From: a virus
Reading direction: 5' to 3' (one strand)
DNA length: 64,000 bases
Virus record (IMG/VR): IMGVR_UViG_3300046328_000506
Span: 1 to 64,000 of that record
Position 1 is the stretch's first letter, and each line of letters begins with the position of its first letter. Shown here piece after piece: positions 1 through 64,000 of this stretch. Position numbers and translations under genes: made by a program. Below the pieces are notes generated by a model, which was not told the origin of the DNA, ran no database searches, and was given only the letters and a program-made list of their open reading frames with translations.

Positions 1-160
1 GAAATTTAGAATACTTATTAGTTTTTGTTTTGGTTTATCAATAGGCTGGACAAAAAATGTAGTAGAAAATCATGCAGTAATAGCTGTCAGTGAAACTTAT
101 TCATTGATATTACCTTTTGTAAAGATTGAGTTATTTAAAGTAAATGTAACAGAATTATGA
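1..160 (+). CDS. C-terminal part of a small membrane protein (5' end outside window)
   Basis: The frame is open from base 2 to a TGA at 158-160, giving 52 visible residues; the start lies to the left of the window. The visible N-terminal part is hydrophobic (ILISFCFGLSIGW) and could be a membrane segment, followed by a second mildly hydrophobic stretch. The stop overlaps the next ATG (ATGA), so it is the upstream member of the same operon of small genes. No family is recognised. Confidence 0.5.
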   Translation, partial: KFRILISFCFGLSIGWTKNVVENHAVIAVSETYSLILPFVKIELFKVNVTEL

Positions 161-426
161 GAACAGATATAGAATGGGTAATTTCAGCACTAGAAGATGA
201 GTTTGATACTGACGAAAATATGTATGTGCTTTATACAAGAACCAGTGATTCTGCCGAAAAACTTGAATTAGTTTTTTACTTTGATGAAGGTACAGTTAAA
301 ATGCTATTATGGAACTCCGTAACAGATAGAGTAGATTATGAGCATAAAAATTTGTTTGAAGTAATAAAAGATAGATTTAAAACAGTAATAAGAAGATTTA
401 ACATAATTAATAACCATATAAAATAA
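157..426 (+). CDS. Small acidic protein of unknown function
   Basis: This 89-residue protein starts at an ATG that overlaps the TGA of the preceding frame by four bases, a translational-coupling arrangement repeated through this gene row. It is acidic in its first half (EDEFDTDEN) and basic near the C-terminus (RFKTVIRRF). It has no signal peptide or membrane segment. I do not recognise the family. It belongs to a run of short + strand genes that look like early or host-interaction accessory genes of the phage. Confidence 0.65.
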   Translation: MRTDIEWVISALEDEFDTDENMYVLYTRTSDSAEKLELVFYFDEGTVKMLLWNSVTDRVDYEHKNLFEVIKDRFKTVIRRFNIINNHIK

Positions 427-435
427 GTTAAAAAG

Positions 436-927
436 ATGAAAAAGATAATTTTAGTAATTGCATTATTGATAGTAAGTTTAGTTAGTAATGCACAACAACT
501 TAATCCCCTTACTTTGCTAATGAGTAGGGCTGAGGGTAAAGTACAGTTAAATAAGTTAGCATTAGACCATTGTTTAACTCAGATTGAAGATATGGACAAT
601 GGAGTAAAAATTAATACAAAAGATTTATATTGGCATAAGATAAGTGATAACGGAGATAATATTATTTTTCAAGATAATTATTTATCAATTAAATATGACT
701 TTAATTATGAGGATATTATCTATAAAATAACTTTATCTTTTAAAGAAGTACCAATGGCTATTGAGAAGTTTTCTGAGTTATTGCAAGGATTTAAACTGTA
801 TGATAAAGTACATAGAGTTTATCTTTACAGAGGAGAAACTGAAGAAGATGATATATTTGTTAGGATAGTACAGCCTAATAGAATTTGTATTACAGGATAT
901 TATGAAATAAGTTCACAAGTTAAATAA
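436..927 (+). CDS. Secreted or periplasmic protein with N-terminal signal peptide
   Basis: A 163-residue product begins with a lysine pair, a hydrophobic core of about 13 residues (IILVIALLIVSLV) and a plausible signal peptidase I site after SNA at residue 19. The mature part is soluble, with many aromatic and acidic residues, and ends in ITGYYEISSQVK. The family is not recognised. Phage proteins exported during infection often alter the host surface or envelope, for example in superinfection exclusion, but nothing in the sequence proves this. A second protein at 43568-43984 has an almost identical leader (MKKIIL...SLV...SQA), so the phage encodes at least two exported proteins. Confidence 0.7.
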   Translation: MKKIILVIALLIVSLVSNAQQLNPLTLLMSRAEGKVQLNKLALDHCLTQIEDMDNGVKINTKDLYWHKISDNGDNIIFQDNYLSIKYDFNYEDIIYKITLSFKEVPMAIEKFSELLQGFKLYDKVHRVYLYRGETEEDDIFVRIVQPNRICITGYYEISSQVK

Positions 928-937
928 AAAACCAGAT

Positions 938-1168
938 ATGACATTTTTGGAAAAAGAGGAAAAAATTAAAGAAATAAGTAGGAAGATACAACAAATTCAG
1001 TTGCAAATTAACACTTTACAAAAAGAGGTTAATGATTACAACCCTACAATTTCTTATGTAAAAACAAACTCTGTAGTAGATGCTGAAAAGCAAATACCAA
1101 AATTACAGAAACAAATTAATGAACTCTTATCTTCCAAAGATGTCATATCTCGTATTAAAGCCTATTAA
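938..1168 (+). CDS. Small coiled-coil protein
   Basis: This 76-residue protein is nearly all predicted helix. It has heptad-like spacing of I/L residues in two segments (about residues 5-33, rich in KIQQIQLQI-type repeats, and about 50-70, IPKLQKQINELL) separated by a short NPTISY turn. This suggests an antiparallel helical hairpin or oligomerisation module. It starts 11 bases after the preceding stop and is followed by three CAAGTTAA repeats. No family assignment is possible. Confidence 0.65.
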   Translation: MTFLEKEEKIKEISRKIQQIQLQINTLQKEVNDYNPTISYVKTNSVVDAEKQIPKLQKQINELLSSKDVISRIKAY

Positions 1169-1195
1169 CAAGTTAAAGCAAGTTAATCAAGTTAA
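1169..1195 (+). repeat. Three direct repeats of CAAGTTAA
   Basis: The octamer CAAGTTAA occurs at 1169-1176, 1179-1186 and 1188-1195, spaced 10 and 9 bases apart, close to one helical turn. It lies immediately downstream of one stop codon and upstream of the next start. A related AAGTTAAATAA string ends the gene at 927. It could be an operator-like site or a local duplication in AT-rich DNA. Confidence 0.45.
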
Positions 1196-1206
1196 ATTTG
1201 AATAGT

Positions 1207-1425
1207 ATGTTAGGAAAATTATTAAGGAGTATTATGAAAAAAGATGACAAGGTAGCAAGTGTAGAAGTGGTTAAAATAGATTGGGTTACTGGTAAAGATA
1301 AAAGTGGCAATCATTATATTAGGAACACAAAAACAAACGAACAAATTTACTGTTTAAGTGGAAATACAGATAGAGAAAATCAACAAGAAGCAGAGAGATT
1401 GGTAAATTATTACAATAAATTATAA
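1207..1425 (+). CDS. Small basic protein of unknown function
   Basis: The ATG at 1207 is preferred over a TTG three codons upstream, giving a 72-residue product. The N-terminus is amphipathic and basic (LGKLLRSIMKKDDK). The middle contains WVTGKDKSGNHYIRNTKT and the C-terminus is rich in Q and E. There is no membrane segment. The stop TAA overlaps the next ATG by one base, so it is co-translated with the following membrane protein. The family is not recognised. Confidence 0.55.
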   Translation: MLGKLLRSIMKKDDKVASVEVVKIDWVTGKDKSGNHYIRNTKTNEQIYCLSGNTDRENQQEAERLVNYYNKL

Positions 1426-1655
1426 TGAATAACATATTAAAAGTAATTAAAGATTTTTGGTCAGTAATGTGGAGAATAGATAAGACAACAGACCAATATA
1501 TAAGTTTTAGTTTGTTTGGTTCTTCTATTGGAGCTTGTCTTGTTTGTATTAATGATTATAATACATTAGGATTAACTGGATGGCTTATTGCAGCAAGTTA
1601 TTGGTTTATAGAAATAGCAAAATTAAATAATAGGGATAACAATTTAATACAATGA
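1425..1655 (+). CDS. Small membrane protein with two transmembrane segments
   Basis: The 76-residue product has two hydrophobic stretches, at about residues 26-42 (ISFSLFGSSIGACLVCI) and 49-65 (GLTGWLIAASYWFIEIA), joined by a short loop. Both termini are polar, which suggests a hairpin membrane topology. It is coupled by one-base and four-base overlaps to its neighbours. Its role is unknown; small phage membrane proteins of this size include exclusion factors and holin-like proteins, but it is not next to the lysis genes. Confidence 0.6.
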   Translation: MNNILKVIKDFWSVMWRIDKTTDQYISFSLFGSSIGACLVCINDYNTLGLTGWLIAASYWFIEIAKLNNRDNNLIQ

Positions 1656-1891
1656 TAATTATGCGTAACGGAATAAAAAGTAATAATGAAGGAGTGTTCA
1701 GATTAACTGTAACAGTTCCTGTAGAAGTAGGTAATGATATAGTAGATAAGACAGTAATTGGTGCAGGTAAATTTATAGATGCGATGGAAACTAAATTAGC
1801 TGTAAAAACAATATATGGAGATTTTGAATTTCCAACAAGCTCTGAAAATGTAACATTTCAAAATCATTTTCCAAAAGTACACACAAACTAA
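1652..1891 (+). CDS. Small protein of unknown function
   Basis: This is a 79-residue reading frame starting in an ATGA overlap with the preceding gene. It is predicted to be beta-rich (FRLTVTVPVEV, KTVIGAGKFI), with no signal peptide or membrane segment. A second ATG lies at codon 4, so the exact start is uncertain. No homology is recognised. Confidence 0.55.
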   Translation: MIIMRNGIKSNNEGVFRLTVTVPVEVGNDIVDKTVIGAGKFIDAMETKLAVKTIYGDFEFPTSSENVTFQNHFPKVHTN

Positions 1892-1896
1892 AACTT

Positions 1897-2058
1897 ATGA
1901 ATACACCAGTAAATGCGTTCAACCCAAAAGTAGGGAAGAACCAAATAGGTATAGTAATACAAGAAACAAATACACAAGTATTAGTAAGATTTGCTTGTGG
2001 AGGAGAAACTTGGGTAGATAAGTCTACAGCTACACAACAAAGTAAACAGTATAAATAG
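1897..2058 (+). CDS. Very small protein with SH3-like look
   Basis: The 53-residue frame is ATG 1897 to TAG 2056-2058. Its composition (KVGKNQIGIVIQETNTQVLV...GETWVDKS) resembles short SH3-like beta-barrel proteins common among phage accessory genes, in which a G-x-V-x-x-I... strand pattern is followed by a W. The match is by pattern only. Its TAG stop, followed by a 113-base non-coding stretch, is one argument against TAG readthrough in this genome. Confidence 0.55.
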   Translation: MNTPVNAFNPKVGKNQIGIVIQETNTQVLVRFACGGETWVDKSTATQQSKQYK

Positions 2059-2101
2059 TTACACAATTGATTTCTAAGCATCATAAAACTTCACTACGTT
2101 T

Positions 2102-2165
2102 GTTTTAAGCTCATATTTTTTCAAAGGTATAAATGTATGTCTAAGAAAAGATGTGAGCTTAAAAC
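2102..2165. promoter_or_regulatory. Perfect 12-bp inverted repeat around a 40-bp spacer
   Basis: GTTTTAAGCTCA at 2102-2113 and its exact reverse complement TGAGCTTAAAAC at 2154-2165 flank 40 bases. The repeat ends six bases before the ATG at 2172. The spacer holds CAAAGGTA (2122-2129), which read on the - strand is TACCTTTG, a match to the Bacteroidota -7 box TAnnTTTG. The structure may be a leader hairpin that controls the downstream gene, or a small invertible segment; sequence alone cannot decide. No U-run follows, so it is not a simple terminator. Confidence 0.55.
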
Positions 2166-2171
2166 TTAAAT

Positions 2172-2528
2172 ATGAAAGAATTAGATATGGGTAGAGTGTA
2201 TAGTTTAATGTCTTATGATTGGGAGAGTAGTCAAGAATGGTTATTTACTCACAAGAAAAATATAAGTAACGAACATTTTAAAGTTGATGTAGATTTTCTT
2301 ATACAAAAATATAAAGACGAATATTTTGAAAGTAAGAAAGGTGGATATGTTACTGGATATGGATTAATTCACTTTATTTCAAGAAAATTACCAGAATTAG
2401 GGTACGACTCAATTAAACCTGTTTGTTACAGTTTTGATGGTGATGATATTCTTAATTTAAAAGATGAGATTGAGCAATTACAAGTAGATTATCAAATAGA
2501 GCGACAGATAAAAAGAACAAAAGAATAG
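2172..2528 (+). CDS. Hypothetical soluble protein
   Basis: This 118-residue protein follows the large inverted repeat, so its expression may be controlled separately from the upstream genes. It is helical, with a C-terminal charged helix (EIEQLQVDYQIERQIKRTKE) and an aromatic-rich N-terminal half (YDWESSQEWLFTHKK). No family is recognised. It is separated by three bases from the next ATG. Confidence 0.6.
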   Translation: MKELDMGRVYSLMSYDWESSQEWLFTHKKNISNEHFKVDVDFLIQKYKDEYFESKKGGYVTGYGLIHFISRKLPELGYDSIKPVCYSFDGDDILNLKDEIEQLQVDYQIERQIKRTKE

Positions 2529-2531
2529 ATT

Positions 2532-2852
2532 ATGGTAAAAGAACTTATTGAACAGACATTTATAAGAGTTATTGGGACAACTGAAGTAACTTACATTAAG
2601 AAGAATAATTGGATTGAATTTACAGTTGATACAAATGATGTTAGAGATGACCTTGCAATAATTCAGTTTAAAGCAAAAGATTGGGATAGAAGTACAATAA
2701 TTATATTTGAATTGTTTTATAACATTACAAAAGATAGATTTGAATATGATGATAATGGAGATGTAATTGCGTTTAATACTTGGGAAGAGTTTAAACAAGA
2801 CATTTCAGAAATTGAGACTATAAAAAGTTATGTTGATTTAATGTATGATTAA
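2532..2852 (+). CDS. Hypothetical acidic protein
   Basis: The 106-residue product has alternating beta and acidic patches (WIEFTVDTNDVRDD, FEYDDNGDVIAF) and ends YVDLMYD. It overlaps the following zinc-binding HNH gene by eight bases. No family is recognised. Acidic phage proteins of this size include DNA mimics and host-enzyme inhibitors, but that is speculation. Confidence 0.6.
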   Translation: MVKELIEQTFIRVIGTTEVTYIKKNNWIEFTVDTNDVRDDLAIIQFKAKDWDRSTIIIFELFYNITKDRFEYDDNGDVIAFNTWEEFKQDISEIETIKSYVDLMYD

Positions 2853-3264
2853 GCAAAAAAAGAAACTTTGTAAATCTTGTGATACAGAGCAATACATATT
2901 TTCAAAAGGTTTGTGTAAAAGGTGTTCAGTTAAACCATACAAGAAAATAAAACAAGTATCAGATAAACAATTAGTTAAGATTGAGGGAAAAAAAGAAGAT
3001 ACTAAGTTAATGCTACTTGTATTTGATCAATTTTATAAAAAACATCTCATAAAGTCTTGCGAACAATGTGGTAAAAAGATTACAGAACTAAGAACTTACA
3101 ACGTTCACCATTTGTTAGAAAAGAGAAATTACCCAGAGTTTAAATTTGATACAAACAATCTAATGTTGCTTTGTGGTGATTGTCATTCTACTTATGAAAC
3201 TTCATTGAAAGGTGATAAAATAATTGAGAGGTTAAATAACTTAAAAGAAAAATATAATTTATGA
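2845..3264 (+). CDS. HNH endonuclease-like protein with N-terminal zinc ribbon
   Basis: The 139-residue protein has two zinc-binding parts. The N-terminal ribbon is C9-x2-C12 ... C24-x2-C27. The HNH core has C72-x2-C75, the double histidine H88-H89, N104-N105 and C110-x2-C113-H114. This matches the beta-beta-alpha-metal fold of HNH nucleases, with structural cysteines bracketing the active-site histidine. A NinG/Rap-like recombination nuclease, or a free-standing homing-type nuclease, are the likely alternatives. It overlaps genes on both sides, so it is an integral operon member rather than a recent intron-borne insertion. Confidence 0.75.
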   Translation: MIKQKKKLCKSCDTEQYIFSKGLCKRCSVKPYKKIKQVSDKQLVKIEGKKEDTKLMLLVFDQFYKKHLIKSCEQCGKKITELRTYNVHHLLEKRNYPEFKFDTNNLMLLCGDCHSTYETSLKGDKIIERLNNLKEKYNL

Positions 3265-3428
3265 AACTCGAATTTAAGTGGGGGATAATTTATTTTTACT
3301 TTATGTTTATATATTCTGTGTTATTAATGTTTTGTAATAGTAGTATGATATTTTTTATAGAAACAACTATACTTTTAACAATACTTACTTACATGAGTTA
3401 TTATTACGATAAATACGATTTAATATGA
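3261..3428 (+). CDS. Small membrane protein (55 aa)
   Basis: The frame starts in the ATGA overlap with the HNH gene and ends at TGA 3426-3428, itself overlapping the next ATG. The product is almost entirely hydrophobic, with two segments (about residues 9-27, IIYFYFMFIYSVLLMF, and 30-46, FFIETTILLTILTYM). The double overlap, giving gap-free coupling on both sides, is good evidence that it is translated. Its role is unknown. Confidence 0.6.
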   Translation: MKLEFKWGIIYFYFMFIYSVLLMFCNSSMIFFIETTILLTILTYMSYYYDKYDLI

Positions 3429-3736
3429 CATTACAAAAACAATTTAATAAAATAGCAGATAAGTACATAAAGGCATTTTCTAGGAAGCAAGATTTTGTAC
3501 TGGATTTTTGGGTGGCAGATATAATTGGTGATACTGCATTTTTTGGAGATTTATGTTTTACTTATGATAACATTAGGTTAGATGTAGATAATGATATACC
3601 AAAAGGTGAGATAATCAAATGGTATGATTTTGCCTTAGAACAACATTATACCGAGAATAAAGAAGACTTTTCACTACCTACAATAAGTTATAGGAGTTGG
3701 TTAATTAATGAAGGATTATTAAAACGAAATAATTAA
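3425..3736 (+). CDS. Hypothetical protein
   Basis: This 103-residue protein is translationally coupled to its neighbours: ATG overlaps the upstream TGA, and its TAA overlaps the next ATG by one base. It begins with an amphipathic helix (KQFNKIADKYIKAFSRKQ) and contains a beta/acidic middle (FTYDNIRLDVDNDIPKGE). There is no membrane segment. The family is not recognised. Confidence 0.6.
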   Translation: MTLQKQFNKIADKYIKAFSRKQDFVLDFWVADIIGDTAFFGDLCFTYDNIRLDVDNDIPKGEIIKWYDFALEQHYTENKEDFSLPTISYRSWLINEGLLKRNN

Positions 3737-4329
3737 TGAAAATAAGATATAAATTTAACAAAAGTTCAGAAGCAAGAGATTGTGTTGTAGAAAGTGTAGA
3801 GTTAGAATTAATTGATACAAAAGAAGTAGAATTGACAGAAGAACAACTATTTGAAATTGATAGTAATTTTGAATGTAAATACGAATACACTTCTAACGAA
3901 ACTGTTTACGATTACGATTATGAAAAAGGAAGTGTAAGAGGAGAATACGATTTTGATTTTACACAATTTGCTGAAAAAAATCAAGAAGATTATGTGAATA
4001 GAACTATTTTAGGACATTGTACATATTATAGAAACGGACATAGTAATTTTGAAGAAAGAGATTTTAGATGTTGGGAAGAAATAACTACAACAGAAACTAA
4101 ACAATTCATATCTCAACAAGAATTAAAAGATTACATTAACACAATACAAGAACCAATGGAGTTTATAGCAGAATTTGATATAGACCAGGTTTTAATGAAA
4201 GAATGGATTGGTGAGTGGGAAACTAAACAAGTTTTAAATCAAATTTTAGGAAGAGATTATACTTATTGGGAAACAGTTTATGTTGGCTCTCCTAAACTTA
4301 ATTCAAATTGGATATTTAAAATTAAATAA
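3736..4329 (+). CDS. Acidic hypothetical protein
   Basis: The 197-residue product is strongly acidic and tyrosine-rich (YDYDYEKGSVRGEYDFDF around residue 58). It contains ERDFRCWEEITTTETK in the middle and ends with a beta-like segment (GSPKLNSNWIFKIK). It lacks export or membrane signals. It is the largest gene of the left accessory row and the last long one before the terminator. The family is not recognised. Confidence 0.6.
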   Translation: MKIRYKFNKSSEARDCVVESVELELIDTKEVELTEEQLFEIDSNFECKYEYTSNETVYDYDYEKGSVRGEYDFDFTQFAEKNQEDYVNRTILGHCTYYRNGHSNFEERDFRCWEEITTTETKQFISQQELKDYINTIQEPMEFIAEFDIDQVLMKEWIGEWETKQVLNQILGRDYTYWETVYVGSPKLNSNWIFKIK

Positions 4330-4331
4330 TT

Positions 4332-4448
4332 ATGGAAACAGAATTAGAATATATTACAAGAAGGATGAATGAAGGAGTTAGTAGGAATAAAGCTGAAAGT
4401 GAATATAGGTATTTAGTAGAGCAATATTATAAAAGTTATAAAAAATAA
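4332..4448 (+). CDS. 38-residue small protein
   Basis: This short frame starts two bases after the preceding stop and ends in TAA at 4446-4448, just before a promoter-like sequence. The product is a single charged helix (ELEYITRRMNEGVSRNKAE, then tyrosines). Tight spacing and a sensible composition support translation, but its small size leaves doubt. Confidence 0.45.
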   Translation: METELEYITRRMNEGVSRNKAESEYRYLVEQYYKSYKK

Positions 4449-4459
4449 ATTAAACATTA

Positions 4460-4491
4460 TTTGGAATATTGAAATAAAGTTTTTACTTTTG
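4460..4491 (+). promoter_or_regulatory. Bacteroidota-type promoter
   Basis: TTTG at 4460-4463 is followed after exactly 20 bases by TACTTTTG at 4484-4491, matching the Bacteroidota sigma-ABfr consensus (-33 TTTG, -7 TAnnTTTG). The only + strand element downstream before the opposing gene is a terminator about 60-90 bases away, so its likely product is a short untranslated RNA. Confidence 0.55.
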
Positions 4492-4497
4492 TAATGC

Positions 4498-4585
4498 TAA
4501 AACTAATTCATAGTAGTTGAAGTAATTTTAAATGGTTATGATAATTGATACTGAAAGGGGAGTTTATGACTCCCTTTTCTTTTTT
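4498..4585 (+). ncRNA. Candidate phage small RNA (about 88 nt)
   Basis: The interval lies between a consensus promoter and a strong intrinsic terminator. A transcript starting about seven bases after the -7 box would run 85-90 nt. It could fold a 5' stem from AACTA and TAGTT (about 4501-4520) and ends in the terminator hairpin. No convincing reading frame is present; a 19-codon frame at 4532-4591 runs through the terminator stem. It is not a tRNA. Ends are estimates. Confidence 0.4.
4554..4585 (+). terminator. Rho-independent terminator for the left gene row
   Basis: AAAGGGGAGT (4554-4563) pairs with ACTCCCTTTT (4569-4578) around the loop TTATG, one pair being a G-U wobble, followed by C and a run of six T. 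It sits between convergent transcription units and would stop + strand transcription before the giant genes on the - strand. Confidence 0.8.
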
Positions 4586-4595
4586 CTGTAATTTA

Positions 4596-7500
4596 TTACT
4601 TTCCTAACGTTGTAAAAAAATCATAAGTCTTCAACACTCCTACTGTTTTAAATAGTTTATTATTAGCATCTTTTAAATCTCCTACTACTATATCTTTTGT
4701 TATATCCATTAGTTTAGAAATGAATGAAATAGATATAAATGGATTTTTAAAAGCATCTATTGTAGTCTTAGCATTATCTATAATAAACATATCTGATATT
4801 AAAGAATCATATACACTTCTTGTCTTTTTACTTTTTTCATCATCATCTTCAAATGCTGCTTGCATTACCATAAACCCTACTGCACTTAAAGTAAATACTA
4901 ACATAGATTTTAAGTTTTCTCTGTCAGATGGTGTCATATCACTTATTTGCTCTGATGTAAGACCAAAGTATTTATTGTAGAATATACTTGCCATTCTTAC
5001 AAATGATTTGTACTGTCCATTTTCATAAGGTGTTATCCTTACAACTTCCCCATTTTTATCTTGTTTATAATATACTTCATTATCATTGTACTCTTCATCC
5101 CTAAATGCTTTCTCTGTCCTTACAAACATATACTTCCTCATCTGGGAAAATGCTTTACCTAAAAATGTAGTAGATGCAGTAGTTGCAGTTAAGTCTGTAT
5201 AACCACCCAACACTGTAGCATTTAATTTCTCATATACTAACCTACTACCAGAATCATAAGCTGATTTCATTTTAGCATTTGGATGTAAAGACTTTTCCTT
5301 TTGCTGATTTAACTTAATCTCATCTACAACCTTATCTCCCCTATTCCTTCTATCAGCTGCTTCATCATACACTAACTTATCTTTATCCCACTTGTAAGCT
5401 CCCCACGTTTTATCTTTCTTAGATTGAGCAAGTAGTATCATTAGTTTAATAAATCTATCAGCACCTAAATCTAATATAAAAGCATTTACACTTCTTAGTA
5501 ATGAAAACTTATGTGCTGAATATTGTAGAGATGTTACCATATCAAACTCATCAGCATTAAATACCCTCAACTCTGTTGCAAGCATTACAGCTTTATCAAA
5601 CTCTTTTGTCATTGATTTAAAAGCCCAATATAAATCTTCTAATGAATACTTATATTCAGGATTATTCTTCATAGCATTTGTAATTAAAGCTGCTACGTTT
5701 GATAAGAATGATTTTAAAGATGTGAAGGGAGCAAGAGCAACTGTACCAAATGTTGTAGCTGTTGTTACTACATCTATAAACTTAGCTAACTTTTGTTCCC
5801 CTGCTGTTTTAGCTGTAATCTTTTGACCAAATAATAAAGACTTTACAATTTTATCTAATACATCTTCTGTATTACTTTTAATAGCATCTTCCCCTAACTG
5901 CTTAATACCTAAGTCTATATCCATTTTATTTATCATTGCGGTTGCAGCTTTCCACATAGGGATAAGTTCTTTCATAAACTCTTGTTTATAATTTTGCAAT
6001 GTAAATATATCTAATGCTTTGACTATATCAGTTTCTACATCTGCTTGTAATGCTTCCCAACCGTCTATCACATAATCACCATTAAAATCCAACCCTACTT
6101 TTTCATTAAATAATTCGTTAGAAGTTTGGTATGAGAAGTAATCTGGTATCTTTGTAAAATCTTCTGGTTTATTTTCATAATATGTATTGAGATTTAAGAA
6201 GTTATCAAGTAGCTTTTTTGATGCAACTCCAGTTAAAGATGTTTCCCCTGTATTAAATAGCTTTGATGATACAGTAGATTTAACTATTGGAATAGCACCT
6301 AACCCAAATGAACTCTTATTGTACCATTCTTCAATAGCTTCTTCCCACTCTATACCAGTCTTATCTTGTGGTTTTGGATTATTTAGTTTATAGTTAGCAA
6401 TTACAGTATCTTTTACGTGTTTTTTGATATACGCAATAGTATCTTTTTCAGCTTTTGTTAAATCTTTATCTGTCTCAGGTTTGAGTTTAAATGTGTTTAC
6501 TTTAACCTTAGTTGTATTACCATTCTTATCTGTATAATTTACTTCTTTATAAACATACAAATTATCAAAGTATTTAGTTGTATCATTTAATACCCTTGAA
6601 GTTAGAACTGCTGTAGGATTACGCACTTCATAATCTTTAATCAATGCTTCAAACACATCAAGCATACCACCCTTTTCATTAACCTTACCATTATAACCTT
6701 TGTAATCCTTTAACCATTTTTCTGTTAGATTAAACCTTCTTGATTCAAATCCTTTTAACCACCATGCAACGTATTTGTTAGATACAGAGAGAAACGAAGT
6801 GTACCACTTTTCAATACTACCTAAGTTTTTGTGAGCATTTAAAGTATGTTCATATCCACTATCTATTGAACGTAACGATTCAGATAAAAGAATAAACTCC
6901 TTACTTTGTTTTTGGTCAGCATCACTTAATTCTCTACTTAGGTATTCTAATCTCCTTTTTATAGTATTCCTTAATTTTTCTATATGAGATATATCTTTTG
7001 GGGAAGTTATATAGTTATCTAATTCTTCCCTTAATCCTGCGGGGTATGTGTAATTCTCAGTATTAAAATCTTCATAAGTATCTTTAAGTAATTGTAAATA
7101 AGACGATTGATAACTTATAGAACTAAATAATTTATCATCTTCCAATGTATCTAACAATATAGATTTTAAATCCTTTGTTTGAGATAGTTGCTCATTTACA
7201 GCATTTATTTTCCTTAAATATTTAAGTGTTTTTAATTCTTTCGCTGTATCAGTTGTAACGGGTGTATTTGCAAATACTTTTTTATCAAACTTACCAACTC
7301 CTACTTTTTGTACTTTACCACCATTCTTTGTAATAAACATAGAGATTAAAGTAGCTTGTAATGAGTTTAAGTCTTGATTAGAGTTTGAAGTATTTACATT
7401 ACTTGCACCAGCCAATGTACTCTTGCCAGCTAAACCGCCAAATATAGTTTCTTCCTTCTCCCCATTCCTCACACCTAAGTTTGTAATGTTTATTACCGTA

Positions 7501-9761
7501 AACTTCTGATTTGAGCCAACATGAACTACAGTATTCTTATTGTCTAATTCTGCTGAATAAAACTCTGGGTTAGTGTTTTTCAAGTCAGAGTAACTTACAA
7601 CTTTATCACCTTCCCTAAAATATTCAAATAACTTATCTACAACAGTATAATAATATTTATCTTCTTTATTTGTAGAGGACAGTATATCAAGTCTTTCTTC
7701 TTTTGATAACTTATAGAAGTTTACAATATTATTCATATCTGTACTCCTATCAGCATCTAATTTATCTCTTAAAGCTACTTCTACGAGTTTTTTCCTATCA
7801 TTTATATCAGTTAAACCCATAAATGATTTTTTAGCTGTGCCAGACTTCTCATCTTCTTTACTTAGATAAAAGAAATCCTTTCCATCATATTTACTTGTAA
7901 TATTACCTACAGTATGTCTTACACTATCTTCATTTACATTTAACCCTTTTCCAGATATAAACTTTAACAAATCATTTACATTACTAATAACCAATGACTT
8001 TTGATACTTAACATCATTGATTAATGAGGCTAACGCCTCAGAAGGCAAAGTAACTGGTGTACTACTATCTAATATTTCGTTGGTAACTTGCTGTATATAC
8101 TTATCTGTATTTTGTAGATTAAGTATAGAAGATAAACCTAATACTTCAGCAATATCTTTTAAGAAGTTATTTATTGTACGTATAATCTTATCTTTTACAG
8201 AAATCTCATAGTCTGTATCTTTTGAGTTTAAAAGTCTATCGGCAAATTGTTCTCCTAATAAATAGACAAATGTTTCCTCTTTAATATCCTCTACAGATTT
8301 TAAATCACTATAAGCAGTTCTAATCTCTTTGTAGTAAGGCAAACCTTCAACTGAATTAATTATATCTAAATACTTATCATAGTTTGTATCTTTTATAATA
8401 GCTAAATAAACATGAGCAAATTCGTGTATTGGGGTTGCTAATGTAAACTTGTTGTTATTTATAAAGACTTCACCTTTATCTACCCACCCAAGTTCTGAAT
8501 TATTACTCTCAACTACATTTACTTTAATATTAGGAAACTTAGATTGTAACTGAGCTAAATGTTCTTCAAATAATTGAGTATATCTATCTAATTTAGTTTC
8601 AGGTAGTTTAGATAAAGATTCATGTTTAGATAATTTTGAGTATTTAATATTTGCTTTGTAAAGTTCTTTTTGCTCACTTTCTAAATTAACTCCTAATTTT
8701 GTATTTTTTAAAATATTTTTTGTTTTATCATCAAACATTAAATGCTCAATAGAAACTTTACCTGTAGTATAAAAATATTCAAATCTATCAATAAGATTTT
8801 TAGATTTTAAACTTGGTTTTTTTACAAAGGCTTTTTTTATAAAATCTAAAAATTTAGCAATAAGTTTTTTTACAGCAGGTTTAAGCTCGTATTCAGTAGT
8901 AGTACCAAGCATTACATCTTGTACTAACATCCTTAAATATTCATTTACTAAACTAAATTTACCACTATCTGTTGAATCATCAATATCTCTGTATATTTTT
9001 TTTATATCATTTTTTTGTTTAGTAGAAAGTTCATTGTAAACATTAAATAAATCTTTATCAATTGATATTTTTTGAAATACATTGTGTATTAATTCTTCTG
9101 TAAATATCAAATCAACACCTTTTATAAAAGCCTCATAGTTGTTAAAACTATTTACAAGTTTACCTAATTTACCAATGTTAATATAAATACCCTTACCATC
9201 ACTATACAACATTTGTGAATTTTCTTCATCTACAATTCTAATTGATTTATTTCCTTGTACAGTTGATTGTAGTCTTCCAGTGAATTTATCGGTTTCATTT
9301 GTGAATCTTGCAGCGATTCTAAGTCCCATCTGCAATAACAATGACCTCTTGACCCCTTCACCAGTTTGTAAAGCTGTAAATAATTCTTCTGTGCTGTTTC
9401 CATAAATTCCTCTGTTACTGGTATCAGGTATATTGTAGTATTCTGAAATTCCTGCAAAGTCGTTAAATTCACTAATGGGAACAAATGTACTCCTGGTATT
9501 TGGTTTGAATAATAAAACATTTCTATTTCCCAAAATCTTTCCAATCGCATCCTGATTACTTCTTCTGTAATCGTTTCTTGTTTCTTCCGAGATTTCATAA
9601 TTAACGTGATATATTTTATCGTTTGTACTTGATGCAGCATTTTCTTTTTCTGCAATATATTTATTTATTAACCCAATATTATCCCTAAGAAAATTATTAT
9701 ATTCTTCGTGAGTATTAAAGTTGTATTCTTTATCTAAATTTAGTGTGTATAAACAAGGCAT
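4596..9761 (-). CDS. Giant virion-associated protein with zincin metallopeptidase motif
   Basis: This 1,721-residue protein is last in the polymerase/cargo transcription unit, 61 bases downstream of the 5,724-residue gene. It has a gluzincin-like motif HEFAH at residues 446-450, with an acidic helix (EETF, 495-498) about 50 residues later that could supply the third zinc ligand. Long charged helical regions follow, then a hydrophobic segment at about 1617-1637 (LVFTLSAVGFMVMQAAF) near the C-terminus. Such large multi-domain proteins beside the virion RNA polymerase are typical of crAss-like phages and resemble the 'polyvalent' proteins that are injected with DNA. A role as an ejected virion protein with peptidase activity is inferred. 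Confidence 0.65.
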   Translation of the reverse strand: MPCLYTLNLDKEYNFNTHEEYNNFLRDNIGLINKYIAEKENAASSTNDKIYHVNYEISEETRNDYRRSNQDAIGKILGNRNVLLFKPNTRSTFVPISEFNDFAGISEYYNIPDTSNRGIYGNSTEELFTALQTGEGVKRSLLLQMGLRIAARFTNETDKFTGRLQSTVQGNKSIRIVDEENSQMLYSDGKGIYINIGKLGKLVNSFNNYEAFIKGVDLIFTEELIHNVFQKISIDKDLFNVYNELSTKQKNDIKKIYRDIDDSTDSGKFSLVNEYLRMLVQDVMLGTTTEYELKPAVKKLIAKFLDFIKKAFVKKPSLKSKNLIDRFEYFYTTGKVSIEHLMFDDKTKNILKNTKLGVNLESEQKELYKANIKYSKLSKHESLSKLPETKLDRYTQLFEEHLAQLQSKFPNIKVNVVESNNSELGWVDKGEVFINNNKFTLATPIHEFAHVYLAIIKDTNYDKYLDIINSVEGLPYYKEIRTAYSDLKSVEDIKEETFVYLLGEQFADRLLNSKDTDYEISVKDKIIRTINNFLKDIAEVLGLSSILNLQNTDKYIQQVTNEILDSSTPVTLPSEALASLINDVKYQKSLVISNVNDLLKFISGKGLNVNEDSVRHTVGNITSKYDGKDFFYLSKEDEKSGTAKKSFMGLTDINDRKKLVEVALRDKLDADRSTDMNNIVNFYKLSKEERLDILSSTNKEDKYYYTVVDKLFEYFREGDKVVSYSDLKNTNPEFYSAELDNKNTVVHVGSNQKFTVINITNLGVRNGEKEETIFGGLAGKSTLAGASNVNTSNSNQDLNSLQATLISMFITKNGGKVQKVGVGKFDKKVFANTPVTTDTAKELKTLKYLRKINAVNEQLSQTKDLKSILLDTLEDDKLFSSISYQSSYLQLLKDTYEDFNTENYTYPAGLREELDNYITSPKDISHIEKLRNTIKRRLEYLSRELSDADQKQSKEFILLSESLRSIDSGYEHTLNAHKNLGSIEKWYTSFLSVSNKYVAWWLKGFESRRFNLTEKWLKDYKGYNGKVNEKGGMLDVFEALIKDYEVRNPTAVLTSRVLNDTTKYFDNLYVYKEVNYTDKNGNTTKVKVNTFKLKPETDKDLTKAEKDTIAYIKKHVKDTVIANYKLNNPKPQDKTGIEWEEAIEEWYNKSSFGLGAIPIVKSTVSSKLFNTGETSLTGVASKKLLDNFLNLNTYYENKPEDFTKIPDYFSYQTSNELFNEKVGLDFNGDYVIDGWEALQADVETDIVKALDIFTLQNYKQEFMKELIPMWKAATAMINKMDIDLGIKQLGEDAIKSNTEDVLDKIVKSLLFGQKITAKTAGEQKLAKFIDVVTTATTFGTVALAPFTSLKSFLSNVAALITNAMKNNPEYKYSLEDLYWAFKSMTKEFDKAVMLATELRVFNADEFDMVTSLQYSAHKFSLLRSVNAFILDLGADRFIKLMILLAQSKKDKTWGAYKWDKDKLVYDEAADRRNRGDKVVDEIKLNQQKEKSLHPNAKMKSAYDSGSRLVYEKLNATVLGGYTDLTATTASTTFLGKAFSQMRKYMFVRTEKAFRDEEYNDNEVYYKQDKNGEVVRITPYENGQYKSFVRMASIFYNKYFGLTSEQISDMTPSDRENLKSMLVFTLSAVGFMVMQAAFEDDDEKSKKTRSVYDSLISDMFIIDNAKTTIDAFKNPFISISFISKLMDITKDIVVGDLKDANNKLFKTVGVLKTYDFFTTLGK

Positions 9762-9822
9762 GTGTTATATTTTTTATGTTATATTAACTTGTTAATGTTT
9801 TTATTAACGATTAAATTTTATT

Positions 9823-12800
9823 TTAGGCTTCACATTTAGTTGTTACAATTCCTAATTCCATTAACTTATCATTCAAGTCTGTATTATCAATCTCATTTGC
9901 TATATCTAATTTAACTCCACCAGTAAACATTAATTCTTTTTTACCAGTCAAGTTATTAGTTGTAGCATACTGATTAATTTCAGCAATTTTATTTTGAACC
10001 CCTTCTAAATCAGCAGTTTCTTCAAACTCTATTGTATTATAGATTGGGTATAAAGACATTGCTATTTTATCTGCATTTGTAGCATAACTATTGATTGATT
10101 TTAAACCTGCTGTAAATACTCTATTGTATGTAGATTTGTCATCACTTAGTTTATAGAGTACACTTACATATCTATTCTTTTCTTCATACTTTTTAACGTA
10201 AGTGTAATTTATAAATTTAGGTAAATCATTCCTAATCTTATCTTTACTATTTGTATAAACACCTTCTAAGAACTTATCAACAGTTAAACTATTCATTATC
10301 TCAGCTTCACTATTAATATATAATTGAGCTCTTATTTTACTGCTTTCTCCAAATTGTACATTATGTCTTGCTGAATAAGTTTTATCTGGATTGAATAGAT
10401 AATACTGTTCTTCAAACAAAGCTAAGTCTGTATCTAATGTACTATCTTTTCCTTTATATTCTTCCAATTGATTTTTTAAGAAATCTGAATAGTTTGTATT
10501 AACATCTACAGACATCACTTCTGCAAAACTACCTTTACCTAAATTGTGAGTTTTACTAATAAGTGTTTGTAAGAATAATGCTTGTTTAAATGCTTGTCCT
10601 AATGCTCCATAGCTACTCAAATTATTATACCTTACATTTATTAGGTTTTTAGTTTCGGGTGTTAAAGCTGTAGCATTAGATAGCTCTAACGTAATCATAT
10701 TATCAAGACTATCTGTTTGTATATTCTCTACTACAAATTTATCATTTTTTAATTTATTATCACCGTTCCGTATTTCTTCTAAGAATTTTGGTAGATATTT
10801 AATAAACTTATACCTATGATTAGTTTTACTTAAATCTAATTTTCTAAGTTCATTTAACCACCTAAAACCTTGTACTTCTGACAGGCTATTTTTATAGCCG
10901 CCTAAGTATTTAGCAATTAAGAATTTATCAAACTCTTTTTCTAATGATTTATAAGCTCCTTCTGATTTAAATTTATTGTACACTGTATCTGCTTTATTCC
11001 TAATCTTATCAAATGTTTCTGATACTTGTGGTAGTTTATGGATAAACATTCCTTTCTTAATCTTATAGTCATAGATAATACCTTTGATAGCTTGTTTTAC
11101 AAAGTTATTGTAAGCTACAAGTTTTCGTGGAGAGAATAGTTTAGCACTATCTTCTTCTATAACTTCTGTAATTGAATCACTATCAGTATTGTTTAGTAAT
11201 TCAGTTTCTAATTGTACTACAGCTTCATCAATATTACCTGTATAACCCAATGTGCTTAATGTGCTTTCAAGTAATCTAATATTATTATACTCATTACCAG
11301 AAGTTCCTTGTAAAGTCCTAAGAATACCATTAGACTTCATTACTTCACTACCTAACTGTTGTAATTGATATAATGAAGCAAATACATATTTTTTAGTATT
11401 TTTCTTTTCTTCATCTGTTAAATCTTCTAACTTAGCAGTTAAACTTACAGGATTGGCATTTGTAGATTTTAAGTAAGATGATATGGTTTCAAACTCACTT
11501 TCACTTTCAAGTTTTTCTTCTTTTGTTCTTCTCCTAATTTCTTTTGCTACAGCTTTCTCAATCTCTTCATCCGTACCTTGTAAAGTATCTCTGAAATTAC
11601 CCATCTTTTCTAATACTCTTTCTCTTATTGCTTTCTCTATTTCAGATTTAGTATAAAGATTAAATCCCCAATTTAATGTTTCAACTGTAGCATTTCCAGC
11701 ATTGTCTGTAGATTCTAATTGAACACTACCATCAGTATCTCTTTTTATTTCTTCCCCATTTTCATCTACTAACTTTTGTATCTTATCTTTTTTAAATAGA
11801 TACAATTTTAGTAGGCTATCTAACGATAGCTTCTTATCAGACTTAGAGAAAATAGAGTTTTTAGCATTTAAAGATTTAATTAATCCTAATGTATAAGGGT
11901 GAACCATTAAATTAGTCATATCTTCTTCATCTATTTGAGCAACGATAGCCCCACCAAATAAATTCCAAGTTTTTTCATTTACGTTTAACCAGCCTAACAA
12001 TGCTTCTTTTGCATTATCTAATGAAGCATTAGAATAGTTTTCTAAGATTTTATTTACTAAGATTAGTTCTTCTCTAAAATATTCTCCATTTTGTAATCTA
12101 TAACCAGCAATAGGTTGGTTAGTATCAACTTTAATTTTATAAGCTGATTTTTCTATTGGTGTTAAAGTTGTATCAGCATCAAATTCTTCTTTTAATTTCT
12201 CTTTTGATATTGGGAATGATGATACAGTAGAAGTATACCCATCTACAACTTCTCCGTTTTCAGTTCTTGCGCCACCAAGAATCGAGTCGTAGACTTTACC
12301 GTTAAAATATATTGGTTGATTAAACTTATCAGCATTTACTACACCACTATCTTTTAATGTTTTAGCTATACGATACATATTGTAATACACCTCTGATAGC
12401 TTTACAAATATACCAACACCAGCTTTACCATCATTGTTATTTTTCTGCACAATCATTTTAGATACAGGTGAGTTAAATCCCATCTTATAACTATCTGATT
12501 GTCTTTGCTCTAATGCTTGTTTTCTTTCTTTTAATTTTTCAAAGTTAATTGGAGAGAATAAAGTTCTAATATTAAAAGGGTCTAATAAAGCTCTTTTCTT
12601 AGCATTAAACATTGTTCTTCTAATAGCTCTCTCAGGGGTATCTTTTCTATTAGTGTCATAAAACTCTAATGTAACCATGTCTCCGTCATTATCTGAACCT
12701 GCAATTAATGTTAATTCAGAAGGTACTAAAACAGTATTATCTTGACTATCATAGAACTCCACAATTTTAGTCATTTGAACTGAGTTATAACCTGTTACAG

Positions 12801-15800
12801 GAATACGTGTTAATTTAGGTTGAGTAGCTAATTTCCATAATTCAAATTCTTCAACTGCTTTATCCATAATAATATCTGAACTAATAGGTTTTCCTTTAAA
12901 TATTTTCTGGTATTTTGCAGTAAACCAATCAATATTGTTTACTTCTCCGAACGTAGTTTTCTCTGGTATCTCAAATTGTGATAATGCTTTTCTTGAAACC
13001 ATGATTTCCATCGGTTCAACTTTATACAAGTCCTTGGTATCATCTACAATTTGTTTAGACACAGCACTTAGTTCGTAATTCTTTAAGTGTTTGATAAATT
13101 CTTTTACTTGCTTATCATCAAGTAATTTACCTGTTGCTATTTCTGTAATCCTTGTAAATGCTAATTCATCTACTTCTATATTTACACCTTCTTTAAATTC
13201 TAATTGGTATCTATCATTTAGTTTAGCAAATTTCCGTCTAACCAATTCCTTCTTAGACATTCTTTCAGTCTTACCATTTACTTCAACATTATACATATTT
13301 ACAAGACCTGTACTATTAGATACAGTTCCCCTAAATCCTTTAAATCTTTGTTTTACTGTAAATGATTTAATAGCACTTGCAATAGCTCCATACATACTAT
13401 TTCTAAGTAGTGGGTGTGAAGAATCAATATTATTTGTAGCAAATAATAAAGTGTTAGAAATATTACCCATATTCCTAAGTATATCTGCTAATTTATCTTT
13501 AAACCATTTCTCTTTTGTAGATTTAATTGCGGCAGCTTTCTCAGTTTCATTCTCAGGTAATATAAATGAACCAGATTTCTTATCTAATGTAATCAATCCT
13601 TGTTCTGCCAAATTACCAATAGTATCGTATATCTCTTTTGTAGTTTGATAGTTTTTACCTAACAATGAGAATATGTAATTTTCTTGGGTAATCATTGCTA
13701 TATCAGATTCAACAGGACTTTGGTATAAACTAATTACAAATCCTCCCATTCTATTATCTATCTTATCTCTATTCCAATCTTCATCAAATTGATTGTTTAC
13801 TTTGTTAGGAGATATTTTAGATGATTTAGGTGTAATGAGTAATCCTGTATGTAAATCTTCATAAGTCTTAGCCGGTTCTGTTATAGTAACACCATCAAAT
13901 TCAATCACTTGCTCTGGGATAGCCTCGTTATTTTTATTTTGTAAACCAGTATCAGGATTGATAGCATTAAACCAATCTGTCAATTTGTCCCAATCTCTAT
14001 CTAATTCATTCCATTTTTGAAACAAGGGACTATTTGTTCCTCCTAATGTCTTCTCTACATAGTTATAAACATATTCATTGCCCAATTCTAATAACTCATT
14101 TGTTAATTTAGAATAAGAGTTCTTTATAAGTTTAGGACTGAACAAACCTCCTGCAATATTTTTTCTTTGTGATTTATCTTGGAATTTATTACCATAAGAG
14201 TTTTGCTCTAAGTTATCATGTAAAGGTGTCATAAAACCTAAACCATCTATCAACTCTATATCAATATCTAATTTAGCATCAACATCTTCATTAACCAAAG
14301 CATTTACTATTACAGCAGTTTGTAATGGTGCAGTAGATTTCTTTAATGTTGTAGGAGTTACTACTTTTTGTTTTGTCTCAGCATCTTTTGTTTCTGTAAA
14401 TCCTTTGTATCTTTCAGCATTATCATATATATCTTTCTTTAAAAATGGTTCTTCAATAGTTGCTATATTACTAAACCTACTTAAACCATTTGGATTATTT
14501 AAGTCTGGTGTTTTATAGTTTGTAGATAAGAAGATAGCACGTTTGATTTCGTCAACTAAATCTTTGTAGTTAAACCTATGCCCATGATATGCCTCATCTA
14601 TAAAGTAACCATTTACTACAGAACTTGTTAAAAAGTCTAATAGTATTGGGTTAATTACTTCTGTTGCAACTTGTGTTTCTACACCATTAACTATAAGTGG
14701 TTTTAATATATTTCTTTTTAAGTTATACCCAACAACTTCAGTAGGGTTCTTTTTACTAAACGCTGCTAAATCTGTAAACTCTGCATTTGTATAGAGTTTC
14801 TTTTCAACTAACTTTTCAATCAAGTCTGCTCCAATAAAATTATACCCAGATTTTACAATCTCTCTTGCATCTTTAAGAATTGTATCTTTTAATTCGTTTA
14901 TTTTATTTGCAGTAATCTCAGCCTTATTCTTACCGTTAAATATACTCTTTATGTTTTTGTGTAAAGAATAATCTTTGGCAATATCAAATCCTATTTTAAT
15001 ATCACTTTTTTGTAGTAAACTCTTATTGTCTTTTGCAAGTTTAGATAGAAGTGTTTCAAATGTACTTAGTTGTTTTTCAGTTAAGACTGACATATTTTTC
15101 AATCTTAACTTTTGTACTTCTTTATATAACTTACTATCTATTTGATTTTTAACTAACAACTTAGCAAAGTTCTCAACTCTTGGTAAAAACTGATTGTAGA
15201 AATAGTTTAAATCTGAATCTACCATTTTCCCTACTTTTTCAGTTAGTAAATCATCATTTGTAAATTTAACTAATAGTTTATCTCCTTTTATTTTCTTTAC
15301 AAATTGTGTAGCTTTATCTGATTTTGGTACAGTTTGAGCATAGTATGAAGTTCCTTTTGAAGCAATTAAAGGTTTTACAAATAACTCTTCCATGTAAATC
15401 TTAGCTTGCTCAAATACAGAAGCATCTACTATTTGCATTTTCTCCCCTGTTTCAGGATTTGTAATAACGTTTAATTCTTTAATAGAATCTTCATCAAAAT
15501 CTATCTCTCCTGTTAATAAAGGATTTTTATAAAAACTATTTGATATAACTTTCGCATTAGTTTCTTCTGCTGTTAAGTCTAAGACTTCCCCAGAGAAGAA
15601 CTTATTTTTAATCTTAAATAATAATGATTGTGCTTTATGTTGTGTATTATTATCTAAGTTTAAGTGCTTAGTATCACCATCAGCAGTCTTAGTAAACTCT
15701 TTCTCCATTTTAGGAATAACTTGCTCGTAGAGCGATGCAAGTCGTTCTACATCTTGGTATTCCATTACAGGAGAACGTCTATTGCTTTTCTCGTTTACTG

Positions 15801-18800
15801 TATCATCACCAAAGCTAAGGTTTTCTTTTAATTGCAATAGACTTGGGTTGTTGATTAAATTAATAACAGTATCATTTGTGTCATATAGTGAAGTAGCTTC
15901 TGTACTATATTCTCCGATTAAATCAGCAATAAATTGTGTATAGCTAAAGCCTAATACTTTCCCAATTGTTGCATTGTAATTATTATCTTTTTTAAGTAGA
16001 GCTTCTTTGACTAAATCTAATGGTAATGATACTCCTAACTTATCTAACATATCAGACAGATAATTTGGCAACTTATCATTAGTTAGCATTTCAGGTATTA
16101 ACGTACCTTTGATTGTATAAGAAGTTTTATTCTCTTGTACCTCAGCATTATTCTGTGTAGCTTTATCTATAATCTCTAACTTTACAACTGGAGTATTGTT
16201 ATAAGTTAGGTAATAAGCATCTTTTTTACCAGTGATATTACTTTCGGTAGGTCTATTTATTATCTTAATACCAGTCTTTTGAAACTCAGCTATTGTAGAT
16301 TTCTTAGGAGTTAAACCATTCTCGTTAGTATAAAGATGATTTATAAGTTTTCCTTTTGTTATAGCTTTTAAGTCGGCAAATAATGTTGTTGCTTTCCCTT
16401 CTTCTATAACTCCTTCTTTAATATCTAAGTTTAAGGCTAATCTTTTTACAGTAGAACCATAAAATGAATATAATTCAGATAAAACATTTGATAGTTTTTC
16501 TTTGTATGAGTCATTAATTACTTCATTAACACCTTGTTCACCCAAAGAATTTTCAGCAACTACACTATAAAAACTGTTATTTGTATTTCCAATAGTTTCT
16601 CCTAAGAAAGTTTTTGGTGCAAAGAACTTGACAAACAAACTAAATGCTGCACTACCACGCTTAAATGCTGTATTATTTACAACTTCTTCAAATGATTTTA
16701 GTATCTCATCATAAGTTGGGTCTATATTTTTACTTGAGTTTTTAGCTTTTTTAAATACTTCATTTAATACAGATTTGCCTTGCATCAAATCTACATATCC
16801 ATTAGTTTTCTTCCACGTTTCTTTTACAGTTTTCCCTTCTTGTACAGTTTCTTTAATATACAAAGGAGTATTTACTAAGTGTTGTATCAATATATCAGAT
16901 TCTGTAGCTTCTTTATTCCTATCTAATAAGTGAAACTCTTTACCTTTTACTTCAACATCACCTTCTTTTGTCAATTCATTATCACTATACAATCCTTCAT
17001 TTGTAACTGTTGGGTAGTTGTAAAGTACAATAGTGTCAAATGGTATAATATCTTCTAATACACCATCTTCCAATTCTACTTTTACAGGAGTAAATAACAA
17101 GTGTAATCTTGCATCAGCTTTCTCATAATCATCATTAATATTTAATTTAGATAAAGCTAACTGTGTATCTTCTTCTAATTCTTCTTCTGTAGGAGCTTCG
17201 CTGAATGTATCTATATGAAGTTGTTTAGCTTCAGCTTTAACTCTATCAACTACTTCTTTGTATTCCTCCAATCTCTCCCCTTTTAGTTTATCAATAGCCT
17301 CTGATAAATCTAATTGAAAATCATCATTAATACCATATTGGAAATCATACAACTTCCTCCTTTGCATCAAGTTAGCTATCTCTAAGTTAATCTCATTGCT
17401 TGTACCATCACCGCTAAATACTTTGTATAGAGATTGATATGCTTTGATTCTTTTCCCTTTATTATTCAATGCTGTATCAATAACTACATCATCACTATAT
17501 TCTTTAACATCAAAGTCTCTGTATATACCAGACTCCAATGTATTAAACAACTCATTGACGTAGTTAGAATCGTTTATAAGACGCTTTCTTATGTTAAGGT
17601 ATATTTCCCTCATCCCAACGTAAAGTCTTCTTATAGCTAACGGTAGACCCCTTAAAATTGAAGTATTAGTTTCTTGGTATGTTGGGTAAGTCTTACCGTA
17701 CCACTGTGCTAATTTTTCTTCAACTTCACGTTCAGTTTGAGTGAACATATTAAACTTAGTCCTTCCTTCATTTATTACATTTTTCCTAAACTGTGGAGAT
17801 ACAGCTTTAAGTACATAGTGAACAGCTTCGTGTGATACAGTTTCACTATCTACTAATCCGTTAAACTCATTTAAAGCAATTACATTTTTATAAACATAAC
17901 CTAATACTTTATCTGGGTCTGAATGGAAATCGTACTCAGCTTGCGTAATTATTCCAGCTTCTAAATCTTTTTGTAACTGTTCATTATTGAAGTTTATTTG
18001 CAACGTAGTTGCCCCAAAAAGATTACGCAACCTATTTGTAGCGTCTAATTTATTTGTAACAAAATTAGGATTACCTGTATTTAGATTTAAAGTTGGTTCT
18101 GTATATTTTTCAGGATTAAGAAGTTTATCAATTTGCTTTATCCTTGTATTTAAGTCTGCAAGTTCTTTATCATTTTGTACAGCTTTCTTTATTTCATCTT
18201 TACTTTTACCTACATTTTCAGTAGTTATTGCGTTAATCCTTGTTTTCTTAACTACACTAATTGTATTTAACTCTTCTTGTAGTTCTTGTGTAGATTGTGT
18301 AGGTTCTACTTCAACTTTTGTAGGAGTATTAACTACAGGTTTCGTCTGTGCTTTTACAGGCTCTTTCTTAAGAGCTGCTGGTTTCTTCTTATTTTCTTCT
18401 GGTATTAAACTATCTATATCTACTAAAAATGTAGGATATGGTTTACTAAGTGATTTAGTTCTATATACTCTATCTAATACTGTAGACATCTGAGTTTTCC
18501 CATCTTTATCTTTATCATTTTGGAATGGTACTAATACAAATGGTTTTTCATGCGTTTCTAATGTACCTAACTTTACAGAACCAAAAACCTTACCTCTTGT
18601 TTGTTGGTCTATTTTATAGTTTGTAGTGTTTGTGTCATCATTAGCCCACATTTTTTTAGCTTGCTCATCTCCTAATATTGTACTTAGGTAATGAATTAAA
18701 TCATATCTGTACTTAGGATTAAAGTCTCTTTTAAAACCTTTTTCTCCATCAGGATTAACTTCACCATAATAACCAATTTGCTTACCTTCATTATCTCTTT

Positions 18801-21800
18801 TGTTTCTTCTTAATGCAAAATCATTAAATATTGCAGTTAAGTGTAAAGCATCTTTTTCAGATAATGTAGCTTTTACAGCAGGAGTTAATACATATAGTTC
18901 TTGTGCGTAAAGAAGCTTGCCTGAATTTTTAAATTTTTCAGGATTATCAGTAATAAACTTTTCAACATTGATAGCTCCATTTGCAGGTATTCTTATCTTA
19001 ACTTTGTTAGTAGTTTCACTATCGGCAAATGATAAAATGTATCCCCCAATATCAAATATAGCTTTCTCCCCACCTAAGTTATTATTTGTGAATAAGTTAA
19101 ATAGTTTGTTTACTAAACCAAATAAATTATTCTTACCCTCAGATTTAACTTTCTCATTATCTAATTTTGATAATTCAGTTTGTAATGCTTGGTAGTATGA
19201 GAAGAATGATTTATCAATTAAACTATCTTTAATATGACCATTTTCAGTTACATTTACTTCTGGTTTATAATCAAATATGTTCTCTTGATAATCTTCTTCG
19301 CCAGTTTTACTTTTTTGTCTTGTTAAGAAATACTCAAATATTTCTTCATCTGTTGTTTGCTTACCTTTAAATTCTGTAAGAGTAGTATCTTCTAACTTAT
19401 CTCCAGAATGTTGCTTTACAAGTAAGTTAGATACAATCTTATAATCATCAAATGATAGATTAGTTTTACCAAGAATAACCATAGAGATATTCTTAGTATT
19501 CATCATATTATTTAACTCTTGTTGTATCATCTCGTCAGTAGCACCTTTCATGTTTACTACAGTCTTGATATAGCCATCTAATTCATTACCATCTATACCA
19601 TGACCAATAAACATTACAGTATTACCAGCTATACCTTTTCCACTACCTGTACCACTACCATAGTTATAATCAGAGTTAGGAATACGTAAAGTATCTACTT
19701 GTGATGCTCTTACTTGATATAGTCTACTATATCCATAATTTCTTTCCTCTAAATATTTCTTATAATCACCAAGAGTTTTATCCCCAACACCTTCTCCTTC
19801 GGAACTATATGAAGGATTTTTAAAGTCTTTGATTTTTAAAGTACCAAATGTTAATCCATCAGTTTGTTTAGCTGTTTGTAATGCTTTACTAAACTGTTTG
19901 AATAAATCATCTTTATATTTTTCATCTTTAAATATTCTATCTTTTGATGAAGTATTAAAAATTTCTCCTTCGGCAGCACCTTTATTCTTCCTTACTACAC
20001 CTAATTCAATTGCAGGTTTATTTGGTTCCATATATTCAATTACATACACATTTTTTGCAAACTCGCTATCTTTACTTGTTTCATTATTGTAAATGATTAC
20101 GTGCTCGTGTGCTTTCTTGTAAGTTAATCTAAATGTACCATTACCATTATATTGAATATCACGTAAAGACACTCCTTTAAAATGTATAGGTGTTAAATCA
20201 AATGATTTTTTATCACGTAAAAATAACTTATTAATGTATTGGTTCTTAGTCTTTATTGCTTCAAGTTCAGCTTGTTCTTGTGATAGATTTAGTGCTTTAG
20301 CTATATCTGTTACATACTCTTTTGATAATGCATGAGAATGAAGTATTAAAGAGTTATTATCTAAAAACTTACTTACAATAGCATTAGCGTTAGCAAGTGA
20401 TATTTTCTTTAAGTATTCTCTATATAAAGCTCTAAACTCAGCTATTACTCTTTTCAAATAATCAATTCTACTTTCGTCTTTTCTAATTGGTAAAAGATTA
20501 ATAGATACTTTTTCAGGAATTTCGTCTCCATTTTCTTCCATAGTAAATTCACCAGACAATACTGATTTCCCATTAGAAACAGCATTGTTTAGCATATCCA
20601 TTATATTTATACTCCCTTTATTTATCTCTGTAAAAGAGTTATCAACCGCTTTTAACAGTTCTTGTTTTTTAGCAGTTAAATTATCTATTTCTTGTTGTAA
20701 CTTTTCTTTTTCTTTCTTTAATATATCAACATCAGCAGTTTTAGTCGTAGCTAATGTAGATAATTTCTTTTGTACTTCATCAAGTTCTACAATTTTTTCA
20801 GCAGTAACTATGTCTTCATCAGCTATAATTTCCTTAGCTTCTTGTTGTAATGCTTTTGAACTATCTATAAACTTTTGACTTTCTTCATCAATTTTATTTA
20901 TTTCCTCAGCTTCTTTTTGTTGTACTGCTTTATCGTTAGTAACTTTTGCTTGTGATTGAACTACTGAATATAAGTTTTGATTTACTGTTGGTTTAGCATC
21001 AACAATTAATCTTTGCATCATTTCAACTACTTGCTCAGGTGTGTATTCTGTACCTGTCTTGTGGTCAATGAATTGTAAAGTGTCTTTATTGAAGTTTACA
21101 ACTAATTCTACAGTATTATCTTTACCATGATTTATAGTTAAGTTAGTAAATGAACCTACTGTATCACTTGGTGTATAATTCTCAACTAATGTATCTACTG
21201 TTAAAGATTGAACACCATTATAATCAACACTAATTTTATCTTTTACTACAACACCATTTTGCTTTACATTTTTTATTGTAGCTTCTATTTTAGAAACTTC
21301 ACCTTCGTTACCTTTTTCTTTATTTAAATTTGTTTTTACGGCATTTAAAGCTTCAATAGTTTCTTCTGCTGTATTTAATCCTGTTTCAGTTACTTGTTCT
21401 GCAACATTTATATTTTCTTCTATTGGTGTTTTTGGTTCGGCAGTAGTTTCTGTTTCTATTGTAGGGTCTACTTCTTCTGCTACTTCATCTGGTTGTGCTT
21501 CATTATTTATTTCAGTATCTAAACCATAGTTACCAGCAATAGATGATACAATATCTTTAATAAACTCATTTCTTTCACCCCTTAACTTTCTAAGTTGTTC
21601 TTGTCTTTCTTTATTTGGCTCTGTTTCTTCATCAGCATATTTAAACAGTTCTTTCTTTGATAGCCTTCTATTAGATTCTTCTCCACCATTTGTCACTAAC
21701 GATACATAATCAATAGCTCTTGTTGTAGCTACTCTTACTGCTCTTAAATATACAGTTGTATCTGGGAATGTTGCACCCTCTGTAATATTAGCATAAATGA

Positions 21801-24800
21801 ATTTTCTTTGACTACCTTGTGAATCATCTACAGTTCTTACTAAAGTAGACAACATAGCGTTGTCTATATCTTGCTCAGGATGTTTACTTCTTATTTGTTT
21901 TACAATAGCATCTACTTGGTCTTTTGTAGAAACTATATACATTAAATCATTTACAGAAGTTAAACCAGATTTATCATTTACAGCTTGCTCTAAGTGTGTA
22001 AAGAATTGTTTTTCTTGTGTAGATTGATTTTGATATTCTATACCAGCATTATCAGATAAATTTGTTGGGTCAGAATAATACTCTATACCATTTGTTTTAG
22101 TAGGAAGTTTATTAGATTTATTCTTAGTACCTAATTTAATACCCCCAACTAATGCTTGTTGTAATAAGTTAAATGTTAAGTAAGAAGTTCTGTATGTTTG
22201 CTCTAACTCATCAGTATAAATCTTTTTAACTTCTACGTTTTGTATAAAAGGGTGAAAAGATATTTTTCTATCTCCACTATTATTTTTACCAATTAACTGT
22301 GTACTATCCCCAAGTAGTAATAGTTTTAGTTTTGGAGTTCTATCTTTGTTGTATTTAATTAGGGCTTTGTTTAAAGCATTTGCTTCATCTGAATTAGCAA
22401 TAGTTCCTTCGTCAATTAATAATAACTCTGAATCAATTGTCTTAGTATCAAGTAGATTTATTATTTCAGCAATAGTATTTTCTTTAAATGGAATACTATT
22501 TTTAGTTAAAGTATTTGCTAAGTTATTACGTTGGGTAATATTTGGGGCAGAGATTGTTGTATTAGCAATATTAGTTAAAGCTAATATTTTAGTAATCATT
22601 TGAGTTTTACCACTACCTGCCATACCTGAAACATTCAATATAAATGAGTTCCAAGTCTTTTCAAATAATGCTTTTTCCGTAGCTTTTTCTAAACTATTTT
22701 TAACTTTACCAAAATTATTTCTATTAGAGTTAATGTAGCCATATACTTGCTTTAATACATTTTCCTGTTCTAATGATGGTAAGAAGTTATCTTTTGTATC
22801 AGTTAAATATTTTTTATTGTACGCTTTGTAAAACTCATTAGTTGGGTAACTAAAGATAGTTTCTAATGTACCAAAGTTTGGTAATAGTGTAGAACTAGAT
22901 TGAGTTTTCACAGAATCAATAAAACTTTCCCACAAAGATTTTTTACTATTATCTTCTTTGTATTGCTCTAATATCTCAACATATAAGTTTTGTACTTCTT
23001 TATCTGTAAAGCTATCGTACAAAAAGTTCTCTAAATCTACGTAAAGTAATGTTGCATTTTTAACTCCTACTTTACCCGATTGTGTTGCTAAGGTTATTGC
23101 TACTTCAATAGCAACAACTCTTTTACTAACTTCTTCAAATAGATTTATAGTCTTTGCATCATCAGCAAATACTCTTCTATCTGTCGTAAGATTAGTTTTA
23201 GCATTAGCAACTGATTTTTTAAGTACATTTACAATACTATTAGAAATGTGATTTACTTTCTTCTTAATAGTTTGTAATCTAATATCATCGTCTTCTTTAA
23301 ATCTATCTTTACCTAAATCTTGTTTGATAGATTTAATTGTACTAATTTTAGTTTGTAAATCATCTAACTTCTTAGTTACAGCTTCAAACGCTTTTTCAGA
23401 AAGTTCTTTTAACTCATTCTTACTTTCAATATTAGCCTCTTTAAGTAACTCATTATTCAAAGTATAGTTTAGATTTAACATAAACCTATTTTGAATAATA
23501 GCATCTTCCCAAGATTTTATTCTATCATTTGCAAGTTGTTCTATTGCAGGGTCTTTTGCTTGTGCCTGTTTAAAGTACAAATCAACTGTATTAGATAAAC
23601 CTGTCGCAGATAAATCGCTTTCACCATTAAATTGAACTGAGCCCATCAATTCCTCTTCAACATCATCTATTTCAGTTTTAGTATCTTCATCATTAGGTTC
23701 TACTTTCTCAACTGATTTGATTAGTTTATTTAATCCCGCAAGTCTATCATATTCTTCTTGCAACTCTTGTGGTAAATCAATTCCTTCTAAATTATCTACA
23801 TCAATATCCTCATAATCAGGATTTAATGTAACAAGATTATTGTAAAGACTATCACTTAATTCTGTTTTTGCAGTATTTAATTCATCTAAAAAGTTTTTCT
23901 TACTTGCAGATTTAGGGGAATTTACTAACATAGATTTTAGCAAATCTTCCCCCTCCAATAAAACTTCATCAAGAGTTCTATCGGCAATCTTAAAGTCTTT
24001 TAATTTCGTGTTTAATTGCCCTACAATCTCTCCTTTTTGTAAGGTAGTAGTTTTGTATTCGCCAATGGTTTTCTTACGCTTAGAATTGAATTGTGTGAGT
24101 TTCTTGGTATCTACTTTCTCCCAATCATTCTCTCTTAATAGCAAGTTATTTTTAATCCACTCTTGCTCTTGTATATCATTTGTTAAGCCAACTATTGCTT
24201 CCCAACCATCTGTACCTTTATAGTTTTCGTATAGTCTCTTTTTATCTAACTTTGATAAGACAGCACCTTGTTGTACTTGGTGTTTTAATAGATTACCATT
24301 ATAAATATCTTTTACTTTGTTTTTTAAAGCACTTTGTTTTAATAATAAATTACTAATTTCAGATAATTTTGCAAGAGTTGGTTGGTTTATAGCATACTCA
24401 CCATCTACTTGCTTTTTAGTATCAATAATTGATTTATCTAATTGCTGTATTCTATTTTCAATCTCCACTACTCTTTCGTAAGAACTCTCTGGATTGATTG
24501 TATCTAATTCATTTTCTAAATCTTGCTTTTCTTTTTGTAATCTATACAGTTTACCATAACCACTTTTTAATACAGTAGCTTCTAAGTTATTAGATTTTAA
24601 TATTTCATCATCTACTTGTTTATCAAACATTAATTGCTTGTCATTTGTAGATAATGTAGCTTGGTCTTTACCTGCAATTCTTGCTTCAATTTCTTTATTT
24701 CTATCTTCATAAGACTTATTAAACAAATCTAAATCTGTTTGGCTAAATAAGTCTTTATTAGTATCTTGTGATTGTATATTCTTTATTTGTTCCTCAGTTC

Positions 24801-26997
24801 TCTTTAGTTCCCCAAAGTTATACAACGCAGCACCTTGTGGGTTTGAAGAGTTACCCAATTCATTGAGGTAATTCTTTGCTTGGTCTGAGGTTAATTGATT
24901 TTTAGATAAAGCATCTTTAATACCTGATTTTTCATACAAATCATAATATGCTTCAATTTTATCTTTTGAAGTTTTATAGTTTGCATAATTTTCAGTATCT
25001 TCTTTATCTTCTTGTGTAGCTAATGACTGGTCTTTTGTATATCTGGTATTGCCTAATACACCTTTGTTTTTTAAATCTTCACCAGTCTTAATTAAATCAT
25101 CTTTTCCGTTAGGATTTTGTAAGATATAATCAATAATAGCATTATCTTGATTTTGAATAGCTTTATCTCTATTCCTAATTTTATAGTTTCTATACCCAGT
25201 TGTAGAAGCTGTACCAATAGCTGAAATGCCAAATGTATCTGCTGCATTATCAAATATTTCCTTCCAAGATTTCTTAGCAAAAGCATTACTACCATCAGCC
25301 ATTGACTTAATAAATCTTTCTTCTCTCTCATTACTTGTTACAAATCCATCAAATACTTCATTGTATTTCTTATAGATTTTATTATCAAAGAAATAATCTC
25401 GGTATGTTGCTTGTAATCCTTCTTGAATCAATTCTTCTGTAGTTTCTTCAACTGCTTCATCAATACCTTGTTGTGCAGTCTTAGCCATCCAAGCTGATTC
25501 AGGTATTGCGTTCCACTTTTTGTGAGCATATTTTACTACATCTCCAATTTTACCTAATGAAAATTTAGCGGATTTAGTTGCAGCATCACCAATTACTTTT
25601 GCGCTTTCTTGTTCAGTTAATTCTCTACCCAATTGTTTTGCGTACAAATCTTTGGCTTTTAGAGAATCTTCTACAACTTTCTTAAATACTTTTTCTTGCA
25701 TCCATTTTGGAGAAATAGATTTTGTTATTCTATTCATCCAATCACCACTCATTAACTTACTTAAACCTGTCGCTACTACACCCATAGCTGCACCAGCCAC
25801 AGCACTTTCTCTTTCTGTAAATCCTGATTGTAATGCAGTTTCATACATCCCTTCTGCTGTAGTTACTCCTGCATATCCTAATCCTAACATTGGATTTACA
25901 GCAGTCAAAGCTACTTGTGGTATAAACGAAGCCATAAATCCACTATAAGCAGATGTGAAGTTTGCAAATGAATCAAATGCTCCCCCTTGTTGGTCTAAGT
26001 TTTTATTAGACTGAATGTTATATCCAAAATCTGTAAATGCTTTACCTAACTTAGATTGTGATGTATTTTTGTTATCCCAAGCAGCACCTAACCAGCTATC
26101 TCCTGTAAAAAATGAATTATCAATTACGTATCCTGTAGCTTTACTCAACCCACTTATTGCATCACTTGCTATATCAACAGGCACATCAAACATTCCACCT
26201 GCAACAGAATCAAAGTGAGATACACCCCAAGCTGATTTTTTATTTACAACTTTTCGTGAATCTTCCCCTTTATCTAAAGGTACAAGAATTGGCTGTCCTG
26301 TATTTTTATCAAATCTATAAGTTCTTGCTGTATCCCAACCTAAATCATCTGGATGAAAGTCTTCTAATACGGGAGTACCATCTTCGTTATATTTTAAATC
26401 TCCCGTTTTTTCATCATATACCCCACGTTTTCTTTGTTTTGTAGCGTTCTTTTTAGCTACTTCATAATAATCTTCTACCTTAGCATATAAACCAGAATTA
26501 GTATCTTGTTTAAATTCAGATTCTATTACTGTATTATATGGTGTACTTCCATCTTCTACTGCACCAGCATTTCTCCATTCTAAACCTGTACCTTTTACAG
26601 ATTCAGGTCTCATATCTATATTACCAACATTTACATCAAATCCATTTTTCCTATTGATATAAGAATCTGGAATAACAAGTGAATTGTTATTAGCAGAAAA
26701 TTCCGATTGACTATATTTCCTATAACCATTATTAGCTTTTTGCCATAAATCTGTAATAGACTTTTCATTATATGGCATACCTAATTCTTCAGCACGTTTC
26801 TTACTTCCTTTCTTAACTTGTTCTAAGGTAGGTAGGAATAATTCTGTTGAAGGATTTTGGTTTAAGTGCTGGTATAAATCAGCATTAGCTCTATCTATAC
26901 TTTTTACTCCATCACTATTTGCAAAGTAACTGAAGTAATCATACTTGTTTTCTGGTTGAAATAATTTATCGTCTACTGGTTTTTTTTCTATTGGCAT
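9823..26997 (-). CDS. Giant polyprotein: SF1 helicase, zincin and crAss-like virion RNA polymerase
   Basis: This single 5,724-residue frame contains, in order: a hydrophobic Gly/Ala-rich part (about 345-410, FIPQVALTAVNPMLG) of the kind that inserts in membranes; long coiled regions; an SF1 helicase with Walker A GMAGSGKT (1458-1465), DEG (1529-1531), a GDSTQL motif III and VATTRA motif VI near 1755-1761; a zincin HEAVH (3056-3060); and the RNA polymerase double-psi barrel, with RIPVTGYNS followed by the catalytic DNDGD (4769-4773). The aspartates of DxDGD bind the catalytic magnesium in multi-subunit polymerases and in crAss-like phage polymerases of the phi14:2 type. The protein is probably packaged and ejected to transcribe early genes; whether it is cleaved is unknown. 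Confidence 0.85.
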   Translation of the reverse strand: MPIEKKPVDDKLFQPENKYDYFSYFANSDGVKSIDRANADLYQHLNQNPSTELFLPTLEQVKKGSKKRAEELGMPYNEKSITDLWQKANNGYRKYSQSEFSANNNSLVIPDSYINRKNGFDVNVGNIDMRPESVKGTGLEWRNAGAVEDGSTPYNTVIESEFKQDTNSGLYAKVEDYYEVAKKNATKQRKRGVYDEKTGDLKYNEDGTPVLEDFHPDDLGWDTARTYRFDKNTGQPILVPLDKGEDSRKVVNKKSAWGVSHFDSVAGGMFDVPVDIASDAISGLSKATGYVIDNSFFTGDSWLGAAWDNKNTSQSKLGKAFTDFGYNIQSNKNLDQQGGAFDSFANFTSAYSGFMASFIPQVALTAVNPMLGLGYAGVTTAEGMYETALQSGFTERESAVAGAAMGVVATGLSKLMSGDWMNRITKSISPKWMQEKVFKKVVEDSLKAKDLYAKQLGRELTEQESAKVIGDAATKSAKFSLGKIGDVVKYAHKKWNAIPESAWMAKTAQQGIDEAVEETTEELIQEGLQATYRDYFFDNKIYKKYNEVFDGFVTSNEREERFIKSMADGSNAFAKKSWKEIFDNAADTFGISAIGTASTTGYRNYKIRNRDKAIQNQDNAIIDYILQNPNGKDDLIKTGEDLKNKGVLGNTRYTKDQSLATQEDKEDTENYANYKTSKDKIEAYYDLYEKSGIKDALSKNQLTSDQAKNYLNELGNSSNPQGAALYNFGELKRTEEQIKNIQSQDTNKDLFSQTDLDLFNKSYEDRNKEIEARIAGKDQATLSTNDKQLMFDKQVDDEILKSNNLEATVLKSGYGKLYRLQKEKQDLENELDTINPESSYERVVEIENRIQQLDKSIIDTKKQVDGEYAINQPTLAKLSEISNLLLKQSALKNKVKDIYNGNLLKHQVQQGAVLSKLDKKRLYENYKGTDGWEAIVGLTNDIQEQEWIKNNLLLRENDWEKVDTKKLTQFNSKRKKTIGEYKTTTLQKGEIVGQLNTKLKDFKIADRTLDEVLLEGEDLLKSMLVNSPKSASKKNFLDELNTAKTELSDSLYNNLVTLNPDYEDIDVDNLEGIDLPQELQEEYDRLAGLNKLIKSVEKVEPNDEDTKTEIDDVEEELMGSVQFNGESDLSATGLSNTVDLYFKQAQAKDPAIEQLANDRIKSWEDAIIQNRFMLNLNYTLNNELLKEANIESKNELKELSEKAFEAVTKKLDDLQTKISTIKSIKQDLGKDRFKEDDDIRLQTIKKKVNHISNSIVNVLKKSVANAKTNLTTDRRVFADDAKTINLFEEVSKRVVAIEVAITLATQSGKVGVKNATLLYVDLENFLYDSFTDKEVQNLYVEILEQYKEDNSKKSLWESFIDSVKTQSSSTLLPNFGTLETIFSYPTNEFYKAYNKKYLTDTKDNFLPSLEQENVLKQVYGYINSNRNNFGKVKNSLEKATEKALFEKTWNSFILNVSGMAGSGKTQMITKILALTNIANTTISAPNITQRNNLANTLTKNSIPFKENTIAEIINLLDTKTIDSELLLIDEGTIANSDEANALNKALIKYNKDRTPKLKLLLLGDSTQLIGKNNSGDRKISFHPFIQNVEVKKIYTDELEQTYRTSYLTFNLLQQALVGGIKLGTKNKSNKLPTKTNGIEYYSDPTNLSDNAGIEYQNQSTQEKQFFTHLEQAVNDKSGLTSVNDLMYIVSTKDQVDAIVKQIRSKHPEQDIDNAMLSTLVRTVDDSQGSQRKFIYANITEGATFPDTTVYLRAVRVATTRAIDYVSLVTNGGEESNRRLSKKELFKYADEETEPNKERQEQLRKLRGERNEFIKDIVSSIAGNYGLDTEINNEAQPDEVAEEVDPTIETETTAEPKTPIEENINVAEQVTETGLNTAEETIEALNAVKTNLNKEKGNEGEVSKIEATIKNVKQNGVVVKDKISVDYNGVQSLTVDTLVENYTPSDTVGSFTNLTINHGKDNTVELVVNFNKDTLQFIDHKTGTEYTPEQVVEMMQRLIVDAKPTVNQNLYSVVQSQAKVTNDKAVQQKEAEEINKIDEESQKFIDSSKALQQEAKEIIADEDIVTAEKIVELDEVQKKLSTLATTKTADVDILKKEKEKLQQEIDNLTAKKQELLKAVDNSFTEINKGSINIMDMLNNAVSNGKSVLSGEFTMEENGDEIPEKVSINLLPIRKDESRIDYLKRVIAEFRALYREYLKKISLANANAIVSKFLDNNSLILHSHALSKEYVTDIAKALNLSQEQAELEAIKTKNQYINKLFLRDKKSFDLTPIHFKGVSLRDIQYNGNGTFRLTYKKAHEHVIIYNNETSKDSEFAKNVYVIEYMEPNKPAIELGVVRKNKGAAEGEIFNTSSKDRIFKDEKYKDDLFKQFSKALQTAKQTDGLTFGTLKIKDFKNPSYSSEGEGVGDKTLGDYKKYLEERNYGYSRLYQVRASQVDTLRIPNSDYNYGSGTGSGKGIAGNTVMFIGHGIDGNELDGYIKTVVNMKGATDEMIQQELNNMMNTKNISMVILGKTNLSFDDYKIVSNLLVKQHSGDKLEDTTLTEFKGKQTTDEEIFEYFLTRQKSKTGEEDYQENIFDYKPEVNVTENGHIKDSLIDKSFFSYYQALQTELSKLDNEKVKSEGKNNLFGLVNKLFNLFTNNNLGGEKAIFDIGGYILSFADSETTNKVKIRIPANGAINVEKFITDNPEKFKNSGKLLYAQELYVLTPAVKATLSEKDALHLTAIFNDFALRRNKRDNEGKQIGYYGEVNPDGEKGFKRDFNPKYRYDLIHYLSTILGDEQAKKMWANDDTNTTNYKIDQQTRGKVFGSVKLGTLETHEKPFVLVPFQNDKDKDGKTQMSTVLDRVYRTKSLSKPYPTFLVDIDSLIPEENKKKPAALKKEPVKAQTKPVVNTPTKVEVEPTQSTQELQEELNTISVVKKTRINAITTENVGKSKDEIKKAVQNDKELADLNTRIKQIDKLLNPEKYTEPTLNLNTGNPNFVTNKLDATNRLRNLFGATTLQINFNNEQLQKDLEAGIITQAEYDFHSDPDKVLGYVYKNVIALNEFNGLVDSETVSHEAVHYVLKAVSPQFRKNVINEGRTKFNMFTQTEREVEEKLAQWYGKTYPTYQETNTSILRGLPLAIRRLYVGMREIYLNIRKRLINDSNYVNELFNTLESGIYRDFDVKEYSDDVVIDTALNNKGKRIKAYQSLYKVFSGDGTSNEINLEIANLMQRRKLYDFQYGINDDFQLDLSEAIDKLKGERLEEYKEVVDRVKAEAKQLHIDTFSEAPTEEELEEDTQLALSKLNINDDYEKADARLHLLFTPVKVELEDGVLEDIIPFDTIVLYNYPTVTNEGLYSDNELTKEGDVEVKGKEFHLLDRNKEATESDILIQHLVNTPLYIKETVQEGKTVKETWKKTNGYVDLMQGKSVLNEVFKKAKNSSKNIDPTYDEILKSFEEVVNNTAFKRGSAAFSLFVKFFAPKTFLGETIGNTNNSFYSVVAENSLGEQGVNEVINDSYKEKLSNVLSELYSFYGSTVKRLALNLDIKEGVIEEGKATTLFADLKAITKGKLINHLYTNENGLTPKKSTIAEFQKTGIKIINRPTESNITGKKDAYYLTYNNTPVVKLEIIDKATQNNAEVQENKTSYTIKGTLIPEMLTNDKLPNYLSDMLDKLGVSLPLDLVKEALLKKDNNYNATIGKVLGFSYTQFIADLIGEYSTEATSLYDTNDTVINLINNPSLLQLKENLSFGDDTVNEKSNRRSPVMEYQDVERLASLYEQVIPKMEKEFTKTADGDTKHLNLDNNTQHKAQSLLFKIKNKFFSGEVLDLTAEETNAKVISNSFYKNPLLTGEIDFDEDSIKELNVITNPETGEKMQIVDASVFEQAKIYMEELFVKPLIASKGTSYYAQTVPKSDKATQFVKKIKGDKLLVKFTNDDLLTEKVGKMVDSDLNYFYNQFLPRVENFAKLLVKNQIDSKLYKEVQKLRLKNMSVLTEKQLSTFETLLSKLAKDNKSLLQKSDIKIGFDIAKDYSLHKNIKSIFNGKNKAEITANKINELKDTILKDAREIVKSGYNFIGADLIEKLVEKKLYTNAEFTDLAAFSKKNPTEVVGYNLKRNILKPLIVNGVETQVATEVINPILLDFLTSSVVNGYFIDEAYHGHRFNYKDLVDEIKRAIFLSTNYKTPDLNNPNGLSRFSNIATIEEPFLKKDIYDNAERYKGFTETKDAETKQKVVTPTTLKKSTAPLQTAVIVNALVNEDVDAKLDIDIELIDGLGFMTPLHDNLEQNSYGNKFQDKSQRKNIAGGLFSPKLIKNSYSKLTNELLELGNEYVYNYVEKTLGGTNSPLFQKWNELDRDWDKLTDWFNAINPDTGLQNKNNEAIPEQVIEFDGVTITEPAKTYEDLHTGLLITPKSSKISPNKVNNQFDEDWNRDKIDNRMGGFVISLYQSPVESDIAMITQENYIFSLLGKNYQTTKEIYDTIGNLAEQGLITLDKKSGSFILPENETEKAAAIKSTKEKWFKDKLADILRNMGNISNTLLFATNNIDSSHPLLRNSMYGAIASAIKSFTVKQRFKGFRGTVSNSTGLVNMYNVEVNGKTERMSKKELVRRKFAKLNDRYQLEFKEGVNIEVDELAFTRITEIATGKLLDDKQVKEFIKHLKNYELSAVSKQIVDDTKDLYKVEPMEIMVSRKALSQFEIPEKTTFGEVNNIDWFTAKYQKIFKGKPISSDIIMDKAVEEFELWKLATQPKLTRIPVTGYNSVQMTKIVEFYDSQDNTVLVPSELTLIAGSDNDGDMVTLEFYDTNRKDTPERAIRRTMFNAKKRALLDPFNIRTLFSPINFEKLKERKQALEQRQSDSYKMGFNSPVSKMIVQKNNNDGKAGVGIFVKLSEVYYNMYRIAKTLKDSGVVNADKFNQPIYFNGKVYDSILGGARTENGEVVDGYTSTVSSFPISKEKLKEEFDADTTLTPIEKSAYKIKVDTNQPIAGYRLQNGEYFREELILVNKILENYSNASLDNAKEALLGWLNVNEKTWNLFGGAIVAQIDEEDMTNLMVHPYTLGLIKSLNAKNSIFSKSDKKLSLDSLLKLYLFKKDKIQKLVDENGEEIKRDTDGSVQLESTDNAGNATVETLNWGFNLYTKSEIEKAIRERVLEKMGNFRDTLQGTDEEIEKAVAKEIRRRTKEEKLESESEFETISSYLKSTNANPVSLTAKLEDLTDEEKKNTKKYVFASLYQLQQLGSEVMKSNGILRTLQGTSGNEYNNIRLLESTLSTLGYTGNIDEAVVQLETELLNNTDSDSITEVIEEDSAKLFSPRKLVAYNNFVKQAIKGIIYDYKIKKGMFIHKLPQVSETFDKIRNKADTVYNKFKSEGAYKSLEKEFDKFLIAKYLGGYKNSLSEVQGFRWLNELRKLDLSKTNHRYKFIKYLPKFLEEIRNGDNKLKNDKFVVENIQTDSLDNMITLELSNATALTPETKNLINVRYNNLSSYGALGQAFKQALFLQTLISKTHNLGKGSFAEVMSVDVNTNYSDFLKNQLEEYKGKDSTLDTDLALFEEQYYLFNPDKTYSARHNVQFGESSKIRAQLYINSEAEIMNSLTVDKFLEGVYTNSKDKIRNDLPKFINYTYVKKYEEKNRYVSVLYKLSDDKSTYNRVFTAGLKSINSYATNADKIAMSLYPIYNTIEFEETADLEGVQNKIAEINQYATTNNLTGKKELMFTGGVKLDIANEIDNTDLNDKLMELGIVTTKCEA

Positions 26998-27016
26998 TTG
27001 ATTTATGTTTTATAAA

Positions 27017-28963
27017 TTAGTCGTATTTTAAAAATGATTGCCCCTTTCCAGACATATCATATTGTTGTGCTTTTTGTAAATTCTTTTTAATCTCTTGTAA
27101 TTCAGTATTATATGTTTGGCGTATTGTTGGGTCTGAAAATGATGGATTATTAATCTCTACTAATACAGGCATAGTTACTGCCCTATCTTTACCTAATGGG
27201 GTAGCTCCAATTAACTCTTCTAATTTATCATCATAAGTTTCATCTCTTTTTAAACCAAAAGCATTTTCTGTTTCTTTATTAATGGTTGTTCCTCCAAATA
27301 ATCCAAAAGCACCGCCTGTACTTACCCCATCTTCTTTTCTATTTGTCTCGCTATTCTTAACTTGTAACAAAGGATTTTTAGCAAACACAGTTTCATCTCC
27401 AACTACCTTAACATCAGCATACACTTTATATTGAATAGTTTGTGGTAAAATTTGTGCTGCTCTTGCGTATTGTGCTCTATTTTCAGCAGGAATATTTTTA
27501 TTCATTGCCATCTTTTTGTAGTTTTCTACTTCAGATAACATTCTTTGATACTCTTCTGGATTTACAGGTATTCTTTTAAGATTGTTTCCTTGTGATACAA
27601 TCCTCATTTTTTCCATATTTAACAATCTGCCTTGCCCATCCTTACCGTTTAATTCTCTACCATTTGCAGCCCTAATAGATACGTTTTGTAAGTCAGATAA
27701 TTTTCTAAATTCAGATTTACCATCAAGTCCTTTCATACGAATAGCATCTTCCATTATCTTATCAAAATCACTACCCATAGGAATACCTGTTTCTAATGCT
27801 CCTATTTTAGCACCCGTATCTTTATCAAACATTGTTGGTACACCTTTCCAATCTAATGCTGCATCGCCAGTAGCTACTAAGTGCATGAAATCTTTTTTCT
27901 TTTCCTCCTCTTCATCCCCAGCACCTCTTGCTTTTGATAATGAAGCATCATAATCTATTGTAGATTTACTACCACTAAATGTAGCATTTTTAGCAGCAGC
28001 AGTTTTAGCTATCATTTGATGTATTCTATCTTGTGCTGCATTATGTAATTCTTCACCTTCTAAATTAGTAGTAGCTAATAATTCTGTATATGCTTGACTT
28101 TGTAGTTGTGCTTTTGCATCATTACCCAATCTAAGATAAACAGACTCCATAGCAGATTTAACTTGACCTAAGTTTGATACATTTTTATTACCAGCACCAT
28201 ATTTCATTAGTTCAGCCTGTCCTTGTGGGGAAGTAAACTCTTTATAAACTTGATTATCAGATTCACTTCCTGTTTCTCCTAACTGTTTAAATGCTGAATC
28301 TACATCTTGTATTACAAGCTCTCTGCCCTTACCAAATTGTAGCCACGTACTTGCTTCCCTATTATTTACATATTGTCCTTCACTATCTCTCCTTGCATAT
28401 AAATCAGAGTAGGACATTGTTTTGTACTTATTTTTATTAGCTGCCAATGTACTTGGAGATACAAACTCATCTTTACCTGTTTCTAAATTTGTAGCTAAAA
28501 ACCCACCTTTATCTGGTATAAATACATACTCATTTAGATTCTTTTTACTTTCAGCAGTCTTTAAACTTTCTTTGGTATATTCATAATCACGTTTACCTTC
28601 ATTTACTTTTTGCATATTTATTTGAGTTTCTGCAAGTAAATGTGAAGGTACGGGTGCATAAGGATTTTTAGAAATATAATCAGCTATTTTAGATTGAGCA
28701 TTTTGTATTCTTTCATATTCAGAATTAACATAGTTACTATGCCCTTCTAATTTAGAAAGAGATTCTTTATCAATAGCAGGAGCAGCAGTCTGAGCAGGTT
28801 GTTGTGCAAACTGATACCACTCGTTTTGAATTAACGGCTGTTGAATATAGTCAGGTGATTGTGTTGGAATATAAACCGTTTCACCCTTTAAATAGCCGCC
28901 TCCTTGCAATTTTGCAACTGCATTATTGGTTGGTAATAATTTAACTTTTTTTAAGGGTTTCAT
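27017..28963 (-). CDS. Cargo-type internal virion protein with KLQGGG leader
   Basis: The 648-residue protein starts in an ATGA overlap with the upstream frame and is 19 bases ahead of the giant polymerase gene. Residues 1-23 form a basic leader ending in KLQGGG (18-23), the motif shared with several neighbouring proteins. The rest is soluble and mostly helical, with a Q/A-rich part (FAQQPAQTAAPA) and a KGEEDEEEEKKKD-like acidic patch near the middle. There is no enzymatic motif. Position and leader suggest an internal head protein delivered with the polymerase. Confidence 0.6.
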   Translation of the reverse strand: MKPLKKVKLLPTNNAVAKLQGGGYLKGETVYIPTQSPDYIQQPLIQNEWYQFAQQPAQTAAPAIDKESLSKLEGHSNYVNSEYERIQNAQSKIADYISKNPYAPVPSHLLAETQINMQKVNEGKRDYEYTKESLKTAESKKNLNEYVFIPDKGGFLATNLETGKDEFVSPSTLAANKNKYKTMSYSDLYARRDSEGQYVNNREASTWLQFGKGRELVIQDVDSAFKQLGETGSESDNQVYKEFTSPQGQAELMKYGAGNKNVSNLGQVKSAMESVYLRLGNDAKAQLQSQAYTELLATTNLEGEELHNAAQDRIHQMIAKTAAAKNATFSGSKSTIDYDASLSKARGAGDEEEEKKKDFMHLVATGDAALDWKGVPTMFDKDTGAKIGALETGIPMGSDFDKIMEDAIRMKGLDGKSEFRKLSDLQNVSIRAANGRELNGKDGQGRLLNMEKMRIVSQGNNLKRIPVNPEEYQRMLSEVENYKKMAMNKNIPAENRAQYARAAQILPQTIQYKVYADVKVVGDETVFAKNPLLQVKNSETNRKEDGVSTGGAFGLFGGTTINKETENAFGLKRDETYDDKLEELIGATPLGKDRAVTMPVLVEINNPSFSDPTIRQTYNTELQEIKKNLQKAQQYDMSGKGQSFLKYD

Positions 28964-30492
28964 TTTTTCGGTTTTATTTGATTTAACATTTTCACGTACA
29001 TATTATTCTTATCACCTTTAATTTTTGCAAATAGTTTAGAATACTCTAAGTTCTGTTTGCGTAAATCTTTGATTTCAGCCTTTGATTCCTTGATTTCTTC
29101 TTTGTATCTGATTAATTCTTTTTTGTCTTGCAAAGATACAGTTTTTCCTCCAGATTTATATACCTGTTTATTTTTCTTACCAAACAGTTTTTGAAGTCCT
29201 CTTGATACATTATCTCCACCAGAGTTCAATCCACTTTGTTGTCTTGCTTTTACTCCTGCGTTATATTCTTTTGGTAATTGTTTCATCTGAGCATTTAATC
29301 CACCTTTACCATCAGCACCAGATAATTCTTCATTATATTTTTTTAGTGCTGTAGTTTTAGTTTCAAGTTCTATTTTTCTTTTATCGTAATCTTTCTTTTC
29401 TTCTGGGGTTAATTTATCTAAACCTTTACCTTCATAATGTTTAATGTAAGCATTATCTACATTTAATTCTTTTTCTGCTGTATCTCTCTTACTTGTAACA
29501 TCTGCAATACTACTCCTTACATCATTTGTTTTATCACCATACTCATTCTGTGCTGATTGCTCATCAAATTGATTTGCTAATGCTTGTTTCTGGTCTCTCT
29601 CCATTCTATTACCAAGCATTGTACTTTGCACTTCATCTGCTATATTTAACAAGTGTTGTCTACCAGCTACTTTCTTTTGCAAATCAGCTTGTGCATTTTG
29701 AGCCCTCATAGCATTATTAAACTCAGTTTCCATTCTTCTATTTTCATTTTCTTCACCTTTCACACGATTTCTTTCAGCACTTGCGTTTTGGCTTCTTTGT
29801 GCTAAATCTTGCATTTCAATATTAGATTTATTTGCGTTAGCTTGTAATCCTGTAATAGCATTTAGTGTAGCATCAGTGGTTTGATTTTGATTAACTGCTG
29901 AACGTAAATTTGCAGCATTAGCTTGTTGTTTAGCTACTTCTACTGTATAATTACCAGCACTTGCAGGATTGATTAGATTCTGGTGTAGTTTTTGATAAGC
30001 GTCTTCCCCTGTAATAGGTTTATTAAAAATAGCTTTACCTAATCCTAATAACTTATCGGCAGTTAATCCACTACCTCTTACTCTATTATCTGGTGTAGTA
30101 GCTGTTAAACTTTCATTACCACCTACTCTTAATGCTCCTACTTTTTCAGTCCCATCTGCATTTGATACCGCACCAGTTTCTACAACTTCTTCGTCTGAAC
30201 CTTCTTTAAAAGCTCTTGTATCTATTGCACCATCTTCCTCATTTAATACAACTCCTTTTGAATTAACATATTCCCCATTTTCATTTTGAGATACAGCAAC
30301 TCTATCTACTATATCTTCTCCTTGTGTTTGAGTTGATATAGTAGATGGAATTTTCTTAATAAGGGGATTGATTGGGGATGTAGCTAATGCTGGAATAGCT
30401 GATGATTTAGGAAATAATGTACCAAACTTAGATACATTTCTTTCAGCTAATGGTGTGCCAGGAAGTTTACCTGCTTGTTGAAACGTTAAGAC
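28960..30492 (-). CDS. Downstream frame probably expressed by -1 frameshift; coiled-coil virion protein
   Basis: The open frame runs 510 codons from GTC at 30492 to the stop at 28960. The first 226 codons contain no ATG, GTG or TTG; the first ATG is at 29814. They are protein-like (TFQQAGKLPG, then acidic and Gly-rich parts), so translation almost certainly enters from the left in another frame. The upstream gene ends in A AAA AAG and a -1 slip there gives ...LKKKVLTFQQAG and a 1,197-residue fusion. The C-terminal 284 residues are a charged coiled coil with KQVYKSGG. An indel in the A9 run, or polymerase slippage, would have the same outcome. Confidence 0.6.
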   Translation of the reverse strand, partial: VLTFQQAGKLPGTPLAERNVSKFGTLFPKSSAIPALATSPINPLIKKIPSTISTQTQGEDIVDRVAVSQNENGEYVNSKGVVLNEEDGAIDTRAFKEGSDEEVVETGAVSNADGTEKVGALRVGGNESLTATTPDNRVRGSGLTADKLLGLGKAIFNKPITGEDAYQKLHQNLINPASAGNYTVEVAKQQANAANLRSAVNQNQTTDATLNAITGLQANANKSNIEMQDLAQRSQNASAERNRVKGEENENRRMETEFNNAMRAQNAQADLQKKVAGRQHLLNIADEVQSTMLGNRMERDQKQALANQFDEQSAQNEYGDKTNDVRSSIADVTSKRDTAEKELNVDNAYIKHYEGKGLDKLTPEEKKDYDKRKIELETKTTALKKYNEELSGADGKGGLNAQMKQLPKEYNAGVKARQQSGLNSGGDNVSRGLQKLFGKKNKQVYKSGGKTVSLQDKKELIRYKEEIKESKAEIKDLRKQNLEYSKLFAKIKGDKNNMYVKMLNQIKPKK

Positions 30493-32552
30493 TTTTTTTT
30501 TAAATTATTATCAGAGGATTTTAGATTACCCCCGAACTTCAATGATTGTTTCATATCGTTTTGTGTGTTTGAATTACTCATGTTTAACAATGAATCATTT
30601 AGTTTTTCATCTGAGCCATAGTTTCTTTGAGATAGTTTTCTTTTTTGAGCTATTAAAGTTTCAGCATATCTTCTAAGTTCTTTATCTCTTAAATCAGTAT
30701 TATTGGCTACGTTAGAATAAGATTTAGTACCACTAACACCTTGTTTAATTTGTCTACTTTTATCTAACTCTTTCATAATACCATCTAACTCACTATCAAT
30801 TCTTGCTATTTCTTTCTTTAAGTTATTACCCATGCCATCAGAAATACCAACATTACCAGCTCTATTTTTAAATTGGCTTGAATATTGGTTTTGACTTTGC
30901 ATGTTTATACCGCCTTGCTGAAATAATCTACCACCATTTTCTTTTACAGGTAAATACTTTCCTGCTGTGTTTGCTATCTGTTGAGTGCCTTGACCAAGTA
31001 ATTTTGAAGTATTGCCAGCAATAGATTTAGCTCCTTCACCAATCATGCCAACATCTTTATAACTCATGCTGTAAACTTTCTTAATTACATCTTTTCCTAC
31101 TTGAGGAAACATTTTATAAACCTTTTCTAAATTACCACCCGTAGTTTGCAATGCTTCTGATATTTTCACAAGTTTATCTGCTCCTGCTGTTATTGCTGTA
31201 CTTCCTATTTTACCTACAGTGTTTGCTGTGTTAGCTATTGTGCTTAATCCACCAGAAGTTGCTCCTGTACCAAGTTGTAATGTTTTTTGTACTATTGGGG
31301 CTGCTTTTGAAACTACCTCAGATGCCTTACCTGCGACTTGAGCACCTTTAACAAGTGTAGTACCTAAACCAGAAGTAGCTACTCCAGCAGCAAAGTCTTT
31401 TCTTGCACCACTTAAAGTTTTAACTAACTCATTTATATCGCTATCAGACATAGACATAAATTTACTTACACCTTTATTGTAATTAGAACTTCCTGGCATT
31501 TTACTTACGTGAGCTCTTGTGAGAAGTTCTGCGTATAATTTCTTTTTTTCCGGTGTTAGTGTTTGAGATTGTGATTGAGAACTATCACCTCCAACAAGCA
31601 CTGTACTTTTTGTAGATAGTGGGTTAAACGGCTCGCTACCGCCAAGACCTTCTCTAAAAGCGTCTTCTTTTGGATTTCTATTTTCAGTAGAGCCAATGTA
31701 TTTAGCATTAGCATCAATCATTCCTCTATTAAATAATTCACTTTTGATTTTTGTGTCAAGTTCTTTTTGATTAGCTTTTGCTCCACCACCTTTATTCCAT
31801 AAATCACGATAAGCATCTTGTAATTCTGGATAGTTTCTCCAAGAATTAAACATATCACTTCTTTGTTTTCCAGCTAATTTACTTTCTTCACTTTCTTTTT
31901 TACCTGTTCCACCACCATTTGTCTTAGTTCCAGTTTTAACATCAGTAGGTTTTACTTTTTCTTTTGGTAAAGCATCTTCTACATCTCTTTCGTCAGCTTC
32001 AGTAGGGGCATACTCAACTGGTTTTTGTGTAGTAGATTCTGTTTGTTTTTTACCTACATAATCTTTTGTAGTATTAAAATACTTTAGTATAGCATTTGCT
32101 TCATTAAGCCTTTTGCTTTCATTTTTTGTAGGTACTTCATCATCACTTTTACCTTTAAATATTTTTTGTAATAATTCACCAGCACCAGTTCTTGACCGTT
32201 TTACTTCACCTGTTTCAGAATCTATTGGTTGAATTTCTTTTGTTTTTGTGTCAAACCTATACTGTGTAGGATTTTTTTCTAAATGCCGCACAGCAGCTTT
32301 TAATGATTTTATTTCACTTTTTCCTAATTTCCTACCACCAATTTTACCAGAGTTGATAGCTGCGTTCATCATACTCATATTTGAACGAATACCTTCATCA
32401 GCAGATTCTTTTAATCTTTCTTCTGATAATTGTGTAGTGGTATTATACAGTTTCTTATACCCAAGCATTTCCCCTTTGTCTTGCTTTTCTTTCTTTTCCG
32501 ATTTTCCACCTTCTTGAAATTTACGTACAGTAGATATTAATTCTAATTTCAT
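30486..32552 (-). CDS. Cargo-type internal virion protein with KFQEGG leader
   Basis: This 688-residue product begins with a basic leader ending in KFQEGG (11-16). It continues as charged low-complexity sequence to about residue 330, then has a long Ala/Gly-rich hydrophobic part (about 385-480, with VVSKAAPIVQ and STAITAGADK), which resembles membrane-active ejection proteins. A second copy of the motif, LFQQGG, follows near residue 550, and the tail is polar with KFGG. It ends LKKKS-stop at a poly-A slippery site, where part of the ribosomes may continue into the next frame. Its role in the ejected core is inferred. Confidence 0.6.
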   Translation of the reverse strand: MKLELISTVRKFQEGGKSEKKEKQDKGEMLGYKKLYNTTTQLSEERLKESADEGIRSNMSMMNAAINSGKIGGRKLGKSEIKSLKAAVRHLEKNPTQYRFDTKTKEIQPIDSETGEVKRSRTGAGELLQKIFKGKSDDEVPTKNESKRLNEANAILKYFNTTKDYVGKKQTESTTQKPVEYAPTEADERDVEDALPKEKVKPTDVKTGTKTNGGGTGKKESEESKLAGKQRSDMFNSWRNYPELQDAYRDLWNKGGGAKANQKELDTKIKSELFNRGMIDANAKYIGSTENRNPKEDAFREGLGGSEPFNPLSTKSTVLVGGDSSQSQSQTLTPEKKKLYAELLTRAHVSKMPGSSNYNKGVSKFMSMSDSDINELVKTLSGARKDFAAGVATSGLGTTLVKGAQVAGKASEVVSKAAPIVQKTLQLGTGATSGGLSTIANTANTVGKIGSTAITAGADKLVKISEALQTTGGNLEKVYKMFPQVGKDVIKKVYSMSYKDVGMIGEGAKSIAGNTSKLLGQGTQQIANTAGKYLPVKENGGRLFQQGGINMQSQNQYSSQFKNRAGNVGISDGMGNNLKKEIARIDSELDGIMKELDKSRQIKQGVSGTKSYSNVANNTDLRDKELRRYAETLIAQKRKLSQRNYGSDEKLNDSLLNMSNSNTQNDMKQSLKFGGNLKSSDNNLKKKS
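30492..30505 (-). promoter_or_regulatory. Slippery sequence T TTA AAA AAA AAG (A9 run)
   Basis: On the - strand the upstream gene reads AAT TTA AAA AAA AAG TCT TAA. It therefore contains both T TTA AAA and A AAA AAG heptamers in the zero frame; A AAA AAG is the classical dnaX -1 slippery sequence. A stop codon follows one codon after AAG. A weak 4-bp hairpin (CAGG/CCTG) lies about 20 bases downstream. A run of nine A is also long enough for transcriptional slippage. Confidence 0.5.
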
Positions 32553-32580
32553 TTCTTTCTAATTTATATTGTTTACAAAT

Positions 32581-32859
32581 TTAAACATTTGTATTGGAAG
32601 ATTGTATAAGTATATCTTCTTCTAATTTAGTATAGCTAATTCCCAATGCCCTTAAATGCTCTGGAAATTCACTCAGGAACAACATCTCTATCTGAGATGT
32701 ATTATCTCTGTCATCATCCGTAAGTATGTCTAATAGCCTCTTAATGATAAATAGCACTATGTCTATAATAGGCTTTGCTGCACTTGTGTTTGACAAGGAT
32801 TTAGCTAACAAATCTATAAGAGTATTAAGTCCAAGTTTAATAAAATATTTGAATAACAT
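32581..32859 (-). CDS. Small amphipathic protein next to the endolysin
   Basis: The 92-residue protein begins one base after the amidase stop. Its first half has hydrophobic and helical stretches (YFIKLGLNTLIDLLAK, PIIDIVLFIIKRLLDIL) and the second half is acidic and polar. The position directly after an amidase is typical for holin or other lysis-accessory genes, but the hydrophobic parts carry charged residues and are not classical transmembrane segments. I therefore call it a lysis-cassette neighbour of unknown role. Confidence 0.5.
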   Translation of the reverse strand: MLFKYFIKLGLNTLIDLLAKSLSNTSAAKPIIDIVLFIIKRLLDILTDDDRDNTSQIEMLFLSEFPEHLRALGISYTKLEEDILIQSSNTNV

Positions 32860-32860
32860 A

Positions 32861-33352
32861 TTAATATTTGTTATGTTTTAAAATTGTAAAATTATCTTTA
32901 TCATAAATATTTTTTTTAGGGACACCAAGTTCTTGTAAGTATTTTGGAACTGAAAAACAAGGGCATGCTTTTGCTGCAATTTGGTTATGACCTAAGATAA
33001 TAATCTCTGGATATTCTTTCAAATACCATTCAATTATTTCTTTCATTTTTTCTTTTTGTATGTCTGTACGATTATCAATAGGTTGTCCTTTTGCAGTTAT
33101 TCCGCCAATATACGATATGTTTATTGAATTACTATTTGATATATCAATGGTTTCATTTTTATATGCTTGAACTCCATTTGAAGGTTTGGTATTATCTATG
33201 TAACGTTTTACAACTCCATCTGGTTGTATAGTAACATGATAACCCTCTCTTTTCCACTTTAAAGAATTAAGGAAGAAGTGTTGTAGTTTCTGCCAATTCC
33301 AAGTTTGAGGACTGGCTGTTGTGTGTATTACTAAATATTTTATTGTTCTCAT
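32861..33352 (-). CDS. N-acetylmuramoyl-L-alanine amidase (T7 lysozyme-like endolysin)
   Basis: The 163-residue enzyme has the Amidase_2 fold. Zinc ligands are H10 (VIHTTAS), H122 (LGHNQ) and C130 (KACPCF); Y38 and K128 match the catalytic tyrosine and lysine of T7 lysozyme. The length is normal for a single-domain phage amidase and there is no cell-wall-binding domain or signal peptide, so a partner is needed to reach the periplasm. It cleaves the amide bond between muramic acid and L-alanine in peptidoglycan at lysis. It lies between a DUF1353 protein and a small amphipathic protein, forming the lysis block. Confidence 0.9.
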   Translation of the reverse strand: MRTIKYLVIHTTASPQTWNWQKLQHFFLNSLKWKREGYHVTIQPDGVVKRYIDNTKPSNGVQAYKNETIDISNSNSINISYIGGITAKGQPIDNRTDIQKEKMKEIIEWYLKEYPEIIILGHNQIAAKACPCFSVPKYLQELGVPKKNIYDKDNFTILKHNKY

Positions 33353-33367
33353 GTGTGTTGTTTTGTC

Positions 33368-33733
33368 TTAACGTGTTAGTTTTACAAATATACCACCAAA
33401 TAATCTAACTGCTCTATAGTAGATTTTAGCGTACTTAAAGTTGTTTTCTTGCATCATTTTTAAAAACAAATCATCTATTTCTTTTCTTGTAAAAGGCATA
33501 CCATTTTCTAAGAATTGGTATAAAGCATCATGTACTAAAGAAGGATAATAAGTTTCTTTAAAATCTGGTGATAACGTAGTCCCATCCCAAGCATATCCAG
33601 CTTTTACAACCACATCTCCCCTTTTATCAATAATTACCCAAATCTTACCAAGTAAATCTCTACCTGTAAAAGATTTATTCTTTATCTCAGTAGAGTATGT
33701 AAAGTCTTTCTCTAATGTAAATTTATATTTCAT
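33368..33733 (-). CDS. DUF1353-family phage protein
   Basis: The 121-residue product has the family pattern of a conserved aspartate after an aromatic strand (AGYAWDGTTLSPD) and the motif SLVHDALYQ, with an acidic pair (EIDDLF) downstream. DUF1353 proteins are widespread in phages of Gram-negative hosts and often sit with lysis genes; a hydrolase role has been suggested from the conserved HD but is unproven. It is one gene upstream of the endolysin here and overlaps the previous gene by four bases. Confidence 0.65.
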   Translation of the reverse strand: MKYKFTLEKDFTYSTEIKNKSFTGRDLLGKIWVIIDKRGDVVVKAGYAWDGTTLSPDFKETYYPSLVHDALYQFLENGMPFTRKEIDDLFLKMMQENNFKYAKIYYRAVRLFGGIFVKLTR

Positions 33734-33960
33734 AAGTAGTTATATAAGATTTTAGTGAGCATTTCGTTTATTGGTAAGTTTTTGTAAGTATCAAAATCCT
33801 TTCCAATTAAAAATATAGGAATACCTGATACTGTAGTGGAATTACCCTTGTATGTTACAATAATATCATAGACTATATTAATGTATGTTTCTGTTAAATC
33901 ATAATTAATAATATCTACATTTCTTTCTATTCCATGATTAGATGGTATTTTTATTATCAT
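33730..33960 (-). CDS. Small hypothetical protein at the head of the lysis block
   Basis: The 76-residue protein starts at ATG 33960, right behind the terminator hairpin of the fibre block, and overlaps the DUF1353 gene by four bases. It looks beta-rich (YINIVYDIIVTYKGN) with no export or membrane signal. The family is not recognised. Confidence 0.55.
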   Translation of the reverse strand: MIIKIPSNHGIERNVDIINYDLTETYINIVYDIIVTYKGNSTTVSGIPIFLIGKDFDTYKNLPINEMLTKILYNYL

Positions 33961-33963
33961 GTT

Positions 33964-34003
33964 AGTAAAAATGGTTCTAACCTTTTTAAAATTAGAACCA
34001 TTT
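33964..34003 (-). terminator. Rho-independent terminator after the fibre block
   Basis: AAATGGTTCTAA (33969-33980) and TTAGAACCATTT (33992-34003) form a perfect 12-bp stem with an 11-base loop. Read on the - strand, the stem is followed by TTTTTAC. It begins 15 bases after the stop of the last fibre-block gene and would separate adhesin from lysis transcription. Confidence 0.8.
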
Positions 34004-34017
34004 AGTTTTTTAAGTTA

Positions 34018-34437
34018 TTATAAATTAGTCCAATTTGCCCAAGATTTAAACTCATCTACTTTATTATCTGAAACTAACTGAAGATAGCTTTCTAAAGCTA
34101 TATCTTGTAAATCAGTAGTAGTAGAAGTTTGTAATGTTAATACTGCGTTTTCAATAGTCCAAGTCATTGTAATTTCATAAGTAAAAGCACCAGTGTTAAC
34201 TAAAGAATATGTACCATTACTGCTTGTATCTTGAATACTAAATTCAGGTAACTGTTTGTATGCACTTTCAGCATTTTGTACTACATTCTGACAAATATTT
34301 ATAAATTCTTCAGAAGCTTCCGTATAAGGGACTGTAATTGTATTTACAAGCGTTTGACTTACGTTAATATTTGCTTCAATTCCAATTGTATAAGGAATAA
34401 TTGGCGTTCCTGTAGAAATAATTTGATAACTGTTCAT
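34018..34437 (-). CDS. Small structural-type protein at the end of the fibre block
   Basis: This 139-residue beta-rich protein (FTYEITMTWTIENAVLTL) is the last gene before the terminator. It lacks signals and known motifs. The threonine/serine/asparagine-rich composition matches the surrounding fibre genes, so it may be a fibre chaperone or minor tip protein. That is inferred from position only. Confidence 0.5.
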   Translation of the reverse strand: MNSYQIISTGTPIIPYTIGIEANINVSQTLVNTITVPYTEASEEFINICQNVVQNAESAYKQLPEFSIQDTSSNGTYSLVNTGAFTYEITMTWTIENAVLTLQTSTTTDLQDIALESYLQLVSDNKVDEFKSWANWTNL

Positions 34438-34456
34438 TTGTTTTTTATTTTAATTG

Positions 34457-36226
34457 TTAAAAATATGTTGTTGAAACTACTACTTCATTGGCGACTCCTG
34501 TTGCTGTATTGTCATTATTTACTATACCCGATGTAATGGCTAAACTAAAACCTGTCGGAAGTCTTATTCCAAATGCACCACAATCTATAGAAACACTCTG
34601 CCCTGCTGGAATAAAATAATTCAATGTAGCATTTGTAGTTCCCATTACAACTGAAGCACTCAAAGAGTTAAATATTTTCAACCATCTTCCTGTCGCAGAT
34701 ATATTACTACAATGTATATTATTCAATACTGTAGCACCTGATTTAATTTGAATTAAACTATTTGTAGCATTAGACACTATATTAGTATGTGTAGAAGCCC
34801 CTTGTGCTGTGCTACCTACATTTGTTACTACACTGTTTGCACCTAAATTGGCAGTTACTGTACCTGAAACAGCTTGGGTATTTACATAAGTAGGAATTGT
34901 AGATTGTAAACCGTTTACTAATAAAGTAGTTGTTCCTCCTGTAGTTGCTGTAGTAAGCCTTAAAATAAAATATCTCGCTATTACATTTGTTATTCTTAAA
35001 GCCGTAGTATTAAAAGTACCAGAAATACCTCCACCAATAGGGTCAAATAACTGCCCATTTTGTCTTACGGCTAAAGTAGGGTCATTACTCCACTGCCCTG
35101 TAATTACACCTGTCGTACCTATTGAAGTACATTGTATAGATAAACTTCTAAGTTGTGAGCAATCTATTACTAATAAATCTGTGTTGATAGGTATCACTCC
35201 TACTTGTGAAAAAGAAAATGGTGTTAATGGTACTTGTGTTGCTTGAATATTTTCGCTAGCACTCATTACACCTATCTCTAACTTATTGTGATTTTTACAA
35301 GTAATATAATCAAGAATAATGTTGGTATTAGTTGCAGGAGGAGTTGCTCCATTTAATACTGCAACACCAGCACCCATTGTATCATATTGACTTGGAATAA
35401 CCCTTGTATGTCTTGCTACTCTTATTTCGTTAATATAAAAAACTACTTCTTCAGTAAGTAATTCGACACGATATTCTAAACTTGTTGCTGTAGTTAAACC
35501 GTTTGGAATTGTTACAACTGTCTCTTGAATTTCATTACCTGTCGGAGCTATTGTTGGATTTCTTGCAGTTTGACATTTTATTGTAGTATTTGTCGTACCA
35601 TCTGCTTGAAATCTTGCAAACCATTTAGTAGGAGAACCCTCATCATTTAAACCAATATTAATTGTCTGATTTATAATTCTTTGAGATATACTTAAACCTG
35701 CTCTATATACTAATGGAGCTACATCAACAAATCTACCTAATACTGTTACAGCACTTGCTGTAGTTCCTGCGGCTATCGTAGCTGCTCCAGAAGCCACTGA
35801 TGTTGTTGCTCCTGTTCCAGTAAAACTTCTTACTATTTGTCTACTTGCTACACCTGTTGTAGTTGCCCCTGTATAAGGTGTTTCAAGAATTATTTGTGTA
35901 GGAGTAATTGTATCTATTTGAACAAGTGTGCTCTCAGCATGACCGTCAATATTTACATAATCACCTGCTTTTACATCATAAGTATTAAATGCTGTTCCCG
36001 TAACTATATCACTTCCATTTGTAAAAGTACAAGTGCCAATACTAACTCTTAAAGAAGTATTTGCAAAGTTTACTCTAAAAGTACCTTCATCTGTTAAAGC
36101 AGCACCTCTCATCATAAGATTACCATCTGCATCAAAAGAGGCTTCTACTACATCTGGCGCAATAGGAGCTACTGGAGGATAATAATCTTTTTGTATTCCG
36201 TTTAATCTAAAATTTTCTGCGTACAT
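34457..36226 (-). CDS. Tail or head fibre / adhesin protein
   Basis: The 589-residue protein is rich in T, S, N, G and V, with a long succession of predicted beta strands and few charged residues, as in phage fibres. It starts with a more mixed N-terminal part (FRLNGIQKDYYPPVAP, then FDADGNLMMRG), likely the attachment region, followed by repeated beta units. There is no catalytic motif. It sits in the middle of the fibre block, four bases downstream of a small collar-like gene. It probably takes part in host-surface binding. Confidence 0.6.
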   Translation of the reverse strand: MYAENFRLNGIQKDYYPPVAPIAPDVVEASFDADGNLMMRGAALTDEGTFRVNFANTSLRVSIGTCTFTNGSDIVTGTAFNTYDVKAGDYVNIDGHAESTLVQIDTITPTQIILETPYTGATTTGVASRQIVRSFTGTGATTSVASGAATIAAGTTASAVTVLGRFVDVAPLVYRAGLSISQRIINQTINIGLNDEGSPTKWFARFQADGTTNTTIKCQTARNPTIAPTGNEIQETVVTIPNGLTTATSLEYRVELLTEEVVFYINEIRVARHTRVIPSQYDTMGAGVAVLNGATPPATNTNIILDYITCKNHNKLEIGVMSASENIQATQVPLTPFSFSQVGVIPINTDLLVIDCSQLRSLSIQCTSIGTTGVITGQWSNDPTLAVRQNGQLFDPIGGGISGTFNTTALRITNVIARYFILRLTTATTGGTTTLLVNGLQSTIPTYVNTQAVSGTVTANLGANSVVTNVGSTAQGASTHTNIVSNATNSLIQIKSGATVLNNIHCSNISATGRWLKIFNSLSASVVMGTTNATLNYFIPAGQSVSIDCGAFGIRLPTGFSLAITSGIVNNDNTATGVANEVVVSTTYF

Positions 36227-36229
36227 ATA

Positions 36230-36658
36230 TTAGCTTAATATAAAGTTAGTATCGTTTGAAATTATTGTAATAAAAGTATTTTGATGTCTAATTATTAAAT
36301 TTACATCATTATTAATCGTTTGTCCTCCTGTTGTGATAACAGTAATAATATTACCTGTAGAATCTGTTTTTACTATTGATACTTCTTTACCAGCATTACT
36401 AATAGCAGTTGGTAAAGTAAGAGTAACATCACCTGAAGTACAATTTACTTGATAAATAGTATTATAAACTAAACTTGTATTTGTACTTATAGAAGATATA
36501 GTCGGAGGTGTAGGTGCTGAAGGAGTAGACGGATTATCTATCCAAGTACCAGCACTTCTCAGTTCTAATTTACCAGTATCTAAATTAAAAATTACATCTC
36601 CATTAGACCAACTTCTTGCTGCAATTTCAGCATTTGTATATCCTATATTTGCTTGCAT
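36230..36658 (-). CDS. Small fibre-associated protein with stalk-and-tip look
   Basis: This 142-residue product has an N-terminal segment shared in style with phage fibres (WSNGDVIFNLDTGKLELRSAG), then a P-rich linker (PSTPSAPTPPT), then a beta domain (DVTLTLPTAI ... KEVSIVKTDSTGN) that resembles the tip module in many phage tail fibres. Start and upstream stop overlap by one base. The role is inferred from composition and context. Confidence 0.55.
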   Translation of the reverse strand: MQANIGYTNAEIAARSWSNGDVIFNLDTGKLELRSAGTWIDNPSTPSAPTPPTISSISTNTSLVYNTIYQVNCTSGDVTLTLPTAISNAGKEVSIVKTDSTGNIITVITTGGQTINNDVNLIIRHQNTFITIISNDTNFILS

Positions 36659-37068
36659 TATTTTACATATTTATTGAAATATCCAAGAGAATCACCTCTT
36701 GCTATTGCATTATTAATTAAATCATCAACTATTGTAGGTTGTGTAAGTAAAAATTGAAAGAAATCAAACTCACCTATTGGTTCACCTTTTGTATCTGTGT
36801 GTAACAAAGTTGGAGGTAAAGTAGAATTATCATATTCTAAATACTCACCAGTTAAACTATAAACTTGTTCGTTATTACTTGCAATTAATTCACCTGTTGT
36901 AGTTAGGTTTTCTATTACTTCCCCAAGATTATTCTCGTGGTATATTTTGACAAAGAATAATACTGAGTTAGCATCTTCTGAATCAAATAAAAATTTCTTC
37001 TTTTCAGCATAGTAAAATCTTTTTACTCCTGCTATTTTTGGATAATCTGATATGTATATTTTTGTCAT
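36658..37068 (-). CDS. Hypothetical tail-fibre assembly or accessory protein
   Basis: The 136-residue protein differs from its neighbours in being charged and aromatic (RFYYAEKKKFLFDSEDAN) with a C-terminal helix (VDDLINNAIARGDSL). That profile is more like a fibre-assembly chaperone than a fibre. It lies between LamG-like adhesins and a collar-like gene. No family is recognised. Confidence 0.5.
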   Translation of the reverse strand: MTKIYISDYPKIAGVKRFYYAEKKKFLFDSEDANSVLFFVKIYHENNLGEVIENLTTTGELIASNNEQVYSLTGEYLEYDNSTLPPTLLHTDTKGEPIGEFDFFQFLLTQPTIVDDLINNAIARGDSLGYFNKYVK

Positions 37069-37078
37069 ATTTTGTATT

Positions 37079-37849
37079 TTAGTATGTTATTGTTGAACCA
37101 AGAGAATTAACCCAAGCACCACCACCTAAGTTAGACGTAGCACCAAAGCTATTAAGTGTTGTGTGCAGTTGGTTTGGGCTATTATCTGTGGCTTGCGTGC
37201 CTGACTTTTGATTAAAATTATAATTTACTACAATGTTACTTTCTAACCCACTTATGTTATTCCCAAAAGATGTATATAGTTGATTTATTTGTCCTACAGT
37301 TATGTTATTATTAAATATTTTAAAATCATACAAAATCATATTTTGAAAATTTGTATTTGCTGGCTGTAAGACTGGTGGGTTAATATCTGCATTAACACCT
37401 CCTATTGTCAAATAAGTATTTGATACATTTATGTTAGTAATCAATGCATTTGTACCTGTATTTACTAAAACACCATCAACATATAATAGCAAAGAAGTAC
37501 CATTTCTTACCATTGTTACTTGGTATGTTCTATTTAATGAAATAGTTGGACTGGTAATTACTACTGAGTTACCTGCTGAATTTCTAATAGTTGCATAAAA
37601 AACACCTGTGCTTAATACATATATACTATAATTAGGAACTCCATTATAAACACTAAAAACTATTCCGTCAACAGGATTTAATGAAATTACATTTACAATA
37701 GTAGAAATAGAGAAATTACCTGTTCCAAAGTTAAAAATACTTGCAGGAGAAGGTGTAAAGGTACTTTGATTTGTACCATTAAACTTTAAACCATTTCCAA
37801 TCTGATTGACTGTGATTAAGTCTGTATTTCCTTTTGTTAAAGTTTTCAA
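37079..37849 (-). CDS. LamG/concanavalin-like adhesin, copy 2
   Basis: This 256-residue protein looks like a LamG-type jelly roll: GLKFNGTN at the start, then a strand-rich core with SLLLYVDGVLVNTG and ILYDFKIFNN near residues 120-180, features of Laminin_G_3 domains that bind carbohydrate. The last 70 residues resemble those of the gene just upstream (YNFNQKSG.. and WVNSLGSTITY versus YDFNQKQG.. and WVNSLGGSITY), so the pair arose by tandem duplication. The start overlaps the upstream stop by four bases. It is likely a receptor-binding or decoration protein. Confidence 0.65.
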   Translation of the reverse strand: MKTLTKGNTDLITVNQIGNGLKFNGTNQSTFTPSPASIFNFGTGNFSISTIVNVISLNPVDGIVFSVYNGVPNYSIYVLSTGVFYATIRNSAGNSVVITSPTISLNRTYQVTMVRNGTSLLLYVDGVLVNTGTNALITNINVSNTYLTIGGVNADINPPVLQPANTNFQNMILYDFKIFNNNITVGQINQLYTSFGNNISGLESNIVVNYNFNQKSGTQATDNSPNQLHTTLNSFGATSNLGGGAWVNSLGSTITY

Positions 37850-38601
37850 TATGTTATGCTACCTCCTAAGCTATTTACCCATGAATTATTTACTCCTAAA
37901 CTTGTATTTGCAAAATTAGTAAGAGTTCCATTTAAGTTATTTGTAGATTTATCTATTAATGTATTCCCTTGTTTTTGATTAAAGTCGTAATTAGCAACTA
38001 TGTTAGAAGTAAGTCCTGTTAAATTTGTTCCAAAACTTTCGTATAATTGAGTAGCCTCCCCTGTAGAAAGAGCTTTATTAACTATCTTTAAATCGTATAT
38101 TATGTGATTAGCATAATAAGCGTAGTTTGGTAAATATACAACACTACCTAATTGCCAGTTTGTATATGCTTGTGTATTATCTGCCAATGTAAATCCCCCT
38201 GAATATAAAGGTATTGCCTCTGTTACTTGTCCATTGACATTAAAATATCCTGTTCCATCACCTCTTGCTATAAAAGAAACATTGTAAAGTACATTTATAG
38301 AAAGATTAACATTAATATATAAGTCTAATAATCGAGAATTTCCAGAAAACAACTGAACATCAATAAAAGAAGCAGCATATACTATTCTATAACTTCTTAA
38401 AGTAATTGAACTCGTATCTTGTGCTGAAAGAATATAATTGTTATTTACGCTAAACGCTTTTGGTGTAAATGAAAAATAGAAAGAAATTGGTGAAATTGGA
38501 GTAGTTGGTACACTATTTAACCCACTTCCTAAATTAACAAAATCATTTACTCCATCATATAACAAACCATTTCCTATCAAATTTGCTGTTCCTACATTCA
38601 T
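37846..38601 (-). CDS. LamG/concanavalin-like adhesin, copy 1
   Basis: The 251-residue tandem paralogue of the next gene begins GLLYDGVNDFVNLG, the typical opening of LamG-like domains, and has a YFNVNGQV strand and a HIIYDLKIVNKAL strand in the expected places. The N-terminal two thirds have diverged strongly from the paralogue, while the C-terminal 70 residues remain similar, which suggests that the C-terminus anchors to a common partner and the jelly roll varies with receptor. It overlaps both neighbours. Confidence 0.65.
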   Translation of the reverse strand: MNVGTANLIGNGLLYDGVNDFVNLGSGLNSVPTTPISPISFYFSFTPKAFSVNNNYILSAQDTSSITLRSYRIVYAASFIDVQLFSGNSRLLDLYINVNLSINVLYNVSFIARGDGTGYFNVNGQVTEAIPLYSGGFTLADNTQAYTNWQLGSVVYLPNYAYYANHIIYDLKIVNKALSTGEATQLYESFGTNLTGLTSNIVANYDFNQKQGNTLIDKSTNNLNGTLTNFANTSLGVNNSWVNSLGGSITY

Positions 38602-39935
38602 TACGCTAATTTAGTTAAGTTAAAGTTTGTAGAAGTTATCGTGTTATTCGCGTTTGCAGTTCCCCAAATTACTGTTACACTTAGAAGTTGAGATATTGTA
38701 GTATCAACAGTATTTGTAGCTGTATTAAGCAAACATATTTTTTCTTCTGTGGTATTATCTCTGAAATACTTAAATAAACCTTGTGAGAATATTGTACCAC
38801 TTACACCAGTTGTTCTATTAGTCAATTCAAAATCTAATTCAAATCTTCTTGTGCCAGTAATACTTAATAAAGTTGTTGCTGTTGTATCTAAAATAGTTAC
38901 AGCATTTAATTTTACTTGTATTCTAATAGTAGGTGGGATAGCGTCATCACCGATAAAACCTTGCACTCTACCTTTCAAAGTTTTACCAACCACAAAGAAA
39001 CTTGCAGGTAAAGAAAGAGTACCTTGCCCAGTCCCTAATAAAGTTGTTTCTGCTACAGTATTAGCTACTGTTTGACTTGCAGTTTGAGTAAATATTGTGG
39101 CGTTTAACCACTCGTTTATTCCACCTATGTCATATCTATAAGATTGTTGTGCTGAATCCCAAATATCTAATCCTGTTATTTCTTGTGGAGGTGCTGCTAT
39201 ACCTGATAAATTGCCTAAAAATCTATTATTCTGAATGTTTTGAATTTCAGTAAGTAAGATTTGAGCAAAAGGAAGGCTACGCCAAGTAGTACCATCGTAC
39301 CACTCTAATCTACCTGTTGTTGTATTTGAATACAATTGACCAATTAAAGGCGAAGGGATGGCAACACTTCTATTAGCTGTAGTTCCACTAAATCTTTCAA
39401 CAAAAGTGTTAAAAGCTATATTAGTAATATTACCAGAACTTCTACCAACTAAACTATTTGTTGTAACAGCAAAATCTTGTTCATTAGCTAATGCTGCTGT
39501 AGGATTAGATTTGATTGTATTTGCAGCACCTTGAGCTAATTGTGTGTTAGTAATTGAGTTATTTATTACTATTGCAGTAATTGAAGGAGTTCCATCATTA
39601 TACGTAAAATCAATTGTAGAACTATCTACTAAAATCGTACCTACAGCGTCTTGCGCTTGCTCATCTGTATAAAGTGCACCACCAACTTCCATATCCCACA
39701 ATACCCATGTAGCTGATAAATAAAGAATACCATCACCAGGCTGAACAGTAGTTCCTCCAACTGTACCACTATTAGTTCCGATTAACCATAAATCACCTTC
39801 AGTAGGAGTAGACGGATAACTTGGATTTGTATTGGCATTAGTAATAATACCTTTAACATTTATTACATTACCACTTACTACACCAGTTTCATAATAGTCT
39901 AACTCGTTTGTAAATGGATTAAATTTCCATGCCAT
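38601..39935 (-). CDS. Tail-fibre protein
   Basis: The 444-residue protein has the classical phage fibre opening (WKFNPFTNELDYYETG), then PTEGDLWLIGT-type and LYSNTTTGRLEWYDGTTWR segments that recur in fibres of Bacteroidota phages. It has low-charge, T/N-rich sequence and a C-terminal beta domain with TVIWGTANANNT. It is predicted to be a trimeric fibre shaft plus tip. It shares one base with the LamG gene downstream and lies 18 bases from the next gene upstream. Confidence 0.65.
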   Translation of the reverse strand: MAWKFNPFTNELDYYETGVVSGNVINVKGIITNANTNPSYPSTPTEGDLWLIGTNSGTVGGTTVQPGDGILYLSATWVLWDMEVGGALYTDEQAQDAVGTILVDSSTIDFTYNDGTPSITAIVINNSITNTQLAQGAANTIKSNPTAALANEQDFAVTTNSLVGRSSGNITNIAFNTFVERFSGTTANRSVAIPSPLIGQLYSNTTTGRLEWYDGTTWRSLPFAQILLTEIQNIQNNRFLGNLSGIAAPPQEITGLDIWDSAQQSYRYDIGGINEWLNATIFTQTASQTVANTVAETTLLGTGQGTLSLPASFFVVGKTLKGRVQGFIGDDAIPPTIRIQVKLNAVTILDTTATTLLSITGTRRFELDFELTNRTTGVSGTIFSQGLFKYFRDNTTEEKICLLNTATNTVDTTISQLLSVTVIWGTANANNTITSTNFNLTKLA

Positions 39936-39953
39936 ATTTTTATATTTTTATAA

Positions 39954-40787
39954 TTATATTACTGTCCAAGAAGCAAATCCCCCCATATTTTCAAATCTGA
40001 AATTACTTCTGCATCCGTAAGGACTATTATCTTGTGTAGTTCCAAATATATACTCTTTACTTACTACATCAAAAACAACAGTGCTTGTAAAAACAGTTAC
40101 GTTATTTCTTTTAAATTCTAATCTACCATTAGGTAATACTAACATCTCATAATCAGCAGATGTCGCTGTATTTGCAGCAAAAACAAATGTTGTTGAACTT
40201 GGATTATATTCATACCACAGAGGAGTATGTCCTCCTGGAGTGTGCATTTGCATTACTACTGTAGGGTTTGTATAACTTGGAGTTATATAATTTCCAGCAT
40301 TAGCTTCAACATTACCTCGTTCTTGTAAGAAATATTGTAAAGAACCTAACCATCCTGAAGGAGTGTTATCTTCCATAGTCCATTTCATAGAAGAACCTAC
40401 TTGTACTTTTCTTGCTGATACAGTATTTAAGTAAGGGTTAGGAGTACAATTATTGATATTATTTGTGTAACATATCCAACCATCTCCACCAGAACCATAT
40501 TCAAATTGTATCATTTCAGTAGGAGAGCATATTACAGAATCTACAAATTCAACAAAACTAATACTATCACTACAAGCTGTCCCAAAAGCAGTATAGTTAG
40601 CAGTTACATTAAATGTAAAATTACCACTGACACCAATATCTCCAGCACTTGTTAAAGTTAGATTAGGAGCAGAATATGAAGCAGTTAAAGGGTAACTTAC
40701 GTTACTTTGGACTGCTGTAGCTGTAAATGATAATCCTGTAACCGAAGCTAAATTAGATACAGTTTTTACTAAATTTATCGTTGGCAT
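39954..40787 (-). CDS. Beta-rich tail adhesin
   Basis: This 277-residue protein starts with a BACON/Ig-like beta region (SLTASYSAPN-type strands, about 1-90), followed by a cysteine-containing region (ICSPTE, WICYTNNINNC) and a larger beta domain with HTPGGHTPLWYEYNP. The cysteines and aromatic residues suggest a carbohydrate-binding tip. There is no signal peptide. It sits directly after the coiled-coil fibre gene. Confidence 0.55.
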   Translation of the reverse strand: MPTINLVKTVSNLASVTGLSFTATAVQSNVSYPLTASYSAPNLTLTSAGDIGVSGNFTFNVTANYTAFGTACSDSISFVEFVDSVICSPTEMIQFEYGSGGDGWICYTNNINNCTPNPYLNTVSARKVQVGSSMKWTMEDNTPSGWLGSLQYFLQERGNVEANAGNYITPSYTNPTVVMQMHTPGGHTPLWYEYNPSSTTFVFAANTATSADYEMLVLPNGRLEFKRNNVTVFTSTVVFDVVSKEYIFGTTQDNSPYGCRSNFRFENMGGFASWTVI

Positions 40788-40788
40788 A

Positions 40789-41577
40789 TTAACTGTAGAT
40801 TAAAGCTGCTCTATTATCCCAAATATTTGTATGAGTTTGTGTTCCACCTGCCCAAGTAATTGTTAAACTACCTGTTGCTACAACTTCAACCATTCTCATT
40901 ATTTTCCATGTAGCAGCATTTGTTAAAGTTCCAGGTAAAGCCCATCCTACATAAGTTGTAGTTGAACCTGCTCCTGGAGTATTTGCTAATACATCTGTTC
41001 TTAAGACTGGTACTCCTCCTGTATTAACATGTATTCTACCGTATAAATCAGCAGAAGTTTGTATGTAGTCGCCAGTATTAGAAGTTGTAGATGAAAGTAC
41101 ATCTTGTCTTACTCCTAATATACTTACTCCACCATCACCACTTGCAGCTGGAGTATCCTCATACTTTACTAAATCATTTAATTTAGCTATAGTAGAAGTC
41201 TTAAAATCATTTACCTCAGCTATTAAATCAAGAATACTGTTTTGTATATCTGTAGTAACTACTAATAATGCTTGTAGCTCTGTAATAGCTGTTTGTAGCT
41301 CTGTTACAATAAGATTTGAGTTAGTTACCAATAAAGTAGTATCTGCTTCTATTGCTGTAACTAATGTTATAACGTTATTTAAAGAAGTTTCTATAGCTGC
41401 TGTATTAGCATCAATAGCCTGTACTGCCAATAATATCTCTGCTGTATCACTTTTTATATTTGTAAGTCTTGTTGTAATACCTACAAGATATGATTCAAGT
41501 AAATCTGGGTCTATAATCCTTGCCCAAATAGCTTGTAGTAACTCTATAATTCTCCCTGTTTCTATCGTTGTTTGCAT
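40789..41577 (-). CDS. Coiled-coil fibre with conserved GD-x-D-GR tip module
   Basis: The 262-residue first gene of the fibre block has a long heptad-type coiled coil (about residues 5-140, with many I/L/T/D repeats such as SDTAEILLAVQAIDANT). A short module found in many phage head or tail fibres follows: LGVRQDVLSS, then GDYIQTSADLYGRIHV. A small beta domain (ITWAGGTQTHTNIWDN) ends it. It is predicted to be a trimeric fibre. It starts the transcription unit facing the 540-base intergenic region. Confidence 0.6.
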   Translation of the reverse strand: MQTTIETGRIIELLQAIWARIIDPDLLESYLVGITTRLTNIKSDTAEILLAVQAIDANTAAIETSLNNVITLVTAIEADTTLLVTNSNLIVTELQTAITELQALLVVTTDIQNSILDLIAEVNDFKTSTIAKLNDLVKYEDTPAASGDGGVSILGVRQDVLSSTTSNTGDYIQTSADLYGRIHVNTGGVPVLRTDVLANTPGAGSTTTYVGWALPGTLTNAATWKIMRMVEVVATGSLTITWAGGTQTHTNIWDNRAALIYS

Positions 41578-42025
41578 ATAATTCTAATCTTTCTATGGTA
41601 CTTATATTGTTTTACAATGACTGTAGTTATTGTTCCAAATGTTGTAAGACATTGTTCACTAATATCGGAAGATTATCTCAATAGTTTATAGTATAGAACT
41701 TTGATACATAAATACTACAGAATATTAATATCATTATTTTTTATCATATAAAATACAACAGATTGCATCTGAGCTACAGTATATTGTATGTGCACATTCA
41801 AAAACTTATAAATATTGTCTTTCTATAGAGGAACAATTGTATACAACAACTCAGGTTTCACTACGGTGTAAGTGCTAAATACCCTATAACGCATTGATAC
41901 AGATACTCTTATACCACTATTTTACTGGTTTTAGAGTTAGCTATCATTAATATATGGCTAAATCGTAAAGTGTTAAAAATGCCCTTTATCAAATTGAGTA
42001 TTAGATAGTTACAACAAATATTCAC

Positions 42026-42041
42026 TTTCACGCCTGTGAAA
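42026..42041. promoter_or_regulatory. Inverted repeat TTTCAC-4-GTGAAA upstream of the RepL promoter
   Basis: TTTCACGCCTGTGAAA is a 6-bp inverted repeat with a 4-base centre, 20 bases upstream of the -33 element of the next promoter. TGTGAAAATA recurs inside the promoter spacer (42070-42079). This layout suits a repressor or activator site acting on the RepL operon. Confidence 0.4.
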
Positions 42042-42060
42042 ATAAAACAGTTACCATAAA

Positions 42061-42092
42061 TTTGCATGTATGTGAAAATATTCGTATATTTG
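42061..42092 (+). promoter_or_regulatory. Bacteroidota-type promoter of the RepL operon
   Basis: TTTG at 42061-42064 and TATATTTG at 42085-42092 are separated by 20 bases, matching -33 TTTG and -7 TAnnTTTG. The predicted start near 42099 leaves a leader of about 19 bases before ATG 42118. The spacing is identical to that of the promoter at 4460-4491. Confidence 0.65.
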
Positions 42093-42117
42093 TAAACGAT
42101 TATAAACAATTTACATT

Positions 42118-42645
42118 ATGGAAAAAATAAAACTACAAAAAAAGCCCAAAAAAGCGTTTGACAAAAAGAAAACTCCTTTTGAAAAACCTAAGTTTGAAGA
42201 ATCTGATTTAGGTACAAATATATTTATAAGCTACCTACAAATCCCTGTATCACATTTTCCAGCAAAAAATGAGTACGTTAAAGATGATGAAGGAATACTT
42301 GTCAATAAAGAAGTTGATGTTGAATATACACCCTATACAAAAGTCTATCAAAAATCAAATCTAAGATTAATAATAGCGGGTTTAACTGATAAATCTAAAA
42401 GTTTGTATTTGTGGATTACGTATGAACTGGATTCTAATAAAGATTATTTGTGGATTAATGTGCCAAGATATATGGAAGAAAACAAGCTATCTTCTCTAAC
42501 TACATACTACAATGCTATAAAAGAATTACAGCGTTGGAATATAATGGTAAACACTACAGTAAAAGGTGTATATTGGATTAATCCTGAATATTTCTTTCGT
42601 GGTAATAGAATTGAAAAATATCCAAACAACTTAGTAAAAAGATAA
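42118..42645 (+). CDS. RepL-like replication initiation protein (winged helix)
   Basis: The 175-residue protein has a basic N-terminal tail (KLQKKPKKAFDKKK), a central part with LYLWITYELDSNKDYLWINV, and the RepL-like winged-helix end, in which a helix (YYNAIKELQRWNIM) is followed by the wing GVYWINPEYFFRGNR. RepL initiators of small plasmids and the homologues in crAss-like phages share this WINP.YFFRG(N/D)R signature. The protein probably starts or controls phage DNA replication, possibly at the palindrome-rich region upstream. It is the first gene of a three-gene + strand island within - strand structural genes. Confidence 0.65.
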   Translation: MEKIKLQKKPKKAFDKKKTPFEKPKFEESDLGTNIFISYLQIPVSHFPAKNEYVKDDEGILVNKEVDVEYTPYTKVYQKSNLRLIIAGLTDKSKSLYLWITYELDSNKDYLWINVPRYMEENKLSSLTTYYNAIKELQRWNIMVNTTVKGVYWINPEYFFRGNRIEKYPNNLVKR

Positions 42646-42663
42646 TAAATTAAAAAAATAATT

Positions 42664-43512
42664 ATGGAAAACAAAAATTTATTTAAAGTAAATTTAGCGA
42701 TTGCTTTTAGGTGGGCATTGAAGTATGATAAAAGATTATTTATGAATTTATTAGACATGTTTAAAGAATTTAATTTTAATGAACATGGTTTATTAGATAA
42801 TTATATAATTGATGAAAGTGTTAATATTATAGAAGTATTAACTACTGCAATTAATGAATGTGGAGATTATGAGAGTATATTATCTTTTACTTGGCTGTTT
42901 GACAGGAGAGTTGAATATTATGATTATACAAACTATAAGTACACATTAGCAGAAGAGCACCCTTATAAAGAATTAATTCCTATCATAAAAGAAAAAAGAA
43001 ATTGGCTTGAAAAGAATGGAATAAGTAATTGGAGAAAATCTTTAAACCATGAAAAACACCAACACTTTAGATTTTGGATAAATAAAATATTAACTGCAAA
43101 TACAGATAAAGATAATAACTTATATAATAAAATATTACACTTATCATTGTTGCCAAATAACGATACAAGAGTATTTAGTCATTTATATTTATGTGATAAT
43201 CACAATAATAAGACAGATAGCTTTAATCAAATTTTAAAATATATTTTAGATAACAATATTATTCCAGATATACACAAGAAACAAGTAGAATTTATTGACC
43301 CAATAAATCCAGATAGACATAATCCAAGAATGGTTAAAACCTCTGGTGCTATTTTTGGTTTTTCTTATTTGGTATCTTTAACAGGTAATGAGCTAAAAGA
43401 TATTTATAAAACAAAAATAAAAAAACATCATTTAGGCTATTTGGAAAAACAAAGCTGGGCTTATGTAAATGCTGGGGATGATAATAGTTTGTATTATATT
43501 TATATAAAATAG
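42664..43512 (+). CDS. Hypothetical protein in the RepL operon
   Basis: The 282-residue soluble protein is rich in aromatic residues and histidine (HEKHQHFRFWINKIL in the middle). Its C-terminal part (HHLGYLEKQSWAYVNAG) lacks any motif I know. It starts 18 bases after the RepL-like gene, so it is probably co-transcribed and may act in replication or its control. The family is not recognised. Confidence 0.55.
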   Translation: MENKNLFKVNLAIAFRWALKYDKRLFMNLLDMFKEFNFNEHGLLDNYIIDESVNIIEVLTTAINECGDYESILSFTWLFDRRVEYYDYTNYKYTLAEEHPYKELIPIIKEKRNWLEKNGISNWRKSLNHEKHQHFRFWINKILTANTDKDNNLYNKILHLSLLPNNDTRVFSHLYLCDNHNNKTDSFNQILKYILDNNIIPDIHKKQVEFIDPINPDRHNPRMVKTSGAIFGFSYLVSLTGNELKDIYKTKIKKHHLGYLEKQSWAYVNAGDDNSLYYIYIK

Positions 43513-43567
43513 TTGGAACTAATAGATAAAACGAATAGTTATAGTAGTATAAACAACATTTAAAAAT

Positions 43568-43984
43568 ATGAAGAAAATAATTTTAATAGTAGGATTAGTA
43601 TTAGTGAGTTTAGTGGGATATAGTCAGGCAGATTGGGTAGCAGCAGATAGTTTATCAGAAGTGGTTGTGAACGGAAATGAATACGAAGAAGTGAAATCTC
43701 AATTAACTACTATTTATAAAGGAAAGATTTTTAAACCTACTACAGATTTAACAAATACACCAAAAGATGTTAGAGATTGGTTTCTTAGCGGTGAGGAATT
43801 AAAAAGAAAAGATACATGGATTTTTATGATACCATTTAATAAAAAACATATAGCATTAAATGATATAACAAATAGGTATAAATATTCTACAATAAAAGAT
43901 GTTGGTGATAAAAAATACTTTACTTTTTTTATTGAAAAGACAGAAGATGGAAGATATAAATACACAACTTTGTTTTTTAATTAA
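43568..43984 (+). CDS. Secreted protein with signal peptide (second copy type)
   Basis: The 138-residue protein has a signal peptide (KKIILIVGLVLVSLVG core, then YSQA, cleavage likely after residue 20 or 21). The mature part is acidic at first (DWVAADSLSEVV), then basic and aromatic. The leader closely resembles that of the protein at 436-927, but the mature regions are not obviously similar. It ends six bases before a strong bidirectional terminator. Export of phage proteins in a Gram-negative host suggests an envelope role; the family is unknown. Confidence 0.65.
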   Translation: MKKIILIVGLVLVSLVGYSQADWVAADSLSEVVVNGNEYEEVKSQLTTIYKGKIFKPTTDLTNTPKDVRDWFLSGEELKRKDTWIFMIPFNKKHIALNDITNRYKYSTIKDVGDKKYFTFFIEKTEDGRYKYTTLFFN

Positions 43985-43989
43985 AATGT

Positions 43990-44022
43990 AAAAAGGAGAG
44001 ATTAAGTCAATCTCTCCTTTTT
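43990..44022. terminator. Bidirectional rho-independent terminator
   Basis: AAAAAGGAGAGATT (43990-44003) and AATCTCTCCTTTTT (44009-44022) form a perfect 14-bp stem with loop AAGTC. U-runs are present for both directions, so it can end the + strand RepL operon and the - strand cargo block, which converge here. Confidence 0.9.
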
Positions 44023-44031
44023 TTATGCTCT

Positions 44032-45084
44032 TTACAAATCTTTTATTTTTTCAAACATTTCTTTTGACAACGGATATGTTCCTGTATGACTTTGCATATT
44101 AGCTAATGCACGTTTAAATCTACCAGAAGGGTCTGCCGCAGCAATTTCATTTATTTGACTTGCATGAGATGTGGTATCCCAATTTTTTATTACTTCTGAT
44201 TTACTATTATCACGCAAATTTATACGAGATACAGTAACTCTACCTAAATTTTGTCCAGCGTTATTTGTTACAGATAAAGTCATTTCGTATTTATAATCAT
44301 TTGGATTTCCACCACCACCATCACCTCCAGTTTTTATCGGAGTAGGAGTATTAAAATCCATTTTAGATGCTGCTAAATACTCTAAATTTTCATCTAACCC
44401 AAGCTGCTTATTTATACCTCTTTTATAAGTAGTTGCATTAGATTTCAATGCTTGATTTCTATTGTAAGCATCTGATAACAGTTGAGCTTGCTCTTTTGTA
44501 ATTTGATTTGATTGAAACATTTGAGCAATTCTTTCATCATCAGGATTACCAAATTTAGCAGCTAAATCTCCTTGTGATGCTCTCATCTTATCTTGGTACG
44601 CTACATTACCTGAATTTTTACCATAAGCAGTATTGCTTGTATCAGTATATTTCTCAGTATATAAAGTACGTTTAGCACCGTCTTCTGGCTTAATATCTCT
44701 TGGTTTTGTTGTAGCACTATACCCAGAAGCCATAGTTTTATTTACAGTATTTACTATAGGCTTTTTACCCATTCTACCTGCATTTTGAAACTTAGGAATA
44801 CCACCACCCATTTTAAATTTAGGGATTATAATTCCCCCAAACTTTTGAGAAGGTATCATTTCAACAGACTCTTGCTCACCTTGTGGAGATGTAACACCTA
44901 ACATTTCTGCAACCATACCTATAATCTCATTACCCAATTCTTCATTAGGTTCTTGCATATAGGCTTGTATCATTGCAACTAATTGTGTTTCAGGATTTTC
45001 TTGTTCTTCCTGTGGCATTTGTTCTTGGGGAGCTTCCATCATTTCTCCCCCTTCTTGATAAATTCTTAGATAATTTTTTTTCAT
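44032..45084 (-). CDS. Cargo-type protein with YQEGG leader
   Basis: The 350-residue product begins with a short basic leader ending in IYQEGG (8-13), then an acidic Q/E-rich linker, then a helical unit (YMQEPNEELGNEIIGMVAEML), then KFGG, KFKMGG and KFQNAG copies (about 75-100), then a basic middle and a beta-rich C-terminal part (KYEMTLSVTNNAGQNLG). The front 100 residues share this layout with the next gene upstream, which suggests duplication. It is likely an internal virion protein. It is the last gene of the unit, ending at the bidirectional terminator. Confidence 0.55.
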   Translation of the reverse strand: MKKNYLRIYQEGGEMMEAPQEQMPQEEQENPETQLVAMIQAYMQEPNEELGNEIIGMVAEMLGVTSPQGEQESVEMIPSQKFGGIIIPKFKMGGGIPKFQNAGRMGKKPIVNTVNKTMASGYSATTKPRDIKPEDGAKRTLYTEKYTDTSNTAYGKNSGNVAYQDKMRASQGDLAAKFGNPDDERIAQMFQSNQITKEQAQLLSDAYNRNQALKSNATTYKRGINKQLGLDENLEYLAASKMDFNTPTPIKTGGDGGGGNPNDYKYEMTLSVTNNAGQNLGRVTVSRINLRDNSKSEVIKNWDTTSHASQINEIAAADPSGRFKRALANMQSHTGTYPLSKEMFEKIKDL

Positions 45085-45096
45085 ATAAGTTTTATA

Positions 45097-45489
45097 TTAT
45101 TTTGATTTTTTCTCTTTGTTTAAATACCCATTCTTCATAACCTCTTGATATGCTTTATTTGCAAGAGTTGCTTTCCCACCCTTTTCCATTTTTTTACTTT
45201 TCATAAACTTTGGTTTAGGTTTAGACATACTACCACCACGTTTAAATTGTGGTAAACCACTTTCATTTTGCATAGGTTCTTCTTGCGGTAACATCATTTC
45301 AGCAAGCATCCCAATTAGTTGTTGTTGTGCTTCAAAAGAAGGTTGTATTAGATATTCCTCAACCATAGCTTTTATATCTGCACCTTCTGCTTGTGTTTCC
45401 TCTTGTGGCATTTCCTCCATTTGAGGTGAAGGCATACTATCTACACCCTCTTGAAATTTTCTTAGTTTTAATTTATTATTATTACTCAT
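45097..45489 (-). CDS. Small cargo-type protein with KFQEG leader
   Basis: I place the start at ATG 45489 rather than the upstream TTG (45510), because a -7-like box TAACTTTG (45508-45515) covers the longer start. The 130-residue product has the leader KFQEGV (11-16), an acidic linker, a helical unit (YLIQPSFEAQQQLIGMLAEM) similar to that of the next gene, then FKRGG and a lysine-rich end (KPKFMKSKKMEKGGK). It appears to be a short paralogue of the 350-residue protein front part. Confidence 0.55.
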   Translation of the reverse strand: MSNNNKLKLRKFQEGVDSMPSPQMEEMPQEETQAEGADIKAMVEEYLIQPSFEAQQQLIGMLAEMMLPQEEPMQNESGLPQFKRGGSMSKPKPKFMKSKKMEKGGKATLANKAYQEVMKNGYLNKEKKSK

Positions 45490-45507
45490 GTTAAATGTTT
45501 TTGTTTG

Positions 45508-45533
45508 CAAAGTTAGTTATTAAAATAGACAAA
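45508..45533 (-). promoter_or_regulatory. Weak Bacteroidota-type promoter candidate
   Basis: On the - strand, TTTG (45530-45533) precedes TAACTTTG (45508-45515) with a 14-base gap instead of about 20. It lies in a 144-base non-coding stretch upstream of ATG 45489. The -7 box fits the consensus but the spacing is poor. Confidence 0.3.
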
Positions 45534-45633
45534 TGTTATTGACTGTGTATTGTTCATGTAATTTAGCGTAAATTTATTTATGTATTTAGCTAATGTAGTT
45601 TTGTAGGTATCTAATGCTATAAAATCAGAAAGA

Positions 45634-47013
45634 TTATTCTTCAACATATTGTGGGTTTTGTTTATTGTGAATATCTATTATTTTGATTAATTCTTTTCCA
45701 ATTTTTTCTAAGTCTTTTGGTGTTTTAGCTAATAGTGTTTTATCAATTAATTTCTTAGTATGTTTTCTTGAAAATATCCTTTCTCCACCTTGCAATTCTG
45801 TTTGCACTTCTCCATTTTCATCTAATAGATACATGCCACCTTTTTTTAGTTTAGATAAGATATTGCCTCCTAATTCATGTTTATTCCATTTAGAAGCGTT
45901 TTGTGCAAATACAGCTCTTTTTTTCGTAAGGGGATTTTTAGAATGTGTAAGTTCTTCTGTACTTTTACCTGTACGTTTTTTAGTTTCAGTAAATTTACCT
46001 TTGTTTTTCGGGTCTATATTTATCCCACCTTTTTCTAATTTAATACTTTTAAGGAATGTATTTTTATTATAATCTATATTTTGTTTTTCAAAATCATTAA
46101 TTACATCTTTTGATATAGATAATCTATTACTTTTATCTTTAACTTTTCGTAGTAAATCAGCTATACCATCAATCATATCTTTTGATTTAATAGGAAGTGC
46201 TGTATATAAATTCTCCCCTAATTGAGCTAAACCTTTTGTATTACTTATTTTCCTTAAATAACCTTGAACTGATTTGTTTTTATTTTCAACTAATTTACCA
46301 CTACTCGTAGAGTACCCATCTAATGTGTGGTCTCTTACAGTATTAGTTTTAGATAATACAAATTCCATTGTTGTATCACCTTGATTTAATTTGTTATTTA
46401 TAACCCCACCATCTTCAAATTTACAGCCATCTTCACATTTCCATTTTTTTCTTGCTAATCTTAATCTTGAATTAGGGTTCTTTGCTGCTTTTGGAAACAT
46501 TTTCATTTGTCCTGCACTTCTGGCACAATAAGATTTCTTTCTACTTCCCCCTTCTGGTTGTGGTGGTTTTAAATTACTTCCAGGATTTTCTCTGTTATAA
46601 GAATCTCTGCCTTTCTGATTCAGCCCACCCGTCTTCGATTGTCCTTCAGTCCTTGTCCAAGCCCCTCCTTGTTTGTATTTTATAATATCGCCAGTTTTAA
46701 TCTTAGCATAGATTGGTAATTCTAATACAGCATCAGTATTGTATGTTGTTAGCTTCTCACTATTTGGGTCATTGCGTTTAACTACATTAGTAACTACACC
46801 TTTTTTTATAAAAGCTAATTTTAATGGAAATCCTACTCCAGCCATTGTAATTGATTTCTCTTTACCCTGCTCTGGAAATTTTAATAGCATATTTGAAGGT
46901 TCAGATTTACCTCTCTGCCCTTGTTTTAATTCTTCGTTAGTTTCTGCTAATTCTACATTTAAAGGTGCATTATTAACAGTAATTGTTTTATTTTTGAATC
47001 TTAGTTTTTCCAT
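45634..47013 (-). CDS. DUF192-DUF6321 fusion with GG motifs, cargo-type virion protein
   Basis: The 459-residue protein starts with a DUF192-like domain (about 10-113: NVELAETNEELKQGQRG, FPLKLAFIKKGVV, VLELPIYAKIKTGD). A DUF6321-like domain follows (about 118-193: WTRTEGQSKTGGLNQKGR, then SYNRENPGSNLKPP and SYCARS). A Cys pair (KWKCEDGCKFEDGG) leads to several GG motifs (KYKQGG 112-117, KFEDGG 198-203, KLEKGG, LQGGER). The C-terminal 65 residues (ELQGGERIFSRKHTKKL) resemble the end of the neighbouring 484-residue protein. It overlaps that gene by 26 bases. The function is unknown; internal virion location is inferred. Confidence 0.6.
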   Translation of the reverse strand: MEKLRFKNKTITVNNAPLNVELAETNEELKQGQRGKSEPSNMLLKFPEQGKEKSITMAGVGFPLKLAFIKKGVVTNVVKRNDPNSEKLTTYNTDAVLELPIYAKIKTGDIIKYKQGGAWTRTEGQSKTGGLNQKGRDSYNRENPGSNLKPPQPEGGSRKKSYCARSAGQMKMFPKAAKNPNSRLRLARKKWKCEDGCKFEDGGVINNKLNQGDTTMEFVLSKTNTVRDHTLDGYSTSSGKLVENKNKSVQGYLRKISNTKGLAQLGENLYTALPIKSKDMIDGIADLLRKVKDKSNRLSISKDVINDFEKQNIDYNKNTFLKSIKLEKGGINIDPKNKGKFTETKKRTGKSTEELTHSKNPLTKKRAVFAQNASKWNKHELGGNILSKLKKGGMYLLDENGEVQTELQGGERIFSRKHTKKLIDKTLLAKTPKDLEKIGKELIKIIDIHNKQNPQYVEE

Positions 47014-48442
47014 TTCTAATGCTTTTAAATTCTTTTGTATTATTATGTGTGTTAGCCATAAGCTGCTGCTTAAAAAAGTTTCCTATATCTTGAAGCGAAG
47101 CTGAACCGTTTTTATGTTTTTGTACTAATCTATCTAATTGTGTAGAATTATCTTTTGTTAATATTAATTCATTTGATTCTATTTCAGCAGTTTTCTCACA
47201 ATTACCATCTGTACTACAATAGACCACAGGAATACCTTTACCTCCAAACCCTAATTCTTGTGGGATATTATTTCTATTTTTATGTAGTACACCTTTTGGG
47301 ATTATGTTGATGCCACCTGTTTGAAACTTAAAAGGACTCACTCCTACTTTATCTATTATAGGTTCTCTACTTGCTATTTTAGATTTAGCACGAGGAACAC
47401 TCATATCAATTTTTGGTTCTCTTTCTGGTTTAACTGCATATTTATCAGCTAATCTTTCTGTGAGAGGCTTGCCCTCTCTAATTCTTGGTACATTGCTATC
47501 CATTTTTTCATCAATCATATAAGGTTGATTTGGGTACTTATAATCTTGATAACCAACAGGTTCACTTACTCTATCTGTATTAGTTGAAGTTTGGTTTCTT
47601 TCTTCTTGTGTGAGTAGTGGTTTATATTGGTGTGTATTATCTATTCTTTGTAATTCTCTATTTAATTCATTAAACTTTATTGCATATTCATCAGCAGTTA
47701 ATTCTCCTGCACTATCATACAATTCTTTAAGTTTATTTTTTAAGAATGTTGTAGGATTATTTTCTCCCCCTTGCTGGAATTTTAATTTACGGAATTTTAA
47801 TTCCCCCCCTGTGTTATAATCATTAAAACTTTTACCCACAGCTGTATTTGCTGTACCTAATTGTCCAAACTTTTTAAGTCCTTGCTTTACAACATTTGAA
47901 GCAAACTTTCCTGCTCCTGGAATTGGGATTAAACTTGCCCCCAATCCAGCACCATAACTTGCAGCATCTGTATAATTTCCTTTTGCTACATTTTCTAATA
48001 AGCCATAAGCATTAGCTACGGTTGATGTTCCTGGTAATGTTTCTAAACCAGCTCGTACAACATTTTTAGCTATTTGTCTATTTTCAGTTCTATCAATATT
48101 TTCTTCCCTTTGATTTAAACTTTGTTGTGCATTTCTTTCTTCAATAGATGGGAAATTCAACTTCTCTTTTAGAGTTGGGGCTAATGGTTTAAATTGTTTC
48201 TGTTGTACCCCAGTAGAATCTCTTTGTACGCTTTCATATTTGCTTTGTAAGGCATTATCTTTTCCCAGACGTATATTTGTACCACCTGACTGTAATAATG
48301 GTTTATAAGGCAATTGTGAGCCTGATTTGTAAAAAGGAAATTTTATTTTCAAATTTATAGGGTAGGGTGTAGACTGAAAATCATCGTGTTTTTTAACACC
48401 ACGCTTTTTCATCTTATTAAATTTTATTTTATCAGTTTCCAT
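46988..48442 (-). CDS. Cargo-type virion protein with IIPKGVLH domain
   Basis: The 484-residue protein has an N-terminal basic region with FYKSGSQLP and LLQSGG, a long glycine/alanine-rich part (VAKGNYTDAASYGAGLGAS) likely to touch membranes, KFQQGG near residue 225, and a C-terminal domain starting KFQTGGINIIPKGVLHKN. That domain is a pattern common in internal proteins of Bacteroidota phages, with GIPVVYCSTDG, EIESNELILT and a final helix. It is co-translated with the membrane protein upstream (one-base overlap). Ejection or capsid-core function is inferred. Confidence 0.6.
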   Translation of the reverse strand: METDKIKFNKMKKRGVKKHDDFQSTPYPINLKIKFPFYKSGSQLPYKPLLQSGGTNIRLGKDNALQSKYESVQRDSTGVQQKQFKPLAPTLKEKLNFPSIEERNAQQSLNQREENIDRTENRQIAKNVVRAGLETLPGTSTVANAYGLLENVAKGNYTDAASYGAGLGASLIPIPGAGKFASNVVKQGLKKFGQLGTANTAVGKSFNDYNTGGELKFRKLKFQQGGENNPTTFLKNKLKELYDSAGELTADEYAIKFNELNRELQRIDNTHQYKPLLTQEERNQTSTNTDRVSEPVGYQDYKYPNQPYMIDEKMDSNVPRIREGKPLTERLADKYAVKPEREPKIDMSVPRAKSKIASREPIIDKVGVSPFKFQTGGINIIPKGVLHKNRNNIPQELGFGGKGIPVVYCSTDGNCEKTAEIESNELILTKDNSTQLDRLVQKHKNGSASLQDIGNFFKQQLMANTHNNTKEFKSIRNGKTKIQK

Positions 48443-49230
48443 TACGAAAATATGTTATTGTTATCTTTGTAGATTGCCATTATTTCAGATAGTTTTTCTT
48501 TTATATATTTTACTGTAGTATGTTCTTCTATTGTTTTAGTGCAATCTTTATCTATTGCTACAAGCAAACTTCCAAGTAGTGCAAAGTTCTTACCATCTCT
48601 TTCTATATTAATTACATTATTTGGTAGATTATCGTTATCTATATGCTCTATTAAAATAGGATAAGATATAAGTATTTCTAATTCATGTTGTTCTAATATT
48701 CCAGCAACTAACAATGGTAGGTTCTTTGATGTTTTATTATAAAATAAACACTCTAGCTTTTCGTATTTAGCAAGTTCCTCATAATGAGAAGATAAAGGCA
48801 TTGCTTGATAGTTGTATATTGTAGAATGTTTTATACTAATAGCTTCTTGAAATCTAAAAGAAAAATTTTTAAAACCTTTTGCTACTCCATTGTGATATAT
48901 TGCAATGCTAACGGTTTGAGCATCTAAGTTTTCTCTAAGTTCTTTTAGTATATGATTTATCTTAATTCCATCAAGTAATACATTCCTATTTAGTTTGTAT
49001 TCTAACATTTTATCTTTTAACACCTCTTCTCTCTGTGCTTGTTTTCTAAGTTCTATTACAGCTAATTCAGTTTCAACAGTTTCTATTTGCTGGTCTTGTG
49101 CTTGTTTAAATTTTAACTTAGTAGCGTAATAATCATATAACAATTTAGCACCCTCACGTAAAAGATAAATAAGTCCCCCAAAAACTGTTATTAATAAAAT
49201 GTTGTATTGTTCTATAACTGTCTGTAACAT
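48442..49230 (-). CDS. Membrane-anchored protein with GAF-like domain
   Basis: This 262-residue protein has an N-terminal hydrophobic segment (about 10-26, YNILLITVFGGLIYLLR), a charged coiled coil (30-80), and a soluble domain with VSIAIYHNGVAKGF, SFRFQEAISI and LLVAGILEQHELEILISYPIL. The HNG pattern within a beta-alpha fold resembles GAF-type domains seen in some phage and mobile-element proteins. It lies inside the cargo block, so it may be a virion component or a membrane factor acting at ejection. The domain call is by pattern and uncertain. Confidence 0.5.
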   Translation of the reverse strand: MLQTVIEQYNILLITVFGGLIYLLREGAKLLYDYYATKLKFKQAQDQQIETVETELAVIELRKQAQREEVLKDKMLEYKLNRNVLLDGIKINHILKELRENLDAQTVSIAIYHNGVAKGFKNFSFRFQEAISIKHSTIYNYQAMPLSSHYEELAKYEKLECLFYNKTSKNLPLLVAGILEQHELEILISYPILIEHIDNDNLPNNVINIERDGKNFALLGSLLVAIDKDCTKTIEEHTTVKYIKEKLSEIMAIYKDNNNIFS

Positions 49231-49234
49231 GATT

Positions 49235-51748
49235 TTATCTTTTAAATTTTAGTGGAACTCCTCCCTGTTTCATTGTTGGAATACTACCCTGTTTATTTTG
49301 TTGTAAATATTGATTATATGCTTGCTGTAACTGTTGTTGCATAGTAGTATCAGTAGCTTGTATTTGTGTAATTTTACCTTCTTGTATCATTTGATTAACA
49401 AACTCTTGATAACTTAATTGCTTATTTGGAACTTGTTGCACGTTAGCTTGCTGACCTCCAATTAAATTAGGTAACATTCCTGTAATTGCACCTGTTATAT
49501 TACCTGCTCCTGTGGGACTTGTACCACTTCCAAACATACTTCCGACACCCTGCATTACAGCAGCATTACTTAATAATGAAGTCAATCCTCCTAATTGATG
49601 TTTGTTTTTATTCTTTAAGTATACATTGCTCCAAAGACCTCTTTTAGTTTCTTTCCCATTTTTTGTAATATATGTGTTCTTATCTTTTAAATAACCACCT
49701 TTTTTATAACCTGTAACACTTATCATTGGTTTAAATTTTGTATCAGGTTTCCTTGTGTTTGTAGTACCACGTATTACTTTTTTAGTTCTACCTGTATCAT
49801 CACTTAGTTCATCAACAATGTTATAACCTGTATTTGCTTTTTTATTTATATTAAAGTTTTCATACAAAGTTCTTTTTTGTGTGGGCTCAAAAGGTTTATA
49901 ATCACTAAATGTATAGTGCGAAATACCAGATATAGATGTTGGGTGTCCTATTGTTTCAGCACCAAGTCTGTCAAAACTAATGCCGTTATCATTAGCCATA
50001 TTTGCTTGTTGTTCTCCTAATTTATTAGCTTCTTTAATTTTCCCAGCTTTAAATAGTTTTGATGCTTGATAACCAAGTTCTTTTATTTTTTCTAATATAT
50101 CTGGATTTGTACCACCAGTTTGCAATCTCTTAGCTCTTATAGTAAATGGTTTCAACATTGTAGGTTTCTCAGCAATTCTTTCTTTTGTTTTTGGGTCATA
50201 GTAAATCCTATCGTATAATTGCATTGGAGTACCTAATCCCACATCTGATTTTTTATTTTTTTCAAAAACATTTGGTGCTAAATCCCACTTATCATAAAAG
50301 CTAACGTAATCACCCTTTTCATCTTTGCCAACATTTGCTGTGTAATTTCCCATAACAGAAGCATCTATATCTTGTAAATTCTTTTTCCCAAAAGGGAGAA
50401 GTGGTAAATTATTTTTTAATGCTTTAATGCGTTCTCTTTCTTCTGGCAGTTGTGCTTCATCACTTAATGATACTGCCATTTCATCATCAATACTTAATCC
50501 TTTTGTATCTGTATGAGCTTTTCTATAAGTTTCAAAAAGTTTAGTTTTTATGTCATCATCTTTAAAAGTATAGTATGTATCATTCTTATTATCTCCTTTT
50601 GACGGACTTGTTTTAGATTTAACTATAGTGCCGTTGTCTTGATAACTTTCGTCTCCACCTAAATACATTTTAAAAGCATCCATTCTTCTTTTATCTCCAG
50701 CATCAGGTTCACCCATATTGCGATTGTTTTCCGTAACTTTTTTAAAAATAGAATTTGCTTTATCTAAAAAATTTGAATTATTTTCTACTTTTACATCTTC
50801 ACCATAACCAAATGGATGAATGTTTTCACTTACCCATTTACTTACGCCAGACAGTTCTTTTTTTTGTATAGGTACATTAGCTGATGGATTTTGTTTTTTC
50901 CATTTTTCCGCCATTACTTTTTCAGTATTATTTTTAGGATTTTTTACAAATGCAGGAACATTACCCCCCTGCTGAAACTTCTCTATAACTATTATTTGTT
51001 TTTCAGCATTAGGTATTTGTGTAATAAAATCTCTTAATGACTTACCTGAGCTTTTAGCTGATTGTTTTATCTTTTCTTTTGTTGAGTTATCATACTTCTT
51101 ACCTTTACCAACACCACTCATTTCATGTATTCCATCTATAATCTGTTGCGGTAAGTCAAATAGTATATCTGTATCTATTCCATCAGTGTCTTTATTACAA
51201 CTACAATCAGTTACTCCTCCTTTTTGGAATTTAAGTTTCCCACCTTTACGAAATGACCTCATACCAAACGCAGGACTATTAAAACTATTTTGTTGTTGCA
51301 TAAGTCCTTGATTAATACCGCTTTGATTAGCCTTATTTATTTGAGCTTCTTTTTGCTTTTGTAATTGCTTTTTAATTTCTTCTAATTTTTCATCATTAGA
51401 ATTGTCTTTAACTCCAAATATTTTTCCAAGTGGTGTAGCTGCAATAGCTCCTGTTACATTTCCTTTTGATAAGTTAGATAACATATTTACACTCGAACCA
51501 ATTGGGTCTAATGTGCTTTTTAGTACACCACCAGCAATAGAACTATTATCTTGGCAAACTTCTTTCCCTGTAACTGGGTCTATTTCACAATCTTCTTTCC
51601 CAAACTTCTTAGATAAAGCTGCTGCTGTGTTCATTACTTGCCCTGCACCAGGAACAAAAGCATCTGCCACACCAGATACAGTTTGTCTTGCCATATCTGC
51701 TGTAGCATTTGGCACTTTTGCACCACTATAAAATTTTAACTTTTTCAT
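49235..51748 (-). CDS. Large cargo-type protein with repeated KFQxGG motifs
   Basis: This 837-residue protein begins LKFYSGAKVPN, a variant of the leader, followed by an Ala/Gly/Val-rich region (about 15-120: FVPGAGQVMNTAAALSKK, GAIAATPLGKIFG). It contains the most copies of the motif: KFQKGG, KFQQGG, LQTGG, KKGG, HQLGG and KQGG, spread from residue ~170 to the end. A cysteine cluster (TDCSCNKDTDG) follows the first internal copy. It lies directly downstream of the muzzle gene, the place of the cargo protein in crAss-like phages. It is probably an internal core or ejection protein that may be cleaved. Confidence 0.65.
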   Translation of the reverse strand: MKKLKFYSGAKVPNATADMARQTVSGVADAFVPGAGQVMNTAAALSKKFGKEDCEIDPVTGKEVCQDNSSIAGGVLKSTLDPIGSSVNMLSNLSKGNVTGAIAATPLGKIFGVKDNSNDEKLEEIKKQLQKQKEAQINKANQSGINQGLMQQQNSFNSPAFGMRSFRKGGKLKFQKGGVTDCSCNKDTDGIDTDILFDLPQQIIDGIHEMSGVGKGKKYDNSTKEKIKQSAKSSGKSLRDFITQIPNAEKQIIVIEKFQQGGNVPAFVKNPKNNTEKVMAEKWKKQNPSANVPIQKKELSGVSKWVSENIHPFGYGEDVKVENNSNFLDKANSIFKKVTENNRNMGEPDAGDKRRMDAFKMYLGGDESYQDNGTIVKSKTSPSKGDNKNDTYYTFKDDDIKTKLFETYRKAHTDTKGLSIDDEMAVSLSDEAQLPEERERIKALKNNLPLLPFGKKNLQDIDASVMGNYTANVGKDEKGDYVSFYDKWDLAPNVFEKNKKSDVGLGTPMQLYDRIYYDPKTKERIAEKPTMLKPFTIRAKRLQTGGTNPDILEKIKELGYQASKLFKAGKIKEANKLGEQQANMANDNGISFDRLGAETIGHPTSISGISHYTFSDYKPFEPTQKRTLYENFNINKKANTGYNIVDELSDDTGRTKKVIRGTTNTRKPDTKFKPMISVTGYKKGGYLKDKNTYITKNGKETKRGLWSNVYLKNKNKHQLGGLTSLLSNAAVMQGVGSMFGSGTSPTGAGNITGAITGMLPNLIGGQQANVQQVPNKQLSYQEFVNQMIQEGKITQIQATDTTMQQQLQQAYNQYLQQNKQGSIPTMKQGGVPLKFKR

Positions 51749-51767
51749 TCTATATTTGTATAATTTC

Positions 51768-54700
51768 CTATGAAAAACTTTGTAATATCGTTGTAATTAT
51801 TCTTTGTACTTGTGTATATTTATCACCAGGATATGTAATTCTAAATTTACAATACTTATCCCTTACCCTTTTATTCTTAAAAAAGGATTGTTTGTGAATA
51901 TCGTCATTTTCTTTTTGTATTGTAATATAGTAGTGATTTTCCTTGTAATATGTGTTTGATTTATAGATACTAAAATAATCTGTATTATCCCTTAAATTAA
52001 TTAACATTTCATAGGTATCATTATCTGTAGTCATCTCTATTTTTGTAGGGGGAGACTCGTTAGATACAATCATTAAGTTATTAAATACTTGGTGTATGGT
52101 TGTATCTTTTGTTACTACAAATTCAAATACAAAGTTATCTTGCTCATTATAATAATTGCAATAAGGTACATTAGGACTTTCATGTTTCCAAATTGTATTT
52201 CTTATTGTATCTTGTTTATAAGGGAAACTAAATAGCTTATCATATAAAGTAAACATCATGTGTGGTGAGTATGGTAAGAATGTTTGCCATTTATCACTCA
52301 TCTCAAAATACACTAATGTTTTAAAGCTATCATCATCAAAACATTCTACTGGTGTTTTTATAATCTTTGTAGAGCCTTCTCTTCCTCCTGTAATTGTAAT
52401 TACGTTATTATTGTATTCTACTACAGGACATTCAAAGGGTATTATCTCAGTTAAATCTATTGTGCCACAAGTATTATTTGGTTTTTCAGATAAGAAAGAA
52501 AATATTACATCATTCTTCTTTACATCATAATATGTTCTAATATCATGTTTAAACCATGTAGACACTTGTCCTTGAAATCTATCGTTAATGCTGCGTAAAA
52601 ATGATTGAACATTAAAGTCTGATATTAACTTTAAACTATCTCCTGTAAATTGCCATATTTTTCCTTTATCTATATCTACACCGTACACAGTATTATCTGT
52701 ATTTAATATAGACCATTGCCACTTACTACCGTATAATTCTGAGATAGTTCTTGTTTCCCCTACTGGCGGTAATACTCCTGCCGATTCTATAAATACACTA
52801 CCTACAGCATCACTAAATGATTGTCTTCTTTGATTTACAGGTATTGAATGTAATCCGTTTTCAAATACACATATTAATTGACCATTTAAGTTTTTAATAG
52901 CTACAATAGCCCCTAAATGTTTCTGATAATCTTGTCTTGCTATTGGGGCAAACTTCCTATAACCATCTACAAATGAGTTAGATGTATATAGCTCTGAATA
53001 TATAATCCTTGTATCAAATCTATCCTCAATAAACGGGTTATCGCTTTTTAATGCTATATAGTTTTTACCAGAACTTGAATCTGAATATCCTTTATTACTT
53101 ACTGTAGTTTCTGGTAATTTAGACTTTTTCCAAACATTACCTGCATTTTCTCCACCATAATTCCCTTTTGTATAATAAGGTAAGAAGCTACGTTTTTCAG
53201 ATTCATCTACACTATATAAATTATCAGTTCTTAATCCTGGATTAAAGTTAGATTCTGTTAATAGTTGTAACGACAAACCTAAATTAGATTCTTGTGAAGA
53301 TTTCTCTAATACTTCTGTTAAATCTATGTTATTCCAATAAAGTTTTCTAAACGAAGTCCCAATATAATTATCGCCATTAAATCCTTCTAATCTGCCGTCT
53401 GGTCTTAATAATCTTTCATTTTCTAATGATGTAAACTGACTTGCATTTGAATTTACTTCTAACGCTTTTGCATTATCCCAGTACATCTCTTTCGTAATTG
53501 GGAAGAATGTTTCATATTCTGGTTTATATAAATCAAATAATTGTGGTGTAGGATAATATCCATTAGGATTATTTGTACCATCTTGATATAGATTTACTAA
53601 ATAAGCTAATGGTTTAGAAACTGTTTTCCCTACTATTGGGTAAACATAATCCTCTTCATATATAGGATTTCTAACTTTACCATTATATACTACAAATGAA
53701 GATGTTTTGGCTATTGGTTCTTGGTATGTTGTATGTTGGAATAAATTTGTTTGATTTTCCACGCTAATACCGATATAACTATCAAAAGATAATCTAAAAT
53801 TAGCGTTACCATTTGTAGGTTCATTTACTCTATACTCATTATCATCTAATCGTAAAAATGTATCTCTTAAATTTGGTGCAGATACTAAATACATTTTACT
53901 ACTAAATCTTCCTGCGTTATATGTATATTGATTATTTATTTGAAAATAATTCTTAGCAGTAAGTAGTTGATTATAAGGTGTATGTAGGATAGGTTTGTAT
54001 AATGAGAAACCTCCTGATGTAGTTATTAAATCTGTACTCCCATTACCATTAGTGGCATCAAAGAATTTAGATTGCGAAGCTATTGCGTATTGCATTGATA
54101 TTGCTGATAATAACTTCATTTTAACATCACTATTTGCTTCTAATGAGGATACTAACTTTTCACTATTTAATAGTAAATCTGGTGATATTAAAGCAAAGTT
54201 TTTATTTACAACATCTGTTCTTAAATAAGCTGAGTTTGGAGCACTCATTGGGTAAACAAACTTATATAAAAACTCTTGAAAGTAATCTTTGCCATCTGGA
54301 GGTAAATCATCATCATCATGTGTAGCTAAATGACTTTCTAATAACCAATCTACTGATGGGATTAATTTGTAATTTGTATCATTAAACTCATAGTCCATAA
54401 TAAAGTTTACATTGTCGTTTGGGGCATCTAAGAATGGTATTGGAAGAGTATCAATAATATATCCTTGTGTTATAATGTTAGATTTCTTTTTGCATCTAAC
54501 TATCATAAAACCTAATGTATCATCTAATATAGCTTGTGGAGGAGTTGGTATCTCAAATGTTGGATATAGCATATTAGCATAATACAACTCGTCAGACAAA
54601 GGTACTGTATCTCTTGTTGGAAATCTGAATATACCATTGATGTTTTCCCCTGTTGTTTCATCAAAAGGGTCATCTGTATTTAATGTAGTATTACTATATG

Positions 54701-56174
54701 TGTTTGTTACAGTTGAATCAATACCACGTAAAGGGAACACTGTACTGTAACTCCCATCTTTCATTTTAAACACTATACCAAATACATAACTTTCAGCACC
54801 CCAATAACCTAATTGGTAATAAATATTTTTTGGAGAGTAATAACCTGCACCATACGAACCGTTAGGATTTTTATAATCAATAGGAAGTGTTACTTGAAAT
54901 GTGCCACCAGAATAATCATTGTCGTATCCTGGAACTACTAACTTTTTAGTATCATAATATGTTTTTATTGTAGAAGCATACTCAAAAAACTCTTTGTAAT
55001 CGTAGAATTTATTTTTAATATTAGCAGCAAACAGTCTTCCTGCTACTTGTGTCATTGTTCTGAATGTATCTATTGAAGCATTGTTTACAGATAGAGTTGT
55101 AATATCTAATACTTGTGTTCTCTCTGTACCTGTATGCTCAAATCTTAAAGTATTCCCATCTGATATAAAGTATTTATTCTCTAATACAAAAGCGTTGTTA
55201 ATAGATTCTAAATCCCCAGCTTTATAAACATAAGATACTTTTACATAAGAATAGCTTTCATCTAAGTTACCTAAGATTAATACATTAGATTTATTTGTAG
55301 ATTCATTTGGTTGCCCTCCACGTATATTAGTCATAGCATTACCAAAATACACGCTACAATCAAAACTCTCACCAATTATATCTGTGCAATTCCCATCTTG
55401 GGTACACAATTGAAAGTAGTATTTATAATTACCAGCAGGTAAAGAACCTGTGCCTTGACTATCTAAATCAATATTTAATATCTTTTTGGTAGTTAGGATT
55501 AGATTTAATGTATTATCCCAATTTAATCTATTGTATAAATTAGAATCGTCATTGCCAATTCTATCCCTTATGACATATTTATTAGCTGGTAATACTGAAA
55601 ATCTACTATTTAAAGTTCTTGGTTTATTAAAGTTATCTGTAAAGATAATGTTTACTGAGTTATCATATACAGGTTGTATCTCTACTTCTAACGGTTTATC
55701 TATCTGAAAATTAAAGTAGATAGAATTAAAATCATTTATGTAATCTGTTTTAGGTACTCCATTAGGGTCAATATTATCCCCTAAATAATTCTTTAGTGGT
55801 TTATAGTTATATTCTAAATAGCCGTATTTATCACCATCTACCCAAGTTTCACCATCAATATTTGTAAAGCTATCATAATTAGGGGAAGGAAAACTCCCAA
55901 CTTCACCTCTCCCTGTAAATCTAAAATTAACGTATTCAGCACTTAGTATATAACAAATACCATTATAAGTCTTATTTCCAACAGGTACATAGTTTGGTTT
56001 TAATAATGTAGTATATTCATTACCCAATGGTGTTTGAATTATTAATTCATTACCATTGTGAGTTACAAAGTATAAATTTTCAGCGTAAGTTACAACATTA
56101 TCAGGTGTTTGATAGACTGGAAAATCCATCTTCATTCCTTCATTAAACGTGTTTTGTATTGGAATTTTTGGCAT
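51768..56174 (-). CDS. Tail stabilisation ('muzzle') protein
   Basis: The 1,468-residue protein has the N-terminus typical of crAss-like tail stabilisation proteins (NTFNEGMKMDFPVYQTPDN, then VVTYAENLY), which resemble P22 gp10 and T7 gp12 type tail nozzle subunits. Almost the entire rest is beta-rich, N/D/Y-rich sequence with repeated strand-turn units; there is no enzymatic motif. In the structurally characterised crAss-like virion this protein closes the tail tube. It overlaps the upstream gene by 32 bases and is followed by cargo genes, as expected. Confidence 0.7.
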   Translation of the reverse strand: MPKIPIQNTFNEGMKMDFPVYQTPDNVVTYAENLYFVTHNGNELIIQTPLGNEYTTLLKPNYVPVGNKTYNGICYILSAEYVNFRFTGRGEVGSFPSPNYDSFTNIDGETWVDGDKYGYLEYNYKPLKNYLGDNIDPNGVPKTDYINDFNSIYFNFQIDKPLEVEIQPVYDNSVNIIFTDNFNKPRTLNSRFSVLPANKYVIRDRIGNDDSNLYNRLNWDNTLNLILTTKKILNIDLDSQGTGSLPAGNYKYYFQLCTQDGNCTDIIGESFDCSVYFGNAMTNIRGGQPNESTNKSNVLILGNLDESYSYVKVSYVYKAGDLESINNAFVLENKYFISDGNTLRFEHTGTERTQVLDITTLSVNNASIDTFRTMTQVAGRLFAANIKNKFYDYKEFFEYASTIKTYYDTKKLVVPGYDNDYSGGTFQVTLPIDYKNPNGSYGAGYYSPKNIYYQLGYWGAESYVFGIVFKMKDGSYSTVFPLRGIDSTVTNTYSNTTLNTDDPFDETTGENINGIFRFPTRDTVPLSDELYYANMLYPTFEIPTPPQAILDDTLGFMIVRCKKKSNIITQGYIIDTLPIPFLDAPNDNVNFIMDYEFNDTNYKLIPSVDWLLESHLATHDDDDLPPDGKDYFQEFLYKFVYPMSAPNSAYLRTDVVNKNFALISPDLLLNSEKLVSSLEANSDVKMKLLSAISMQYAIASQSKFFDATNGNGSTDLITTSGGFSLYKPILHTPYNQLLTAKNYFQINNQYTYNAGRFSSKMYLVSAPNLRDTFLRLDDNEYRVNEPTNGNANFRLSFDSYIGISVENQTNLFQHTTYQEPIAKTSSFVVYNGKVRNPIYEEDYVYPIVGKTVSKPLAYLVNLYQDGTNNPNGYYPTPQLFDLYKPEYETFFPITKEMYWDNAKALEVNSNASQFTSLENERLLRPDGRLEGFNGDNYIGTSFRKLYWNNIDLTEVLEKSSQESNLGLSLQLLTESNFNPGLRTDNLYSVDESEKRSFLPYYTKGNYGGENAGNVWKKSKLPETTVSNKGYSDSSSGKNYIALKSDNPFIEDRFDTRIIYSELYTSNSFVDGYRKFAPIARQDYQKHLGAIVAIKNLNGQLICVFENGLHSIPVNQRRQSFSDAVGSVFIESAGVLPPVGETRTISELYGSKWQWSILNTDNTVYGVDIDKGKIWQFTGDSLKLISDFNVQSFLRSINDRFQGQVSTWFKHDIRTYYDVKKNDVIFSFLSEKPNNTCGTIDLTEIIPFECPVVEYNNNVITITGGREGSTKIIKTPVECFDDDSFKTLVYFEMSDKWQTFLPYSPHMMFTLYDKLFSFPYKQDTIRNTIWKHESPNVPYCNYYNEQDNFVFEFVVTKDTTIHQVFNNLMIVSNESPPTKIEMTTDNDTYEMLINLRDNTDYFSIYKSNTYYKENHYYITIQKENDDIHKQSFFKNKRVRDKYCKFRITYPGDKYTQVQRIITTILQSFS

Positions 56175-57276
56175 ATTGTTTTTTTCTATCTAATGTTCTT
56201 TTTTTAATATTATTATATGCAGTTTTACCTAACCATCTGTATATTCTAAATGAAAAATCACTTGTTTTAAAGAATAATGGTCTCATTTTTACTACACTAC
56301 TACACAATTTAGATAAAGCTACCATAAAAAATCTAACTAATTTCTCATAGTTTAACAAATGATACTTTTTAAGTGCATGTACTTTTTGAGCATAGTATTC
56401 TATATGCTTCTCAAAAGGTGCTATCTCATTTGTAAATAGTTTATCGTTATTTTCTATAATACTTATTTGTGTTTGTTGTTCAATTATTCTTTTATTAGCA
56501 GATGTTTTCTTAGAATACTCTAAATTAAACTTTCTCCTAACTCTAACTTTTTTAGGTCTTTTTAATTCTTTACTGTATAATGTCCAATCATTTACTATTT
56601 CTTTGTAAGGTAAAAAATTAAATTGACCAGTATTCATTTTATCAACTAATTTTTTATACATATTCCTTGATACATCCACTCTATACCTATGTGTAATTGG
56701 GAATAAATATTTATCAACTCTCTTAGCTATGTGCATTTGAAATGTATAATACTTAAATTTAGTCTTAAATAAATCTACATCTTTATACACACGTTTAGCT
56801 TGTCTTTTTCTTTGTAGCTCTATGTCAGGTATTGCTCTTACACACAATTCTGCTTTAAATTTTGTAGGCAAGATAAATTTTCCCCCATTTTCAATTAAAT
56901 CTTCAAACACTACTTCAAAAAAATCACATAATAAAGATTTACCAACAGCTTTTGGAGAGTTTGCCCTAAATATAGTTCTAAATCTTTTAGTCTTTCTACC
57001 ATTAATAATTTCAGGTCTTTCAATTATTAATAGTTTTTTATAGTTAGTTGGGAATATAGATTCATTCCTTGTTAAATCAGAATAATCATATATCATATTA
57101 TTCCTTAATAACTCTGCTTTTACATTTGGAGTAAGCCTTTCAACTGATTTATGTAAAACACTTTTCCGAATAAGTGCTTCAATAGCTGCATTTGAAAACT
57201 TATTTAAACTTTTATAAAATTCCCTTCTTGCATTTAAGTCATTTATCTGTTTATCTGTTAATCCTTTTCTGTCCAC
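56143..57276 (-). CDS. Conserved crAss-like structural-region protein, HU/IHF-like part possible
   Basis: The 377-residue protein starts at GTG 57276, overlapping the stop of the 44-residue gene by one base. An N-terminal helical part leads to a segment (about 105-165, LLCDFFEVVFEDLIENGGKF, then ILPTKFKAEL) with the helix-then-strand pattern of HU/IHF-like DNA-binding proteins, which occur in this genome region of crAss-like phages. The rest is very basic (RRKFNLEYSKK, KRVYKDVD). DNA binding in the tail or head is plausible. The HU/IHF call is tentative. Confidence 0.45.
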   Translation of the reverse strand: MDRKGLTDKQINDLNARREFYKSLNKFSNAAIEALIRKSVLHKSVERLTPNVKAELLRNNMIYDYSDLTRNESIFPTNYKKLLIIERPEIINGRKTKRFRTIFRANSPKAVGKSLLCDFFEVVFEDLIENGGKFILPTKFKAELCVRAIPDIELQRKRQAKRVYKDVDLFKTKFKYYTFQMHIAKRVDKYLFPITHRYRVDVSRNMYKKLVDKMNTGQFNFLPYKEIVNDWTLYSKELKRPKKVRVRRKFNLEYSKKTSANKRIIEQQTQISIIENNDKLFTNEIAPFEKHIEYYAQKVHALKKYHLLNYEKLVRFFMVALSKLCSSVVKMRPLFFKTSDFSFRIYRWLGKTAYNNIKKRTLDRKKQYAKNSNTKHV

Positions 57277-57410
57277 TATAACATTCCTTTTATTGTTGAT
57301 TTATCTTTTGCATCTTTATATAAAGTACAAAGTAATATTTTGTATTCTACACCACTTAAAGGTTTTGACTTCTTTATACTTTCAATAATCTTTAACAATT
57401 CTTTATTCAT
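57276..57410 (-). CDS. 44-residue small protein between ring and HU/IHF-like genes
   Basis: The frame ATG 57410 to TAG 57276 overlaps the neighbouring stop and start by one base each (TAATG upstream, TAGTG downstream). That is strong evidence for translation of this short gene. The product is a charged helical peptide (LLKIIESIKKSKPLSG). The function is unknown; it may couple translation of the gene below. Confidence 0.55.
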   Translation of the reverse strand: MNKELLKIIESIKKSKPLSGVEYKILLCTLYKDAKDKSTIKGML

Positions 57411-58180
57411 TACTGATTAAATTTATAATCTTGATTGTAAAACTTTCTATTGAAAGAACTTAGTCTATTCAATATACTATCTATTGCATTTTGTGAGAAA
57501 TGTTCTGGTATTCTTGCTTGAACACATTCTTGTAACCAATTTTGTTTTGCTAATTGTACAGTCTGTCCTAACGGTAAACCCATAAATGCTTGCTTTTGCT
57601 TATCTAAATAATTACAGTAGTAAGCTATCGCTACAGCTTCTTTTTCTGTAACTTTCATAAAACCTTCTTCATCTGCTAAATATCCTCTATAAATAACATT
57701 TAACATTCTGTGTTCTGTATAATTCTTAACAGTTCCGGGTGTTAATTGATTAGCATATTGGTAATCTAATACTATTTTGTTATCTACAAATGTATAGTTA
57801 GTAAACTTACCAAAAGGAAATAAGTTAGATTTGTCTAATCTTCCCAATATATAATAGCCACGAATAGCATAGAAATAAGGAAAGTATGCTTGTAATTGTG
57901 GATTTAAGAATATCTCTGAGGTTAAATAACTATTGTATGTAATATCGTCAAATGTTACAGCTTCAATAGCACCTACATTACAAGGCAACTCTACCACACC
58001 GTCTACAATAGCCCCCCTATGTAAGAATATATCATAGTGAACATTCCCTATTTTTTTTAATGCTATTGCTGCATTTTCTATAATATCATCTTCTTGCATA
58101 TCAATACCAAACAACCTTGTTAAGATTGGTTTAACTGATAATACTGAAACATAATTGTATGTACTATTATTCTCTATCAT
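57410..58180 (-). CDS. Putative tail ring / connector protein
   Basis: The 256-residue product has a helical start, then a beta segment YDIFLHRGAIVDGVVELPCNV with GAIEAVTF, then strands (YYILGRLDKSNLFPFGKF), then a conserved-looking helix EKEAVAIAYYCNYLDKQKQ and a C-terminal helix. This pattern is found in proteins annotated as tail tubular or ring proteins in crAss-like genomes and is comparable to P22 gp4 or T7 gp11 adaptors. Its place between the muzzle-side genes and the other connector supports this. The exact ring number cannot be given. Confidence 0.5.
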   Translation of the reverse strand: MIENNSTYNYVSVLSVKPILTRLFGIDMQEDDIIENAAIALKKIGNVHYDIFLHRGAIVDGVVELPCNVGAIEAVTFDDITYNSYLTSEIFLNPQLQAYFPYFYAIRGYYILGRLDKSNLFPFGKFTNYTFVDNKIVLDYQYANQLTPGTVKNYTEHRMLNVIYRGYLADEEGFMKVTEKEAVAIAYYCNYLDKQKQAFMGLPLGQTVQLAKQNWLQECVQARIPEHFSQNAIDSILNRLSSFNRKFYNQDYKFNQ

Positions 58181-58269
58181 TTGCGGTTTAAGCCCTTGTT
58201 TTTTTAGACTTATGTTTATATGTTTTTAAAAAAATAGTTGCTTAGAATCAATTTGTGAAAGAATTAAGG

Positions 58270-59034
58270 CTACCCTGTTACTAAGTTACCTTGTATATTA
58301 CCTTGTAGAACTTGCGGTACATTTGCTTTCCTATAATACCCTAAAAATTCTTGTGTAATACTTGTAATAATTTTATCTACAATAAACTCTGGTGCTGGGT
58401 ATGTATCATCATCACATATCTTAGAGCAATTAAAGAAATTCACATCTAACGGATTTTCAAAGATTGCTTCTATTGTTAAATACTTTATATTTTCTGTTGG
58501 TGGATTAAATAAAAACACATCGTAGAATATACCCGAACTTTCAAACTCTGTATTAATATATTCTGTTGGTTCAAATAATGTTGTAGCTAATATAGAAGTA
58601 TCTACCCAAGCATAAGGTCTGTGTGATGTTTTAAGGCTATATTGATGATATGCAAAAGTTGTATCATAGAATACTTTAAATGGTTTCATTCTATTTGGCG
58701 TACCCAAGTATAATACTGGGTCGGCAATAGCATTAGATAATCTTGGTATTCTAAAATGTTTAGCTGTTTCAAATCCCTTTACATGACAACATCTTTCTAT
58801 ATTTTGACAATCAAGCTCTATACAAGTTATTGATTGTTTTAATTTATTTAAAAAATCTAATTCAGATTTAGAAATAGAAATCTCTTTAAGTATAGTAGCT
58901 CTCCTTGTATTTATCATATACTTGATTTGCTCCATACTATATCCAAAATTGACATTACCAATAGCTCCTGTAATATTTTTTTGAATTGCGGATGCTATTT
59001 TCTTTAATGACCAAACTGTATTTAATGACTCCAT
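58270..59034 (-). CDS. Putative head-tail connector / ring protein with Cys cluster
   Basis: This 254-residue protein starts just downstream of the terminator for the head genes. It has N-terminal helices (SLKKIASAIQKN; KSELDFLNKLKQ), a cysteine-rich strand (CIELDCQNIERCC, about residues 71-83), beta strands in the middle, and a C-terminal helix (IITSITQEFLGYYRK), as in phage adaptor proteins that bind under the portal. The cluster of five Cys within 13 residues may bind metal. The role is inferred from context and fold pattern. Confidence 0.45.
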   Translation of the reverse strand: MESLNTVWSLKKIASAIQKNITGAIGNVNFGYSMEQIKYMINTRRATILKEISISKSELDFLNKLKQSITCIELDCQNIERCCHVKGFETAKHFRIPRLSNAIADPVLYLGTPNRMKPFKVFYDTTFAYHQYSLKTSHRPYAWVDTSILATTLFEPTEYINTEFESSGIFYDVFLFNPPTENIKYLTIEAIFENPLDVNFFNCSKICDDDTYPAPEFIVDKIITSITQEFLGYYRKANVPQVLQGNIQGNLVTG

Positions 59035-59067
59035 TTATCCTAATTTAATTTGTTCGTAAATATAAAC

Positions 59068-59100
59068 AAAAAAAGAGGAAGCCAAAGACTTCCCCCTTTT
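59068..59100 (-). terminator. Rho-independent terminator after the head gene block
   Basis: On the - strand, AAAAGGGGGAAG pairs with CTTCCTCTTTT around a 7-base loop; two positions that are mismatches on the + strand become G-U wobbles on the - strand RNA, and seven U follow. The hairpin begins 33 bases after the stop of the preceding structural gene, so it separates abundant head proteins from connector genes. Confidence 0.8.
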
Positions 59101-59132
59101 GTAAACTTAATTTCAATCTTAAATAAAAAATG

Positions 59133-60209
59133 TTATGCGTTTGTTTTGAACTGTGCAAGGGTACAACCATTTGTGTAAGTACCACCAACAACTGCGTTCC
59201 AAACTTCAGTTCCTGTACCTCTGTCAAAATAATCAGCTAATGAATCAATTTGAGTTTCTAATGCTGGTATGCTTTGATTAACCCAAATTACAAGTGTTTC
59301 TTCATCTGATGTTGAATTTGGGAAATAATTATGGAAATCTTTTCTATCCATAGTCATTGTAACCGCAAATTCTGTATAAAGATTACCTGCAATTGGAATT
59401 TGTGCTTGCTCACCTTTGTTTTGTGAAGCCCAACCACTTGCCCAATCTAAACCGAGCAAAGTACGTTTTGCAAATAGTTCGTCAAAAGTACCAAGACCAG
59501 GAGATTGTGCTTGTGTTGTTGTTGGATTAAACACTGTTACATAAGCAGATGATTGATTATCAACACCAGTAACACTAAATTTTTCAAAGTATTGGTATGG
59601 CGTAAGTGTTTCAAAGTTTACATCTGAAATAGAAGTATAAGAACGAACAGGCTGAGTTAAAGCTGATGCCAAAATTGCAGAGAATGTAGTGCCATCATTA
59701 TACGTACCAGATACAGTAGCACCAGATACAGGGGCAACCGTAAAGTTAGGGTTTTTTACACCACGAGCTCTGTAAGTATAAGTGATTGTGTTTACCATCT
59801 TAGCCAAGAATGTAGCCGCAGTTTCGCCAGTTGTGATATTAATCTCAAAAGGTCTCTGTCTGAAATTAGTCATTCTCTTAGTTTGGTACTGTGCTTCCCA
59901 ATGTGTATCAACAACATTAAAAGTTAAATAAACTTTTGTGTTTGCTGGAATTGTACCTGTTACAGTAATTTCAGCAGCAGTTGCAGCAGTTACATTTACT
60001 ACGTGTGTTGTGCCAACTTTACCACGAGAACCACTTACTCTTGTTACTTTGTTAAAAGGAATACCTGTTGAAGTGTATCCTAATAACCCACCTATAAACA
60101 AATTATCACCAAGCAATGCTGTCGAAGCTGCTTGTGATGCTCCTAATGTATAATCAATAGGAAAATTTGTTAGGTCATTAATTAGAAGTGTTTTTGTTAC
60201 GTTAAACAT
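59133..60209 (-). CDS. Beta-rich virion structural protein (auxiliary capsid or tail candidate)
   Basis: The 358-residue protein is low in charge, rich in T, V, G and N, and mostly predicted beta. Segments of note are GYTSTGIPFNKVTRVSGSRG near residue 50, WEAQYQTKRMTNFRQRPFE and YFEKFSVTGV; the C-terminus ends GCTLAQFKTNA. It closes the transcription unit that begins with the scaffold-like and major capsid genes and is directly before the terminator, as expected for an abundant virion component. Auxiliary capsid and tail roles are both possible. Confidence 0.5.
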   Translation of the reverse strand: MFNVTKTLLINDLTNFPIDYTLGASQAASTALLGDNLFIGGLLGYTSTGIPFNKVTRVSGSRGKVGTTHVVNVTAATAAEITVTGTIPANTKVYLTFNVVDTHWEAQYQTKRMTNFRQRPFEINITTGETAATFLAKMVNTITYTYRARGVKNPNFTVAPVSGATVSGTYNDGTTFSAILASALTQPVRSYTSISDVNFETLTPYQYFEKFSVTGVDNQSSAYVTVFNPTTTQAQSPGLGTFDELFAKRTLLGLDWASGWASQNKGEQAQIPIAGNLYTEFAVTMTMDRKDFHNYFPNSTSDEETLVIWVNQSIPALETQIDSLADYFDRGTGTEVWNAVVGGTYTNGCTLAQFKTNA

Positions 60210-60286
60210 ATTGTTTTTTTGTTGTTTTGTGTGTGAGACAAGTCTTTTGGTTATTTACTTATCTAAATTGTTTATAAAGATAGGAG

Positions 60287-61054
60287 TTATTGTTGAACTT
60301 GTATTGATTGGTTAATCGGTATATTACTTTGTAACCTTTCATTAACTTGTTGCTCAAATGATAATGCTACATATTTCTTAACTATCTCATTACATACATA
60401 ATTTGGAAATTCAAATACTGTACTTTCATCAATAGCTGTGGTTCTAAATAAATCTAATTGCTGATAAGTTAAAGTATATTTATTTGGCTCTTTTAAATAC
60501 CTCATACCAAGCTCATCTATTGTAGTATTTGTACCTAAATTCCCAACAATAATTTCTACCCAACCTTTTGTTGAGGAAGTTTCTACACTCTCATCATCTG
60601 AATAAATATGGTAATAAAGGCGTTCTTCTTTCCAACTAGGCTTATCAAATTCATTCATCTCAACAAATGGATACATATCATCATTTGCTTTCTTTACAGA
60701 TATAGGGTTAGATACAGTAAATTGTCCTGGTACTATTTTACCACAATCTAATTTAGGAAAACGGACTTTAACATATACATTTGTTAAATGCCAATAATTT
60801 AATGGTAATAATACTCTATATGAATTAGTGTAACTACCCACAGTTAAGTCTGCACTTCTTTTAACAACTTGCCGCTTAATTGCTTGCAAGTAATCAGTTG
60901 TTTGCTGTGTAGTCTCAAATGTATTGTACGCAATGTTAGCACATTCCTGTATAGATTTGTTTAAATAATAGTTGAACTCAAATAAAGATTGAGTTGGAGC
61001 TTCCTCTTTATTGAGTTCAACAAGTACATTTCCATAAAATTCAAGTATAGTCAT
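60287..61054 (-). CDS. Putative head-tail ring / adaptor protein
   Basis: The 255-residue product has two N-terminal helices (YYLNKSIQECANIAYN), a beta middle (YRVLLPLNYWHLTNVYV, ITVGNLGTN-type strands), the motif MRYLKEPNKYTLT, and a C-terminal helix FPNYVCNEIVKKYVALSFEQ. Strand-YLKxP-strand followed by a terminal helix is seen in adaptor proteins such as P22 gp4 or T7 gp11. It is coupled by a one-base overlap to the gene upstream. The assignment is by pattern. Confidence 0.45.
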   Translation of the reverse strand: MTILEFYGNVLVELNKEEAPTQSLFEFNYYLNKSIQECANIAYNTFETTQQTTDYLQAIKRQVVKRSADLTVGSYTNSYRVLLPLNYWHLTNVYVKVRFPKLDCGKIVPGQFTVSNPISVKKANDDMYPFVEMNEFDKPSWKEERLYYHIYSDDESVETSSTKGWVEIIVGNLGTNTTIDELGMRYLKEPNKYTLTYQQLDLFRTTAIDESTVFEFPNYVCNEIVKKYVALSFEQQVNERLQSNIPINQSIQVQQ

Positions 61055-61941
61055 TATTTACGTTTTGCAGGTGCTTTTGGAGAAGCTGTGTTAAAATCAC
61101 TTTCTCCTGATAAATATGTTGCTTGAAAACTATTAATATCGTCTTGTTTGTAATACTCTGAATTTACACTCATTGTAATAAGTCTTGTTATATCAACATT
61201 CTTATCACGCTTCATAAATTCTAAAATACCATCATCAGTTGCCCCTAATAATGTTTCACCATATTTCCATATACCATCTTCCATACGAATTGTGCCTTTT
61301 TGTTTTGCTTTTTGCAATAACACTTTCATTTGTAAATCTGGGTCAGCAAATACTGATAAAATTATATCTGGATTTTTTGCAGCAGTTTCGTACATAAGTT
61401 GTTTGATTTGGTCAGGTAAAAACCCACCCATATCTTCTGATGTAACGAGTTGTGCTTTGTATCTTAACTCTGTATCTGATTCATTTTTAATCATGTACTG
61501 AGCATTGATTACTTTTTCTTGTCTTGCAACAAGTCTCTTTTCTTCACGACCTTCTATGTGAATAACAAATTGACCACTATCTCTACCCATACCCTTAGCT
61601 TCTTGTAAAGACATAGCTACTTTTGGGTGATGCTTAATCCAAGCCCAACGATTTCTCTCCATTGGTTTAGCTAAGTTTAATACAGCACCATCTCTCAATT
61701 CAAATTCTGACTCTGGTGTTTGTACACCACTTGCTCCCACTTGCTTAATTCTTTCTTCCCAATCATTACCAATACCTAAATATTCGTTTTGGTATCTTGA
61801 ATAAACTGGTTTAATAATACACTTTCTCTCTTTGTATTTCAAAGACCTAAACTCTACCATTTGAGATGGGTTATTCTCAATATCATAGATAACTTTTTCT
61901 CTTGCTGTCATAGCAGCATACTCTAATTCTGAATTACTCAT
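61054..61941 (-). CDS. Conserved structural-region protein downstream of the capsid gene
   Basis: I choose ATG 61941 (295 residues). A longer start at 61992 lies inside a 13-bp hairpin, whereas the shorter one has an A-rich upstream region typical of Bacteroidota translation starts. The protein is charged and helical with an EEKRLVARQEKVINAQYM-like middle and a C-terminal WKYGETLLGATDDGILEFM segment, ending in a basic PKAPAKRK tail. The C-terminal KAPAKRK is a typical disordered tail. It is probably a head or connector-associated protein; the family is not certain. Confidence 0.5.
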   Translation of the reverse strand: MSNSELEYAAMTAREKVIYDIENNPSQMVEFRSLKYKERKCIIKPVYSRYQNEYLGIGNDWEERIKQVGASGVQTPESEFELRDGAVLNLAKPMERNRWAWIKHHPKVAMSLQEAKGMGRDSGQFVIHIEGREEKRLVARQEKVINAQYMIKNESDTELRYKAQLVTSEDMGGFLPDQIKQLMYETAAKNPDIILSVFADPDLQMKVLLQKAKQKGTIRMEDGIWKYGETLLGATDDGILEFMKRDKNVDITRLITMSVNSEYYKQDDINSFQATYLSGESDFNTASPKAPAKRK

Positions 61942-61976
61942 TTGTCTTTTATTGTTTGTTTGTGTTAAATAAATTA

Positions 61977-62022
61977 TATAAGATTGTACCAAGTGAACTA
62001 TTCTACTCAGTACAATCTTATA
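61977..62022 (-). promoter_or_regulatory. Perfect 13-bp hairpin after the major capsid gene
   Basis: TATAAGATTGTAC (61977-61989) and GTACAATCTTATA (62010-62022) pair completely around 20 bases. The element sits 13 bases after the capsid stop. No U-run follows, so it is probably an mRNA-stabilising or partial-termination structure rather than a full terminator. Confidence 0.65.
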
Positions 62023-62035
62023 TTTATGTGTTAGT

Positions 62036-63484
62036 TTAGCCTATTACAGCCTCTTGCAAAATTGCTGCTTTGTATGGGTTACGTACAATAGCACCTGTAT
62101 ATGTCATCATTTCCAACTGGCTACCTGCAATTGGCGTAGAGATTTGACCTGATGTTTTACCATCTAATCCACCCATACCAATTAATTCACCTGTAAGAAT
62201 ATCAATACCATGATACTTCAATGCCATAATGTTTGGTTCGCCATCTTTCTCGTCAATACCAGTATCAATACAGAAACCGAAACCAGTATCAGGATAATGC
62301 TCTGACAAAACTCTATCTGGCGCAAATGTAATCAAGTTACCACTAAATTCATACGTGTTGAATGTAGTTCCTACTTGCATGCCATCGGGAGATTCAGTTT
62401 CAACGGATTTAACGTTTACTTTCTTTCCAGCAGCCTTAGAGTAATACCAAGCACCAGCGATTGCAGATGTCTTCAATTCACCAATCATAGTTTCGTTGAA
62501 GTGTTCCCATAATGTTTTGTTACAAACAAATGTGAAGTGATTACCTGTAATCTTAGGTGTTTTGTTCGTGATTGATTTGAACATATTATTCAATTGTCTA
62601 ACCGACAAAGAACCTTGTGCATAATCAAATGTATCTGCAAACTTATTGATTTGTGTATAAACACCATCACCTGCGATGATAGGGTTGTTGTTACCGTAAT
62701 CAAATAGTGTTGATTGCAATTGGTCATTTACTGTGCTCTCACCAAAAATCATTACGTTGTTTACAGCATACAACAATTGTTGCATCATGTCTTCACGAAT
62801 TGGCTCCATTTTTACAAGCACTTGCTCATTGTTAAGTGTTGTTGCGTAATACTTTTCTTTCAAAGCATACTCACTTGAGAATGATGCAGATGTTCTTAGT
62901 GTTGTAACATAGTTTACGTGCTCTTCTACGTTAAAGTAAAATCTTGAAGAACCACTTTCAGACAATTCTGGGAAGATAGAATACATATAACGAGTTCTTC
63001 TACCAGTAGTCATAAACAAAGTGTCAATAAACCTTGCAGAATCACCACCTACTAAAGATACTGTGTACTCATACTCATTGTCGTTGATACGTACAGGTGC
63101 TTTGTTTACATACAACAACTGACCATTCTCCAACTTGAAAACGTCATTTTTATTGTAGTATTTCTTTTTAAGATAAACTGTTACCAATTTACCATTATCA
63201 CCTGTTGCTGTACAAGTCCTTGTAAAAGGGATTTCTACAATCTGGTTGTTTTTGATTCTCCAGCGTACTTGCTTAGATGATACAGACAATGTGCTTGAAG
63301 AGTCTTTCGATACTCCAAAGATGTTGCCTAATGCTTGTGTGATGTAAGGAAGGGTGTATTGTGGATATAGCTGCGTAACTTTTTCAAGCCTGTGAATATC
63401 TTGCCCCCACCATTTGTTCCACTCCAGGACTGTTCGCCTGTCAGAACCTAAGTTGTTTACCTCCGATGTACTAAGTAATCTCAT
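62036..63484 (-). CDS. Major capsid protein (HK97-fold, crAss-like)
   Basis: The 482-residue protein sits where the capsid gene of crAss-like phages is expected, between a scaffold-like gene and connector genes. Its length suits an HK97-fold capsid protein with an insertion domain. Visible parts include RWRIKNNQIVEIPFTRT, VYLKKKYYNKNDVFKLENG (a beta-hairpin region) and a C-terminal half with IDTGIDEKDGEPN and YHGIDILTGELIGMGG. There is no enzymatic motif. It should be the most abundant protein of the virion; a hairpin downstream may raise its transcript stability. Confidence 0.7.
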   Translation of the reverse strand: MRLLSTSEVNNLGSDRRTVLEWNKWWGQDIHRLEKVTQLYPQYTLPYITQALGNIFGVSKDSSSTLSVSSKQVRWRIKNNQIVEIPFTRTCTATGDNGKLVTVYLKKKYYNKNDVFKLENGQLLYVNKAPVRINDNEYEYTVSLVGGDSARFIDTLFMTTGRRTRYMYSIFPELSESGSSRFYFNVEEHVNYVTTLRTSASFSSEYALKEKYYATTLNNEQVLVKMEPIREDMMQQLLYAVNNVMIFGESTVNDQLQSTLFDYGNNNPIIAGDGVYTQINKFADTFDYAQGSLSVRQLNNMFKSITNKTPKITGNHFTFVCNKTLWEHFNETMIGELKTSAIAGAWYYSKAAGKKVNVKSVETESPDGMQVGTTFNTYEFSGNLITFAPDRVLSEHYPDTGFGFCIDTGIDEKDGEPNIMALKYHGIDILTGELIGMGGLDGKTSGQISTPIAGSQLEMMTYTGAIVRNPYKAAILQEAVIG

Positions 63485-63513
63485 TATTTGTTAGAATTGT
63501 GTTTAAATTAACG

Positions 63514-64000
63514 TTATCCCCATATACTTGATATATGGTCTGTTTTTTGTTTATTGGTACTATTATTATTTTTAACTACTGTTTCGTGTTTTTTTGTTGT
63601 TGGGAAACCTTGAAGTATTTCTTGTTTGGCTTGTGATTTTTGTTTCCCCATTTCATTTTTTAGTTCTTTGATTTGGTTTTCATAATAATTCACAACTTCA
63701 GGTAACATTCTCCTTGACCACTCTGCTTCATAAGCTACTTGCGGATTTCTCCAATACTCCTCTATTAAAATTGGCAAACCCTCACTTGATTCTGGATGTG
63801 GCTCAACCATTAATCCTAATATCTCATTCTTTGCGTCATCATCTACTTCAAATCCTGCAATACTTTGTATATCAGATACAGCATTTACAATTTGTATTCT
63901 TGCTTGCTCAATTTCTTGATTTATCTGTTGTTGCTGTATTGCGTTTTGCTCTGATAGATATTGAGTTTGTTCTTTTTGTAATTTACCTCTTAGATTATTT
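63514..64000 (-). CDS. Scaffold-like or portal-terminal protein (5' end outside window)
   Basis: The frame is open to the right edge (161 visible residues), although the first ATG seen is at 63810. The visible part begins with a glutamine-rich coiled coil (QNAIQQQQINQEIEQARIQ). A segment GFEVDDDAKNEIL and a helical EYWRNPQVAYEAEW region follow, then a lysine-rich coiled tail. Coiled-coil, charged composition directly before the capsid gene suits a scaffolding protein; the C-terminal end of a portal is the main alternative. It ends 29 bases before the capsid start. Confidence 0.5.
   Translation of the reverse strand, partial: NNLRGKLQKEQTQYLSEQNAIQQQQINQEIEQARIQIVNAVSDIQSIAGFEVDDDAKNEILGLMVEPHPESSEGLPILIEEYWRNPQVAYEAEWSRRMLPEVVNYYENQIKELKNEMGKQKSQAKQEILQGFPTTKKHETVVKNNNSTNKQKTDHISSIWG

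What the first reader, a model, noticed from the sequence alone, without database searches (positions are those of the whole stretch)
9823..26997. Helicase, peptidase and virion RNA polymerase fused in one 5,724-residue polypeptide
The SF1 helicase (GMAGSGKT 1458-1465), zincin (HEAVH 3056-3060) and polymerase catalytic motif (DNDGD 4769-4773, preceded by RIPVTGYNS) lie in one uninterrupted 17-kb frame. In some crAss-like phages the polymerase is a much smaller separate protein. The fusion suggests an ejected machine in which the helicase feeds DNA to the polymerase, and the peptidase may trim it.
Basis: partly seen in the sequence, partly recalled or inferred. Interest (0 to 1): 0.6.

Follow-up and report, generated by a model that had tools for sequence, protein, structure and literature searches.

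The report
Fused phage polymerase in cysteine-linked cargo
A gut-type crAss-like phage encodes its injected helicase, metalloprotease-like domain and RNA polymerase as one 5,724-residue chain, and relatives that encode the same parts as two to five chains carry a lone cysteine on each side of every chain boundary, which suggests the separate chains are coupled end to end for injection.

Summary
The 5,724-aa frame and its motifs are real and sit where stated. The record is crAss-like (muzzle, capsid, portal, TerL); its nearest kin are Zeta-type. The protein equals, in order, Zeta ORF A (SF1 helicase) plus ORF B (RNA polymerase), which are separate ORFs in the Zeta records with readable frames. 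The zincin is homologous to the one in other crAss polymerase-block proteins. Giant fused polymerases are already known in this order; new here is helicase and polymerase in one frame.

Following the boundaries gave a stronger result. The giant has one Cys in 5,724 residues, third from its C-terminus. The next ORF (1,721 aa) has one Cys, at residue 3. In 17 lineages of several architectures, 20 of 21 polypeptide boundaries have Cys on both sides; in Zeta phages every scored boundary end does. No first member has an N-terminal Cys and no last member a C-terminal one. Fusions lack the pair; an extra split has an extra pair. I infer that successive cargo chains are coupled end to end, probably by reducible disulfides, and that this phage replaces one coupling by a peptide bond. 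AlphaFold tests of the polymerase fold failed.

The parts
9823..26997 (-). Giant cargo protein, 5,724 aa, equivalent to Zeta ORF A (helicase) + ORF B (RNA polymerase)
24922..25902 (-). Residues 366-692, similar to the N-terminal part of Zeta ORF A
   Evidence: hhalign E=6.7e-5
21691..22662 (-). SF1 helicase domain, residues 1446-1769; motifs I GMAGSGKT, II IDEGT, III GDSTQ, V SQG, VI TTRA
   Evidence: Pfam AAA_30/AAA_19/Viral_helicase1 above cut-offs; Zeta A profile E=1.1e-7 to residues 1375-1569
17494..18192 (-). Zincin-like domain, residues 2936-3168, HEAVH at 3056 and EEKLAQ further on
   Evidence: profile of crAss zincins E=8.9e-9
11968..12807 (-). RNA polymerase catalytic region, residues 4731-5010: RIPVTGYNS, GSDNDGD (4767-4773), GKAGVG (4857), DNAKE (4994)
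9832..9834 (-). The only cysteine codon of the giant ORF (residue 5722, ...TTKCEA)
4596..9761 (-). Next cargo protein, 1,721 aa, equivalent to Zeta Z1+Z2 and phi14:2 gp76; second zincin-like HEFAH at residue 446
   Evidence: blastp E=3e-11 to the L013 zincin ORF and E=2e-4 to the L013 1,529-aa ORF
9753..9755 (-). The only cysteine codon of the 1,721-aa ORF (residue 3, MPC...)
27017..32552 (-). Three upstream ORFs of 648, 284 and 688 aa at cargo-protein positions, all without cysteine
   Evidence: function inferred from gene order only
51768..56174 (-). crAss muzzle protein (context)
   Evidence: PF25731 E=1.7e-57
62036..63484 (-). crAss major capsid protein (context)
   Evidence: PF23898 E=4.3e-12

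Best explanation
The 5,724-aa protein is the virion RNA polymerase cargo of a Zeta-related crAss-like phage: N-terminal region, SF1 helicase, zincin and polymerase in the order other crAss phages use, here in one chain. Shown: homology, order, and a terminal Cys on each side of nearly every polypeptide boundary of this block across the order, absent where chains are fused and added where a chain is split. Inferred: in the virion, the C-terminal Cys of each cargo chain bonds the N-terminal Cys of the next (most likely a disulfide), giving a linear train that is threaded through the narrow tail in fixed order and stoichiometry, then separated by reduction in the cytoplasm. In this phage the helicase-polymerase coupling is a peptide bond, so only one Cys link, to the 1,721-aa protein, remains. 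In the cell the polymerase transcribes early genes (known for phi14:2, inferred here); the helicase probably acts on the same entering DNA (inferred).
For: Giant: 1 Cys in 5,724 aa, at 5722; next protein: 1 Cys in 1,721 aa, at 3. Window plus 16 non-Zeta genomes: 20/21 boundaries with Cys on both sides, first-member N-end 0/17, last-member C-end 0/17; random placement of the same number of Cys gave 0 in 300 trials. Zeta: A C-end 20/20, B N-end 21/21, B C-end 22/22, Z1 N-end 22/22, Z1 C-end 21/21, Z2 N-end 21/21, Z2 C-end 0/17. ORFs of 250-700 aa in the same loci: 2/130 N-end, 10/130 C-end. Fusions lack the pair (Suoliviridae XY|Z, Intestiviridae X|YZ, window AB|Z); where ORF A is split in L014 and L044 a new pair is present. 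crAss001 follows the rule though its chains lie on opposite strands, so it is not a DNA-overlap effect. crAss001 gp47, gp49 and gp50 are virion proteins, tail constrictions are under 50 A, and other disulfides were resolved in that virion (PMC10172136). N4's single-chain vRNAP has 0 Cys. A+B collinearity.
Against: No bond has been observed; the chemistry is inferred. Bacteroidota cytoplasm is reducing, so bonds would have to form in the virion or outside. crAss002 lacks the N-side Cys at its boundary. A Carjivirus protein upstream of the block also ends in a lone Cys without an obvious partner. The fusion point in the window cannot be placed by sequence: residues about 1,600-4,700 match no relative except at the zincin. 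No thioredoxin-like CxxC protein was found in this record by a motif scan. No structure supports the polymerase fold here.
Confidence: 0.6

Rival explanations
1. Ordinary giant crAss polymerase protein: the fusion is one more arrangement of the known transcription block, and the terminal cysteines have some other or no joint role.
For: Fused proteins of 4,272-5,443 aa are common in Suoliviridae; a review states crAss polymerase genes reach about 6,000 aa (PMC10136315).
Against: Does not explain the terminal Cys at essentially every boundary, the absence at chain starts and ends, and the changes with fusion and splitting.
Confidence: 0.2
2. The boundary cysteines form a non-disulfide link, for example a shared metal site or a thiol-dependent docking site between chain ends, rather than a disulfide.
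For: The pairing pattern fixes which ends meet but not the chemistry; the B and Z1 ends look like short hydrophobic strands.
Against: One Cys per end and no conserved His or second Cys in the printed ends makes a metal site unlikely; other disulfides are resolved in the crAss001 virion.
Confidence: 0.15
3. The single chain is made as a precursor and cut by its zincin into helicase and polymerase.
For: A zincin with HExxH and a downstream Glu lies between the two.
Against: The zincin is kept in phages whose chains are already separate (crAss001 gp47); naturally separate chains carry boundary Cys and this one has none inside.
Confidence: 0.1
4. Assembly artefact that removed a stop codon between two separate genes.
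For: Only one assembly of the gene is available.
Against: A lost stop would leave the boundary Cys pair inside the frame; there is no Cys in the first 5,721 residues. No long repeats in the gene.
Confidence: 0.04

Closest known systems
Zeta crAss-like phage transcription block (MT835470, MT835492 and IMG/VR records)
   Same: Same order N-terminal region, SF1 helicase, polymerase, zincin protein, last protein; helicase and polymerase profiles match the window
   Different: Helicase and polymerase are separate ORFs with a Cys at each facing end, often with alternative codes and interrupted polymerase ORFs; the window has one standard-code frame
phi14:2 virion RNA polymerase (gp77 in KC821624; the polymerase of the Nature 2021 structure paper) with gp78 and gp76
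   Same: R-x-P, DxDxD, GKxGVG and DNAK in order; Cys at boundaries; gp76 resembles the window's 1,721-aa C-terminus
   Different: Three chains, no helicase, DFDID instead of DNDGD
Suoliviridae fused giants (cr7 5,443 aa, cr118 4,946 aa, cr50 4,774 aa, cr114 4,272 aa)
   Same: Zincin and polymerase in one chain, Cys at the C-end, partner with N-terminal Cys
   Different: No P-loop motif found in these giants and no helicase-profile match in cr114
N4 vRNAP (Schitoviridae) and P23-45 tape-measure-fused RNAP
   Same: Giant single-chain ejected polymerases; N4 vRNAP also has an HExxH motif (PMC12633501) and no Cys
   Different: Separate phage groups; P23-45 RNAP is fused to a tape measure protein (PMC10770324)

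Membership tests
Crassvirales (order) | crAss muzzle, major capsid, portal and TerL genes | tested here: met
   PF25731, PF23898; phrog_6547, phrog_6681
Zeta group | closest TerL/MCP relatives and helicase in the polymerase block | tested here: inconclusive
   MCP matches only MT835470 and MT835492 at 28-31%; TerL 27%; helicase shared; no tree built; genome 130 kb, below the 145-192 kb given for Zeta (PMC7886860), and the record may be incomplete
crAss virion RNA polymerase | DxDxD catalytic motif in conserved context | tested here: met
crAss virion RNA polymerase | two double-psi beta-barrels in one chain | tested here: inconclusive
   AlphaFold pLDDT 35 and 57, no significant Foldseek match
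crAss virion RNA polymerase | present in virions and active in rifampicin-resistant early transcription | not testable with these tools
   needs virions; known for phi14:2 from the literature
SF1 helicase | motifs I, II, III, V, VI and Pfam score above cut-off | tested here: met
Zincin metalloprotease | HExxH with a downstream Glu in homologous context | tested here: met
   catalytic activity not testable

The most novel reading that the evidence does not exclude
crAss-like phages package their polymerase complex as a covalent, ordered train of giant proteins joined C-terminal Cys to N-terminal Cys by reducible bonds, interchangeable in evolution with peptide-bond fusion; the train is pulled through the tail as one chain and uncoupled in the reducing cytoplasm.
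Probability: 0.55. Interest if true: 0.9.

Novelty: new variant of a known kind. Interest (0 to 1): 0.72.

Why it matters
How megadalton enzyme cargo leaves a phage through a channel too narrow for folded proteins, in the right order, is open. A boundary cysteine code held across the most abundant human gut phages, and dropped exactly where chains are fused, is a simple testable answer: chains are coupled end to end. It also predicts true polypeptide ends in genomes riddled with introns and alternative codes, and marks this phage as a natural experiment in which one coupling became a peptide bond.

Tried and rejected
Single-protein scans for relatives of the window polymerase in IMG/VR found none, and the motif GSDNDGDM found only an unrelated protein. 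phmmer and profile searches of the PDB found nothing. AlphaFold of residues 4060-5259 with 10 distant relatives failed (pLDDT 35); a Zeta homologue reached pLDDT 57 and Foldseek gave no match better than E=0.02. A helicase alignment had no stretch conserved enough for a collection scan. An overlap or stop-start sequence artefact was rejected as cause of the Cys pairs because crAss001 chains lie on opposite strands. Interrupted ORFs of one polypeptide serve as a control: most such breaks carry no Cys, two (L033, L037) do, apparently by readthrough into intervening sequence. Ligation at an N-terminal Cys was considered and put aside because the Cys is mostly at residue 3-5, not first. Literature searches for cysteine or disulfide coupling of crAss cargo found nothing; key subscription papers (phi14:2 polymerase 2021, crAss family 2018) were not held, so prior description there cannot be excluded.

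Full report
What was checked. The frame at 9823-26997 on the minus strand is 5,724 codons from ATG to stop with the standard code. All four motifs lie at the stated residues. Pfam accepts the helicase above its curated cut-offs. A profile of nine crAss zincins hits residues 2936-3168 at E=8.9e-9 against 0.07 for the best of 20 shuffles. The polymerase region matches a Delmidovirus giant protein at E=1e-5 and the Zeta polymerase family profile at E=1.9e-6. It has R-x-P, DxDxD, GKxGVG and DNAK in the same order as the structurally solved phi14:2 polymerase.

Which phage. The record is 130,171 bases. It has a crAss muzzle (E=1.7e-57) and capsid, portal and TerL. Its capsid protein matches only two records of the phage collection, MT835470 and MT835492, at 28-31% identity, and TerL matches MT835470 best at 27%. 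It is a deeply diverged crAss-like phage near the Zeta group; no tree was built.

What the giant corresponds to. Using the polymerase region of those two records I collected 24 IMG/VR loci. A helicase profile then matched 21 of the 23 records searched, and a look at 20 kb around the hit in 20 of them showed the helicase in ORF A and the polymerase in the next ORF B, under codes 4 or 15. MT835470 (standard code) and MT835492 (code 15) have the same order. The A profile matches window residues 366-692 and 1375-1569 and the B profile 4708-5065, in order. So the window giant is A and B in one frame. The 1,721-aa neighbour likewise combines the next two Zeta proteins. Fusion as such is not new: Suoliviridae have zincin and polymerase in single proteins of 4,272-5,443 aa, and a review gives sizes up to about 6,000 aa (PMC10136315).

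The cysteine rule. The giant has one cysteine in 5,724 residues, at 5722, and the next ORF one in 1,721, at residue 3. The same holds in other lineages. In phi14:2, gp78 ends in its only Cys, gp77 has Cys only at residue 3 and second from the end, and gp76 only at residue 3. Steigviridae have three chains and two pairs; Suoliviridae have the first two fused and one pair; Intestiviridae have the last two fused and one pair; Fpv3 and ProJPt-Bp1 have one pair. Counting the window, 20 of 21 boundaries have Cys on both sides, no first member has an N-terminal and no last member a C-terminal Cys (0/17 each), and random placement of the same number of Cys never gave one boundary in 300 trials. In Zeta phages all scored ends conform (A C-end 20/20, B N-end 21/21, B C-end 22/22, Z1 22/22 and 21/21, Z2 N-end 21/21) and the last protein has no C-terminal Cys (0/17). 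ORFs of 250-700 aa in the same loci have such Cys in 2/130 and 10/130 cases. The genomes are related, so these counts are not independent events; the independent support is that each architecture follows the rule, including L014 and L044, where ORF A is split and a new pair is present.

Reading of the rule. The parity (none, one, or two terminal Cys according to position) fits a linear chain and nothing else I could think of. It is a protein-level rule, since in crAss001 the chains lie on opposite strands. crAss001 gp47, gp49 and gp50 were found in virions, tail constrictions are below 50 A, and other disulfides are resolved in that virion (PMC10172136). I infer disulfide coupling of successive chains, release by reduction after entry, and a peptide bond in place of one coupling in this phage. 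N4, whose polymerase is a single chain, has no Cys in it. Some crAss genomes annotate thioredoxins near the block, but a motif scan found none in this record.

What is not shown. No bond was observed. crAss002 breaks the rule on one side. The fusion point cannot be placed by sequence. Only one assembly of the gene exists here; the lack of any internal Cys argues against a lost stop codon. That the terminal cysteines have not been described before rests on searches of an open-access library only.

Noticed in passing
L013:11967-13005 (MT835470): In MT835470 the polymerase ORF is interrupted by about 1 kb exactly inside the catalytic motif (GSD | TDIDKAY); cr108_1 (L077) shows a break at the same place (GSD | LYDIDK). 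Interrupted DxDxD motifs in Zeta are reported in PMC7886860.
   Followed up: partly
L003:2-1693 and 1716-3665 (own record about 82-86 kb): Both ribonucleotide reductase subunits match intein splicing domains, one with a LAGLIDADG domain.
   Followed up: no
window 45634-47013: Mosaic ORF with DUF192 and DUF6321 whose residues 323-383 resemble crAss001 cargo protein gp45 (E about 2e-8).
   Followed up: no
L071:3588-6161 (Carjivirus gp47): A protein upstream of the polymerase block ends in its only Cys (KQSCR) though the next protein has none; it may extend the cysteine coupling to another cargo protein.
   Followed up: no
L073:14088 (crAss002): The polymerase ORF lacks the N-terminal Cys found in other Intestiviridae; possibly a mis-set start or an interrupted first exon.
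   Followed up: partly
L065:10709-21154 (ProJPt-Bp1): Azobacteroides phage ProJPt-Bp1 shares the DNDGD form of the catalytic motif with the window.
   Followed up: no
window 8412-8426: A second zincin-like motif (HEFAH) in the 1,721-aa protein, homologous to a separate zincin ORF in Zeta phages, so the cargo has two zincin-like domains.
   Followed up: partly
L011, L012: A 42.9-kb contig from another metagenome is 99.99% identical to 52-64 kb of the window and beyond, so the phage occurs in at least two samples.
   Followed up: yes
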